From contig CM022675.1 of assembly GCA_012295275.1 (NCBI GenBank), positions 2,971,536 to 3,035,535 of the forward strand: a DNA stretch of 64,000 nucleotides, read 5' to 3'. This document shows, one piece after another, positions 1 through 64,000 of this stretch. Below the pieces are notes generated by a model. It was given only the letters and a program-made list of their open reading frames with translations, was not told the origin of the DNA and searched no databases. The position numbers were made by a program, and so were the translations under genes. Position 1 is the first letter of the stretch. The number at the start of each line of letters is the position of its first letter. This DNA comes from Chrysomallon squamiferum (Eukaryota > Mollusca > Gastropoda > Neomphalida > Peltospiridae).

Positions 1-2498
1 TAAAATGCAGAAAAATCTAAATATCGAGCGCCAACAAAGAGTACATGAAACGAATTGACTCTCTCAATACTGCTTTATCAGAAACTACTGTGTGTGTGTC
101 CTACCAAATAATGACACTGTATTCAGTGACAGTTACTTCTTCCAGAAGTTCATTTATACAGATACAAAATTATTTTTCCTCTGTGTAGTTGTATGTAATA
201 TGTAAATCGCAATCGGACATTTTATTCAGTTCATTTATACAGAAATTAATTATTAATCTAATTAATAAGTTAAAAGCCTTGTTTAACTTGTGGTACATAT
301 AAAAATAATGTGTTATGTAATATAACAGCTGACGAAATCCCCACGAATGTGTCAACTGCGCATGTGCGGAAAAGTCTCATGTCGATACTGGAGCGCAAAT
401 AACTGCATCGATCGAAGGTAGGTTGAAAAACTACTTTTTGAGCTGAAATCTCGCTGATGATTTTCACAAAACATGTTCAGTTTTAACTTTTGTATCCGTG
501 GTAAATCAATGAATGTCTCTTTTGGGGTCTTTTAATAGATGAATTAATAAAAAACGGGCGAGGAAAATTTCATTAAAACAAAATTAGTCACCAACAACTT
601 TGAAAGTGCTAATTATAATTATTATATTAATATAGTTTTTTCTTGTTTTTTTTTTTTTTTTTTTTTTTTAATTAAGTTATTTCAGATTTTACAGTTTGAG
701 ATGGATAAATAGTAAAAGTGTCTTCGAAATAATATTTTAACCTTAAACCTGTTAACGTACACTATTTATTTTCGCCATACATTTAATAAAGGATAATAAA
801 TTATAATAAATTTTTGTTACCATGCCCCATGCTTTGACCTTTTGTAATAATGAACGTTTGTTAATGTAATTTTAATGTTAAATTATTTCAGTTAAAACGG
901 AATCAACAGAAAGTGATAAGTAAGTATTAAATTTTTATTTTTTTCTAAATTTTTATTTTTTATTTTTCATTATTTTAGTCGTCAGAAAATAAAAATATTT
1001 GGAAAATTAATATAAAGCGTTTTAGAATAAGTTGAGTAAAATACAAATTAAAGGGAAGCAATCTGACAGGTGGTGAAAAGGAAGTTATAGCTAAGTACTG
1101 AGGCCCATAAAAGGCTAACTTTCTGATTCTAATTAAGGAAAGAAATTTTAGCTTCATATTTTTAGGCTAGTTTATTGCTAAAACTATCTGACAGAACTGA
1201 TTTGGTTATAAAACACAAATGTTCACTGACAGATGTAGTGTTGTGCATAAGTTTGATGATGCACACAGCTAACTCCCTAGTTTTATGTCCCCTCCTCTCC
1301 CCCACCCCAGCTAAAAAAAAAACCAAATCTAGGAAATGTGAAAAAGAATCATGTTTTAAATATTTAAAAAATAAATTAAAATTAACAAATAAATCTTTTA
1401 TTCAAATTAAATATAAATTAACTACATTGATTATTTGTAATTTCAGTGTTTGAAATGAACTCTTTTGTAAGAAATGTTTTTTAAAACTTTTTCTTTTTTT
1501 CACCTAAAATTAGAGGATTTCTTTTTTCTGTACTAATTAAACCAAAGTGAGTTAATCTCTCTTGTGACTTATACATGTTTTTATTAATTTAAGCTTTGCA
1601 AATGCAATGATAAGTTGTATGCAGTGTAAACTGTAGAGCAGATATCCTTTCTGAACATCAGCAAAGTCTAGATTGTTTTCAGACAGAAATGTAGTTTCTG
1701 CAGCTGTAACAAGTATGACGAGGTCAATAATTTCATGTTTAATTTTGATATCCTTTTGGTTTATGTTGTATTATTTTCATCATAAAGCTATTTAAAACTG
1801 GATTCATCAAATATAAAAACTTTTTTTGTAAGAATGCTAAAAAAATCTTTAAATACAAGTTTGTGCTTGCAGTTTAAATGAAACAGAATCAGTATATAGC
1901 ATAACTTAACCTGATAATACAGTTTTTAAAAGAGAATCACAAATTTTCCAACAGTTTAGTTAGTGAAAGATTTGTTAGTGTCAGGTGATCACTTACTGCT
2001 GCTTTTTTGTTTTCTCTCCACAGTTTTCATTTAACACTCTCTCTTGTTCATTAAAAAAATAAAAAAATAGCAATGAGGTACAGTCACATTCAAACAAGGT
2101 TTCAGGACTGTAAAATAGGTTAATGATTTCAGATGTGTGATATGTTAAGTAGTTTGGATTAATTCTTCATTTTGAAATGTGTTTCTGTAACCAAGAATCT
2201 GGAAGCATTTTCACATCACTTTAGTATTTCAGGTTTATTCCTGCATCTTTGTCACCTAATAACAAACCAGAAAACAAATATAAATGTGTGTATAAATATG
2301 TTGTTATAACTTTTGCAAAACCTATTGAGTTGATGTTCTTAACCATTGTTGCTTGAAATGATACAAGAAATAAATATCAAAAATATTTTATTTAAGAAAA
2401 ACATTTTAGATTAAGTTAGAAACTCTAGTTGTTAAATTTAAAACATATATCTGTTTTTATTCTTTTATTTATTTTATTATATATTGAAATTATTTCAG
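1..2498. other. AT-rich 5' flank and intron of the innexin locus
   Basis: No protein-coding exon can be supported with confidence here. A poly-T run lies at about 638-669. The final bases (tatttcag, ending 2498) are a good splice acceptor for the innexin exon that follows. A 28-nt candidate micro-exon at 892-919 is listed separately. The small open frames in this stretch have no recognisable motifs. Confidence 0.6.
892..919 (+). other. Candidate 28-nt upstream micro-exon of the innexin gene
   Basis: The segment is bounded by an acceptor (aattatttcag, ending 891) and a donor (gtaagt at 920-925). Joined to the exon at 2499, the frame stays open and gives KTESTESDNVSSILGG, leading into the innexin amino terminus. 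The innexin exon has no ATG at its start, so an upstream exon is required. Whether this is that exon is inference. It contains no start codon itself, so a further 5' exon would be needed. Confidence 0.3.
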
Positions 2499-3323
2499 TG
2501 TGAGCTCTATTCTGGGAGGCTTTGCGACATTCTCCAAGCTCAGCTCAAGTAAGGATGATGACTGGGTGGACCAGTTCAATCATCTGTACACTGTTGTGTT
2601 GCTGGCTCTCTTCTCTGTGTTCATCAGTGGAGGACAGTTTTTTGGCAGTCCCATAGACTGCTGGTGTCCAGCTCATTTCTCAGCGTCCATGGTCGCGTTT
2701 ACTAAATCACTCTGCTGGGTGAATGGCACGTACTACGTCCCGATACACGAAGGAATCCCAGACAAGCACTCTGAGAGAGAGGAGCGACAGCTGCCCTACT
2801 ACCAGTGGGTGCCTGTCATTCTCTTGTTCATGGCTTTCCTCTTCAAGCTGCCTGCCGTCATGTGGCGTCTGCTGAGTACAAATTGTGGAATCAGTTTTCA
2901 AAAATCACCCTCTGTGACTTTGACATTCACCAGATGACTAATGTAGAGAGACAAACAGTGCAGTGTGTCCTGCCTTACAACCTCTTCAATGAAAACATCT
3001 TCATCTTTCTCTGGTTTTGGCTTTTCCTTGTCTCCGTGGTAACAGTGTGGAATTCACTCGTCTGGTTTCAGCTACTTTTTGTACAGCACAATCGCAGGAA
3101 GTTTGTGAAGAAACATCTGAAGGAGATTGGTGAAATTCACACAGAATATGATGAAATGCTGGCAAAGAAATTTGCTGATCAGTATCTCCATGACGACGGA
3201 GTCTTTGTTCTGAGACTGATTGTGAAAAACACAAGTGAAATTCTCTTTTCTGATGTAATTAAAAGTTTGTGGTTAACTTACAAAAATAAACCCAGTAAAA
3301 CAGAAGTAGAGACATCACTGTGA
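2499..3323 (+). pseudogene. Innexin (pannexin-family gap-junction channel), internally deleted
   Basis: Innexins are four-pass membrane proteins that form invertebrate gap junctions and hemichannels. The first frame (2500 to about 2890) has the DDDWVDQFNH amino terminus, TM1, the first extracellular loop with CWCPAHF and a second Cys, the family signature YYQWVP, and TM2 ending WRLLS. The second frame (about 2888-3323) resumes at SKITLCDFDIHQM and continues through TVQCVLPYNLFNE, TM4 (IFIFLWFWLF) and the cytoplasmic tail to a TGA at 3321-3323. Between them the cytoplasmic loop, TM3 and the start of extracellular loop 2 (roughly 100 residues in normal innexins) are absent and the frame changes. 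The reading frame begins within a spliced exon (acceptor at 2498), not at an ATG. As written it cannot make a complete channel; an assembly collapse is the main alternative. Confidence 0.85.
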
Positions 3324-5350
3324 AGAGAAATGTGTAAGAAGAAACTTAAAACTGGACAGATAGCAATTTGACTTATCAACAAAAAAAACACTGTAGTCTT
3401 AGTTGCTAATATATGTTTGTTAATATATATATATATGGAAATTCTGTCTTCTTCCAGTTTCTCAAAAATTGTATTTGCCAAGCAGTGTACACCATTTTTG
3501 TTGATTTGAATATAATATATATATATATATATATCTCATCTCCAGATCTGATTGCAAATTGTTTAATAACAGGGATTATTTCTCCTTTATTTTATTACAT
3601 TATTAAAAGAAAGGGCTTTTGATTACATTTTATTTCTTTTGTAAAGTTATTAGTGATTTTTTTGTTGTTTTTTTAAATTTATTATTTTAAAATATATATT
3701 AAGTTTTTATTTCATGAGCAAAGTTAATCAAAGAGTAAAATGATCAGTATAAATTAATATTATCAAATCATTATGAATTCTATGAATTCTTTAGTTGATT
3801 TTTTTATTTTATTTTTTCTTCGTGTAAGTTTTGAAATACACCAGGCAACTATTGTTTTCACTTTTTTAATTTCTCTTTTGTTATTTTACATTATTAAAAA
3901 GAAACAGCTTTTGATTACATTTTCTTTTCTTTTGTAAAGTGGTTGTTGTTTTTTGGTCTTTTTTTTAAATTTATTATTTTATTTACTTGTCTTTTTACAG
4001 TAAAAAAAAAGAAAAATGATTTCAGATTAAACTTTTCTGGTTTAGAAGATTTGGTAAATGCATATAAATGTATATTTTTTTTTTAAATGTTTTTTTATTT
4101 CATGAGTAAAGGCAAACAGAGTGAGATGATTAGTATAAATATCTATTAAATTATTAAATCCTTAAGAATTCTGTGAATTCTTTTTTATTTTGAAAAGAAA
4201 AAGTGAGATTATTTTTCTTTTAGTTATGCAATGTTTGTTTCTTTACATACATATTTTAATATATAAAAAATATTTTTTAATTTTGTTACTAAGTATGAGT
4301 TTTTGGCTTAAACTTTTCTCAGGTTTAGAAGATTTGGTATAAATTAATATTAATTATCAAATCATTAAGAATTTTCTGAATTCTTTTTTTGTTTCCTATT
4401 TTATTTTTTCTTCATGTAAATTTGTTACTAAGTAGAAGTTTTTGGATTAAACTTTTGTTTGAAGATTTGGTATAAATTAATATTAATTATCAAATCATTA
4501 AGAATTCTGTGAATTCTTTTTTTGTATTTATTTTTGATTTTTTCATCATGTAAGTTTATCAAGTACAAGTTTTTGGATTAAACTTTTCTCTGAAGATTTG
4601 GTATAAATTAATACTAATTATCAAATCATTAAGAATTGTGTGAAGTTTTTGGATTAAACGTTTCTCTGGTTTCAGATTAAATTATTATTTTTTAAGTATT
4701 TAATTTAGATCATTTTTCATTATCATACCATAAGTACTGGATGTACTGGCTTCATCTGTTTTAATGTTCCTGTTATTGTACTGAAATGTAATTACTAGAA
4801 GACTGCTTTTTTCTGCTTTTTTAATTTTGTTATATTTTCTTAATAAAAGTTTTAAAACATTATTTAGTTGTTTAGTGTAACATGCTGAAGTTTTGTTTAA
4901 ACTTTGCTCCAGTTGTAAACTATTATTTATTTTATTCTGACATTTTATTTCATCACACACACACACACACACACACACACTCCAAACACACATATATACA
5001 TATAGCTTATACCATACACACAATCATACAAACAAAAAGATGCATACATATATACCAGACTTCCACACACACACACTCTCACACATACATACACACAAAC
5101 ATACATTCACACCACAAACATGTATACATACATACATGTATTTCCATCTATACATCCCTCCCTCCCTCCCTCCATCTATATATCATGTACATACACACTT
5201 CTGTACTTACCTCTGTTGTTTTTGCTTTTGTTTTTCATATTTGTCTTTAGATTCTTACTTACCCTTTCTTTTCTTGGACAAATCAGTTTGTCAGATGAAA
5301 ACACGTATTTACACAGGTCCATGTTCTCTGCTCGAATACAACCATAACCG
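3324..5350. repeat. AT-rich repeats downstream of innexin
   Basis: No gene is visible. From about 3640 to 4680 a degenerate module recurs about five times. Its core is AAGAATTCTGTGAATTC next to TATAAATTAATATTAATTATC and AGATTTGG, and copies are spaced about 130-400 bases apart. A (CA)n run lies at about 4955-4980, followed by mixed CA/TA sequence to about 5140 and a CCCT run near 5155-5172. The open frames here are translated microsatellite. Confidence 0.7.
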
Positions 5351-5352
5351 AA

Positions 5353-7197
5353 CATGAACTGTGAAGTGATCTGATTGTCAGACAAGCACTGAACATGAAC
5401 TGTTAAGTGATCTGATTGTCAGACAAGCACTGAACATGAACTGTAAAGTGATCTGATTGTAAGACAAGAACTGAACATGAACTGTTAAGTGATCTGATTG
5501 TCAGACAAGCACTGAACATGAACTGTTAAGTGATTTGATTGTAAGACAAGCACTGAACATGAACTGTAAAGTGATCTGATTGTAAGACAAGCACTGAACA
5601 TGAACTGTAAAGTGATCTGATTGTAAGACAAGCACTGAACATGAACTGTTAAGTGATCTGATTGTAAGACAAGCACTGAACATGAACTGTAAAGTGATCT
5701 GATTGTAAGACAAGCACTGAACATGAACTGTAAAGTGATCTGATTGTCAGACAAGCACTGAACATGAACTGTTAAGTGATCTGATTGTAAGACAAGCACT
5801 GAACATGAACTGTTAAGTGATCTGATTGTAAGACAAGCACTGAACATGAACTGTTAAGTGATCTGATTGTCAGACAAGCACTGAACATGAACTGTGAAGT
5901 GATCTGATTGTCAGACAAGCACTGAACATGAACTGTGAAGTGATTTGATTGTAAGACAATGGCTGAACATGAACTATTAAGTGATCTGATTGTAAGACAA
6001 TGGCTGAACATGAACTATTAAGTGATCTGATTGTAAGACAATGGCTGGACATGAACTGTTAAGTGATCTGATTGTAAGACAATGGCTGGACATGAACTGT
6101 TAAGTGATCTGATTGTGATTGGACATGAACTATTAAGTGATCTGATTGTAAGACAATGGCTGGACATGAACTGTTAAGTGATCTGATTGTAAGACAATGG
6201 CTGGACATGAACTGTTAAGTGATCTGATTGTCAGACAATGGCTGGACATGAACTATTAAGTGATTTGATTGTCAGACAATAGCTGAACATGAACTGTAAA
6301 GTGATCTGATTGTCAGACAAGCACTGAGCATGAACTATGAAGTGATTTGATTGTCAGACAAGCACTGAACATGAACTGTTAAGTGATCTGATTGTAAGAC
6401 AATGGCTGGACATGAATTGGGAAGTGATCTGATTGTAAGACAAGGGCTGAACATGAATTGGGAAGTGATCTGATTGTAAGACAAGCACTGAACATGAACT
6501 GTTAAGTGATCTGATTGTCAGACAAGCACTGAACATGAACTGTGAAGTGATCTGATTGTCAGACAAGCACTGAACATGAACTGTGAAGTGATTTGATTGT
6601 AAGACAATGGCTGAACATGAACTATTAAGTGATCTGATTGTAAGACAATGGCTGAACATGAACTATTAAGTGATCTGATTGTAAGACAATGGCTGGACAT
6701 GAACTGTTAAGTGATCTGATTGTAAGACAATGGCTGGACATGAACTGTTAAGTGATCTGATTGTCAGACAATGGCTGGACATGAACTGTTAAGTGATCTG
6801 ATTGTAAGACAATGGCTGGACATGAACTGTTAATTGATCTGATTGTAAGACAATGGCTGGACATGAACTGTGAAGTGATTTGATTGTCAGACAATGGCTG
6901 GACATGAACTGTTAAGTGATTTGATTGTCGGACAATAGCTGAACATGAACTGTAAAGTGATCTGATTGTCAGACAAGCACTGAGCATGAACTATGAAGTG
7001 ATTTGATTGTCAGACAAGCACTGAACATGAACTGTTAAGTGATCTGATTGTAAGACAATGGCTGGACATGAATTGGGAAGTGATCTGATTGTAAGACAAG
7101 GGCTGAACATGAATTGGGAAGTGATCTGATTGTAAGACAAGCACTGAACATGAACTGGGAAGTGATTTGATTGTCAGACAAGGGCCGGGCATGAACT
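5353..7197. repeat. 41-bp minisatellite with 656-bp higher-order repeat
   Basis: About 45 tandem copies of a 41-bp unit built on ATGAACTGTTAAGTGATCTG followed by ATTGTAAGACAAGCACTGAAC. Variants include ATGGCTGGAC and GGGAAG forms. Copies are in register (for example ATG at 5477 and 5518). The variants follow a higher-order order: the block near 6321 recurs at 6977 (656 bp, 16 units), and the block near 5870 recurs at 6518 (648 bp because one unit near 6110-6120 has lost 8 bp). Because 41 is not a multiple of 3, the minus strand is open in long stretches in all three frames. This explains several repetitive open frames that are not genes. Confidence 0.95.
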
Positions 7198-7251
7198 GGG
7201 ATATGGATGACCAGATTTACATCAACATGGATGTGAGCTATTGTTTGCAGG

Positions 7252-8110
7252 TCCAATTTTCTGTATAGACAAAGATGTTAAATGTAAATACCTCATTTAC
7301 TGGGCAGGTGAACAAGGTGTTGAACTTTTTGTTAGTTGGGAAATGTCCGGCGAAGATGAGAAATTACTCGCAAACTCCTGGGCAGGGTTGGAAACCTGTA
7401 AAAGCTCAAAGAACTAGAATCCTTTGAGCCTCAGAAACATTTTGTAAATTAATGAAGAAAGACACTTTGTTTCTTATGGCAGCCAGAACATCAGAAAGAC
7501 TTTGAAGTGGTAAATGATGACACCACAAAGTCTCTGGTACTGGCATATTATGATGAAAACAAGATGTGATCCAGTCAGATGCTAGTCTCAAAGGGCTAAG
7601 ATGCATACTGATGCAGGATGACAAACATGTATGCTATGGCAGTCGATTGCACACAGAACTAGAAAAGTTTAACAATTATGTCTATGGTAAGCATATCATC
7701 GTGGAAACTGACCATGAACCATTTGAGAGCATTTGGAAAAACAGCTTTGCATCTCCCAGATTACAGCGTCTCCTGCTCAGAATGTCAGAGTAAGATTTAA
7801 AGGAAATGATACACTGTGCTTGGCCAGAATATAGCAGTGTCTGTCCACCCGATTGGAATGAATACTGGACTCTGAGAGAAGATTTAAATGTCGAGAAGAG
7901 CTTGGCCTTGAAGGGACACTGTCCAGTAATCCCAGACAAACTGCGTTCTTAGATGTTTAAAATCATCCACAACAACATCTTGGGTCTGAGAAATGCCAGC
8001 TGACGGCTAAATATTGCTTGTTCTGGCCTGGTAGCTAGTAAAGAGATGACTGCCTCATGTAAAACATGCAGACAGCTTTCAAAACTATTTCACCAGCATG
8101 TAATCTGTAA
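7252..8110 (+). mobile_element. Degenerate Ty3/gypsy retrotransposon fragment
   Basis: Three parts of a Ty3/gypsy polyprotein survive in the same orientation. Bases 7252-7417 read as a Gag-like piece with KCKYLIYWAGEQGVELF. Bases 7566-7793 are RNase H: DASLKG, LMQDDKHVCYGSR, VETDHEPFESIWK and RLQRLLLRM. Bases 7795-8105 continue into the pre-integrase region (ALKGHCPVIPDKLR, then CKTC) with stops. Protease and reverse transcriptase are missing between the Gag and RNase H pieces, and no flanking long terminal repeats are evident. The element is dead. Confidence 0.8.
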
Positions 8111-9196
8111 TGAAAGATGTTAATTTTGATTGTAAATAACACATCATGAATCTGAATGTGTTTAAAACATATTGAATATGAAATTTATTATGCATTAGTG
8201 ATATTTTATGTTATGTTATTTATTTATTTATTTATTTATTTTTAATATATTAATTTTTTAATGTGAGCAGTTTACAGGAATTGTTTTATTTTATGGATTA
8301 ATTTGAGTTTGTGTGTGCATGGGGATCTTAAAAAACAAATTTACAATGTGGCAAACATTATCTCACATTAATATTTCCAGTGGCTGGTAAAACAGCATAG
8401 TTTTTGATAAATGAAGATATTAGCTGTAACAGGAAACATTCTAAAATATACATTATGAAATATTGAGACAATAAGAGAAAAAACAACAACACAAATATTT
8501 TCTCTAATCATTTATTTTTAACAAAAACACAAATGAAAATGCATTAAAAATAAAAAAAATAATTATTTTCCCATACAAAACTTAACATCATACCTTGATG
8601 CAAAAACAAGAGGAACAAATAAAAAATACTGAAAATTATTACTGAGCATTCATGTGCGTATTTCACAACCATGTTTAAACAGTTGAAAGATGGACAAAAA
8701 TAAATGTTAATTTAAAATAAAAATGACTGAAATGGAACAAGAAAAGAATATGAAAAAGGAAAAAAATTGTTAAATCAATTTAAATATTTTCATTTAAAAG
8801 AGAAAAATAACATAAATGAAATATTGCCAGAAATTTACAATAAATTATTTTAGGCTTATTTTATACCAAAAACATTATTTTAACATTATTTTATTAAATG
8901 AAACATTAATTAAGTTCTTAAATTACAACTTAATTAATCTTATGTATTACACATATTTACTATATAGTTTTTTTTTTTTTTTGACATAGGAAAAAAAAGA
9001 AAAGAAAACAGAACAAAACCCCCACCAAATCAACATGTTCTGTTTAAAACATTGATATTTGTTACTCAGAATAGTTCAGTAACAGAATTAACATTTATAT
9101 ATGAAGACTTTTAATGTTGATTTCAAAACTGCTGTAACCCAAATATTGCAAACATTTATCATTAAAACAGAGAACTTTCAAGAAAACAAGAAGTTC

Positions 9197-9253
<57 letters not shown>

Positions 9254-10570
9254 TATAATTATTAAATATTTAAGTACTGACTGTTAATGACATCTGAATG
9301 TAAGTTGTTTACACATGCAGACACACCCTGCCTCACCAACACATGCACATCTAATGCACAGACACACAGAGGTAAATTCAGAGAGTTCACAGCACTTTTA
9401 TCACATTCCAGATAAGAAAATAAAATACTATTTACAAAAAAAAAAAGTAAGGAACCAAGAAATGCATATAGTATTGAATATTCACTAGACATAATTAGCT
9501 GATATAACGCTGGTCAAAAGTTTCCAAACAATATGGATGCCATCCATATTTTACTCATGTAGTGTCAAAGATACATCTTAAAAACATTAAAACAGCTTTA
9601 TAAAGTAAATTATTCACACAGCCTAGTATCAACGAATAAAGTAAAATTAATATATTTTAAAAATGCCATCTTGAACATATAATAGTCAAAATTTTCAATC
9701 AAATTAGAAAACAAACAAATGAATTTTAAACAAAGAAAATAAAACATAACAACCTTTCAAACTACCATTTCTCATCAGACAGAATTTTATGGCAAAATTC
9801 TGTATTATCAAGAATGTAATTAAAAACAAACAAAACTAAGGTAAAATAAAAAGTCACATCTTATTAAAATTTAGCATATCTAATAATATTAAATAATAAA
9901 AATAGTAATAAAGTAAAACATAACAATAATAATAATGATAAAAATGAAAATAATGATGATGATAATAAAAATAAAATAAGAGTTGTAAAAAAATTCAGTG
10001 AATGTGACAGTAAGTAAGAAAAGAAAAACACTACTCAAAACATTTAGTAACAATTATCTTCTTTTTCTAATTATAGAATAAATTTCTTAATTATTATTTT
10101 ATACTGAATTTTTTTTTTTTTATGTTATTTTATATACCTGATTTTTTAATGATTTTTAAAAATATATAAATGTATTTAAATATGATTTCTGGGAAAAGTA
10201 TTTGATCACTTTTGAACATGATAATTTTGATAGACTCATTAAGTTACATTACTAAGTTTGACTTTGTTCAGGTAGTAGTTTTGAGCTAATAACACATTTT
10301 ATTTATCCATTGTCAACTCAATTGTTAAACATACAGGATATAATTAGTTACATAAACAAATAATAATAATAATAATTAAAAAACAGCAATAGAGAAACAT
10401 CCACCTCAAATAATTATTATCTATATTCATATATACATAAATAAAGAATGAAAAAGGAAGCAGAAAATAACAAAATAATAAAAAATAAAATAATAATAAT
10501 AATAATAATAATAAAGTAAATAATAATAATAACAAATTAATTATTTTGACATTTAAAAATGATCTAGAAT
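8111..10570. other. Gene-free AT-rich spacer
   Basis: No coding sequence is supported. The stretch holds poly-A/T runs, a (TAA)n array at 9199-9247, scattered (AAT)n near 9920-9970 and 10480-10535, and otherwise unique AT-rich sequence. The small frames have no motifs. Confidence 0.6.
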
Positions 10571-10580
10571 TAACACGTTT

Positions 10581-10905
10581 CTGTTGTTTTGTAACTGTTG
10601 CTATGACAGCTCACACTGTTGTTTTGTAACTGTTGCTATGACAGCTCACACTCTGTTGTTTTGTAACTGTTGCTATGACAGCTCACACTCTGTTGTTTTG
10701 TAACTGTTGCTATGACAGCTCACACTGTTGTTTTGTAACTGTTATTATGACAGCTCACACTGTTGTTTTGTAACTGTTGCTATGACAGCTCACACTCTGT
10801 TGTTTTGTAACTGTCGCTATGACAGCTCACACTGTTGTTTTGTAACTGTTGCTATGACAGCTCACACTCTGTTGTTTTGTAACTGTTACTATGACAGCTC
10901 ACACT
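10581..10905. repeat. 35-37-bp minisatellite, nine copies, at the 3' end of frizzled
   Basis: Nine tandem copies of CTCACACTGTTGTTTTGTAA followed by CTGTTGCTATGACAG, some with a two-base CT insertion. The last unit runs into the frizzled reading frame: the TGA stop (minus strand, 10899-10901) and the codons just before it lie at the edge of the array. Confidence 0.9.
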
Positions 10906-12512
10906 CGAGTCTGCGGTGTTTGTGGGATGAAAAAGCGAATCCACGTGCGGGCTGTCTTTTCATTCAGCAGCCACAAACTGGATGCAGCGCCACCTGCGAG
11001 AGACATGATGATCTGCAACACGTAGATCTCCACTGCTGGAATAGACCGGTCCAAGGAACAGTCGTAATAACTAACACAAGGTTTGTCCATAGCCTGGGCT
11101 GTCCACTCGCCGAAGTTAATCATTTCATACCACAGACATCCGATAACACATACAGCAGCAGTAACATATACTGCGGTAAAAATGCCCATTTTGGTCATCA
11201 ACACTTCCAATTTTTTAATATATAATCCGTCCTCTTTTAAAATAATTTTAGCGCGAAATAAAGAAACAAATCCTGACAGAATGAGTCCAGTACCGACAAC
11301 AACGAACAAGATTTGAGGTGTTAAAACGAACACAGTCTCAGCTGTGACGTCATCAACTGACACTTGACATAGTCCTGTAAGTTCATTGCCCTCAACTCTT
11401 CTCATTGTCACTATGGTGATGGTCATAACTGCAGGAATGATCCAGGAAGCTAGGTGGAAATAACCACTGCAAGACTTTATTGCTTCTTGTCCCCATTTCT
11501 TGTTTGCTGACAAAAACCAACACAGTGTCAGGATGACCCACCAGATGGAAGTTGCCATCCTGAAATAGTACAGTAAAATAAACAGTATGTTACAGCGCGT
11601 GCTCTCGATCCCTGCCTGAATGAGAAACATACGACCATCCGGTCTGGTACCGCACGATACTCTATCCGCTCCTTTTATTATACTGACCACGACAGCCATA
11701 GAATACACAGCATAACACATCGCCATAAATATAACTGGTCTTTGGGGGTATTTGAATCTTGAGTTATCCATAACCAAGGTGAGTACAGTAAGCGTAGAAC
11801 AAACACAACACACGACTGCCCAGGTCACCATACACAGCCGGAAATACACTTTATCTGACTGACTGAAATACACGTCGACGTCACAACGAGGCGCACACGA
11901 TTTATTTGCTTGAAGGTGACTTATGTGAACGAACCTGGCTGGACAGATGTCGTTGTGCTGGGTGTCAGACGTCTCAGATGTTGATTTTATCAAAGTCTCG
12001 AAGTCTTTTTTCATCTCTGGATCCATGAGACTATTGTTCACTTGTTGAGTTATATTGGGCGGCTCTATACACAGAGTGCTAGAGACATTTCCAGACTCTG
12101 GCAGCTTCTCGCACGATAAAGGATCCGGCCAGGAAAAGTGAAATTTGTTGAGAATGGGTTCACACTTTGACTTTACCTCGAGACACAGAGAACGACAAGG
12201 CGAAATGGTAAACGTCACTTCGTCAAATTCAGTACACATCGGAACATACACTGAGCACAGGAAAAACTTCAATAATGGTGAACATCCAAACTGAACAAGA
12301 GGAAAAAATAGTTGTACCTGAAGATCTGCTTCATACAAACTCCTGTCTCCAACCAGATTGGGCATTCGAGTCATGTTGTACCCTACGTCCGAGCACGTGG
12401 ATTTCGTAATAGGCTCGCACTTGACATTGTGTTCGAACGACGTGGAACACACAGCTGACGGCGACGACGTCCATAGCACAAAGATTAAAACGAGCAGAAC
12501 TGACCCCGGCAT
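10899..12512 (-). CDS. Frizzled-4-like Wnt receptor, intronless
   Basis: A 537-residue seven-pass receptor read without introns. After a signal peptide (about residues 1-22, hydrophobic LLVLIFVLW) comes the Cys-rich Wnt-binding domain (about 30-150), with CEPITKSTC, GYNMTRMPNLVG, PLVQFGCS and FLCSVYVPMC. Its MPNLVG and CSVYVPMCTE stretches resemble Frizzled-4 more than other classes. Seven membrane segments follow from about residue 225 (VYFRLCMVTWAVVCCV onward) to about 515. The essential Dishevelled-binding motif KTxxxW is present as KTARTW directly after TM7. The tail is very short and ends QTRV, which fits a class I PDZ ligand (T at -2, V at 0). The role inferred from the family is Wnt or related-ligand signalling through Dishevelled at the plasma membrane. 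The ATG at 12510-12512 is supported by the following signal peptide. Subclass assignment is less certain than family. Confidence 0.93.
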   Translation of the reverse strand: MPGSVLLVLIFVLWTSSPSAVCSTSFEHNVKCEPITKSTCSDVGYNMTRMPNLVGDRSLYEADLQVQLFFPLVQFGCSPLLKFFLCSVYVPMCTEFDEVTFTISPCRSLCLEVKSKCEPILNKFHFSWPDPLSCEKLPESGNVSSTLCIEPPNITQQVNNSLMDPEMKKDFETLIKSTSETSDTQHNDICPARFVHISHLQANKSCAPRCDVDVYFSQSDKVYFRLCMVTWAVVCCVCSTLTVLTLVMDNSRFKYPQRPVIFMAMCYAVYSMAVVVSIIKGADRVSCGTRPDGRMFLIQAGIESTRCNILFILLYYFRMATSIWWVILTLCWFLSANKKWGQEAIKSCSGYFHLASWIIPAVMTITIVTMRRVEGNELTGLCQVSVDDVTAETVFVLTPQILFVVVGTGLILSGFVSLFRAKIILKEDGLYIKKLEVLMTKMGIFTAVYVTAAVCVIGCLWYEMINFGEWTAQAMDKPCVSYYDCSLDRSIPAVEIYVLQIIMSLAGGAASSLWLLNEKTARTWIRFFIPQTPQTRV

Positions 12513-13380
12513 CTTACCCGCGTCTCATTTTTTACTTCTTATAATAATCGTATCCGTACAAACAAACTGCGATTCGAACGTTTCAGACTAATGTAAACAA
12601 TTATGTATTCATCCGCCGTATGCATTCTAATAATTATTCCCTTCAGAGCTTCGTAAAAAAAAAAAAAAAAATCTTTCCTAACACACAACACACATATGCG
12701 CACAAGCACACACACACACATATAAAAGAATATTAGAAATGTTCAAATCTTTGTCCGTTCTTGGTGCGGAGATATTTCTGGTGAAACGTTAACAGGTTTG
12801 TATTATAATTTTCTCTGTGATTTATTAATTTAAAAACAAAAAACTCTAATTTAAAAAAAAAAAAATTAATTACATATTTATTTAATATTTTCGATTATCA
12901 TTTTCAATTAGGTATAATATTTGAGTGTTAATGTTCTTCAATGTGTTTGCAGCGGCTTTTTATTTTTTAATAAACTAATTTTGTTGATGTTTTTGTTTTC
13001 ATTATTAGAGGTTTGATGTCTGGCTTTTGCTTATATATGTATAAACAGCTGAGTGTAAATACAATAATTATTATATAAAACTTAATATATAAATGAAATG
13101 AGTAATGATATTAAAAATACAAAATTTAATAAAATACATAAACAACAACAACAACAACAACAAGTAGTAGTATCATCATAAAAAAAATACCAGACAACAA
13201 CAACAACAAACAAAAAAATAATAATATAATGCAATTAATTTTCTTTTTAGTTTTAATTATGGGTATTATTTTTATTTTTAGATAGAAAATGACTTTATGT
13301 TCATAAATAAGGAAATTACAGATTGAAATACACTGGTAACAAATACTGATAATAAATATTAACTACTGCAGCTACCACAT
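12513..13380. other. Upstream flank of frizzled, AT-rich
   Basis: This would contain the frizzled promoter. No TATA box or other site can be assigned. It has a poly-A run near 12656-12671, a short (CA)n near 12709-12720 and a (CAA)n run near 13140-13162. No exon is visible. Confidence 0.5.
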
Positions 13381-13385
13381 CCAAT

Positions 13386-13600
13386 GCTGCTGCTGCTGCT
13401 GCTGTTTCTGTGATTATAACTTACTACTTCTGATACATCTACTACTACAACTACTAGTATTACTGTTGCTACTAGTATTACTACCATTGCTACTACTACT
13501 ATTATTGCTACTGCTACTATTTTAATTACTACAACTACTACTACTTTAACTGCTACTACTATATACTATGACATTATATTAGTATTGCTACTACTATTAA
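13386..13600. repeat. Degenerate (CTA/CTG/ATT)n trinucleotide tract
   Basis: Begins with CTG repeats near 13388-13403 and continues as imperfect CTA, ACT and ATT triplets. Low-complexity DNA with no coding support. Confidence 0.8.
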
Positions 13601-13660
13601 TGCATCTGCTTCTGTTATTTTTAAAGGCATAGATTGCTGTTTTTACACTAATTTCTATCA

Positions 13661-13900
13661 CTTTTCTTATGTTACAACTACTCATACTTGTTAACTGCTA
13701 TCACAAGGTAATTTCTATCACTTTTCTTGTGTTACAACTGCTGATACTTGTTAACTGCTATCACAAGGTAATTTCTATCACTTTTCTTATATTACAACTG
13801 CTGATACTTGTTAACTGCTATCACAAGGTAATTTCTATCACTTTTCTTGTTACAACTACTCATACTTGTTAACTGCTATCACAAGGTAATTTCTACTATG
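13661..13900. repeat. 60-bp tandem repeat, four copies
   Basis: Four copies of a roughly 60-bp unit containing CTTGTTAACTGCTATCACAA and GGTAATTTCTATCACTTTTC. The last unit is slightly shorter. Because 60 is a multiple of 3, it gives a fake 20-residue periodic open frame. Confidence 0.9.
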
Positions 13901-14013
13901 TGTTACTGACATTTAGTATTGCGAGTCATCTTAATTTAGTTTTATCATTATTATTATTATATTTTAATTTTATTTAATGTAGTTAAAATTATTCCATTAT
14001 TTGTTTGTTTGTT

Positions 14014-14017
<4 letters not shown>

Positions 14018-14048
<31 letters not shown>

Positions 14049-14300
14049 CAGTCATTTAAACTCAGAAGTCAAACTGTTGGGTTGATGGCAAAATAAAAAA
14101 TTCAGTTTGTTCAACTATTTTGGCAGCCAAAACAAGAGACAGGAAGAAGTTTGTCAGCTGAACAAGTCTGTCACCTTCTGTGACAAATGCAGACCAAAAT
14201 TCCATGAATCAAGCAGCCAAAGTGTAAAAAACTGAAAGGTCTGATTTTGAAATAATAATATTTCTTAATGTGCACGCTTAACACATGTTTATGGAGGCTA
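14018..14300. other. Poly-T tract and adjacent unique sequence
   Basis: A run of about 32 T ends in CAG near 14051 and is followed by about 200 bases of less AT-rich unique sequence. It resembles a splice acceptor, but no frame or motif supports an exon. Unassigned. Confidence 0.3.
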
Positions 14301-14397
14301 CTGTAATATTGCATTTGTTTCAGATGACAGGAACAATTCTCATTTTTATTTAATCAGTTAGTTTAATCAGTGTCCACTCCTGATAACTTTATACCAC

Positions 14398-14621
14398 ACT
14401 TCACTGATACATACACACAACAGTTCACATTCAGATAGTACTTCAGTATTTTCACTTCACTGATACATACACACAACAGTTCACATTCAGATAGTACTTC
14501 AGTATTTTCACTTCACTGATACATACACACAACAGTTCACATTCAGATAGTACTTGAGTATTTTCACTTCACTGATACATACACACAACAGTTCACATTC
14601 AGATAGTACTTCAGTATTTTC
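14398..14621. repeat. 56-bp tandem repeat, four near-identical copies
   Basis: Four copies of ACTTCACTGATACATACACA CAACAGTTCACATTCAGATA GTACTTCAGTATTTTC. The register is exact between copies, for example 14398 and 14454. The near identity suggests recent expansion. Confidence 0.92.
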
Positions 14622-15019
14622 CCCTCTGTTTCATAGATTAATCTGGCATCAAATTCCAGACTAACTATTTGAGATTTCTTGTTTTGGTTTACTCTTCTGA
14701 TTTTTTCACTTTATCTTTAACTGTGTTTCTTTAACTGTTAACAAGCATGAAGAAAACAGTTCATTTTGGAACAGTTCATGATTAGAATTAAAGTTCATGT
14801 TATTATAAAGAAATCTTTCAATATCGAACACTTTGTTTCACTATTAATTAGTTTTTAGTTGTTCCAAAATAAATATTTCAAATTATTCTGTTCTGTCTTT
14901 AATTATTTATATTGTAAGCTAGAGTTATCAAACCTGAATATGAACATCTTAACAACTGAAGAACATTTTTATTCAGCTGTTCAGGGTAACAGTGAATAAT
15001 GAATGCAGTCTGTCATTAT

Positions 15020-15660
15020 ATAAAATCACATTCAATATGATAATAATTTAACTATATTTCAATCAACAGCAGGATTTATAGTGTTATAGTGTTAAAATAT
15101 AAAATCACATTCAATATGATAATAATTTAACTATATTTCAATCAACAGCAGGATTTATAGTGTTAAAAGGCAAACACAAATTCAGAATGATAATAAGTAT
15201 ATTTCAATCAACAATTTTGGTTTAAAAGATAAATTCTAATTTGGTGTGATAATAATTTAACTATATGCAGTCAGAAATAATTTTGGGGTTTTATAGTATT
15301 AAAAAGCAAAATGAAATTCAGTCTGATAATAATTTAACACTAAATGGTGGGATTTGTGGTAATCCTGTCTTCTTTGGTTATTGCTAGATTCCAATCACAG
15401 CTCAAGTAACAGCAGTACAACCAGAAATTAAAAAAACAAAGAAAAAACAATAAAATTCACAATAATCATTCAAAGCTGATACATGACTGGTTTGTTTGGT
15501 GTTTATTTGTTCTGGTTTTATCTCTGTAGCAGTCAGTATTATACTTAAGTGTTTTAGTAAATACTGTTGATTTATATTATACTTTAGTGTTTTAGTAAAT
15601 ACTGTAGATTTATATTATACGTTAGTGTTTTAGTAAATAATGTTGATTTATATTATTTAT
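15020..15660. repeat. Two adjacent tandem-repeat families
   Basis: From about 15020 to 15330 a module containing AATCACATTCAATATGATAA and TTTCAATCAACAGCAGGATT recurs about four times with increasing decay. From 15548 to about 15660 a 38-bp unit (AGTGTTTTAGTAAATACTGT and continuing) occurs three times, at 15548, 15586 and 15624. Confidence 0.8.
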
Positions 15661-15747
15661 ATGTAACAGTCTGTGAGTATGCTATTCTGGAGTACCATAT
15701 GTGATAACTGTGTTGTTGTTTTTTATTCAGTAAACTGCACAATATCT

Positions 15748-16190
15748 CTGATACAGTATTTAAATCAGACTATTATAATGAATGTATTGTCTCTGATACA
15801 GTGTTTAAATCAGACTATTATAATGAATGTATTGTCTCTGATACAGTATATAAATGATAATGAATGTATTGTCTTTGATACAGTGTTTAAATCAGACTAT
15901 TATAATGAATGTATTGTCTCTGATACAGTGTTTAAATCAGACTATTATAATGAATGTATTGTCTCTGATACAGTATATATAAATGATAATGAATGTATTG
16001 TCTTTGATACAGTGTTTAAATCAGACTATTATAATGAATGTATTGTCTCTGATACAGTGTTTAAATCAGACTATTATAATGAATGTATTGTCTCTGATAC
16101 AGTGTTTAAATCAGACTATTATAATGAATGTATTGTCTCTGATACAGTGTTTAAATCAGACTATTATAATGAATGTATTGTCTCTGATTT
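15748..16190. repeat. 45-bp tandem repeat with shortened variants
   Basis: About ten units of CTGATACAGTGTTTAAATCA GACTATTATAATGAATGTATTGTCT (45 bp). Two shortened units contain TATAAATGATAATGAATG. The multiple-of-three period keeps two forward frames open and creates repetitive 15-residue translations. No start context, splice site or homology supports a protein. Confidence 0.9.
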
Positions 16191-16199
16191 GATACATTT

Positions 16200-17395
16200 T
16201 GTAAACGTCTCTTTATTATCAAACACAGGTTTGTTGTATTTACACAAAACTACAGGGATTTATTACGGCCTAAATTGTATTTAATTTTATGATTGTGGAC
16301 TTTTTATCATTGAGAAATGAAGTATGAGGATGTATGTATGACTGAGAAATCAAGTTTATGAACAAATGTAGAATTGTCAAATTGATTTTGTTGCATGTAG
16401 AAAAATGGTTTAATTTTCTGTAAAATTATTTTTAATTTTTTTTTTTATGATGGAGTCTGTTTGTTTGTAATATATCTTTTTATACTAAATTCCTACCTAC
16501 ACTTTATTCACACATTTCTTTTGTTAAATTACAATTTTTAAATTATAATAAAAATACTTATAAATTATATTACAGGTTTTGTGTATTCATACATTTTTCA
16601 TAAAAAAAACAGATTATGTTACTTTATTTTAGTTTTTGAAAAATAGATATAAAAATGATTAATGAAAAAATATTACATAAAGACAAAGAACATTTTTGAT
16701 TTGTTTTCTTCTTTTTTTTTTTAAAATAGATTATTGATATAATTTTATTTTACTACTGAATTTTGTAGTGGAGAATAATATGAGGAACTGTTTTTATGTT
16801 AATTTGTAATTAACATTTGTTCTAAATTAAGATTACTGGCTTCAATAAAGATTAGAGAAATATCAGTGACTAATGGCTTTGACTGCTGTGTTGTAATTTT
16901 AATACTTTGGGTAACTTTTAAGTAATAATCTGTTTTCATTTCCAATGAATGACAGGGTTATTAATTATAAATATTATATTTTTTAAGTAATCTAATTTTA
17001 TTTATTACTTTTGTAGGATAAACAACCATTTTATATATATATATACACACACACACACACGCACACACACACACACATATATAGATATAGATATAGATAT
17101 GTATGTATATATATAAATAACTAAAGGTTTTTTTTCATATTCTTCAGTCATCGTGGTTTTGTTTTTCTCCAATTCTATTTTATTTTAGTCTTCGTCTTTA
17201 TTCTTGTTTCTTCTAACGTTCAATCCTGTTGTTGTTATTTTTGTCTTAATCTACATATTCTAATTATTTCATACTCAGACATACATACAGACAACTGTTG
17301 TTATATTTCTTGTAATTCACTCTTCTGTATTTGTTTTTTTCCTCTTCTTCTTTTTTCTTAATGTATGTGTCCAAATGTTCTTTTCCACACACATT
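16200..17395. other. Gene-free AT-rich spacer with CA/TA microsatellite
   Basis: No supported exon. A (TA)n(CA)n(TA)n compound microsatellite with GATATA repeats lies at about 17031-17120. Confidence 0.6.
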
Positions 17396-17399
17396 CACA

Positions 17400-17970
17400 A
17401 ATATATATAATATATGCACATGCAGATTATAGGTACATGTACAATAAACATATAATATAATATAACATATACACATGAAAGATAATAGATACATATACAA
17501 ACATATACAATAAACATACACATAATATAATATATGCACATGCAGATTATAGATACATATACAAACATATACAATAAACATACACATAATATAATATATG
17601 CACACACAGATAATAGATACATATACAAACATATACAATAAACATACACATAATATAATATATGCACACGCAGATTATAGATACATATACAAACATATAC
17701 AATAAACATACACATAATATAATATATGCACATGCAGATTATAGATACATATACAAACCGTGTATGCACACGCAGATTATAGATACATACAAACGTGCAA
17801 TAATAAACATGCACATGCAGATTATAGATACATATACAAACATGTACAATAAACACACGCAGATTATAGATACATATACAAACGTACAATAAACATACAC
17901 ATATGCACATGCAGATTATAGATACATATACAAACATATATATGCACACATAATATATGCACATTATAGA
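17400..17970. repeat. About 64-bp minisatellite beside the assembly gap
   Basis: About nine units built on ATATGCACATGCAGATTATA then GATACATATACAAACATATA then CAATAAACATACACATAATA. Later units are shorter. The array ends about 30 bases before the gap and is a plausible reason for it. The long minus-strand open frames are translated repeat. Confidence 0.9.
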
Positions 17971-18002
17971 TAAGCAATACGTAACTGAACGAAGCATACC
18001 AA

Positions 18003-18202
18003 NNNNNNNNNNNNNNNNNNNNNNNNNNNNNNNNNNNNNNNNNNNNNNNNNNNNNNNNNNNNNNNNNNNNNNNNNNNNNNNNNNNNNNNNNNNNNNNNNN
18101 NNNNNNNNNNNNNNNNNNNNNNNNNNNNNNNNNNNNNNNNNNNNNNNNNNNNNNNNNNNNNNNNNNNNNNNNNNNNNNNNNNNNNNNNNNNNNNNNNNNN
18201 NN
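18003..18202. other. Assembly gap (200 N)
   Basis: Exactly 200 unknown bases, which is probably a placeholder length. Its right edge falls two bases short of the splice acceptor expected for the last (cytoplasmic) exon of receptor gene A. See the findings. Confidence 1.
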
Positions 18203-18323
18203 GCAATAAGAAATAAACTGCCTGAGAGTTAGAAAAATATATATAAATTTTTAATATTTTTTTAAAATGATGATTATATTATTATTATTGTTATTATTAT
18301 TCTATTATTGTTACTATTACTAC

Positions 18324-18358
<35 letters not shown>

Positions 18359-18717
18359 TTAGTACTACTACTACTACTACTATTATTATTATTTCTTTGT
18401 TTCTTTGGTGTTTCTTTTTTATATATAATATCTATACATTAAGTAATTTTAACAATTGAAACATTATTATATTAATACAAAAACGTATCTCATGTCGTCA
18501 GTCAAGAACGGTAACTCTATTTACCTTTTCATATAAACAAGAGCGACAACTGTGCACACTACTAAAAGTATAATGACAGCTACAGAAACACCAACAGCAA
18601 CGTCTGTAAAAATATAAATTTATAAACTACAACAACAAAAATTAAAATAAATATTATCCATTAGCAACAAATGTTTGCTAACGTACATGTTTCCAATGAA
18701 AATACGAATACATACTC

Positions 18718-18759
<42 letters not shown>

Positions 18760-20929
18760 TGTGTGTGTGTGTGTGCTGACAAAGGAGAGTGTGTGTATAC
18801 ATAAACATTTGTCATTTTAACCATATATACAGATAAATCTTTTGATCTGGAAACATTTTTGGTCATCACTCGAATTCGGCATATTATCATCAGAATATTT
18901 TATCAGCTCAATAAATATATTTCAACAACAATGAAACAACAGTCCATAATTGCTTCACAAATCGTCCAAAAACAACACAAACAAAAAACCTATCTATGTA
19001 TCTATAAGGTGTATCTATATGTATTTATGTATATCTCTTTCTATCTATCCATCTATCTGTCTTATCTATCTCTCTTTCTTGATTTCTGTATGTCTGCTAT
19101 TACTGCTACTCCTACTATAAAAAATGCATCAGTTCTGCTATTATTAATTTCAGTATGATAATAAATAATATCTAATATTTTATTCTTGTGTTAGAATTCT
19201 TTGTTAACGACAAATACGTACACACGTTATTTTATACATGTTACGGTATTTCATTTAATATTTGGTTTCTTAAGTTTCAAAAGTTATTTATTTGGGTGTT
19301 TGTGAAATTACTCTAACAATGGTTTAATCATAAATATCAATTATGATTTTAAACAAATTATTAATTAAGTATTTATGAAGGGAAATAATTGTTTTACTTA
19401 TTACAGAAATAAACGCTGTTGTCTCCCTTCCAGAGTTTTCAGATGCAGACGACTCGAAAACAGTTTTATCTTCTCTTGAAGTTGTTATTTCAGAGGAACT
19501 TGGAATTAACAAATTTGAATGAGATAAAGCCGTATATTTCAACTTATTTAGAAAATGTTTAGATCATAACTGGAATATGCCATTTTATTATTACAGATTA
19601 TAACTGCTTTAAAAACAGTCCAAAAAAAATAAATAAATAGAAAGAAAAAAATGAAAGAAAGAACAGCAATCAAAAACGAAAAGCACCATATCTGTATATC
19701 TATAACTGTATCTATATATTTGTATGGAAGTATGTATGTATCCATAAGTCTATGCGTATGTCTGTCTGTCAGTCGATCTCTTTTTAATAATTTCATAAAA
19801 TAGAATTATCCAAAGATTAAAAAGAGATTAGTATTAATACCTGGACTTGGAAGGTTAGATGTTCGAAACCTGGAATCTATAAAATATAAAATATAAAATT
19901 ATGTTTTTAAAAATTATTTTTATTGACAGTATTAAAATATCTGTCAGTCTAAGTTTACTATCATACACTGACCATACTGTTGTTAACGAATGCCATTATT
20001 TGTATAACTACTGCACCTAAACTTCCTCAGTGCACAATGGGCTATTGCTTGTTTCATCCAGCGCTTCATAAATTATTTAGTATAAGTGTGAATAAACTTC
20101 TGTCAGTAAGATTGAGCATAGTTTCTAACTGAATACCAAATATAGCCATTTATTTATAATTCTGGAGAAAATACATATACATACATATATTAATATCCAG
20201 TAGATGATGACAAACAAGTAATCGGTTTGTTCAGATATACAAAAGAGGTTTATAGGCTCAGATGTTCAAAGAATCACTAGTTATGAATAAAATAATAAAT
20301 GAATAAATGAATAAATAAATAATACTTACTAATAATACAAATGGCGGAATGGTGGGTACTGCAGTTACTGATTAAAAATGAAATTTAGCCACTTGAGGAT
20401 TTTTCTAACAACACGCAGCCATTTTGTTTGATGTTTATATTCAGCGTTTTATCTTCTAAAATTGAAATAATATAATCAAAAGAAGAAGAAGATCAAACTA
20501 ACAAACACAACCTAGTAAAAATAATGTTTCTCTTCGTCTTAACTTGAACAAAATAACTCACTGAAATGACTGTCAGTCCAGACTATTAGTTTATCACGTT
20601 TTAATCCAATCCAGTATTTTGTATTATACCATAAAAGTCGTCTTACTATTTCAGCGTTATTTCTGTTTAGTTTTGCTAACACACAGCTTGAATTAGATGA
20701 AAACCAGCTCTTAGTCATGTGATGATTGTAACATGAGTTCCTAGAATAGTCTCCTGTACCTGAGGAAAAAAACAAAGAAAAAATATTTAAATTATTGTAC
20801 ATAGCAACATGGTGTTTTAAATGAAACGATGCTAATCGAACACAAGAATATGTGTTAAACTATGTAATTTATGAAATAATTTTTAACAGTTTTAGGTGAT
20901 ATTTTGTTTTAGAATTGTATATATTATTA

Positions 20930-20933
<4 letters not shown>

Positions 20934-20980
<47 letters not shown>

Positions 20981-20996
20981 TATAATAATAATAATT
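20934..20996. repeat. (TAA)n microsatellite in gene A intron
   Basis: About 20 TAA/ATA triplets between the CTLD1 and CTLD2 exons of gene A. Confidence 0.9.
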
Positions 20997-21888
20997 AAGA
21001 ATTTTAAAAATTAATTTTACTGAGCACAATTGTTATGCCTAAAAATAGTTTTGGATAAAATTGTATCTTATCTTCGTGTACATCTCAGTAACAGCTGAAA
21101 GCTTTATTAACATGTCATTGAACTTACAAACTGCATTTAAGAGCAACCTAAAAATATATTTTACCTTCCATGCACTGTCTGTTTTCTAAAGGGAGGGAGG
21201 GGGAGAACAGAAGTTTTAGTTTTGGATAGTGTACGTACTAAGAGGAATAAGATTACAATCGTAGCTATGTTCGATCATGTTTTTTCATTTCGATTTCGAC
21301 TGACACACATGTCATCTGAATATGATGATTAAATCGAAATAGTTCTTGTTATTGCTTGGTTCATCCCAAAACTACCGCCGATTTCTCATCTTTTTTCTCA
21401 GTTTTCAAGTCCTTGTTTCCAGTTTTTATACTACAGTTATCACTTCTCCTTAATACTGATACACTTTCTTGTTGTCCTGTGTTAAGTTAAAAGAAAACGT
21501 TTATCCACAAGAAAACAAACAAACAAACAATCCTATATTACCTCCCCTAAAACAACAACAGAATTACACAAAACAAGCAAAAACCAAAAAAAGCAAAACA
21601 AAGGAAATGTCCAGTAAAAAACTCCCAAACAAACAGAAAAACAAAATAAAACCACTGAAATGATGCCAACTATGCTTACAGATTAACGAAAATTGAAGCA
21701 ATAGATATGACCTTTATAATGCGCTTTGAAACGGCACTGCTTTGAACTTAGGCGAATCTGAAACATCCATCAGTTTATAATCAGTGTTAACTCAGTGCTG
21801 TTTGTGTACGCCAGAAATATGTAATATTCAAGTACCAAATGACAGTTTTATAATCCCAGTTCATGTGGCAATTCCTTAGTACAAAATA

Positions 21889-22071
21889 TTACTTTGACGT
21901 TTGTACTTCAGTTTCAGCAAGGACCAAATCCGTACATAGTCTCGGATTCAATGGTTTCTCTGTCATGAACTCCTTTTCTAAGTCATTCATGTCAAACATC
22001 ATGTTAAAGCTGTTTGCTGATGCTGGACTTTCATTGTGTACCGTCTGATACAAATTTAGTAAATCGAACAA
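21889..22071 (-). other. Protein-like open segment in a gene A intron, unidentified
   Basis: The minus strand reads 60 residues without stop and with unusually balanced composition for this region, including NSFNMMFDMNDLEKEF and LCTDLVLAETEVQ. I do not recognise it. It may be a degraded transposon exon or chance. No splice sites are clear. Confidence 0.25.
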
Positions 22072-22421
22072 ATAGCATTCACAGCATTTTTATTAGTTTC
22101 TTCTTTTTAGCTGTCATCTTCGAGTTTTTGACAACCTTCTTTCCGTCACGTTTAAATAAAAATAACTGTGGCATTTAACATAATGAAAACTGAGATATCT
22201 GAACATCTGCATTTTGGAAAAATCATGGATGTGAATTTTCCTGCTAGTGTCAGTTGTGTTGTGAGCATCAAGAGTGGCAGTTGATAAATTACACGTGTGT
22301 ACACGTCAGTCGAAAACGTTCAAAATACGTGAACACGAATAGGAATAAAATATTTAGAAATGTTTTGAAGAGCAAAGAATATAAAAATTAAGTAACCTGC
22401 AGGACATCATAATTATTACTG

Positions 22422-22643
22422 TAAATCAGTCGGGTCACCTCACTGTGCTCGCACCTGTTCAATCCACTGTTCGGTGACATACTTCGCAAATCTTAAAACT
22501 TGTGGATTCTCTAGATCGGCTTGGATTCCCATTTTAACGACACTGATTATAGCGACTGAAGTGTTCGGCCGTATTACTTAATGTTTTCTAATCCCTACAG
22601 ACTGCGGGCACAGTGAGGTTAACCCAATCAGTCAGTTAATATA
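22422..22643. mobile_element. Small inverted-repeat element (MITE-like) in gene A intron
   Basis: The left end AATCAGTCGGGTCACCTCAC TGTGCTCGCA is matched on the opposite strand at the right end by CTGATTGGGTTAACCTCACT GTGCCCGCA, bracketing about 220 bases that are less AT-rich than the surroundings. The minus strand inside encodes a short peptide, MGIQADLENPQVLRFAKYV and on to WIEQVRAQ, ending at the terminal repeat. The element class is unknown. Confidence 0.5.
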
Positions 22644-23049
22644 AAAAAAAGTAAAAAACATGTTATAATATTGTTCTTAATTAATCAGGTCAGTTTCACT
22701 ATATTATAAGTGAAAATATTCAAAATGTAAAACGTATATAAACTATTCAAATATGAACGCTTTAAAACTGGCTTTGAATGTGTATAAGGGATTATGTGTC
22801 TAAACTGCATATTAAAATGGTTAACTCACAGTTACAAATAAATCCTTTTTTTGTTTCACAGTCCTCTTCTGTTTTGATTATTAATTTGGATGAATCTTGT
22901 TTAACAAATCCACATATACCGTGAATACCCAAATCGACAGTTATATCTGTAAAAAATGGAACAAAAAAACAACAACAAACAATTAATTATATACATAATA
23001 ATAACAGTGGAATATTAGTAATGATAGAAATAGTTATATTACAGTTAGT

Positions 23050-23073
23050 GCAGTAGTAGTAGTAGCAGCAGTG

Positions 23074-23116
<43 letters not shown>

Positions 23117-23195
23117 CAGCAGCAGTGGTAGTAGTAGTAGTAGTAGTAGTAGTAGAAATAGTTTTAGTGGTGATATTAGTAGTATGAGTACCTGT
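23050..23195 (-). repeat. (CTA)n tract continuing a threonine-rich exon-like sequence in gene A
   Basis: On the minus strand a consensus acceptor (cttttacag) precedes GT ACT CAT ACT ACT AAT ATC ACC. In phase 1 this encodes THTTNITTKTIS and then poly-Thr/Ala through the (CTA)n microsatellite. It begins with the same GTACTCAT as the nearby 45-nt exon, so it may be a decayed duplicate of that exon. No donor is obvious. Confidence 0.5.
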
Positions 23196-25687
23196 AAAAG
23201 CTGTAGAATATAATTATAACTGATATAACAAAAAGCATTGAGGCACACAGAAAGATGTTACTAATCCTAGGATCATCCTTCTTATAGTTTCATTAAATGT
23301 TCTTAGAGTTAAATTTAGCAAGAATTTTCTAATTTTACATAGCTCTTCTTTCTTTCGTTTTTTATTTTTTTCAAAGATAAATAAAATATATATTTTTTTA
23401 AATATAGATTTTATGAAAGTAAACAAATGAACATAAAAACTAATTATAGCCGTTACGTTCAGATAAATATTGTTTTTGTTACCTGTTTGATGGTTGTTAA
23501 AAATCTCAGATTCTGTAACATGAGTACCTACAACAATAGCAATAAAAATAGCAGCAACAATAATAACATTAACAATAATAATAACAATAAAACAATATTG
23601 ATAGTAATAATAATAGGAAAAAAAAAATGATAATAAGAACAATAAAAAAAAAGTTGTAATAGTACTAGTAATGATAATTATAATTATCATGAATATGGTA
23701 ATAACAATAATGACAATGATGATAATAATAATAACACTGATAACAAAATAATGATAACAACAACACTGCTAATAATTGTAGCTTATTTTGTTACCACCAT
23801 CATTTCTGATCTCTAATTTACGAGGTAAATGTGGATGTTTAGTATATTAATGAGAAAATTGAAGTAAAACGTTACCTATTTCATAAATACTCATTGTGTT
23901 TTCAGTCCCGCAGTTTTCTTTGAAGTTTCCAAGACAACCAGTTTTATTTTGTCTTTTAACAAATTCCAATGGAAGCTGAAGCCAGTCTATCAAGTTAAAA
24001 CAGTAACACTTCTCTCTCTGCAATTCAAACATTTAAAATAATAAATAAATGTCTGTGTATAAATGTACATGTACATCTATGCATGTATATGCAGATGTGT
24101 TTAAGCTTGCCTGTTTGCATGCATGTGTATATGTGTGTGTGCATTTTTCTGTGTCTTTGCGTATGTATTATTTACTTAATCTGTGTTACTAACCTGTAAT
24201 CCAACATATCTTAAACTTGAAGTAGTTTTCTGTTGTTTACATTCGTAGTAACATCGGCTTGCCTGGTTGTCGTATTTGATTTGATAAAACTGTAAAGATT
24301 TTAATTCATTCACTTCTCCAACGTAATCAAACAGTGGTGTGTTATCCGCTGTAAAACAAACTTTATTTGTTTAATAAAATCAGTTTTACAACATAAGCAA
24401 TCATTTTGCGTATAAAATATAGTCTGAATCAAACACGCACACACGCACACAGACACATATTATTAGCTTGACGTTCAATAACTATACTAATAACAAAGAA
24501 AACAACAGCATCTACTACTACTACAATATTGATAATAATAATAATAATAATAATCATAATAATAATAACAACAACAACATCACAATAATAATAATAATAA
24601 TAATAATAAAACCGCAGTTTTTATTTAACAAAAGCAATGTAAAATTAACATAAAAAGGAAGAGAGAAAAACCACAACACAACAGCCGCAAAAAAGACAAC
24701 ACAACAAAGAAAAACAAATTATATGCATTATTTTTTTGTGAAAAAAAGATTTAATTGTCGTTAGCACATTAATTTTTTTTATCTTAATTATCTGTGTCAG
24801 TTAGATATTGCTGTTGTGATCTATTTTACATCACGTGACAAAAGAATGGAGAAAAAATACTGAAGCTCATGTTTAGTAAAATCTGTTGTTTAATTTTCCT
24901 ATTCTGTATGTAACGACAGTAAATGCACTGTATTAAACAATATTAACAAGTACACATATATGGATATTTTTATAATAAATGTACCAATATACTTGCTCAT
25001 ATTAAACAATAATATAAATTTAATGCAGACGAATATTTACAGTCGCCATAACTTTTGATCTGAGTATTCCTTTACATTTTTTTTATCGTAACTGCTCATT
25101 TAAACAACTTAATAATTGATATCACCTGTCCACTTCCAGGAACTGTACTGAACTTTAGCTCCAATCCAGTAAGATCCAACTGTGACGTCACTCAGTGATG
25201 TAATATCTGACGTACTGTAGAGTTGTTCTCCATGTTGATGACATGTATAAAACGCTGTATCCCATGTGACATTATTTAATATAAGCAGAGTAGCTGTAAT
25301 GAAACGGAATATATTTACTTTTAAAACAAACTATAAAATTAAAATCTCTCTCTCTCTTTGAAACTTGTGCTTTTTACGGTCAGATATCTAAATATAAATT
25401 ATATTAATATTAATAATGAATAATTGAAAGACGTTCGTAAATTATTAAAATTATTATACTTTTTAAAAGATTATTTTCCATCTTTAAATTATAAACATTG
25501 GAAAATAAAAACTAATTTCTTTCACGTGTAATTAAAATATTTTACCTGACACAGAAAACAGCTGACATAAAATCCCGCAGAAAATTGTCAGATGCAGACG
25601 ACTTGTACTCCATACTTCAGCCATGACACCCTGTTAACTGTACAAAGAATTGAAAGATTGATCGGTTTTTACAATCACCCGTTTTTC

Positions 25688-25700
25688 ATTAATAATAATC

Positions 25701-25743
<43 letters not shown>
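25688..25743. repeat. (TAA)n microsatellite upstream of gene A
   Basis: TAA triplet array just upstream of the gene A start codon. Confidence 0.9.
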
Positions 25744-25744
<1 letters not shown>

Positions 25745-25859
25745 CTTTTTTAAAAAAATGGTTAAAAGATGACAACTTCAAAAACTAATACCACGAAAAT
25801 ATTTATACGTAGATGATTAATAATAAAATATTTTAATCACCGAGGTAGCTAGAACTCGT

Positions 25860-25990
25860 TTCAAATCTTACGCTGGACTTCGTACATTAAAACGCTTTTA
25901 TCTTTAACAAACCAGGAAGTGAGTGACACAGAGTATTTCGCTGCCCTAAAAAGATAATATCAACTCCAAATAAACTTGCTAAATATAGAC
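25860..25990 (-). promoter_or_regulatory. Conserved upstream module of gene A
   Basis: Read on the minus strand, CTATATTTAG (25988-25979) is followed by ACTTCCTGGT (25920-25911) and TTTGTTAAA, then by TTTTAATGTACGAAGTC and GTAAGATTTGAAACGAG. The same order of blocks stands upstream of gene B and gene E. ACTTCCTGGT is a good ETS-family core (AGGAAGT). CTATATTTAG fits the MEF2 consensus and could instead serve as a TATA-like box. The regulatory role is inferred from conservation among paralogs. Confidence 0.55.
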
Positions 25991-26504
25991 TATCTACCTA
26001 TTTGTTTTGTGTTCGTTTTTATGAAGAAGATGACGACGGCTGTGATAACTGTCTATAACTACGACGATGCTGTTATTATGTTAAGATGACGATGATGATG
26101 TGATGGAAAATTTAATGATTTTGATAATGGGAAATATGGAATGGTTGGCTGAAATTATTTCAGTATTTAACAGAAACTTTTGTTGAATATAAATATTGTA
26201 CACAGTTTTATGCTAGAAATTAATAAATACACGCAAAAACACAGACACAGATATACATACATATAAACACATATATATGCATATACATACACTACGTACA
26301 AATACCGAACAAAATAAGAAATTTCCGCTAACATTGCTTTAACATAAGTTGACGAAAACAAACTGGAGGAATAATTGTTATATAAGCCTTTAAAGAATGT
26401 CTATTACGCATTGTTTGGTGGAAAAAACATGGCCACAGGTTAAAAGAAACTGGAAGAAATTTTGACCAAGTCTGGTAGGGGTTAAAAAAAGCACACACAC
26501 TTAA

Positions 26505-26939
26505 TAACTGATATGACAATCTCTTGAACTGACCACTGCAGTGTATTGTAGGCGCATACAATTGACTAAAGTGTTGATTTCTGACTGGAATATTGTTCCA
26601 GTCCTGAATGATCGCTTGACCAAGTTCGTTGATGTTATGGGGTGGGTTGAGACGATTAGAACAGTTTGCCCGCTGATTCGGTTTGTTATGAAGCCAGGTG
26701 TGTTAGCAGCAGTAGCAGTGGCAGTTTGGAATCGACAGGGCAAATGTGTATTCATGATGTAGCGGTCTTGACCACGAGTTGTAACACGCGGACGTCAAAG
26801 ACGAGGCGAAGTCGTTGGTGCTTCCTGTCGGTCGAAATCAGAGATGTCGTATCGCTCGATCAGAAACAACTTCTCTCGACATGACAGCATCAAGCATGCC
26901 CATCTCCCGTTCGCGTAAATTATTGGGAATCCTTGGCAT
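26505..26939 (-). mobile_element. Internally deleted Tc1/mariner transposon
   Basis: On the minus strand an N-terminal Tc1 transposase begins at ATG 26939 (MPRIPNNLRERE in one frame). It continues as VSDRAIRHLRDFDRQEAP, then RPRVTTRGQDRYIMNTHL and RFQTATATAANTPG up to RISGQTV. It then jumps directly to the C-terminal end (ITSTNLVKRSF, then SEINTLVNCM and YTAVVSSR). The whole DDE catalytic core is missing and frames are broken, so it is non-autonomous or dead. It lies between divergent genes A and B. Confidence 0.75.
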
Positions 26940-27747
26940 ACAGAAAATTCTTCAATGCAAAAAAACGTTATTTGATTTTTATTTACTGAGCGACAAAGAA
27001 ACAGAGATAATTTATAAAAATAAATACACAATAAAGGAACACACAGAAAGCAGGTTTAGTAATTTTATTTATGTTGACGGCTGCGTTTGCACTGTTAATC
27101 GTCAACAACGTGAAACTCAGTTTGCACGTGCATTAATTGTTCGAAATGTCCCGTGTAGTATTCGGTCAGTTTGTTTTGCAAGTTTTACTGACATTGTTGT
27201 CAAGTGAACGAAAACAGTAAAAAAAAAAAGAAAAAAAAAAGTAAATAAATTAAAGAAAAAAAGTAAAAGTAAAATAACATTTGTTGACATTTAACAAAAA
27301 TAATCGATAAAATTAATGAATCCTGATAATACAGTTCAAAGTTAATACTACACAACAAATACTGAATGTACAAATCGGAAATTTCTTTCTTTGTTCAGTA
27401 TATGTACATAAATTCATACACACGTACACCTACGCACATACATTCAAACATGGACATCACACTTAGACAGACACATACACATGCATAGACACCTCTGTCT
27501 ACTTTTCTTTGTCTTTTCACTTTTTAAAATTATTTCTTTAGATCACCTCTTTTTCTTTCTTCTTCTTGTTTCATTAACACAAACAGTAAACTGAATAACG
27601 CAAGCTAATTTAAAATTAATAACTTAAATTGAGCAACAAAGAAACTGAAACGATTTATAAAAATAAGTAAATAATAAATAAAACGAACACATAGAAAACA
27701 GGTTTAGCAAGCTGATTTCAAGTTGACGTCTGAATTATTTTCTAGTG

Positions 27748-27808
<61 letters not shown>

Positions 27809-28480
27809 ACATAAAAAATAATTAAAAAAGTGAAAAGAAAACGAAAGCAGTTACCAAATAATTGTTTTGCAGTATAAGCCAGTGTGTTTCTGTGTATACA
27901 TGAACGTACATAGATATACACATCTACGTAAACATAGGTGTGTGTATATTTTTATATATATATATATATGTGAAAGTAGATATGTGCATCTAAGTATACA
28001 CACATTTGTGTATACTAACACACACACACATACACAAACACATACACACATAAGGATGTGTATACACATACTGAGCGAGATGTGTATATTTGTGTATGTG
28101 TCCATGTATGTGTAATGTGGATATGTGAATGTACGTGCGTGTCTGTATTTGTGTATGAATGTATGTACACATGTGTACGTTGTTTTGTATGTATGTATGT
28201 ATGTGTGTTTGTGTACGTGTGTTTGTATATGTCTATTTATTAGTTTCTAGGCAGAAAACTTTGCCCAATAATTATATTAAACACAAATTCCAGTTTCTGT
28301 TAACTATTTAAATAATTTCAGCCAGATTTGCATATATCTCATTATTATCAAAATCACTGAGTATTTCATCATAGCATCATCATCATCATCTTAACAAATT
28401 ATCGTAATTATAACCATCATCGTCGTCGTCGTCATCTTCATAATAGTAATAGAATTATCGTATTTGTAGCCATCATCGTC
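26940..28480. other. A-B intergenic sequence
   Basis: No gene is supported. It contains a (GT)n array at 27749-27806 and mixed TG/TA repeats to about 28240. Small open frames are translated repeat. Confidence 0.6.
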
Positions 28481-28519
28481 GCCGATTTCATCTTTAAACA
28501 CGAACAGAAAGTAAACAGG

Positions 28520-28680
28520 TAGGTAGTCTATATTTAGCAAGTTTATTTAATACAGACGTGTGAGTTATTTTCTTTTTAGGACAGCAGACACACTCTGTTC
28601 ACTTCCTGGTTTGTTAAACACAAAAGTGTTTTAATGTACAAAGTCTAACGTAAGATTTCAAACGAATATTAACTACCTTC
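28520..28680 (+). promoter_or_regulatory. Conserved upstream module of gene B
   Basis: CTATATTTAG at 28528-28537, ACTTCCTGGT at 28601-28610 followed by TTGTTAAA, then TTTTAATGTACAAAGTC and AACGTAAGATTTCAAACGA. It is the mirror copy of the gene A module, and the ETS-like core ends 215 bases before the gene B ATG. Confidence 0.6.
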
Positions 28681-28824
28681 ATAATTACGATCATCTACGT
28701 ATAACCAGTTTCGTGTATTACTAGAGTTTTTGAAGATATATTGTTTTACAAAACTGATATTCATGAAAACGGGTTTTATAAAAATAGATCATTGTTTTCT
28801 TCCTTGTACCCTTAACAGGGTGTC

Positions 28825-29111
28825 ATGGCTGAACTATGGATTACAAACCGTCTGCTTCTTACAATTTTCGTCTGGATTTTATTTCAGCTGTTTTCTACGT
28901 CAGGTAAATATTTTAATTACAAATTTAAAGTTGAATTTTATTTTTATTTGCCTGTTTTTGTGATTACAGTTTTGTGAAGGAAAATAATATTTTAGAAAGT
29001 AGTGAGACGTCCAGGTTATTTTTAATAATTTATGAATGTTTTGCAAGTATATTATTATTAATTATAAATATAATTTATATTTAGACCTCGAACCCTCAAA
29101 ATCACTTGTTT

Positions 29112-29209
<98 letters not shown>

Positions 29210-31240
29210 TTTGAAAGTAAATATATTCCGTTTTATTACAGCTACTCTGCATATATTAAATAATGTCACATGGGATACAGCATTTTATACATATCATCAA
29301 CAAGGAGAACAACTGTGCAGTACGTCAGATATTATTTCACTGAGTGACGTCACAGCTGGATCTTACTGGATTGGAGCTAAAGTTCAGTACAGTTCGTGGA
29401 TTTGGACAGGTGAAATAAGCATTTATTAGTTAACTGAACAGTTACGATCACAAAACAAAAAGGAATACTTCCTACTGTAAAGAGATGAATAGCATCTAGT
29501 TACGTGGTGTAAAATGTGACATAATAAGAATATCTAATTAACATAGACAGCTAATTAAGATAAAAATAATGTGTTTACGACAATTATTTTTTAACACAAA
29601 TAAAGTGCATGTAAGGGAGTGTCCAAGTATGTATCTGTGTTAAACAAATCAAGTTTGTTTTATAGCGGATAACACACCACTGTTTGGTTACATTGGAGAA
29701 GTGGATGAATCACAATCTGAACAGTTTTATCAAATCAAATATGACAACCAGGCAAGCCGGTGTTACTATGAATGTCAACAGCACAAAACTACTGCAGATG
29801 TAAATTACATTGGATTACAGGTTAGTATCATAAAAGACACAGAGCCATGTAGACACAAACATGCAAATATATACACACACACATATATATAGACAGAGAA
29901 AAAAATAGGTAGGTATACATGCACCAGATGTAGACATATATTTATACAATAATACAGACAATCAGCAAAAAACTAAAAAAAAAAAAAAAAAAAAAACTAT
30001 TTGTTACTGCTACAATAACACAGTTATATTATTGTTTGTGACTAATATGTTACCCTGATTGGAATGGGAAATAGATTCAGTCGGTGTGAAACTGGTAAGA
30101 AAGTATCTTTATTTTAATACTTGTTATGTTTATAATTTTAAATGTTTGTATTACAGAGAGAGAAATGTTACTGTTTTAACCTGAGATATCAAATTTCACG
30201 TGGATTTGTTGAAAGAGAAAATAAAACTCGTTGTCTGGGGAACTTCAAAGAAAACTGTGGCACTGAAAGTACTATAAGTATTTTTAAAACAGGTAAAATC
30301 TTATGTATCTCTCTTCCTCTATTGAAATTATCTCCTTATCGGATGTTATCGGGAATCTTCAATTTTTATTTATTTATTTTATTTTATTTTATTTTATTTA
30401 TTTTCAGATATAGCAATCAGTAATGTTGAATGGTCACTGAGTGTTGATGGTGTGTGTGGCTACATTGATCAACCTAGTTTAATTTACGTGAAAACAGATA
30501 AAAACTGTAACACACAGAGGGGATTTGTCTGTGACTGTGAGTGAATCTTTCTTTAATGCCTTTACAGAATTAATATTTTTGTATGTTATAACGTTTCTCT
30601 GGATTTTTAAAATATTTTTTGCTGTTGCTGTTTGTTTGTTGTTCTCTATTTTTCTTTTTCTTTTTTCTTTAGTTCGTAGAGCTTTTCTTTTTTTCATGTT
30701 GTTTTTTATTTCTTTATTTCTTTTTTTTTTTTTTTTTTATTTAATTAAATTAATTTTCTGTAATGGACTATCAAAGAATTTACTGCAAACACCAATTTAC
30801 AAAGATAATTAGTTCATATATATATATGAACTAATTATCTTTGTAAATTGGTGTTTGCAGTAAAAAAAAATTATATACTGTTCATTTTTACTCTAGGTAA
30901 GTTACCTTTTTATTATTGTTTATTACAGGTAGTGGAAACTACAGCAATACTTCATGTTATCATCATGACAAGACTCACAGCTGGTTTTCATCTAACTCAA
31001 CTTGTTCATTAACAAAACTAAATAAAAACAATGCTGAACCAATTAGAAGGAAAATGAGGGGTGGAGTACAGTACTGGATTGGACTAAAACGTTACAAACA
31101 AATAGTTTGTTTTGACAGTTTTTGCAGTGAGTTATTGTAAAACTGATTAACTTTTAAATCAAAAACTTGTGTTAATTTTTATTTATGTTTTCCTTTTTTC
31201 AGTCTTTCATCAATTTTGTTTAGTCTGATTTATCGATTTA

Positions 31241-31294
<54 letters not shown>

Positions 31295-33304
31295 CATTAT
31301 TATTATTATTTATATATTTATTATTATTATTTTTTTTTTGTTGATATTTCTGATAATAATAATAACAGTAGCAGTAGTAGTAATAGTAGTAGTGGTACTG
31401 GTGTTTTTTTTTCACATAATTATTCTAAACAAACTTAAATAATACTCGTTTCAATTCTTTAATTAAATAAAATGATTATTTTATTTCAGATGAAACACTC
31501 AATATAAACATTACACAAAACGGCTGTGTCATGTTACAAAAATCCTCAAACGGCAAAATTTCATTTTCAATTAGTAACTGCAGTATGCACCACCCCGCCA
31601 TTTGTATTAATAGTAAGTATTATTTATTTATTTATTTATACACAGATATTTGTGCTGTATTTTAATCATTACTAAAACGAACGATTCAATGGATACCATA
31701 AATAATATAAAATATGCAACTGCATCCAGTTGTTAGCGCTAACCACTGAGTCTTTGAAAATCTGAACCTACAATCTTCTTTTCTTTTTCTGAACACACCG
31801 ATTAACTTTTTTATCACCACCTACTGGATATTAAACTTTATATTATATTATATTATATTAAATATCTTCAAAGGTTTTCAGCTACGGTATTCGTCGATGA
31901 ACCTATTGATCTTTTATTTGCTTCTTATTACAAACAGAAGTTTATTCACACTGAAGTTGATAAATAATTTATGAAGCACTGGATGAAACAAGCAATAGCC
32001 CATTGTGCACTGACAGTTACATAAATAATAGTAATCGTTAGAGACAGTATGGTCAGTGTATGGTAGTAAATTTACGTTCACATTTATTTTAATATTGTCC
32101 ATAAAATTATTTTCAAAAATATAGTTACATATTTTATATATTACAGATTCGAATTTTGGAGCATGTAACAATTCAAATCCAGGTATTAATACTAATGTAC
32201 TTTTACTAAACTAACAAGTGTATTTTAGTTATTAATATTAATTTACTTTAATGAATGTGTTTGCATAAAAACTGCATAAGAAACATATATTTTATTTACC
32301 TTTGTATAAAAACAAAATTATTATTATTTTTAAATTGCAAATCCTTGCTGTGAAATTTACCTATATAATACTAACCTTAACCGAAACTGATTTAAAGCAA
32401 TTATATTATTAACAGAATAGTCAACTCATTATTTATAATTATTTAAATTGTCACCATATTTATTCTTTTATATATATTTTTCTTATTTATTTATTTATGT
32501 AGGTGTTGCTGTGGGTGTTTCTGTTACTCTAATTCTACTCGTAGTTGGAGCTGTTGTTGTGACAGTTTGGATGAAAAGGTAAACATAAAAATACTTCTAT
32601 TTTATACTTTTCAAGCTTATTTAAAAAATCGTTTATTTTTATTTTAATTTTTTAATTTTTTTAGATCACATAAATTTTGTTTCAAGACTAAACCAGAAAG
32701 CAGCATGACTAGACGAACCAGATCTGTGAATCAGCAAAACTTGTCAGATTACGATGAGATCAAACCAGGAACTGATTCAAATTACGAGTTTGAAACTCTA
32801 ACAGATGTTACCATGGCAACCAAACCAAAGTCTAGTGACTATGAACTGGCGGCTGATGTGAATGCAGCGAATGTTCAGACAACCAACAACTACAACAACA
32901 TCAGTGATGATGACTACATCGTCCTAGATGAAAGCAATCCAGTTAAATCAAGTTCTGATGTCTACAGTCAGGTAAACAAGATAAAGAAGAACAAAACATC
33001 TGGGCTACACATCGTTGACAATCAGAACGACAACCACACTGACATCACCGTTGAAGGTGATTATGATACAGCTGACTCAAAACCAAAGTCCATGTCTACT
33101 CATGACAAAACATACAACCACATCGGAGACGTCATGGAAGGTGAATACGATACAACAGCACCAAAGTCGACATCTTCTCATGATGAGACATACAACCACA
33201 TCGCTGCTGTGACTGAAGATGACTACAACACCGCTGACATGGATCTGAAAAAAGCTGACTACACCAGTGATGATTACAGCCACCTTGATTCTGTGAGAGG
33301 TTGA
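28825..33304 (+). CDS. Receptor gene B: intact CTLD/WSC/CTLD membrane receptor with tyrosine-rich tail
   Basis: Ten exons sum to 1740 nt (579 residues plus stop): 28825-28903 signal peptide (MAELWITNRLLLTIF); 29242-29409 CTLD1 first half ([15 protein letters not shown]); 29666-29820 and 30157-30292 WSC-like module ([22 protein letters not shown]); 30408-30536 CTLD1 second half (CGYI, RGFVCD); 30929-31126 CTLD2 first half (TCSLTK, YWIGLKR); 31490-31612 CTLD2 second half (NCSMHHPAICI); 32147-32182 stalk; 32503-32578 TM (GVAVGVSVTLILLVVG); 32665-33304 tail. Every junction is GT-AG and in phase. The tail has 13 tyrosines, including YDEI, YIVL, YSQV, two YNHI and YSHL, in repeats of about 30 residues. 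These fit SH2-docking YxxI/L/V sites, so an immune-type signalling receptor is likely; ligand and partners are unknown. Differences from its paralogs are Cys to Tyr in FYTYHQQ, with a new Cys eight residues on, and Trp to Cys after YWIGLKRYKQIV. Confidence 0.88.
29117..29204. repeat. (GA)n microsatellite in gene B intron 1
   Basis: About 44 GA dinucleotides, 37 bases before the CTLD1 acceptor. Paralogs carry GA/CT runs at the matching position. Confidence 0.95.
30779..30864. repeat. Perfect 86-bp palindrome in gene B intron
   Basis: Arms of 43 bases pair without mismatch around a TATATA centre. The left arm begins TTTACTGCAAACACCAATTT and the right arm ends with its exact complement. It lies between the CTLD1 and CTLD2 exons. 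It may be the remnant of a foldback element or a replication product. Confidence 0.93.
31236..31335. repeat. (TTA)n microsatellite in gene B intron
   Basis: ATT/TTA triplet array with few interruptions between the two CTLD2 exons. Confidence 0.9.
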
Positions 33305-33855
33305 TTATGTTTCCACAACACGTAATACTCTTTCTTATTATTAACAAGATATGTACCCTCTCATAGACAGGAAAACCAGTCACTTGGTAATATGTTGTGT
33401 GTGACCAGCTCTGAATTACACAAATGTAACAAAAAATTACTTTTGTCTTCTACGATCCTTCAGTTGCACGCGCACACACACACACACACACACATACACA
33501 CATACACACATACATTAATTATTGTTGGTTTCTCTTTAATTTGTAAACCACTCCTCCTTTTCTCAAAATATTTTATCATCAAGGAAGTGAAGACTGTTCA
33601 AAACTGATATTAACAGACAGACAATCATTTTACAATAATCGGAAATATTAGGAAACATGTCAACATCAGGGGTTGGAACTGGAATTAGTAAAATAAGTGA
33701 CAATTTTAGCTGTGAAGAGTAGTTGTATATCTCTGTGAATAATTAATAGTTTGCAATTAATCAGTAAGCAAAATATTGTTTAATGATACAATTTTTTGTT
33801 CTGCTATTAGGTGCCAAATATAACTGTGTGTGTATATTTCTGTAATGAGATAGAC

Positions 33856-33888
<33 letters not shown>

Positions 33889-35841
33889 TAGATAGACAGA
33901 TAGCTTCACAGATAGACACACAGACAGATAGATAGATAATTAGACATAGAAAACAGAGATGTATGGGTCTACATATGTATACAGATATACATAGAATATG
34001 ATATAAATAAATCTGCATGCAGAGATGTGTGCAAATGTGTATATATTCAAACGTACATAAATGTATATATTTCGTCTGTATGTATGTATGTGTGTATGCA
34101 TGAGTATAAACTACATCTATCTGTATATCTGTTTCTGTGAGCATGTGTTTTTGTACAGTCAATTTATAATTTAAAGTAATAGATACAAGAGTTATCTGGT
34201 TTGCATTAGAACAGTTTATATTGAAACCTCTCCTATCTCTCAGTTTTTATCATGAAATACAATTCACAGCAAATTTAGAGAAAACAAACAACAAAAAAAC
34301 ATTTCCTTGTAAGAAAAAGTTTTTCTTGGAACCTCAGAATGAAGCTACTGTATTTTGTAGTTTTTTATAGAAACAAATAGATTTAAAATAAACAAAAATC
34401 ACCTAGATTAATTGGCTAGTTATAATTGCATAAGAATATTTGATTGGATAGTATATATACTTTATGTACAAAAATAAATCACTTACAACTGCTTATCCTG
34501 TCATAGACTTGTCAATGACTACAACACTAAATTTAACACAATAATCAACTTACTATACACAACCAATTTCTCTTGTTTTTAACGTTACAATATTAAACAT
34601 TATTTCATAATGATACAGTAAACTGGACTGACACAGTTTTATACTGCAAAACATTCATCCATGACACAGCTAATATAAGCCAACACTTTCATTACAGAGT
34701 TGTAGCAAGTTCATTCCTAACAATACATTTTCTATTTCATAAATTCTTTATAGATAAAATCTTAAGACAATTAAATTAACTAACTAGATAATGATTGGAC
34801 AGGTCAAATATGATTTATTATTATTATTCTTTCTATTTGTTATTTTTATTTGTTATTATTCTTTTAAATTACTTTTTTTATAATATCTACTTTAAACTTG
34901 TTCTCTTTACTAACAAAGTTACAGGTGCGATTTATATTATTTAAAAATGAAACTAAAACATAACTACACAAAAACTAAAAAATTAAACAAATCATATTAT
35001 TATCCTGCATATAGATAAACCTGGTGTATATAACTGGTATTAACTAATTCTTGTTTATAGCAAATTTGCTCTCACATTCTCATATAAACATCAGCCAAGT
35101 TAATACAATCATTTGAAAATATAAAACGAAGCCAGTATATTTCTGCTTAGTATATAAATTATATTATGAATTTATACCCTTTTATAACACAATAACAATA
35201 GTGTTAAACAGAAAGTTAATAAAATTAATGAACCACTAAGAATGAAGGCAGTCTAATACCAAACATTTTTATTTTTAAATTAGATCAATAGAAAAAGCTG
35301 ATCTAATGATAGATTCTAAGATACACTGTCAGAACTGTGTAAAGATTCTAACTTTTGACAATCATTTTTTATCAATCCAATTTTGTGAGCATTATTTTAA
35401 TTTATACGCTTTGATAACTTCAATATCAATCATCTAAAAAGTTAAGTTCTGTGTTTTAGACCAAACTGATTCTAAGCCCTTCTTTTTGTACTGTTTCTTT
35501 AATAAAATGATTATGTATTTTTATATAACGAATAAAATATTTTTCAACAAATCCTGGTTTTTTTTTTAATCATTTCTGAGTTTGCTTTTGTTGTATGCTT
35601 TTTTATTAACGATGATATATTTGATATTAAACATACTAAAATAATAAAAGTTTATCTCATACTAAACTTTCTGAAATTGCATAGCATAATTCATTTTATT
35701 TCATGATTGAAGAAATATATGGACTATTTGAAGACATTAAAAATATTTGGTTATGTTAAAGCAACTTTTTAACACCATTTTAAAATTAGTAAAAATTAAG
35801 AAATATTAATACAAATAATAATAATAATAATCATAATAATC

Positions 35842-35936
<95 letters not shown>

Positions 35937-37620
35937 TTTATTTGTATTGTTATAAATTTAAATATTTGAATATAAAAAAATAAAACTGATAAAGGCATGC
36001 TGTATGGTGTTTAATTTGAAATATTTTCTCAGTGATTATTTTTCAAAATTATTTCACTGATCTGATGCACAAAAGTGATTTTTTTGTTCCAAGTTAACAC
36101 AATAAAATATTCATAAAAATAAAATTGTTTAATAAAAATAGTCAAAAAAGAAGTAAATAAACAGCAGTAAAACACAATTCATTCTTCACAGAATAACATT
36201 TTAAAAATGTCTCATAAAATATTATTAAAAATACAAATTTGTCTGACATCGAGGTAAACACTTTTATTTTTACTTTTTTATTATTATTTATTTTATAATC
36301 AAGTGTAAAGAGTATTTCGTGCTTGTGAAAATTTGTATAATTTCGACTGTTTTTGTATACTTCCTCTATCTTTTCCAAAATTTGACATTATAAAACAATC
36401 ATTTGTATATTTGTTCTATTGTTTATAATGCATTAATAACTTAACAATAGTGAAGTCAAAAACAAAGTTCTTTGGGTCACGCCAAACTTTTTGAGTTCAT
36501 CGCATTATTATAATTCATAAACACTGAAATAGCTTGACAAATACAAACTGTGTGGTATGTGATGCTCTGTTTAAATTCTTCTATCACAAACCTTGAACAT
36601 CACAAAGTCAACATGAATAAAACTTTTAACGTGTGTTAGCCTTTTTACATTCGAACACACCACACAACAAATTTATTTCAGTAATATTTGTGATTGTTTC
36701 TATTTGTACGTCACAAACTTCAAATTAACTTCATGATATCACAGTGTTTACACAAGTATATCTCAGTTTACTGATCACACAATCATGAATGGTAATATCT
36801 ATGACACTTTATATATATTTTACTGTTTTTTATACAAATTTAATTGTTTGTTATGAGACTAAAATCAAGTTTAACAAATATTTTTAAAATTCAAAAATCA
36901 GTTTGAGCTGAAAGAAATATTATTATACAAAAATTTGTTTCGGAAATAAATGAAAATAAATAGGTAACCTGTCTTTTTAAGTCAAGCATGTCTGTACCCA
37001 CATACAAACACGCACATAATCACAACTGAATTTCAAAAGCAGATGTAACATTCTATGGAAATTCTACTTGTAAATAAAACAATTCTAACATCTGATATTT
37101 TCATTCTGTCATACAATTTAAATTTTGTTGTTTTTCTTCACTTTTGAAACACTTCAGTTTTCTTATCTTCACATATATTTATATACAGGTTTACTAATTG
37201 CCCGTGTATTGTTTGTAAGATATATATAGTTTTTAATTATATAAATCTCAGAATTTATTTATTTTAATTTTTATTTTTTTATTTATTTATCTATTTATTT
37301 CAAGGAAATTAAAATCAGCACTTGTAACTTTACAACGTTAAAGGCCCAATCACACCATTAAAATGCTATACTGATTGAGTCTCCAGATTACGTTATCTTT
37401 TAAGTTACTATGAAGACTGAGCCTCCGATTGGAACTTATTTTGTACTCCAGCATTTTCAATTAAAATAAATAAAAAGACTGAGCATTCGATAAAACAATG
37501 TGGGTGTCCTGATAATGATTTAATTCCTGTGAGGATTTTAATTTTTGTTTTCTTATAAACTTAAATGCATATTAAGAATTAAGACACTTATTATTAGTTC
37601 TCTCTACTGTGTAACACGTT
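33305..37620. other. B-C tail-to-tail intergenic region
   Basis: No gene is supported. The first about 700 bases include the B 3' flank, similar to the E 3' flank (AACAAGATATGTACC; then GTGAATAATTAATAG and a GATA array at 33851-33930). A (TAA)n tract that turns into (TTA)n at 35812-35945 can fold on itself. The rest is unique AT-rich sequence. Confidence 0.6.
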
Positions 37621-37630
37621 ACATTATTTC

Positions 37631-37880
37631 ACAAAATAACAGTGACATTTTTAAAACCACTAAAATATATTTGTAAGAAATAAAACTCTAAACAAAACAG
37701 TAACAGAGATCACATACACATTAAAAATACATTTTATATAGTTGTAGTTTGGGTGTTTCTCAGTAAATTTATATAAAATGTATTTTTAATGTAAGTCTGA
37801 TCTCTGTTACTGTTTAGTTTACAGTCGCATTTCATAGAAATATATTTTAGTGGTTTTAAAAAAAGTCACTGTTATTTTGT
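37631..37880. repeat. About 250-bp imperfect inverted repeat (foldback element)
   Basis: The left arm starts ACAAAATAACAGTGACATTT and passes through CACTAAAATATATTTG, AACAGTAACAGAGATCA and AAAATACATTTTATATA. The right arm is its reverse complement with small differences, ending AGTCACTGTTATTTTGTT. The loop is about 30-40 bases. It resembles a foldback or MITE-type element. No target duplication was identified. Confidence 0.8.
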
Positions 37881-38339
37881 TGTGTTTTTTGCATGGTTGT
37901 AGTTTGTGTTAATAGACAAGTAAATTATTCAAAATGATCGTTTCTTTTTTCCCCTTTTTTCTTCATACGCGCACGCACGCACGCACATTTTGCTATTGAA
38001 TAAAAAGTCTAAATTACTTTTACATTGTTTAAAATTTTTACTTTAATGATTTTCACCTGTCTTTGATAATAAATAAATTAGAACAGTAACATAAACATAC
38101 TACGAAATATTTGAATTCCGCCATTTTCCCATGTTCTGATTATAATACTGTGACCATGTTTCTATTTAAAACAATTAAATGACTGCAGTGCACTGCTTTA
38201 TTTTAAATTGATTAATCTGTGTTTTAGCAAATTCCTAAATAAGCTATTTAATGAAATGTAAAAACTAAAATATTTGTGACTATGCAGTACGTGTGTAAAA
38301 GTTTTATTTTAACTAGCAGATCGAGTATTTCACTCAGTG

Positions 38340-39063
38340 AAAGTTTATTACTTTTAATTTTCAGCGTTTGAGCGGATTACTCAGTAAACGCGTTCCGTTT
38401 CACGTGGCACGTTCATGTACTCATTTTGAGAACTTTGAGCCATGTTGAGTCACCTGCAATAAGAAAAACAAAACTGTCTGTCGTGTAGAAAACAAAATAT
38501 TAAATTTATGATCAAAATTATTTTAAAATAAATTAAAATAACATGAATTAAACAAAATATTTCCAGGAAATATGAAATAATCATAACAAAAGAAAACATT
38601 ATTACATAAATAAAAAATTTATCTAAAACCATGTTATCAACCAAGAAAGGTAACTCTATTTGCCTTTAAATCTAAACAACAGCGACGACTGCGCATGTTG
38701 CTAAAACCGTAAGGACTGTTACAGAAACACGAACAGCGACGTCTGCCAAAAAATGTAAATTTATAAAATACAAGAACAAAAATAAAATGAAGTCGTATTA
38801 CTAAATAAGAAACATTCGCTAAAATCAACGTTTCCAAAGAGAAGAAGTAGCACATTTTCTGTTCACTGATTATAATGACAAATACTTACTCATCAAGAAC
38901 AAGTTTGTTAATTTTTTCTATAGTTAACGAAATAAAGAACGTTTATATTAATTTTGAAATAATAAAGTTAAATTTAATAATGATACATTATTCATAGAGT
39001 TACCTGAATTTGTTGATTCTGTTTTACTTAAAACCTTCTGTGTGCTTCTACTTGAACTTTGAC
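38340..39063 (-). pseudogene. Receptor relic C: 3' end of a D-type paralog
   Basis: Only the 3' part remains. The stalk exon 39063-39004 is intact (QSSSRSTQKVLSKTEST) and matches the third stalk exon of gene D. The TM exon 38742-38664 (VAVRVSVTVLTVLATCAVVAV) has two stops where D has YMK (TAG, TAA), and its donor GT has become GC. The tail remnant at about 38455-38375 keeps [19 protein letters not shown] after a deletion joins the acceptor region to it, with stop TGA instead of the D sequence. The 3' flank, including AATAAA-like sequence and ACTCGATCTGCTAGTTAAAA, also matches D. Nothing upstream of 39063 is recognisable, so the receptor part has been lost. Confidence 0.85.
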
Positions 39064-40358
39064 CTATAAAAGGTAGCTGTATCTAATTTAACCCAATGAA
39101 AAATGTTCTTATACTCTTAAAAATATCTACTGAGAATATTAATACACATTAAAATGTTAATTTTAGCTTTGTTTGGAGTTCATCCAGCAAAAGTTCGTTG
39201 GAAGAAACATGCCCAAACGTTTTGTTAAAGATCAGTTAAATTTAGGCGACCTGTTTAAACAAAATCGCGTGCACGGTCGCACACGCATATACACGCAAAC
39301 AAAAACAACAACAACAACAAAAATACTTACGTTTTAGATTTTTTAGACATTTCAGTTAAAACAGGAAGTAAATAATAAAATCGAAGAAGGTATATATAGA
39401 CATACATAAATATATATATAATCATGAAATAAAGATTTTCCGCGTTTCTCTCTGTCTCTTGCCATATATTATGATTAAATAGGAATTAAAATGAGCAAAT
39501 ATGCAACGCAAAATGCCAAATACCTATTCTGAAGAAAATAAATAAAAACGAGACGAGGTAAAATAATAAGAAGAAAGTAAGAAAATGAATGAATAAATAA
39601 TAATAATAATTTAAAAAGCACAGTGAAACTTTGAGACAGTAATAATGACAAGAGCGGCAACAACAACAGAAACAGCACCAAAATATTAAGTAGAAAAACA
39701 ACAACAACATATAGTTGTTTGTATGTTTTAATACATATAAATCCATTCAATTTATCTATGTCAGTTGTGTCATGTTCTAAAGTTAATGTATTTTGTGGAA
39801 CCTACAAAAGACATGTATACACTTTGTCTTAAAATCTTTAAAACATACGACAAAAAAATATGAGTAAATAATCAAATGTGGTATCATTTCACAATGTAAC
39901 AAATCCTTTTTTTAACCTTTGTAATTCGATGCTTCGATGCTTCGAAGTTTTTTGTAGAAAATACATCTTAATAGATCACTTCCTGTTTACAGTTTTCAGG
40001 TTACAACCGGCAAAATCAAACTTCTAAGGTTTGTTTAATTTATAATTCTTAGCTTTTGTCACCTTTGACAGGTCGTGACAGGTGACTGGATAAATATTAA
40101 CTTTTATGTGTTTTTTTTAATTTTTTAATATTTATCGAATGTTAGAATCTTTTAAACATTCGCTCGAATGTCTCGTCTGATCCTCGCATTACCTCACTGT
40201 GAGGCAGTGCAGTGTGCAAGAGCGAGGCAAATAATAATAAAATAAAACAAAAATAAATAATAATTCAGTACTAATAAATTTGTATACATCTGGAATGATG
40301 TTATTAGCTGACTGTTAATTATCATTATAATTACATTGTGAAATTACGATCCTTAAAC

Positions 40359-40419
<61 letters not shown>

Positions 40420-40780
40420 GACAAAACATTAAGTACATATTACCAGATTATGGTCTTTAATGTTTGTTGATAACTTCAATTACAAATTATTTCTTTCTAG
40501 AAATGTGTATCAAAGTGTATGTAAATAAAAAAAAAAATAAAAAAAAAGATAAAAGAAATTATAGTTACAAACTAAAGAAAAAAGAAATGCAGTTTATGAA
40601 ATTCCATTGCATATTATTCATTCTTATTGTTTGAATTTAAGATAAAGTTTAATTTCTTAATTAATAATACACATTAGTAATGGAAAATTAATCTATGTAT
40701 TTTCCTTTCAGGATGAAGATAAGAAAGTTTATGACTTTCTCAAAGATATGCACTTTTTGGTTACATTTTGAACAACTGCT
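39064..40780. other. C to SelO-relic spacer
   Basis: No gene is supported. It contains a (TTA)n array at 40362-40420 and a short palindromic CCTCACTGTGAGG near 40193-40205. Confidence 0.55.
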
Positions 40781-40785
40781 GCACT

Positions 40786-41700
<915 letters not shown>

Positions 41701-41944
41701 GTAATTTTATCTTTATGTTTTATGTATATAAATTATTTATAATATTATTTCTATAATTTTCAGTTATTTATTGTTATTGTTAGTTTTTATTGTTGTTAAT
41801 TTCATTCCTTTACTCGTAGTTTTACTAAAATTTTATCATTGTCATTGTTATTTATGTCATTGTTGTAATAGTTAAATGGTGTATCTACCTTTTTTAATAT
41901 GTATATGTGTGTTTGTGCTGTATTTAGATATGTGTGTGAGTGTC

Positions 41945-41977
<33 letters not shown>

Positions 41978-42350
41978 GTACATACATGCATGTGTATATA
42001 TAACTATATATGGGTATGTGTTTCATTGTGTATATATGTTTACATATAATAATTTGTGCACAAAACACACACACACAAACACAAACATGAATATAAGCAT
42101 GCAGACTTTCATACACTGTATAATAATTATTCTGTGAATGCTGTCTACCTTACTGTTTGTTTTTCATTTTATCTTTCTTATTTCTTCAGTAGACCTCTTT
42201 TTCTTTTTCTTTCTTTCTGTTTTCTTAGTGTGGTTGTTTGATACACGTAACAAACTGAAAGATGCAAGCTAATTTAAAATTCAAAATTCATAATTTAAAG
42301 ACAGCAATAAAGAAACAGAAGGATTTGAAAAAATAAAATATAAAATAAAA
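41701..42350. other. Spacer upstream of gene D
   Basis: TA/TG/CA microsatellite sequence at about 41905-42090 and AT-rich DNA. No exon is supported. Confidence 0.6.
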
Positions 42351-42374
42351 CATACAAAAAACAAGCAGATAGAG

Positions 42375-42515
42375 ATACTAGCAAGTTTATTTGAAGTTGA
42401 TGTCTAAGTTAGTATCTTTCTAGCAGAGCAGACACACTTTCTGATTTGATAGAGATAAAGGATTATTAATGTACAAAGTCTGATGTAAGATTTTAAGCAG
42501 TTACTAACAATAAAC
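42375..42515 (+). promoter_or_regulatory. Degenerate upstream module of gene D
   Basis: It aligns with the gene B module: AGCAAGTTTATTTGAAGTTG, then GCAGACACACTTTCTGATTTG, then TTAATGTACAAAGTCTGATG and TAAGATTTTAAG. The CTATATTTAG block reads GATACTAG here, and the ETS-like core ACTTCCTGGT is altered to ACTTTCTGAT. The module is homologous but has lost both conserved sites. Confidence 0.45.
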
Positions 42516-42666
42516 ATATTTAACACTGAAACCTCTCTTTAATAGCTATTTTCATATATCATTCAAGTTTTTCTGCTTATATCTTTTTACAAAATCAATC
42601 TTCCTGAAAAAAGCAGGTGTTGTTAAAAATAGATGTTTTACTTCCTTGTGCAGTTAACAGGGTGTC

Positions 42667-43735
42667 ATGGCTGATCTATGGGGTACAAGTCGTCTGCTTC
42701 TTACAACTTTTGGCCTGATTTTCTCTCAACTGTTCTCTGCATCAGGTAAAATATTTATCTTTTCTTATTGCATGTAATTAAATAGCTTTTATAAAGTCAT
42801 CAAATTTATTTATAGATGAAATAAAATTATATTACATAAACATGTACCTACCTACCTACCTACCTACCTACATACATATACCATTATCTGAATTTAAAAC
42901 CTATTTTATTTTTTTTATTTTTTTTACACCTAACTAAATAGCTTTAATAAGAAAGAGAGAGAGAATGTTTGTTTTATAAGTAAATATATTTCATTACAGC
43001 TACTCTGCGTGTATTAAATGATGTCACATGGGATAAAGCGTTTTATACATGTCATCAACATGGAGAACAGCTGTACAATGCATCAGATATTACATCACTG
43101 AGTGATGTCACAGCTGGATCTTACTGGATTGGAGCTAAAGTTCAGTACAGTTCATGGATGTGGACAGGTGAAATAAATTATTAATTTGTTTTACTGTGCA
43201 GTTAAGATCACAAAACCTAAAGAAATACAGATGAAAAGTTATGATTAATGTGAATATTCATTATATTAAATTTATATTACTGTTTAATATGAACAAGGTA
43301 ATTTGCTTATTTACCAAATATAATTAATGCATTTAGTATTTTGTATTTATTAATGTTATATCCTGTAAAATGAAAAACAATATGTGTGTATGTGTGTATA
43401 TGTATCAGTGCATGTGTCTGCATATGTGTGTGTGGATGTTGGCATGTTTGTGTGTGTCAGACTAATTTAATAAACAAAGTTATTCCTTATATTTTAACTT
43501 TTAAGTTTGTTTTACAGCGGATAACACACCACTGTTTGATTACGTTGGAGAAGTGAATGAATCACAGTCTGAACTGTTTTATCAAATCAAATATGACATA
43601 CAGGCAAGCCGATGTTACTACGAATGTAGAACAAATAAAACTTATGCACATGATGTACTATGTGTTGGTTTGCAGGTTAGTAACATAAATTAAATACACA
43701 CTCACCCCCTACCCCTCACACACATCCTCACACAC

Positions 43736-43834
<99 letters not shown>

Positions 43835-46800
43835 TATATACTAATATAAATATACTTCGATGTACTTTATGTTGGATTGCAGGTTGGTGACATGAATTAA
43901 ATAAATATTTAATGCACACTCGCAGCCTGAACAGTATTTTGAAATGGAAAATAAAGAAGAAAAAAGAAAAGAATACTGGTAAATTACAAATATAGCTTGT
44001 TTCATTTATCAAAATGAGAAGTTTTAAAGAAAAACGAACTCAACATTTGAACAAGATTTATTAATAAACATATTTTTTTAAGAAGTCTATGTTTACTAAA
44101 ACTTAATTTTCTGTCTTTTTTATATAGTAAATTCTGGAGTTTTCATGTTTCCATTAGAAGAGTATCGCTCACACAGTATTCTAGTTTCATAATTATTTCA
44201 AGTTCAACATGTTCTTTCTTTTCATATTATTTTATCTAGTAAACACATATGTTAAATATAGTAAATGAAAATACATACCTTGTGACAGCTATTTTCCACC
44301 TTTTAAAATGGGATAGTTGCCTGATCACTTTCTGAAGGTAAAGTGTTACAAACAAAAGCCGATTAATTTAAAACATTTAATCCATTTCAAAAAGTCAGAC
44401 ACATAAATACATACATACATACTATGATTCCAAAAATGTTGTGTATTTTATCATATGCAGTTTATGTTATTAAAAAAAAAAAAAAAAAATTCATCATCAT
44501 TATTTTTGTTATTGTAAATGTTTGTATTACAGAGAGCAAAATGTTACTGTTTTAACTGGAGAAGTTTATATCAGATTTCACGTGGATCTGTTCAAACAGA
44601 AAATAAAACTGGTTGTTTGGGAAACTTCAAAGAAAACTGTGGGACTGAAAATACAATAAGTGTTTATAAAACAGGTAACATTTTATTCATGTATTACTGC
44701 TGCCATTACTGCAGCTACCACTGCTACTAATATTACTATTATTACTTTATTACTACTATTACTATTGTTATTAGTATTACTATAACTACTTCTACTACTA
44801 CTATTACTCTGATCCTGTTACTACTATCACTTCTATTACACATATTATTACTATTGTTATCGCTTTTTTTATTAATGATACTACTCCTATTATCTACATA
44901 TATTACTACCACTATTACAACCGTTTGCTACTACTGCTACTATTTCTAATACTGACACTACTATTACTACTGTTACTTCTAACTATTACACATATTACTA
45001 CTACTGTTGTTATTACTCCTCCTATTATATACCTTTACTATGTAGAATTACTAAGAGTTATAACTGTTTGTGTTTCCATCACTACTGTTATTCCTACTGT
45101 TACTATTATTATCAGTAAAATAAAATACTACAACAAGTACTAGTGAAAATTACTACTATTATAATTGTTTGTGCTTCTGTTACTACTATTGGGTCATTCT
45201 GTGTCAAATCACCCCCCAAAAAAAGAAATTTAAACCCGACCGTCTCAGATTTTTATAAAACTTGGTATACTTGTTGACTGGGATCCCTCAGCACCAAATC
45301 TGGAATTTTAGCTCAATCAGACCAGTGGTGTGGGACATACGGCCCACCGAATTTTGAGATTTTTGCCAAAAATGGGTGTGACCACCAACCTTAGAACCCT
45401 TATATCTCATGAACTACTGGGCCAATCTTCATAAAATTGGTATTGTTAGAAAGACAAAACGACAAGGATTCCAAATCTGCCATTTTTGTTTAGTTTGGAA
45501 AATATTGGAGTACCTTGACCTTTTGACCTTTGCTATGACCTTGAAATTGACCATGTGGATTGCGTGATCTTGAGATGACCTTTATTGAAATTTAATCTCC
45601 CACATGTTAACTAAAACATATAAAAGTTTCCTGGGTGTAATATTTTTTGTTTAGCCACAATATAGATTTAAAAAATGCACATACATGAAAATAACACCTT
45701 TTCAGCCATTAACATCTGATTAGCTAAAACCTGAATGATCAATTCTGGATGCTAGGGATCACCATCTTTCTTGATCATCGAGTAAAACATTGTAGGCCTA
45801 CATGTATGCATAAAGTTCACATATAAAAGTTTCCTGGGTATATTTTTTGTTTAGCCATAATAGAGATTTAAAAAAACGCATACCTGCATGGATTATTTGT
45901 TATCCTTGTCATTTTGCCTTTCTAACAATACCAATTTTATGAAGATTGGCCCAGTAGTTCCTGAGATATGAGGGTTCTAAGGTTGGTGGTCACACCCATT
46001 TTTGCAAAAATCGCAAAATTTGGTGGGCCATATCTCCCACACCACAGGTCTGATTGAGCTAAAATTTCAGATTTGGTGCTGTGGGATCGCAGTCAACAAG
46101 TATACCAAGTTTCATAAAAATCTGAGACGGTCGGGTTTAAACCATTGGGTGATTTGACACGGAATGACCCTATTACTATTATTATCAGTAAAATAAAATA
46201 ATACAAGTACTGCTACTACTGTACTAGTGAAAATTACTAGTACTGTAATTCTCTGCTTTTATTACTACTATTATTACTATTACTACTATTAAATCTGTGC
46301 TTCTATTACTACTATTATTCCTACTATTAGTATTATTATCAGTAAAATAAATACTACAAAAAGTACTAGTGAAAATTACTACTATTAAAACTGTTTGTGC
46401 TTCTATTACTACTATTATTTCTACTATTACTATCATCAGTAAAATAAAATACTACAAGTAGTACTGTCATTTACATTGTACATTACTACTATTAAAACTT
46501 TTTGTGCTTCTATTACTACTATTATTCTTACTATTACTATTATTATCTGTAAAATAAAATACTACAAGAAATACTGTTACTAGTAAAAATTACTACTATT
46601 ATTACTCTCTGTGCTTCTTTTACTAGTTATTCCTACTATTAGTAGTATTATATGTAAAAGAAAAAACTACAAGTACTGCCATGTACAGTGATTACTACTA
46701 CTATAACTCTTTATGCTTCTGTTACTTCTGTTTCTATTACTATATCAGCTACTGTCATTACAACAACAACTACTACTACTACTAATAATAATAATAGCAA

Positions 46801-47137
46801 TTTTTTGTATAGGTTTTATTACAGATCTGGATATTCAAGATCTCTGTGGATATGCTTATTCTGACACATACCGACCGATTGTGAAAAGTGATGATTGTTA
46901 CACAAAGAAGAGATTTATTTGTAACTGTTAGTTTGTAAGTCCATTGTGTTATAAAATATGAAATACGTAAACATGTTCACACATTTTATTCTTCTTTAAC
47001 AGTTTCTCTACTATGTACTTTGTCTTCAGCTTAAAGAAAAATCATAAAGAAAATTGGAAACAAGTGAAAACTAATGAAAAGAAACTGACAGAAAAATTAT
47101 GTTTTTATTAGTTTTTCTTACAAGAATGACAGATGAC

Positions 47138-47186
<49 letters not shown>

Positions 47187-48036
47187 TAAATATAAAATTA
47201 AATAATGATGTACATTTATTACACGTTTGTTTTATTTTTCCCAGGTCCAGGACAGTTTTCTAACAACTCATGTTACAATCATCACATGACTCACAGCTGG
47301 TTCTCCTCTAATTCAAGCTGTGTTTTAGCAAAACCAAACTCTAGAGACTCTGAGACAATAAGACAAAGACTGTGGGTTGGTGGAAAACAGTACTGGATTG
47401 GATTAAAACGTGACAAACAACTAGTTTGGATTGACAGTTACTTGAGTGAGTTACTGAATATTAATATTAGTTGTTAAATATTTTGTTATGAAGAACTTGA
47501 TTAGTTTTCAAAAGATCAAATAAAAAATTGTGCTTTCTACAGTTTATTATTTTTATTTTTATTTGTTCTATTTGATGATATTCTTTTATTTTTTCCTTTC
47601 TTTCATTCTTATATGATTTCTTATGTCACTTTTTTCTTTGTTTTGTTTTAGTTTTGATTTTTTCAATGTTTATGGAAAAGATCTTTAAAGTTACTTTTAA
47701 TTAGGAATTTATCTATGATAAGGCGATGTCCCAGTGAGAAAACAATATCTTATTTTACTTAGTTATTTGTTTGTCTGTTTATTTATTTGTTTGTTTATTT
47801 ATTTATATTTTATTGTTTGACTGATTGATTTTTTTTTTTAGTATAATTAAAAAGTATTTTTTAAATTTATTTTGTTTCATTATATAAAAATTTCAATTTC
47901 AGAACATGTAACACTGACTATAAACATTACACAAAATGGCTGTGTTTTGTTACAAAAATTCCAAAATGGCAGCTTCTCATTTTCAGTTAGTAACTGTAGT
48001 ATCCACCACTCCACCATTTGTATTAAAAGTAAGTAT

Positions 48037-48071
<35 letters not shown>

Positions 48072-49776
48072 TTGTTATTATTACAAAACTCAGAAAATAA
48101 TAAATTTTGTAAACTTTTCTTACAATCTGTACCAGTTTAAAACAGCACTGTTGTTTGACAAGTAACTAAAATCATGTAGAAAGATAAAGAACACAATAGT
48201 TTTGAACTCTGTTACAACAGTTTCTTTATTCTGTGCATATTTGCTTCATGTTTAATACAACATATATAAAAGTTCCATCTGGATTCAGTTGTTTTGTAAA
48301 AGATACTGAGATGCTGTATTGTGAAGGTCTTGGCTGGATGCAGTTGAACTTGGTCTGTTGAGATCAAGTGTTATGAAGTTATTATTGTTTGAGATGTCTG
48401 ACAACAGTCATCTAAGCAAGAGTTTCTCAAGTTCACTGTGATGACAGAATCAATGATTGTAATTCATATGTACAAAGTAACATTTATTAAAACAAGACAT
48501 GATGATGATTTAATGAGTACATTTCATATTCACGGTACTTGAATAGCACCTTTAATGATTAAAATAAGGGAATTAATTTTTTTATTTTTTATTTTGTCTT
48601 GGCTCCATTTCATTATATAGAGTGTCACATTAAATGAATGTAGATTCTGACTTGTTAAACTTACAACTGGAAGTTGCATTCTGTGTTTTGTAAAAATATT
48701 TAACTTATACAAACTTTACCTAAATGATGTTAAGAAATTATCAAATTTTATTTACATCTATCTATCTATATATATATATACATATAAATCAATAATAATA
48801 CTCAAGGCAGTTTAAGTAACTGTACATTAGTAACTGGTGAAAAAAGGATGTGTGTGTTTGATACACAACAAGTGAACATCAGTGTCTTGTGTGTTAATCA
48901 TATATCATCACAACACTCGTGTATACAGAGTTTGTTGGTTCACATTTAAATATGTTTTACTTATGATTTTTTAGACTGAAAGAATGTTGTAGTTGACTGT
49001 TTAAATGAGGTTGATGTGTAACTAAGTTTAAATATTTTACAGATTTCAGTGTTCAGACTTCCACACAGACAGACAGACTAACAACACAGACAGGTACGTG
49101 AATATTAAACAATGCTGTTTGTTTGTTTATTTGATAGTTTATCATTTGTTTATTTATTTGTTTATTGATTTATATGTATATATGTGTGTGTATAGATAGA
49201 TAGATAGATAGATAGATGTAGACATAGATATATTTTAAGCAGCATTAACTAATACTACAACTTCTGTCACAACTTCCACTTCTTTAATTCAGAGTGTTTC
49301 TCTTAAATTTTATTTTAATAATTTTTTATTTAAATGAAATAAACTGACAGATAGTAAAACCATTTTTTACGTAGTTTATCTTCAAGACTTGTTTTACGTG
49401 TTTTATAGATTCTTCATCAACTCAAGTTCTGATCACCTCCAAAACAACAATTAATTCAGGTAAAAATGTAAACAATATGAATATCTGTGTGATAGGTTTT
49501 GGGAGGCAGGCAAAGGAATGATAATTTCACTACTGATTAATTAATTTATTTATTATATTATACTTGTTTCTTAAAATTTAATTACTTTATTTTGACACGT
49601 ATTTATTTTATTAACTTTATTTATTTATTTGTTTCTTTAGTGTTGTTTTGCTGTTGTTTTTGAATTATCATTTGTCTTCTCAGTCAATATTTTTAACAGT
49701 ATAAGAATATTTTTCATTATTCTAAATTAGCAGGTTTTTTTAATATATCTGTTTTTTATGAAAACTCTTCAGCCTT

Positions 49777-49807
<31 letters not shown>

Positions 49808-50282
49808 TGATGAAGTAGAGTGTCTGTATGCACTAGTATTTGTCATTAAACCAGTGGACACAAACATGCATATATTCTCTTTAACAATGATGTTTGTTTG
49901 TTTGTTTTATATTATTTATTGATGATTAATTATTATTATTATTATTTTTAATTTGTTTGTTTGATTGATTGATTGATTGTTTATTTTATTATTTGTTTTT
50001 ATTTATTGGTGATATGTTTTGATGTGCGTGTGTGTGTACATATACATATATCTATATCTATATTAGATATAATCTCCTTCACAGGTCAGAGTTCAACTAG
50101 AAGCACAAAAAAGGGTTTAAGTAAAACAAAATCATCAAATTCAGGTAACTTTGTTAATGTATTATTGTTAAATTCAATGTCATTAATTCAAAGTTAAACT
50201 AAAAAAAAATTATATATCATTATATGCATATATAAATGGGTAAAATGACCAATACTTAAGTATACAAACACTCTACTTCATC

Positions 50283-50318
<36 letters not shown>

Positions 50319-50982
50319 AAGGCTGTAGAGTTCGCCTTCTTCTCCTTGGAAAATTTGGATGTTAGCAAACATTTGTTATTAATGGGTAATACTTGATTTT
50401 ATTTTTGTTGTATTTCATACATTTATATTTTTGCAGGTGTCGCTGTTGCTGTTTCTGTAACTGTTGTTATAGTGTTAGTAGTGTGCACAGTTGTCGCTGT
50501 TGTTTATATGAAAAGGTAAATAGAGTTACCATTCTTGACTGATGATGTAAGATAAGTTTTTGTATTTATGTAATAATGTTTCATTTCTTAAAATTATTTA
50601 ATATACACAGATTTAAAAAAAAATAGAAAAACAAGAAAAGAAATAATAATAATAATAAAATAAACATCATCATCATCATCATTGTCATTATGTTTTTAAT
50701 TGCAAATTTCATGTTAATTGATTGCTATTTCTTAAAAATTATTAAAAATTTATATTTTGTTTTCACAGTTTATTTCTTATTGCAGGAAAAATATTTTTTG
50801 CTTTCAACAAAAGTCAGCAGACATCATTCACAACAACAGTAACAGAAACTGAGAACAGTGCAATCAGTGACTCAAATTATGAGCGACTCAACATAACTCA
50901 AAGTTCTCAAAATGAGTACATGAACGTGTCATGTGAAACAGAACATGTTTACTGTGTAATGGGCTCAAACGCTGAAGATTAA
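42667..50982 (+). CDS. Receptor gene D: CTLD/WSC/CTLD receptor with three-exon stalk and short tail (frame problem in tail)
   Basis: Exons: 42667-42745 signal peptide ([16 protein letters not shown]); 43000-43167 CTLD1 first half ([24 protein letters not shown]); 43518-43675 and 44533-44674 WSC-like module; 46825-46926 CTLD1 second half (LCGYAY, KKRFICN; an alternative acceptor 12 nt upstream is in frame); 47245-47445 CTLD2 first half ([22 protein letters not shown]); 47903-48028 CTLD2 second half ([17 protein letters not shown]); phase-1 stalk exons 49043-49093, 49409-49459 and 50085-50144, rich in Thr/Ser/Gln; 50437-50515 TM ([18 protein letters not shown]); 50786-50982 tail. All cysteines are kept. 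As spliced, the tail stops at TGA 50850-50852, giving about 427 residues. The other frame of the same exon continues with NYERLN, EYMNV and VYCVM to TAA 50980-50982 and looks like the conserved tail, so an indel near the A5/T6 runs at 50788-50799 is likely. AATAAA follows at 50987-50992. Confidence 0.82.
43741..43838. repeat. (TA)n microsatellite in gene D intron
   Basis: Nearly pure TA with ACATA interruptions, directly upstream of a duplicated WSC exon end. Confidence 0.9.
43855..43881 (+). pseudogene. Duplicated 3' end of a WSC part-1 exon in gene D intron
   Basis: GATGTACTTTATGTTGGATT GCAG followed by the donor GTTGGTGACATGAATTAAAT matches the end of the gene E WSC part-1 exon and its intron (DVLYVGLQ), and is closer to E than to D's own exon at 43675. 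The intron sequence after it also aligns with the E intron. It has no acceptor and should be skipped. Confidence 0.75.
44700..45180. repeat. Degenerate (ACT/ATT)n tract in gene D intron
   Basis: Imperfect ACT/CTA/ATT triplets. Similar tracts lie in the matching introns of A and E. The tract continues on the far side of the inverted-repeat element, from about 46171 to 46800. Confidence 0.85.
45191..46170. mobile_element. 980-bp DNA element with about 270-290-bp terminal inverted repeats
   Basis: The left end GGGTCATTCTGTGTCAAATC is the near-complement of the right end GATTTGACACGGAATGACCC. Similarity continues inward for about 270-290 bases (45191 to about 45480 against about 45901 to 46170), through GGGTTTAAACC-like, CAACAAGTATACCAAGTTT, TGGTGGTCACACCC and TTTCTAACAATACCAATTTT. 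The core contains two direct copies of CATATAAAAGTTTCCTGGGT. There is no open frame of transposase size, so it is non-autonomous. TATT borders both ends, but the flanking triplet repeat makes the target duplication uncertain. It sits in the gene D intron between WSC and CTLD1 exons. Confidence 0.9.
47142..47183. repeat. (CA)n microsatellite in gene D intron
   Basis: About 21 CA dinucleotides upstream of the CTLD2 exon. Confidence 0.95.
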
Positions 50983-51510
50983 AACTAATAAACATTCACT
51001 GAGTGGGATACTCGATCTGCTAGTTAAAATGAAACTTACACAAGTACTGCACTAACATTTTTATTTTTATTTTTTATTGTTTTTACTATCATATTCAGGA
51101 AAATACTAAAACACAGATTAATCAGATTAACTTAATATTTATAATAATAATAATAATAATAATAACAATAACAGCTGACTTTAATTTGATAATTATTTAA
51201 TTTATAATTAGTTACTTGTAATAATAATAGACACATTCACACATCTCTACATGCACATTTATTTATATATATATTTCTGTGTATATCTGTATGGGCACAT
51301 ACACAAACACATAGATATGCCTTATCTATCTGTCTGTCTGTCTGTCTGTGTGTCTATCTACCTATCTATCTATCTCAGTACATAAATATACACACATTTA
51401 CACCTGATAACTGATAGATATTTCACTAATTAACTGCAAGCTATTAATTATTCATAAGGTACATATCTTGTTAATAATAAGAAAGAGTAGTACGTGTTGT
51501 GGGAACATAA
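50983..51510. other. D-E tail-to-tail intergenic region
   Basis: About 530 bases between the converging D and E genes. Left part: the D 3' flank with AATAAA at 50987-50992. Right part: the E 3' flank, similar to the B 3' flank, with a CTAT/CTGT array at 51318-51376. No separate gene. Confidence 0.7.
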
Positions 51511-54500
51511 TCAGCCTCTCACAGAATCAAGGTGGCTGTAATCATCACTGGTGTAGTCAGCTTTTTTCAGACCAGTGTCAGCGATGTTGTAGTTGTCTTT
51601 AGTCACAGCAGCGATGTGGTTGTACGTCTCATCATGAGATGCTGTTGTATCATAATCACCTTCCATGATGTCTCCGATGTGGTTGTATGTTTTGTCATGA
51701 GTAGACATGGACTTTGGCTTTGATTCAGTTGTATCATAATCACCTTCAACGCTGCTGTCGGTGTGGTTGTAGTTGCTAGTCTGATTGTCAACGATGTGTG
51801 GCCCAGATGTTTTGTTCTTCTTCGTCTTGTTTATGTGACTGTAGACATTAGAACTTGATTTAACTTGATTGCTGTCATTTAGGACGTTATAGTCATCATC
51901 GATGTCGTTGTTGTAGCTGTTGTTTATCTGAACATTTCCTGCATTCAGATCAGATGCAAGTTCGTAGTCACTGGAGTTTGGCTTGGTTCCCATGGTAACA
52001 TCTGTTAGAGTTTCAAACTCATAATGTGAATCAGTGTCTGGTTTGATCTCATCGTAATCTGACAAGTTTTGCTGATTCACAGATCTGATTCCTCCAGTCA
52101 TGCTGCTTTCTTGTTTAGTCTTGAAACAAAATTTATGTGAGAGAAGAGAATTTAAAAACAAACAAATTAACCAAGACAAAAAAGACACCAAAAAATAAAT
52201 AAACAAATAGACACACAAACCATCAAATAAAGAAAAATGTAATAAATGAACAAATAAATAAGCAAATTAATAAACAAAGAGAAACAAACATGAAAAGGTA
52301 AGCAAACAATATAACAAAGAAACCAAATAAATAAATAAATAAAAATTAATAAAGTATAACAAACAATAAAAAATGTACTTTGTATAGAAACATTCAAAGC
52401 TTACTTAATCTTTTTTTTAGTAAGCTTGAAAAGTTCAAAATAGAAATGTTTGATTACCTTTTCATCCAAACTATAAGAAGAACAACACCAGCTGCCAGTA
52501 GAATGAGAGTAACAGAAGCACCCACAACAACACCTACATAAATGAATAAATACTTTAATAATATAAACTTTGATATAAATATAATGTAAATAAATATTTT
52601 TTTCAATCAAAATATAAATAAATTAACCTGCTGACAGAATTTCAGTAACTATACGTAATCTATGGACTGTTTTGTTAATAACAATGTAATTATCTTGTAT
52701 TAGTTTTGGTTAAGGTTTGTATTACATAATTGATTTTCAAAAATTTCATGACATTTCTTTCTTTTTATTATTATTATTATTTTTTTCTAAGATTACTAAA
52801 ATATATTTGTATTTGTTTCTTATTCAGTTTTTAGTCAAGTATATTCATTCAAGTAAATATGGATTAATAACTAAAATACACATGTTAGTTTCATGCAAAC
52901 TTTGTTTTTATCTTACTCGTTTGGTCTTTTCCATCTTCGTTAAGAATCTGAGATTTTGTAACAGCAGCACCTGCAACAATAACAACAAAAACAATTATAC
53001 AACAACAACAACAACAACAATCACAAGACTATTACAGTTACAATAACAATAATATAAACAAGAACAATACAATGACAACAACAGTATTAACAACAACGAA
53101 AACAAGAACAAAAATAAAAATAATAATAATAATAATAACAACAACAACATTAACAACATCAAAACAAATATTACTAGTGGTAGTAGAATGATAATTATAA
53201 TGATGATGATGGTAAAAATAATAATAATAATATTAATGATTATAGTAATAAAAAATAATAATGATAATAAGAACAAGAACAATAGCAGTACTACTACTAA
53301 TATAAATTCTATGATAAAAACAAGCAATAGAGAATTTCTTTTACTAGTACTATAACAACAACAGCAATACTACTACTACTACGAATACAAGAACTATAGT
53401 TATAAAAATAACTTCAACAGTTCTGCTATTATTAATTTTAATACAATAATAAATAATATCTAAATATTATATTATTTTGTTACAATTCTGTTACCACCCA
53501 ATATGTATACACGTTATTTTAAAAACATTCATTTAATTTTCTGTTGGTTAGGTTTCAAAAGTTATTTATTTGTGTATTTGTGAAATTACACTAACAAAGG
53601 TTTAATCGTAAATATCAATAATGAATTTAAAGAAATTATTAATTACGTATCTATGAAGGGAAATGATTATTTTACTTGGTATGGAAGTGAACGGAGTTGT
53701 CTCCCTTTCAGACTTTTCTGATGCAGACGACTTGTGATGTGTTTTATCTTCTCTTGAAGTTGTTATTTCAGGGGAACTAGGAACTAACAAATAAGAATGA
53801 GTAAAGTCAAATGTTTTAACTACGTTTTAAGAAATATGACCTACAATTTCTGAACAGATTTTGATCTGAATATAATCAAAGGCAGATTTCTTAGTTTATC
53901 TGTTATTTGGTAATGTTAGAAAAAATAGGGAAACATTTTAGATAATCATTCGAAAATGCCATTTTATAATCAGAATATTTTATCCTTTCAGTACTGAATG
54001 AACCTAGAAGTACAAAACTGGTTTACAAAGAAGTATTAGTTTCAAATCGACAATAAGAAAAAGACAAAAAAACTTAGCACTTTTTATTTGAAGTAAAATT
54101 CCCAATAGCTAAGAAAAAAAACCCTGTCTATATGTGTAATATGTATTAATATGTATATCTCTATATCCATTCATCGTGCACTTTTATAAATTTTTTGATA
54201 CAGAATTATCCAAAGACTAAGAATACATTATTATTATGTAGTGGATTTGTTTTATATGTTTCAAAGGTTAGATGTTCGAAAATTGGAATCTAGAATATAC
54301 AATATAATTAACTATATATTTTTAGTAATTATAACTGTCAACGTAAATTTGCTATCATAGATGATCATACTGTCGTCAATGACTTTCTGTACTTGTATAA
54401 CTAATAACTGATTTGCCAGTTGGTTATTGTCTTTTTCAGCAAGATGTCCATAAACAGTCAAGTAAGTGGCAAAATCCCTTAGTTGTAGACAAATAATATA

Positions 54501-56124
54501 CCGAGATCCACTGGGGACCACATACACACACACACATAACATAAAAAGCGCCCTGAGCTCTAACGTTAAAGTTTGGACTAGTTGGAGTTCGGCCCATGTA
54601 ACTGTTTAGAATATAAATATTTTAATAATTTATATGAGTAAATAATAAAAAAGGAAAAAGAAAAATGTAACTTTTACAAATAATATGAGCTTATTGTAAG
54701 GCAATAGGGTATACAGTATTCTGGCTTTTTCCATTAACAATAAGAATAAATCAATTCATTCCATTTCCATCTCGTGAACATCCATAAGAGAAACATTTTT
54801 ATAGATTTCCAGTATTTTTAAAGACGTAAATATACTATTTATTTTCTGTTTCAAAGGATAAAATAATACTAGAAAAGGTTACTGTTTTTCTTATTGTTCT
54901 TGATGACATTCTTTTTGCATACATACACATACAATAAAATAAAAGATAAATACATAGTACTTACTATTAAGACAAACAGCGGAGTGATGGGTACTACAGT
55001 ACTAACTGAAAATGAGAAGCTGCCGTTTGGAAATTTTTGTAACAATAAACAGCCATTTTGTGTTTCCTTTATATTAACTATCGCATTCTCTGAAATTAAA
55101 ATAATTGTTTTATTTAATGCAAGAAATTGTATACATTTCAAAATGTGAAGAAAAAATTAAACACACACACACAAACACAGATAATAGAGAAAGAGATAGA
55201 GATATAAAGAGTTGAGATTCTAAAAATGACAAACAGCATTCCTACCAAAACGAAGCAATGACTATAACCAAAAATCAACATTAATAATGCAAAACCGTGA
55301 TTATATTGATATTCAAAAAAAAAAATTCTTGCGTGCATAATACACGTAATGTTTGTATGGCGTAGGAAAACGCTCAACACTATGTTTGTTTGTTAGCCCT
55401 AGGGTTTTTCTACTTCATTTTTAATACCACCAATCTTAAGTTTGGTCAAAAGGTCATAATACTCTCCATTTTAACTATAACGTTGTGCATTTGTGCAAAA
55501 CAAAAATACAACAAAAAGAATCTGTATTTAGTATCTTTATAATTAAAGAACGATGACAAGTAAATAAACAGAAAATAATAAACCAAATCTAATAAATAAA
55601 TAAAAGAAATGAAACTACAACAACAACAACTAATAATAATAAGAAGAACAACTACACCAAAACTAAAATAAATGTTCTTATTCAAAAAAATGCAGAAAAA
55701 ATACAAAGCAGTTCAGAAAAACCACTAGTTGCAACACACAAACACACACACACACACACACCCGCACACACATACACACAAACACACACACACAAACACA
55801 AAGAAAAAAGAACGAAACAAAAGAAAAATAACTACAACAAAAGATACTGTAAAAAAACTAACTGAAGTAATCGTCAGTCGAAACTACTTGTTTGTCACGT
55901 TTTAATCCAATCCAGTACTGTTTTCCATTAGCCCACAAGTTTCGTCTAATTGTTTCAGTGTTATTTGTGTTTGGTTTTGCTAAAACACAGCTTGAATTAG
56001 ATGAAAACCAACTCTTAGTCATCTGATGTTTGTAACATGATTTATTAGAATACTGTCCTGGACCTAGGAAAAAAAGACAAAAAGAAACATGTAATAAATG
56101 TATTTATATATATAAATATATACA

Positions 56125-56192
<68 letters not shown>

Positions 56193-56559
56193 TCATCTGT
56201 CATTATAATGAGAAACACTGCAATTAAAAAAAATTTCTCCGTCGGATTCTTCTCATTAGTTTTCACTTGTTCTTGCTTTCTTTTTTCTTTTTTCTTCAAC
56301 CTCAAAACGAAGTACATAGTGGAGAAACTGTTAAAGAAGAATAAGATTTAACAACTTGTTTACATATTTCATATTTTGTAAAACAGTGAACTTACAAACT
56401 CACAGTTACAAATAAATCTCTTCTTTGTGTAACAATCATCACTTTTTACAATCAGTCTGTATGTGCCAGAATAAACATATTCACAGAGATCTTGAATATC
56501 CAGATCTGTAATAAAACCTATAAAAAGAAAGGTATTGCTATTATTTTTATTATTATTAT

Positions 56560-56700
56560 AAATGGTAGTAGTAGTGGTAGTAGTGATAGTAGTAGCAGTA
56601 GTAGTAGTAGTTGTTGTTGTTGAAATGATAGTAGTGAAAATAGTAACAGTAGTAATGGAAGTACAAAGACGTATAGTAGTAGTAATTTTCACTCTACATG
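56560..56700 (-). repeat. (CTA)n tract in gene E, open in frame with CTLD1 second half
   Basis: On the minus strand the triplet tract reads as poly-Thr and stays open into the following CTLD1 exon. Normal splicing would remove it. It matches the position of the Thr-rich exon-like sequence in gene A. Confidence 0.6.
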
Positions 56701-57369
56701 GCATCTGTAGAAGCTGTACTTGTTGTATTATTTTTCTTTTACAGATAATAATAAGTTTTGCAGTTATAAAAAGCAGAAGTCAAAGTAAGAAAACTAGGCA
56801 TAATAAGAGAAGTGGTAGTAATACTTGTAGATAATAGGATGAGTAATAACAACAGTATTAGTAATAATATTTTGTAATAGTGATAAGTAATAGTAATAAC
56901 AGTAAGTGTTAGTATTAATATTATTATTAGTAGTAGCAAATAGTAGTAATAGTAAAAGTATTATGTTAATGCTAGTAGGTTATAGTAATAGTATTTGTAA
57001 TAGTACTAGCTGTAGTATTAATAGCTGTAATAATAATAGTAGTAAATACATGAATAAAATTGTACCTGTTTTATAAATACTTATTGTATTTTCAGTTCCA
57101 CAGTTTTCTTTGAAGTTTCCTAAACAACCAGTTTTATTTTCCCTTTGAATAGTTTTAAGTGAAAGTTGATACCATATTCTCCATGTAAAACAATAACATT
57201 TCTCTCTCTGTAAAACAAACATTTAAAATAACCAAAATAATGTTACTATTTCCCATTCCAGATTTATCTACTGCTGTGTGCATACCAATCCACATATGCG
57301 AGATATATATGTTTATCTATATGCATATGTGTATTTTAGTATTCTGAATATTCTCTGTTTTATGTATGT

Positions 57370-57545
57370 CAAATTAAACTCTCTACATAGACAATATTCG
57401 GGAACGTACTGGCGCAGGAGGACAAAGTCCAACAACGACGTCATAAACCCGTCAGATGCCGCTGACGAGACTCGAACATATAGCATCCATTCATCCGCAC
57501 TCCGAAGGCGGACAACGTTACCGTTCGGCCATAAACGTTTTAAAT
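57370..57545 (-). mobile_element. tRNA-derived SINE in gene E intron
   Basis: The minus strand reads TGGCCGAACGGTAACG (A-box-like), then GTCCGCCTTCGGAGTGCGGA, and TGTTCGAGTCTCG (B-box-like), with spacing typical of a tRNA-like head having a long variable arm. A non-tRNA body extends toward 57370. It is clearly less AT-rich than its surroundings. No poly-A tail was identified, and the family is not named. It lies between the two WSC exons of gene E. Confidence 0.65.
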
Positions 57546-57850
57546 GTAACTGGCTTTTGTGTGTAACACTTTACCTTCAGAAGGTGATCAGGCGACCATT
57601 CATTTTAAAAAGAGGAAACATCTGTTACAAGGTATATGTTTTGTGCAATTCTTTTTCATTTACTATATTTTGCATACGTGCTTACTACACAAAATATAGA
57701 GAAAAAAAAAGAACACGGTGAACTTGTAATAATTATGAAACTAAGCTCTTCTAATGGAAAAACAAACACAAAAAAACCAAAAAAATAACCAGGTAATTCT
57801 ACAATTTACGATATAAAAAAGCAAAAAATAAAATTATAGTAATTGTAGCC

Positions 57851-57887
<37 letters not shown>

Positions 57888-59139
57888 TATGTTTATAAAT
57901 AAATCTTTTATTGTTTATAAAACTTCTTATTTTGATAAATGAAACAAGCTATATTTGCTAATTTACCAGTACAACTTTTGTTTATTCTTCTTTAACTTTC
58001 CATTTCAAAGTACTGTCCTCTGTGTGTGTGCGTGCGTGCGTGTGTTAATAAACAAAATATTCATTTAATTCATGTCACCAACCTGCAATCCAACATAAAG
58101 TACATCCCCATTTGTTTTACATTCGTAGTAACATCGGCTTGCCTGGTTATCGTATTTGATTTGATAAAACTGTTCAGACTGTGATTCATTCACTTCTCCA
58201 ACATATTCAAACAGTGGTGTGTTATCCGCTGTAAAACAAACTTGATTTGTTTAATATAATCAATTTTTGAAAGTTAAAATATAAGAAATGATGTTGTATA
58301 TTAGTTTAAACACACCAAAACCCACCCACATATATGCACATATATGCACAGAAACACAAAGAGACACACACATACATATATAATTACATGCATTTTATTT
58401 CTGGTGCAGCTTTCTTGTTAATAGAGAAGGCTTCGGAGATCAAATTATTATTATTATTTTAAGAATAGAAAAAAGAAGGAAAAGAAAGAAAAAACATATA
58501 CATATAAATAAAAATAATAATTTTCAAAAATACAGTATAAATACATTAATTAGCAGTCTATATTAATTAGATATTCCTATTGTAACACATTTTACACCAC
58601 GTGATGTTATTTATGATGCTATTAACAAGAGAAAAAAGCATGTACACATCCAATTATATATATACACATATACATATACATACAAATATATACACATACA
58701 TACATACATACATACATACACAAACACTTACTCATTATAAAGGACCTAACAATAATAAATACACAATATTAAGAAATAATAAATATTAACAAATGAGTTA
58801 ATTACATTTTATAAATGAACAAATGAACGTGTTCATATTGAGCAGTAAGATAAATTTATTGTTCAACATTCACAGAGGTCACAACTTTTCTATGAGTATT
58901 GTAAAAGCACAGAAAAACAAAATAATAATTTATATCACCTGTCCACATCCATGAACTGTACTGAACTTTAGCTCCAGTCCAGTAAGATCCAGCTTTGACA
59001 TCACTCAGTGATGTAATATCTGACGTACTGTACAGTTGTTTTCGATGCTGATGACATGTATAAAACGCTGTATCCCATGTGACATTATTTAATACACGCA
59101 GAGTAGCTGTAATAAAACAGTATATATTTACTTACAAAA

Positions 59140-59450
59140 TGAAGAACAGTAACTCTGTTTATCTTTTAAATGAAACAACATAGACAACCGCAAAAAAATA
59201 AATATAAATTTATGAAATACAACAATTAAAATAAAGTATTATTACTAAATAAGAAACGTTTGCTAATACCCAAGTCTCCAAGGAGAAGAATATGCACATG
59301 TTTGTGTTCACTGATTATAATGACAAATACTAGTGCACACAGATACCGTTTTTCATAAAAAACAGATATTAATGTTTTATTTAGTTAATAAAATAAAGAA
59401 CATTTAGTTTAACTTTTAAAAAATAACATTAAAATTCATAATGATACATT
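59140..59450 (-). pseudogene. Scar of a deleted D-type paralog: intronic TM-flank relic inside gene E intron 1
   Basis: Plus-strand sequence here (AAGAAACGTTTGCTAATACC, TTCACTGATTATAATGACAA ATACT, AATTCATAATGATACATT) aligns with 38780-38993, the intron next to the TM exon of relic C. The TM exon itself is mostly deleted. At 59450/59451 the match stops and CTLD1 exon sequence begins. Confidence 0.7.
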
Positions 59451-59537
59451 CTGACGTACTGTACAGTTGTTCTCCATGTTGATGACATGTATAAAACGCT
59501 GAATCCCATGTGACGTCATTTAACATATGCAAAATAG
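59451..59537 (-). pseudogene. Partial CTLD1 exon in gene E intron 1
   Basis: The normal acceptor (tattacag) and the first 87 bases of a CTLD1 exon ([20 protein letters not shown] and on to LYSTS) are cut off at 59451. It has no donor. It is one side of the deletion that fused two paralogs. Confidence 0.85.
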
Positions 59538-59582
59538 CTGTAATAAACGGATTATATCTGCTTATAAAACAAACTTTAAAAT

Positions 59583-59692
<110 letters not shown>

Positions 59693-60149
59693 AAAAATTA
59701 ATGATTATATGCTTATAAGACATTCGTAAATTATTAAAAGTAACAGGGAAGATTCTCTACCTTTTTAAAGATTATTTTCCATCACAAAATAATAAGAATA
59801 AAAATAAAATGTTTACACTTGAAATTAAAATATTTTACCTGTCGCAGAAAACAGCTGACATAAAATCACGCCAAAAATTGTAAGAAGCAGACGAGTTGTA
59901 CTCCATAGTTCGGCCATGACACCCTGTCCCCTGTACAAGGAAGTAAAACATTATCTATGTTTAACAACACAGGTTTTTCAGTAAAAGAAATTAACTGTAC
60001 AAGTTTGTCATTAAAAAAAATATAAATAATAATAACAATAACAAATTTAAAAAAATTGTTAATACGATATAACAGCTTCAAAACTAGTACACCACGAAAT
60101 AATTCGTAGATGATTAATAATAAACAATTTTAATTACCGATGTAGCTAG

Positions 60150-60300
60150 TACTCGTTTGAAATCTTACGCTAGACTTTGTACAGTAAAACACTTTTATCT
60201 CTAACAAACCAGGAAGTCATATGAACAGTGTGTGCTGTCCTAGAAAGATAACATACAAGTCCACTTCAAATAAACGTGCTAAATATAGACTATCTACCTG
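60150..60300 (-). promoter_or_regulatory. Conserved upstream module of gene E
   Basis: On the minus strand CTATATTTAG (60288-60279) precedes ACTTCCTGGT (60217-60208), TTTGTTAGAG, and the GTACAAAGTCTAGCGTAAGA block. Order and spacing are as for genes A and B. Confidence 0.6.
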
Positions 60301-61790
60301 TTTGCTTTGTGTTCGTATTTATGATGAAGATGAAGACGTCCATGATGTTGATTATAATTGCGATAATGTTTTTTATGTTAAGATGACGATGATGATGTTA
60401 TGATGACAATGAGAATTATGGAATGACTGAAATTATTTAAACATTTAACAAACGTTTTGTTTAATATAATTATCGTACAAAGTGTTATGCCCAGAATCTA
60501 CTAAATACATACAAACACACTCATATACACAAATACACACTAGTAAGCTCACACACATATACACACATATACATACACTACGAACTCATATTTACATACA
60601 TTCATATAGAAATACACATATACAGAAACATAGACGCATACACAAACATACATACCTCTTTAAGTATGTGTATATACATTTTTATGTTAGTATATGTCAT
60701 TCTCTGTATATATATATATATATGTTTATATATATAAATGTGTGTACGTAGATACACGTATCTACTTTTGTATACATACACAGATACGTATGAATAATAC
60801 ACGTGTTTATCTCTTTATGTATGTTTACATATACATACATGTTTATATAGATGCACCGTGCATACATTCACAAAAATACATTGGGATGTGTTGTATAACA
60901 ATTATTCCGTCACTGCTGTCTACCTTTCTCTGGGTTTTTCTTTTCACTTTTTTATTATTTCTTCAGATCACCTCTTTTTCTTTCTTTTTCTTCTTCTGTT
61001 TCGTTAACACAAGCAGTAAACTGAATAACGCAAGCTAATTTAAAATTAAAATTTAAACAGAGAGAACAAGAAACAGAAGAGAGCAAAATTTGAGTGTTTA
61101 TAAAAATAAATAAATAATAAATAAAAGGAACACACAGAAAACAGGTTTTAGCAAGTTTGTGTTATTTTTATTTCAAGGATAGAAAAGTCTGATTTAAGAT
61201 TATATATATATATGATTGAAGATTATATACATATATATATATATATATAATCTTACATCATATATATATAGAGATATGTGCTTCTACACAAACACGTGTA
61301 TGTGGGTGTGTATACGAAAGTACGCACATTTGTACATAAACATTATAAAAAAAAATGAGAAACACACATATATACATAAACATGTGTGTATATATGTGTG
61401 TGTGTGTGTGTTTATATAAGCATGTATAAAGAGTTAAACACATGCATTATTCATACGTATATGTGTATATACGGAAGTAAGTATGTATGTATGTGTAAGT
61501 ATGTATGTGCATGTATGTATGTATGTGTGTGTATGTATGTGTGTGTATGTAAGTGCATATGTCTATTTATTAGTTTCTAGACAGAAACGTTTGTACAATT
61601 ATTATATTAAAGACAAATTCCAGTTTCTATTAACTATTTAAATAATTGTATTCCTTCCATATTTCTAATTGTTATCAAAATCATTAAGTTTTTCATCATA
61701 ACATCATCTTCATCTTAACATAATAACAACATTATCGTAATTATAAACATCACCGTCGTCTTCATCGTTAGAATGAACACAAAGCATACA
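60301..61790. other. E-F intergenic sequence
   Basis: Mostly CA/TA/TG microsatellite DNA (about 60500-60880 and 61200-61560). It shares GATGACGATGATGATG-type sequence with the A-B spacer near 26090. No gene is supported. Confidence 0.6.
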
Positions 61791-61794
61791 GATA

Positions 61795-61945
61795 GGTAGT
61801 CTATATTTAGTAAGTTTATTTGAAGCTCATGTCTTAGCTATCATCTTTCTGTCGGACATACTATCTGACTTCGTGATTTGTTAAAGTGTTTAATGTACAG
61901 TCTAACGTTAGATTTCAAACAAGTACTAGCTGCCTCGGTAATTAA
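61795..61945 (+). promoter_or_regulatory. Partly degraded upstream module of gene F
   Basis: CTATATTTAG is kept at 61801-61810, but the ETS-like block reads ACTTCGTGAT (61868-61877). The TTTAATGTACAGTCTAACG and TTAGATTTCAAAC blocks remain. Confidence 0.5.
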
Positions 61946-62108
61946 AATATTTTTTTGTTAGTCATCTACGTATAACTATTTTTGTGGTATTATTAAAGTT
62001 TTCTGAAGTTGTTATATAATTTTAGCAAATTATATTTTTGTTTCTGAAAAACGGCTGTTCTTAAATATAGATCAATGTTTTACTTCCTTGTACAGGTAAC
62101 AGGGTGTC

Positions 62109-62628
62109 ATGGCTGAACTATGGATTACAACTCGTCTGCTTCTTACAATTTTCTGCGGGATTTTATGTCAGTTGTTTTCTGCGTCAGGTAAAATATTTTA
62201 ATTACAATTGAAATAATTTTATTTTTATTTTCCTATTTTTGTGTTTGTAATAATCGTTTAAAAAGTAGTGAGACTTTCTGGTTATTTTTAATAATTTACG
62301 AATATTTTCCAAGTATATTATTAGTATTTTTAAATTTAATTTATATATTTAGATCTCTGACCCACAAAAACACTAATTTCTGAGAGAGAAAGAAAAAGCG
62401 AGAGAGATATTTTAATTTTATAGTTTGTTTTATAAGTAAATATATTCCGTTTCATTACAGCTACTCTGCATGTATTAAATAACGTCACATGAGATACAGC
62501 GTTTTATACATGTCATCAACATGGAGAACAACTGTACAGTACGTCAGATATTACATCACTGAATGATGTCACAGCTGGATCTTACTGGATTGGAGCTAAA
62601 GTTCAGTACAGTTTATGGATGTGGACAG
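62109..62628 (+). pseudogene. Receptor gene F: first two exons, early stop
   Basis: The signal-peptide exon 62109-62187 (MAELWITTRLLLTIFCG) is intact with its donor. The CTLD1 exon 62461-62628 keeps its splice sites and [15 protein letters not shown], but TGG (Trp of VTWD) has become TGA at 62490-62492, ending translation after 36 residues. No WSC exon is found in the next 700 bases, where microsatellites and a dead Tc1 copy follow. Later exons may lie beyond the window. Confidence 0.85.
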
Positions 62629-62817
62629 GTGAAGTAAACATTCATTAGTTAACTTTACTGAGCAGTTATGATATATACGATATATATGTGTGTGTGTGTG
62701 TGTGTTTTCTTTTGTTGTTGTTTTGATATCTTTTTTTGTTGTTGCGGTCTTGTGTTTTTCTTTCTTTTTGAATTAATTTTACATTGCTTTTTTTATATAA
62801 AGATTGTGTTGTTGTTG

Positions 62818-62860
<43 letters not shown>

Positions 62861-63028
62861 CATCATCATTGTTATCATTGTTTTTATTATTATTATAACT
62901 ATAATTATCATCATTATTATTATTATTATCATTATTATTATCACTATTATCTTCATCATCATCATTATTATTATTATCATTATTAGTAGTAGTATTATAG
63001 TAATAGTGGTTGCTGAATTTTTAAACTG

Positions 63029-63066
<38 letters not shown>
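62818..63066. repeat. (TTA/ATC)n microsatellite block
   Basis: TTA, ATC and TAG triplet arrays. The long low-complexity open frames on both strands are artefacts of these. Confidence 0.9.
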
Positions 63067-63067
<1 letters not shown>

Positions 63068-63329
63068 TGTTGGTATGGTTATTGAAAGTCCAACGAACAA
63101 AGCAGGCATCAGAAATAAAATGCATTTAATTATTGTAATATACTTGTGCGTGCATGTCCAAGTGTATGTCTGTGTATGTTTGCGTCTGAGTGTATCCGTG
63201 GGTATGTGTCCCGATGCGTTAGTGAGTGTGTGTGTGTGTGCGTGCGTTCGTGTATGTGTGTCGGACTACATATATACTTAATCAAAAAAGGTTTAGCACT
63301 AGAATTCATGCTTAAGCTGTGCGTAACCG

Positions 63330-63990
63330 TCTCCATGCTGCTGTATTACAAGCACGTTGTAGTTGTTACCCTGACAGCGCGTCACATTCAGGAACGTCTG
63401 AGATGGGCCACAATACACCAACACTGGCGTCGCAGACTGGGATCAGACATCAGTTTGTGGATGGTAGACGTGATGTATGAAGGCGACGGACAGAAAGATA
63501 TGATGCAGACAACGTCATCAGCATGACCGATATGGCGGTGGCGACATCATGGTCTGGGCCACCATTCATGGTGGAGGTAAAACAAATGTCGTTTTTATTC
63601 ATGGAAAATGACTGCTCAACGTTACTGCGACGATATCATTACATCAGTGGTCTCCATTCCTGCACCAGCATCTTGGCTTTCTGTTTCAAAATGACAACAT
63701 TAGACCATACACCGCTAGGCTAACCACTAATCTTCTTGAGCGGAACCACATCCAAGTTCAACTCACCACCAAAGTCCCCAGACTTGTCCCCAGCTGAGCA
63801 TGCATGGAACGTACTGGGCTGTAGGGTACGCGAAAACCATCCTCATATCCTTAACGTCCATGACTTTCAAATTGCTCTGAACCGAGAATAAAACGCAGTT
63901 ACTGTTCCTGAGGTTGATGCTCTCATTAGAAGCATCAGACGACGATGTACTGCTGTCATCGATGCCGCTGGTGCACACACACATTATTGA
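63330..63990 (+). mobile_element. Degenerate Tc1/mariner transposase, C-terminal two thirds
   Basis: Pieces in shifting frames: LTARHIQERLRWATIHQHW, then WRRRLGSDI, a broken central region, and a clear Tc1 end IRRRCTAVIDAAGAHTHY with stop TGA at 63988-63990. It has multiple stops and frameshifts and its catalytic residues cannot be aligned reliably. It has better base balance than its neighbours. It lies downstream of the gene F exons. Confidence 0.75.
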
Positions 63991-64000
63991 GCCTCTCTCG

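Follow-up and report, generated by a model that had tools for sequence, protein, structure and literature searches.

The locus considered here raises the question of whether an entire WSC-like domain can sit inside a C-type lectin domain (CTLD), and what kind of receptor such nesting would produce. The original prediction was that, in the gene copies A, B, D and E of the window (the whole 64-kb stretch of DNA analysed), the first CTLD (CTLD1) is split and a WSC-like unit lies between its halves. The exon order bears this out, and in more copies than had been claimed. As far as the sequence can tell, the genes probably form a lineage-restricted, tandemly expanded receptor family, in which the ligand-binding loop of a CTLD has given way to a displayed WSC-like domain.

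Gene B is the reference copy for the exon comparisons. Its splice model, derived from the sequence, consists of ten GT-AG exons at positions 28825-33304 of the forward strand, with a single open frame of 579 amino acids. Exon 1 (28825..28903), which has a homologous exon in other copies, carries the start codon and the signal peptide. Exon 2 (29242..29409) encodes the N-terminal half of CTLD1, including a W..A... motif and a further stretch of 15 residues, and ends in phase 1. The WSC-like insert is divided between exon 3 (29666..29820; phase 1 to 0), with the motifs YIGE and SRCYYEC in its first half, and exon 4 (30157..30292; phase 0 to 1), with CYCF, a hypervariable stretch and a further 17 residues in its second half. 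Exon 5 (30408..30536) starts in phase 1 and supplies the C-terminal half of CTLD1, its protein reading ...DGVCGYI...KNC...FVCD. The assignments of exons 2 to 5 also draw on profile tests, and that of exon 4 on dN/dS as well. The second CTLD (CTLD2) is encoded by exon 6 (30929..31126; N-terminal half, ending in phase 1) and exon 7 (31490..31612; C-terminal half, starting in phase 1), both placed with the help of a CTLD2 profile; on its own, CTLD2 of B has no Lectin_C match in Pfam. It is followed by a short stalk (exon 8, 32147..32182), a transmembrane segment of the VWMK type (exon 9, 32503..32578) and a cytoplasmic tail of ~212 amino acids with the stop codon (exon 10, 32665..33304), which is rich in tyrosine motifs, with YNHI (twice), YSQV and YSHL. 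The range 28825..33304 had been given for the nested arrangement itself; it holds as the span of gene B, but CTLD1 and the WSC part together cover only 29242-30536. Since the flanks of exons 3 and 4 are symmetric (phase 1-1), this pair can be removed in frame. Where the CTLD ends and the WSC part starts in the protein can be fixed only to within ~10 residues, because the opening of exon 3, ~9 residues reading ADNTPLFxY, is compatible with the CTLD profile as well.

Matches to the B-type exons reveal the same order in the other copies. In A, on the reverse strand, the CTLD1 N half (exon 2) is found at 25127..25291, the first and second WSC-like halves (exons 3 and 4) at 24194..24346 and 23880..24017, and the CTLD1 C half (exon 5) at 22831..22950. 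The corresponding exons of D, on the forward strand, lie at 43002..43166, 43520..43675, 44533..44673 and 46809..46928, and those of E, on the reverse strand, at 58940..59104, 58083..58226, 57067..57207 and 56402..56524; for exon 5 of both D and E these are match ranges with an uncertain exact acceptor. Across 263 kb, the window included, 25 exon-3 matches were detected, 24 of them directly after an exon 2; exon 4 follows exon 3 in all 25, and exon 5 comes next in 24/25. The nested order is kept in 23 of the 24 copies that bear an exon 2. A chance pattern is hard to reconcile with this constancy across 25 copies. One intact copy, copy 25, is situated at 220937-227960 of the 263 kb, past the end of the window. 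The whole cluster, with a GC content of 28.7%, spans ~580 kb and comprises some 42 or more copies in tandem, between which recombination has been seen.

Whether exons 2 and 5 belong to one CTLD was addressed with profile searches. After removal of the WSC part ("collapsed" sequences), Lectin_C (PF00059) is matched by 17/17 copies, with a best E of 1.5e-5, while Pfam shows no Lectin_C in the intact stretch of member 1, the copy used for the controls; a search with and without the WSC part had been suggested as a check. Collapsed member 1 reaches 21.1 bits, under the curated cut-off of 22.6 bits, and covers profile positions 2-105 of 107 (coverage is given for this copy alone). For member 1, exon 2 by itself scores 14.3 bits and the two halves in reversed order 16.3 bits, while exon 5 by itself does not match Lectin_C. 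Joining the halves adds about 7 bits to the score of exon 2, a gain that mostly disappears when their order is reversed. Of the four cysteines that form the two conserved disulfide pairs of a CTLD, the three in the C half are invariant in 17/17 copies, and the first CTLD1 cysteine is present in 16/17; the exception is B, where it is replaced by Tyr and a Cys is found eight residues downstream. The calcium- and sugar-binding motifs EPN/QPD and WND are absent from the CTLD1 alignment, read by eye; canonical sugar binding requires EPN or QPD and WND, whereas the CTLD fold does not depend on them. In a PDB profile search with collapsed CTLD1, 15 of the 16 listed sequences are C-type-lectin-fold proteins by name, and one chain alone falls below E 0.001 (2.1e-4). 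An hhalign comparison of CTLD1 with CTLD2, based on shallow profiles, gives 22.5% probability, with the C halves lining up. Two AlphaFold models built from four sequences each have pLDDT values of 33.8 and 39.6, too poor to test the fold, and Foldseek with the pLDDT 39.6 model found no match at E ≤ 0.001, an outcome given no weight as evidence. The place of the insert, with the WIGL strand before it and the next cysteine strand after it, corresponds to the long loop of a CTLD.

The insert itself retains six of the eight WSC cysteines, as had been stated together with the replacement of the first by YVGE; in 20/20 clean copies C1 (YxGE) and C6 (Asn) are missing, and 3/20 possess one or two additional cysteines at other positions of the insert. 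In the structures of Wsc1 and Kremen1, the disulfides are C1-C6, C2-C4, C3-C5 and C7-C8. As C1 and C6 are partners in the known WSC structures, the change amounts to the coordinated loss of one pair. The WSC domain is defined by eight cysteines, and the insert is accordingly named WSC-like. C7 and C8 still stand at a spacing of 8 in a CLGN..CG context, and the third position of CGG is Thr or Ser, not Gly. Pfam WSC (PF01822) is matched by 7/18 copies, the best with 27.5 bits (E 3.7e-6; profile 18-81 of 82), which is under the curated cut-off of 27.8 bits. A PDB profile search with the insert lists yeast Wsc1 as the top chain at E 0.0064, not passing E 0.001. A search of the 404.6-Mb assembly with the WSC model listed 15 places, none within the receptor cluster.

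The same order was also sought in other mollusc proteins and is present in three predicted proteins (P0001-P0003) of the vent snail Gigantopelta aegis, each with the WSC part between the CTLD halves. Protein searches with alignment queries retrieved four proteins of this species and none of any other among 1263 and 5483 scored candidates, a result that may miss relatives elsewhere, as only candidates sharing short words within a length range are scored; a single-sequence protein search with B returned no matches. Intact P0001 scores 19.7 bits against Lectin_C over profile positions 3-66, and collapsed P0001 26.2 bits over 3-106, above the 22.6-bit cut-off. When the deletion is shifted by 0, +5, +10 and +20, the scores are 26.2, 27.3, 27.1 and 22.6 bits; shifts of -5, -10 and -20 give 20.9, 21.8 and 17.9 bits, and -40 gives none. 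Intact P0001 has no WSC match at E ≤ 1. The WSC score of P0003 is 27.7 bits against the cut-off of 27.8, its precomputed annotation gives PF01822.25, and its collapsed form is without a Pfam match at E ≤ 1. Profile scores with their controls, exon phases, the 23/24 copies and these predicted proteins support the nesting.

Other explanations of these data can be conceived. Exons 2 and 5 might be separate cysteine-rich segments that flank a WSC-like domain, their joined resemblance to Lectin_C being a coincidence of short motifs. The modest scores (member 1 under the cut-off), the failure of collapsed P0003 to match and the unusable structure models are compatible with this idea, which nevertheless seems highly improbable, because Lectin_C is matched by every one of the 17 copies once collapsed, the gain from joining is mostly lost upon reversal, P0001 passes the curated cut-off only once its WSC part is removed, and the PDB sequences listed are almost all C-type-lectin-fold proteins by name, though only one lies below E 0.001. 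The insert, for its part, could be a PAN/Apple-type or other cysteine module whose likeness to WSC is limited to a shared PAN-like core. It has no C1-C6 bond, which together with C7-C8 is described as specific to WSC as opposed to PAN, its CGG motif is CG[TS], and its WSC scores are just under the cut-off. Yet the C7-C8 spacing and context, and hence the cysteines of the other bond described as WSC-specific, are kept; the 12 Pfam families listed for the insert include WSC, at 3.7e-6, but none of the PAN type, and Wsc1 heads the PDB chains, making this identification unlikely.

Two further alternatives accept the domains and concern their use. The WSC exon pair may be an often-skipped cassette, so that the main product is a conventional receptor with two CTLDs and nesting is confined to an isoform that is minor or regulated. 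The reading frame would survive such skipping, and CTLD1 without the pair matches Lectin_C; however, the Gigantopelta predictions contain the WSC part between the halves, and the WSC exons are largely constrained, with a dN/dS of 0.43 apart from the L5 stretch, and kept in nearly every copy with an exon 2, which leaves the cassette only a small chance of being the correct view. It is even less probable that most of the array is in decay and resembles a repeat, so that few of its genes function and the nesting has little biological meaning. Stops or frame breaks do affect A exon 7, E exon 7, F exon 2 and copies 7, 8, 20, 23 and 24, but 20/23 copies are open through exons 2-5 with the expected splice ends, mean dN/dS ranges from 0.36 to 0.58 by exon, and the design is conserved in Gigantopelta aegis.

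The preferred reading remains a receptor with a WSC-like domain nested in CTLD1. The protein would be a single-pass surface receptor composed of a signal peptide, CTLD1 with the WSC-like domain, CTLD2, a transmembrane segment and a tyrosine-rich tail; this predicted anatomy is very probably correct. Its likely origin is an ancestral two-exon CTLD, whose phase-1 intron is still visible in CTLD2, and which would have gained the WSC exon pair through exon shuffling. The insert may fold as a WSC/PAN-like module with adjoining ends that exit the CTLD core at the long-loop site, and CTLD1 would be a rigid stalk displaying it. Lectins classically evolve binding in the long loop of the CTLD, and the WSC-like domain may have taken over this role. 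Within the ectodomain, change is fastest in the first half of the WSC long loop. This L5 stretch has a dN/dS of 1.68, although the region was chosen after viewing the alignment, the bootstrap interval (0.90-3.00) includes 1 and recombination between copies weakens dN/dS estimates. Of 249 overlapping segments, the 15 ranking highest fall within it, and nine held-out loci give 1.13 in the stretch versus 0.49 after it. The variable half-loop could touch ligands, microbial or self, a role about which there is slightly more doubt than confidence. That the tail tyrosines recruit SH2-domain proteins for signalling is somewhat more likely than not.

A whole domain at the long loop shows how far the CTLD scaffold can be stretched, a step that exon phase may have permitted. 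The array offers dozens of natural variants of one composite, in which fold, ligand side and diversification become directly testable. The sole relatives found point to a symbiotic vent snail as the host; should this be so, the repertoire becomes a candidate system for recognising symbionts or microbes. A bolder and quite tentative picture is that, in peltospirid-type vent snails, the C-type lectin fold swapped its binding loop for a whole WSC/PAN-like domain, and that the ~580-kb array of forty or more recombining receptors with a diversifying L5 became a repertoire, encoded in the germline, by which symbionts, pathogens or kin could be told apart.

The prediction that no described family has this nesting agrees with the literature matches listed, which, to the extent of their available text, include no WSC-in-CTLD case; the co-occurrence of the two domains is already known. 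The PKD1 family has WSC and C-type lectin domains, both of them in hPKD1 (PMC1934368). In polycystin-1 and the sea urchin REJ proteins they are separate, within large membrane proteins with other modules, and nesting is unmentioned in the available part of that source (PMC1934368). According to the same portion, the polycystin-1 family has REJ, GPS, PLAT and 1-11 transmembrane segments, whereas B, with its 579 amino acids, has a single transmembrane exon and in Pfam matches none of REJ, GPS and PLAT. For bivalve-specific CTL proteins, WSC is named among the extra domains, and the words "insert" and "nested" are absent from the main text as available (PMC10140915). Compared with Lectin_C (PF00059), the joined exons 2 and 5 match end to end in member 1 and P0001 and share W..A...C...G..L, WIG and the C-half cysteines; here, however, a ~95-residue domain occupies the long-loop site, and the intact stretch is unrecognised by Pfam. 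The insert resembles the WSC domain (PF01822) of Wsc1 and Kremen1 in having C2-C5 and C7-C8 in order, the latter with spacing 8, but it has lost the C1-C6 pair and the second Gly of CGG, scores 0.1-0.3 bits under the cut-off and is sited inside another domain. In their tandem arrangement, single membrane pass, CTLDs and tyrosine motifs, the snail receptors resemble the Ly49/NK-type lectin receptor clusters, and the best PDB matches of the CTLD2 profile are Ly49 chains (E 3.5e-5). Ly49 receptors are type II proteins, whereas the snail receptors, with a signal peptide at the N terminus and the tail at the C terminus, are of type I.

Gene B (28825–33304) has ten exons with GT-AG introns and a single open frame of 579 residues. 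It encodes, in order, a signal peptide, a first C-type lectin domain (CTLD1) with a WSC-like insert, a second such domain (CTLD2), a short stalk, a transmembrane segment contained in one exon, and finally a tail about 212 residues long. As the original prediction held, the insert, encoded by exons 3 and 4, lies between the two CTLD1 halves (exons 2 and 5). The exon 2/exon 3 and exon 4/exon 5 junctions are both in phase 1, and the exon 3/exon 4 junction is in phase 0. With phase 1 at either border, exons 3 and 4 form a symmetric pair that is removable without a frame shift. In exon 2 of gene B (29242–29409), within CTLD1, a Tyr occupies the position of the first canonical cysteine, with a Cys eight residues on; the usual cysteine is kept in the other 16 aligned copies.

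In Pfam, the complete B protein has no match to Lectin_C or to WSC. Joining exons 2 and 5 yields Lectin_C (E 0.034), and exons 3 and 4 yield WSC (E 9e-4); CTLD2 of B alone gives no Lectin_C match. Lectin_C is recognised in the joined pieces of 17/17 cluster copies (best E 1.5e-5), in agreement with a CTLD split by an insert. In one copy, member 1, the joined pieces cover Lectin_C profile positions 2–105 of 107 with 21.1 bits, below the cut-off of 22.6. As controls, its intact stretch gives no Lectin_C match (WSC, 24.6 bits), exon 2 alone gives 14.3 bits, exon 5 alone no Lectin_C match, and the reversed halves 16.3 bits, contributed by the exon-2 half only. When the joined alignment was used as a profile against the PDB, 16 sequences were listed at E <= 10, by name 15 C-type-lectin-fold proteins and ATG16; the sole match below 0.001 is an antifreeze protein of C-type-lectin fold (2.1e-4). 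CTLD2 matches Lectin_C in 5/8 copies (best 1.3e-5). No canonical calcium motif was seen in CTLD1, which makes sugar binding of the classic kind improbable for this domain.

Pfam WSC is matched by the insert of 7 of 18 copies; the highest score, 27.5 bits (E 3.7e-6), stays under the cut-off of 27.8. In a PDB search with the insert profile, yeast Wsc1 ranks first (E 0.0064) and unrelated proteins appear from 0.12 upwards; none of the 15 places listed by a genome search with the WSC model falls inside this cluster. Of the eight cysteines of known WSC domains, C1–C6, C2–C4, C3–C5 and C7–C8 are bonded in Wsc1 and Kremen1, and the C1–C6 bond anchors the long L5 loop to strand 1 (PMC9024836, PMC5014086). 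The anticipated retention of six cysteines is confirmed: C1 (replaced by YxGE) and C6 are missing in 20/20 clean copies. The C6 position is Asn in all 20, and an N-glycosylation sequon starts there in 19. In a held-out set of 11 loci beyond the assembled stretch, Cys occurs at C1 in 0/10 exon-3 matches (YxGE in 9) and at C6 in 0/9 exon-4 matches (Asn in 7, Lys in 2). A folded domain would tolerate this change, which removes both partners of a single bond. The insert is called WSC-like because it falls short of both the eight-cysteine rule and the Pfam cut-off.

Searching a database of 5.77 billion sequences with the cluster-ectodomain alignment retrieved four proteins, all predicted from the vent snail Gigantopelta aegis. 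In three of them (P0001, P0002 and P0003) the first CTLD1 half is followed by a WSC-like part and then by the second half, as in the cluster; P0004 ends after the WSC part. Intact P0001 scores 19.7 bits for Lectin_C over profile positions 3–66 only, and 26.2 bits over 3–106, above the cut-off, without the WSC part. P0003 has a WSC match of 27.7 bits. Two results count against nesting: P0003 without the WSC part gives no match at E <= 1, and intact P0001 gives no WSC match at E <= 1. When a 97-residue deletion was shifted along P0001, Lectin_C gave no score at offset -40, and 17.9, 21.8 and 20.9 bits at -20, -10 and -5, followed by 26.2, 27.3, 27.1 and 22.6 bits at 0, +5, +10 and +20. The CTLD1/WSC border is therefore correct within about 10 residues. 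The opening of exon 3 (ADNTPLFxY in the cluster, ADKKSLFEY in P0001) may still belong to the CTLD, as its W.W.DG.P..Y turn, and the WSC proper would then begin directly after it.

The CTLD long loop sits between strands 2 and 3. It belongs with upper-lobe strands 2–4, comes after the WIGL strand and is the variable, ligand-binding part (PMC7618208); the insert position coincides with it. The WSC/PAN sheet has the order 1-5-3-4-2 (PMC9024836, PMC5014086); its first and last strands are adjacent, and the domain ends should therefore be side by side, which we infer suits insertion into a loop. Structure models built with four sequences per alignment were of low confidence, at pLDDT 33.8 with pTM 0.21 and pLDDT 39.6 with pTM 0.34. 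WSC and CTLD occur within one protein in the PKD1 family (PMC1934368) and together in bivalve-specific proteins (PMC10140915). Among the papers listed on the combination, mostly non-subscription and including these two and PMC8242945, none points to a nested or inserted arrangement by title or abstract opening. According to its genome paper, Gigantopelta has more C-type lectins than Chrysomallon; the available passages of that paper do not mention the nested architecture (PMC7895826).

A genome search with a 197-residue segment of B gave 153 matches, every one listed falling on sequence C11 at 2.995–3.575 Mb. In 263,465 assembled bases, exon 2 is present in 24 copies and ordered exons 2–5 in 23; exon 3 directly follows exon 2 in 24/25 exon-3 matches. 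The expected AG/GT ends are found in 21/23 ordered copies, 20 of which are also open. With 18 further exon-2 matches and 8 further complete ordered sets beyond this stretch (hand count), the array comprises at least about 42 copies. Equal-score match pairs hundreds of kb apart (C11 at 3267614/3524609, 3044933/3533548 and 3220731/3514312) suggest recent block duplications within it. An in-frame stop interrupts gene A exon 7 (20334–20450) and gene F exon 2 (62463–62627), and the reading frame shifts within gene E exon 7 (54966–55078); all three genes are possible pseudogenes. Gene E has a second, partial exon 2 (59434–59532) upstream of the full one, and an N run in the assembly (about 17900–18250) lies shortly past the gene A transmembrane exon. 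A single-exon frame of 541 aa on the minus strand (10899–12524) reads as a putative Frizzled receptor. Elsewhere in the genome, ordinary C-type lectin exons form further large clusters, and there is one cluster of WSC domains (C3 at 4.7, 11.3–11.6 and 13.0–13.7 Mb; C13 at 19.6–22.5 Mb; C11 at 12.70–12.72 Mb).

CTLD2 is split by a phase-1 intron (exon 6/exon 7) right after the WIGL...W.D strand. Because this intron equals that of CTLD1 in phase and place, the ancestor was probably a CTLD encoded by two exons with a phase-1 intron between them, and the 1-1 WSC exon pair could have entered that intron by exon shuffling. Among other CTLD matches in the genome (150 of 483 candidates scored), most of the 150 listed start near profile position 37, and a break near 55–61 was seen by eye in three. 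Mean dN/dS is 0.36 for exon 2, 0.58 for WSC and 0.43 for exon 5 (20 copies each), and 0.41 for CTLD2 (14 copies). In the 16 codons that follow CYC, which make up the first half of L5, the ratio reaches 1.68 (column bootstrap 0.90–3.00), compared with 0.43 in the remainder of WSC; the highest 15 of 249 overlapping sixteen-codon ectodomain windows all fall on this stretch. In nine held-out loci the ratio is 1.13 within the stretch and 0.49 beyond its end. As the stretch was picked after its variability had been seen, these values are a lead rather than proof of positive selection. Across 14 copies, segment distances correlate unevenly (exon 2 with WSC, rho 0.47; exon 5 with CTLD2, 0.51; more weakly exon 2 with exon 5, 0.36; no correlation for WSC with CTLD2, 0.07, or exon 2 with CTLD2, 0.02), so the copies look like mosaics with no clean single break.

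In the proposed mechanism, the CTLD core would act as a scaffold displaying the WSC-like domain, whose L5 and adjacent loops would contact ligand, and the tyrosine tails would signal. Two transmembrane/tail classes occur across copies: a ..VYMK exon (A, 18527–18601; D, 50439–50513) and a ..VWMK exon (with tail: B, 32503–33304; E, 51514–52531). Behind the former, D and several other copies carry a short tail with SNYERLN, EYMNV and VYCVM, which was not found for A; the latter has, in B and E, a tail of about 212 aa with YNHI repeats. By eye, copies 4/5, 6/7, 13/14, 25/26 and 29/30 of the 263 kb are tail-to-tail neighbours, one per class, and such mixed-class neighbours resemble paired receptors.
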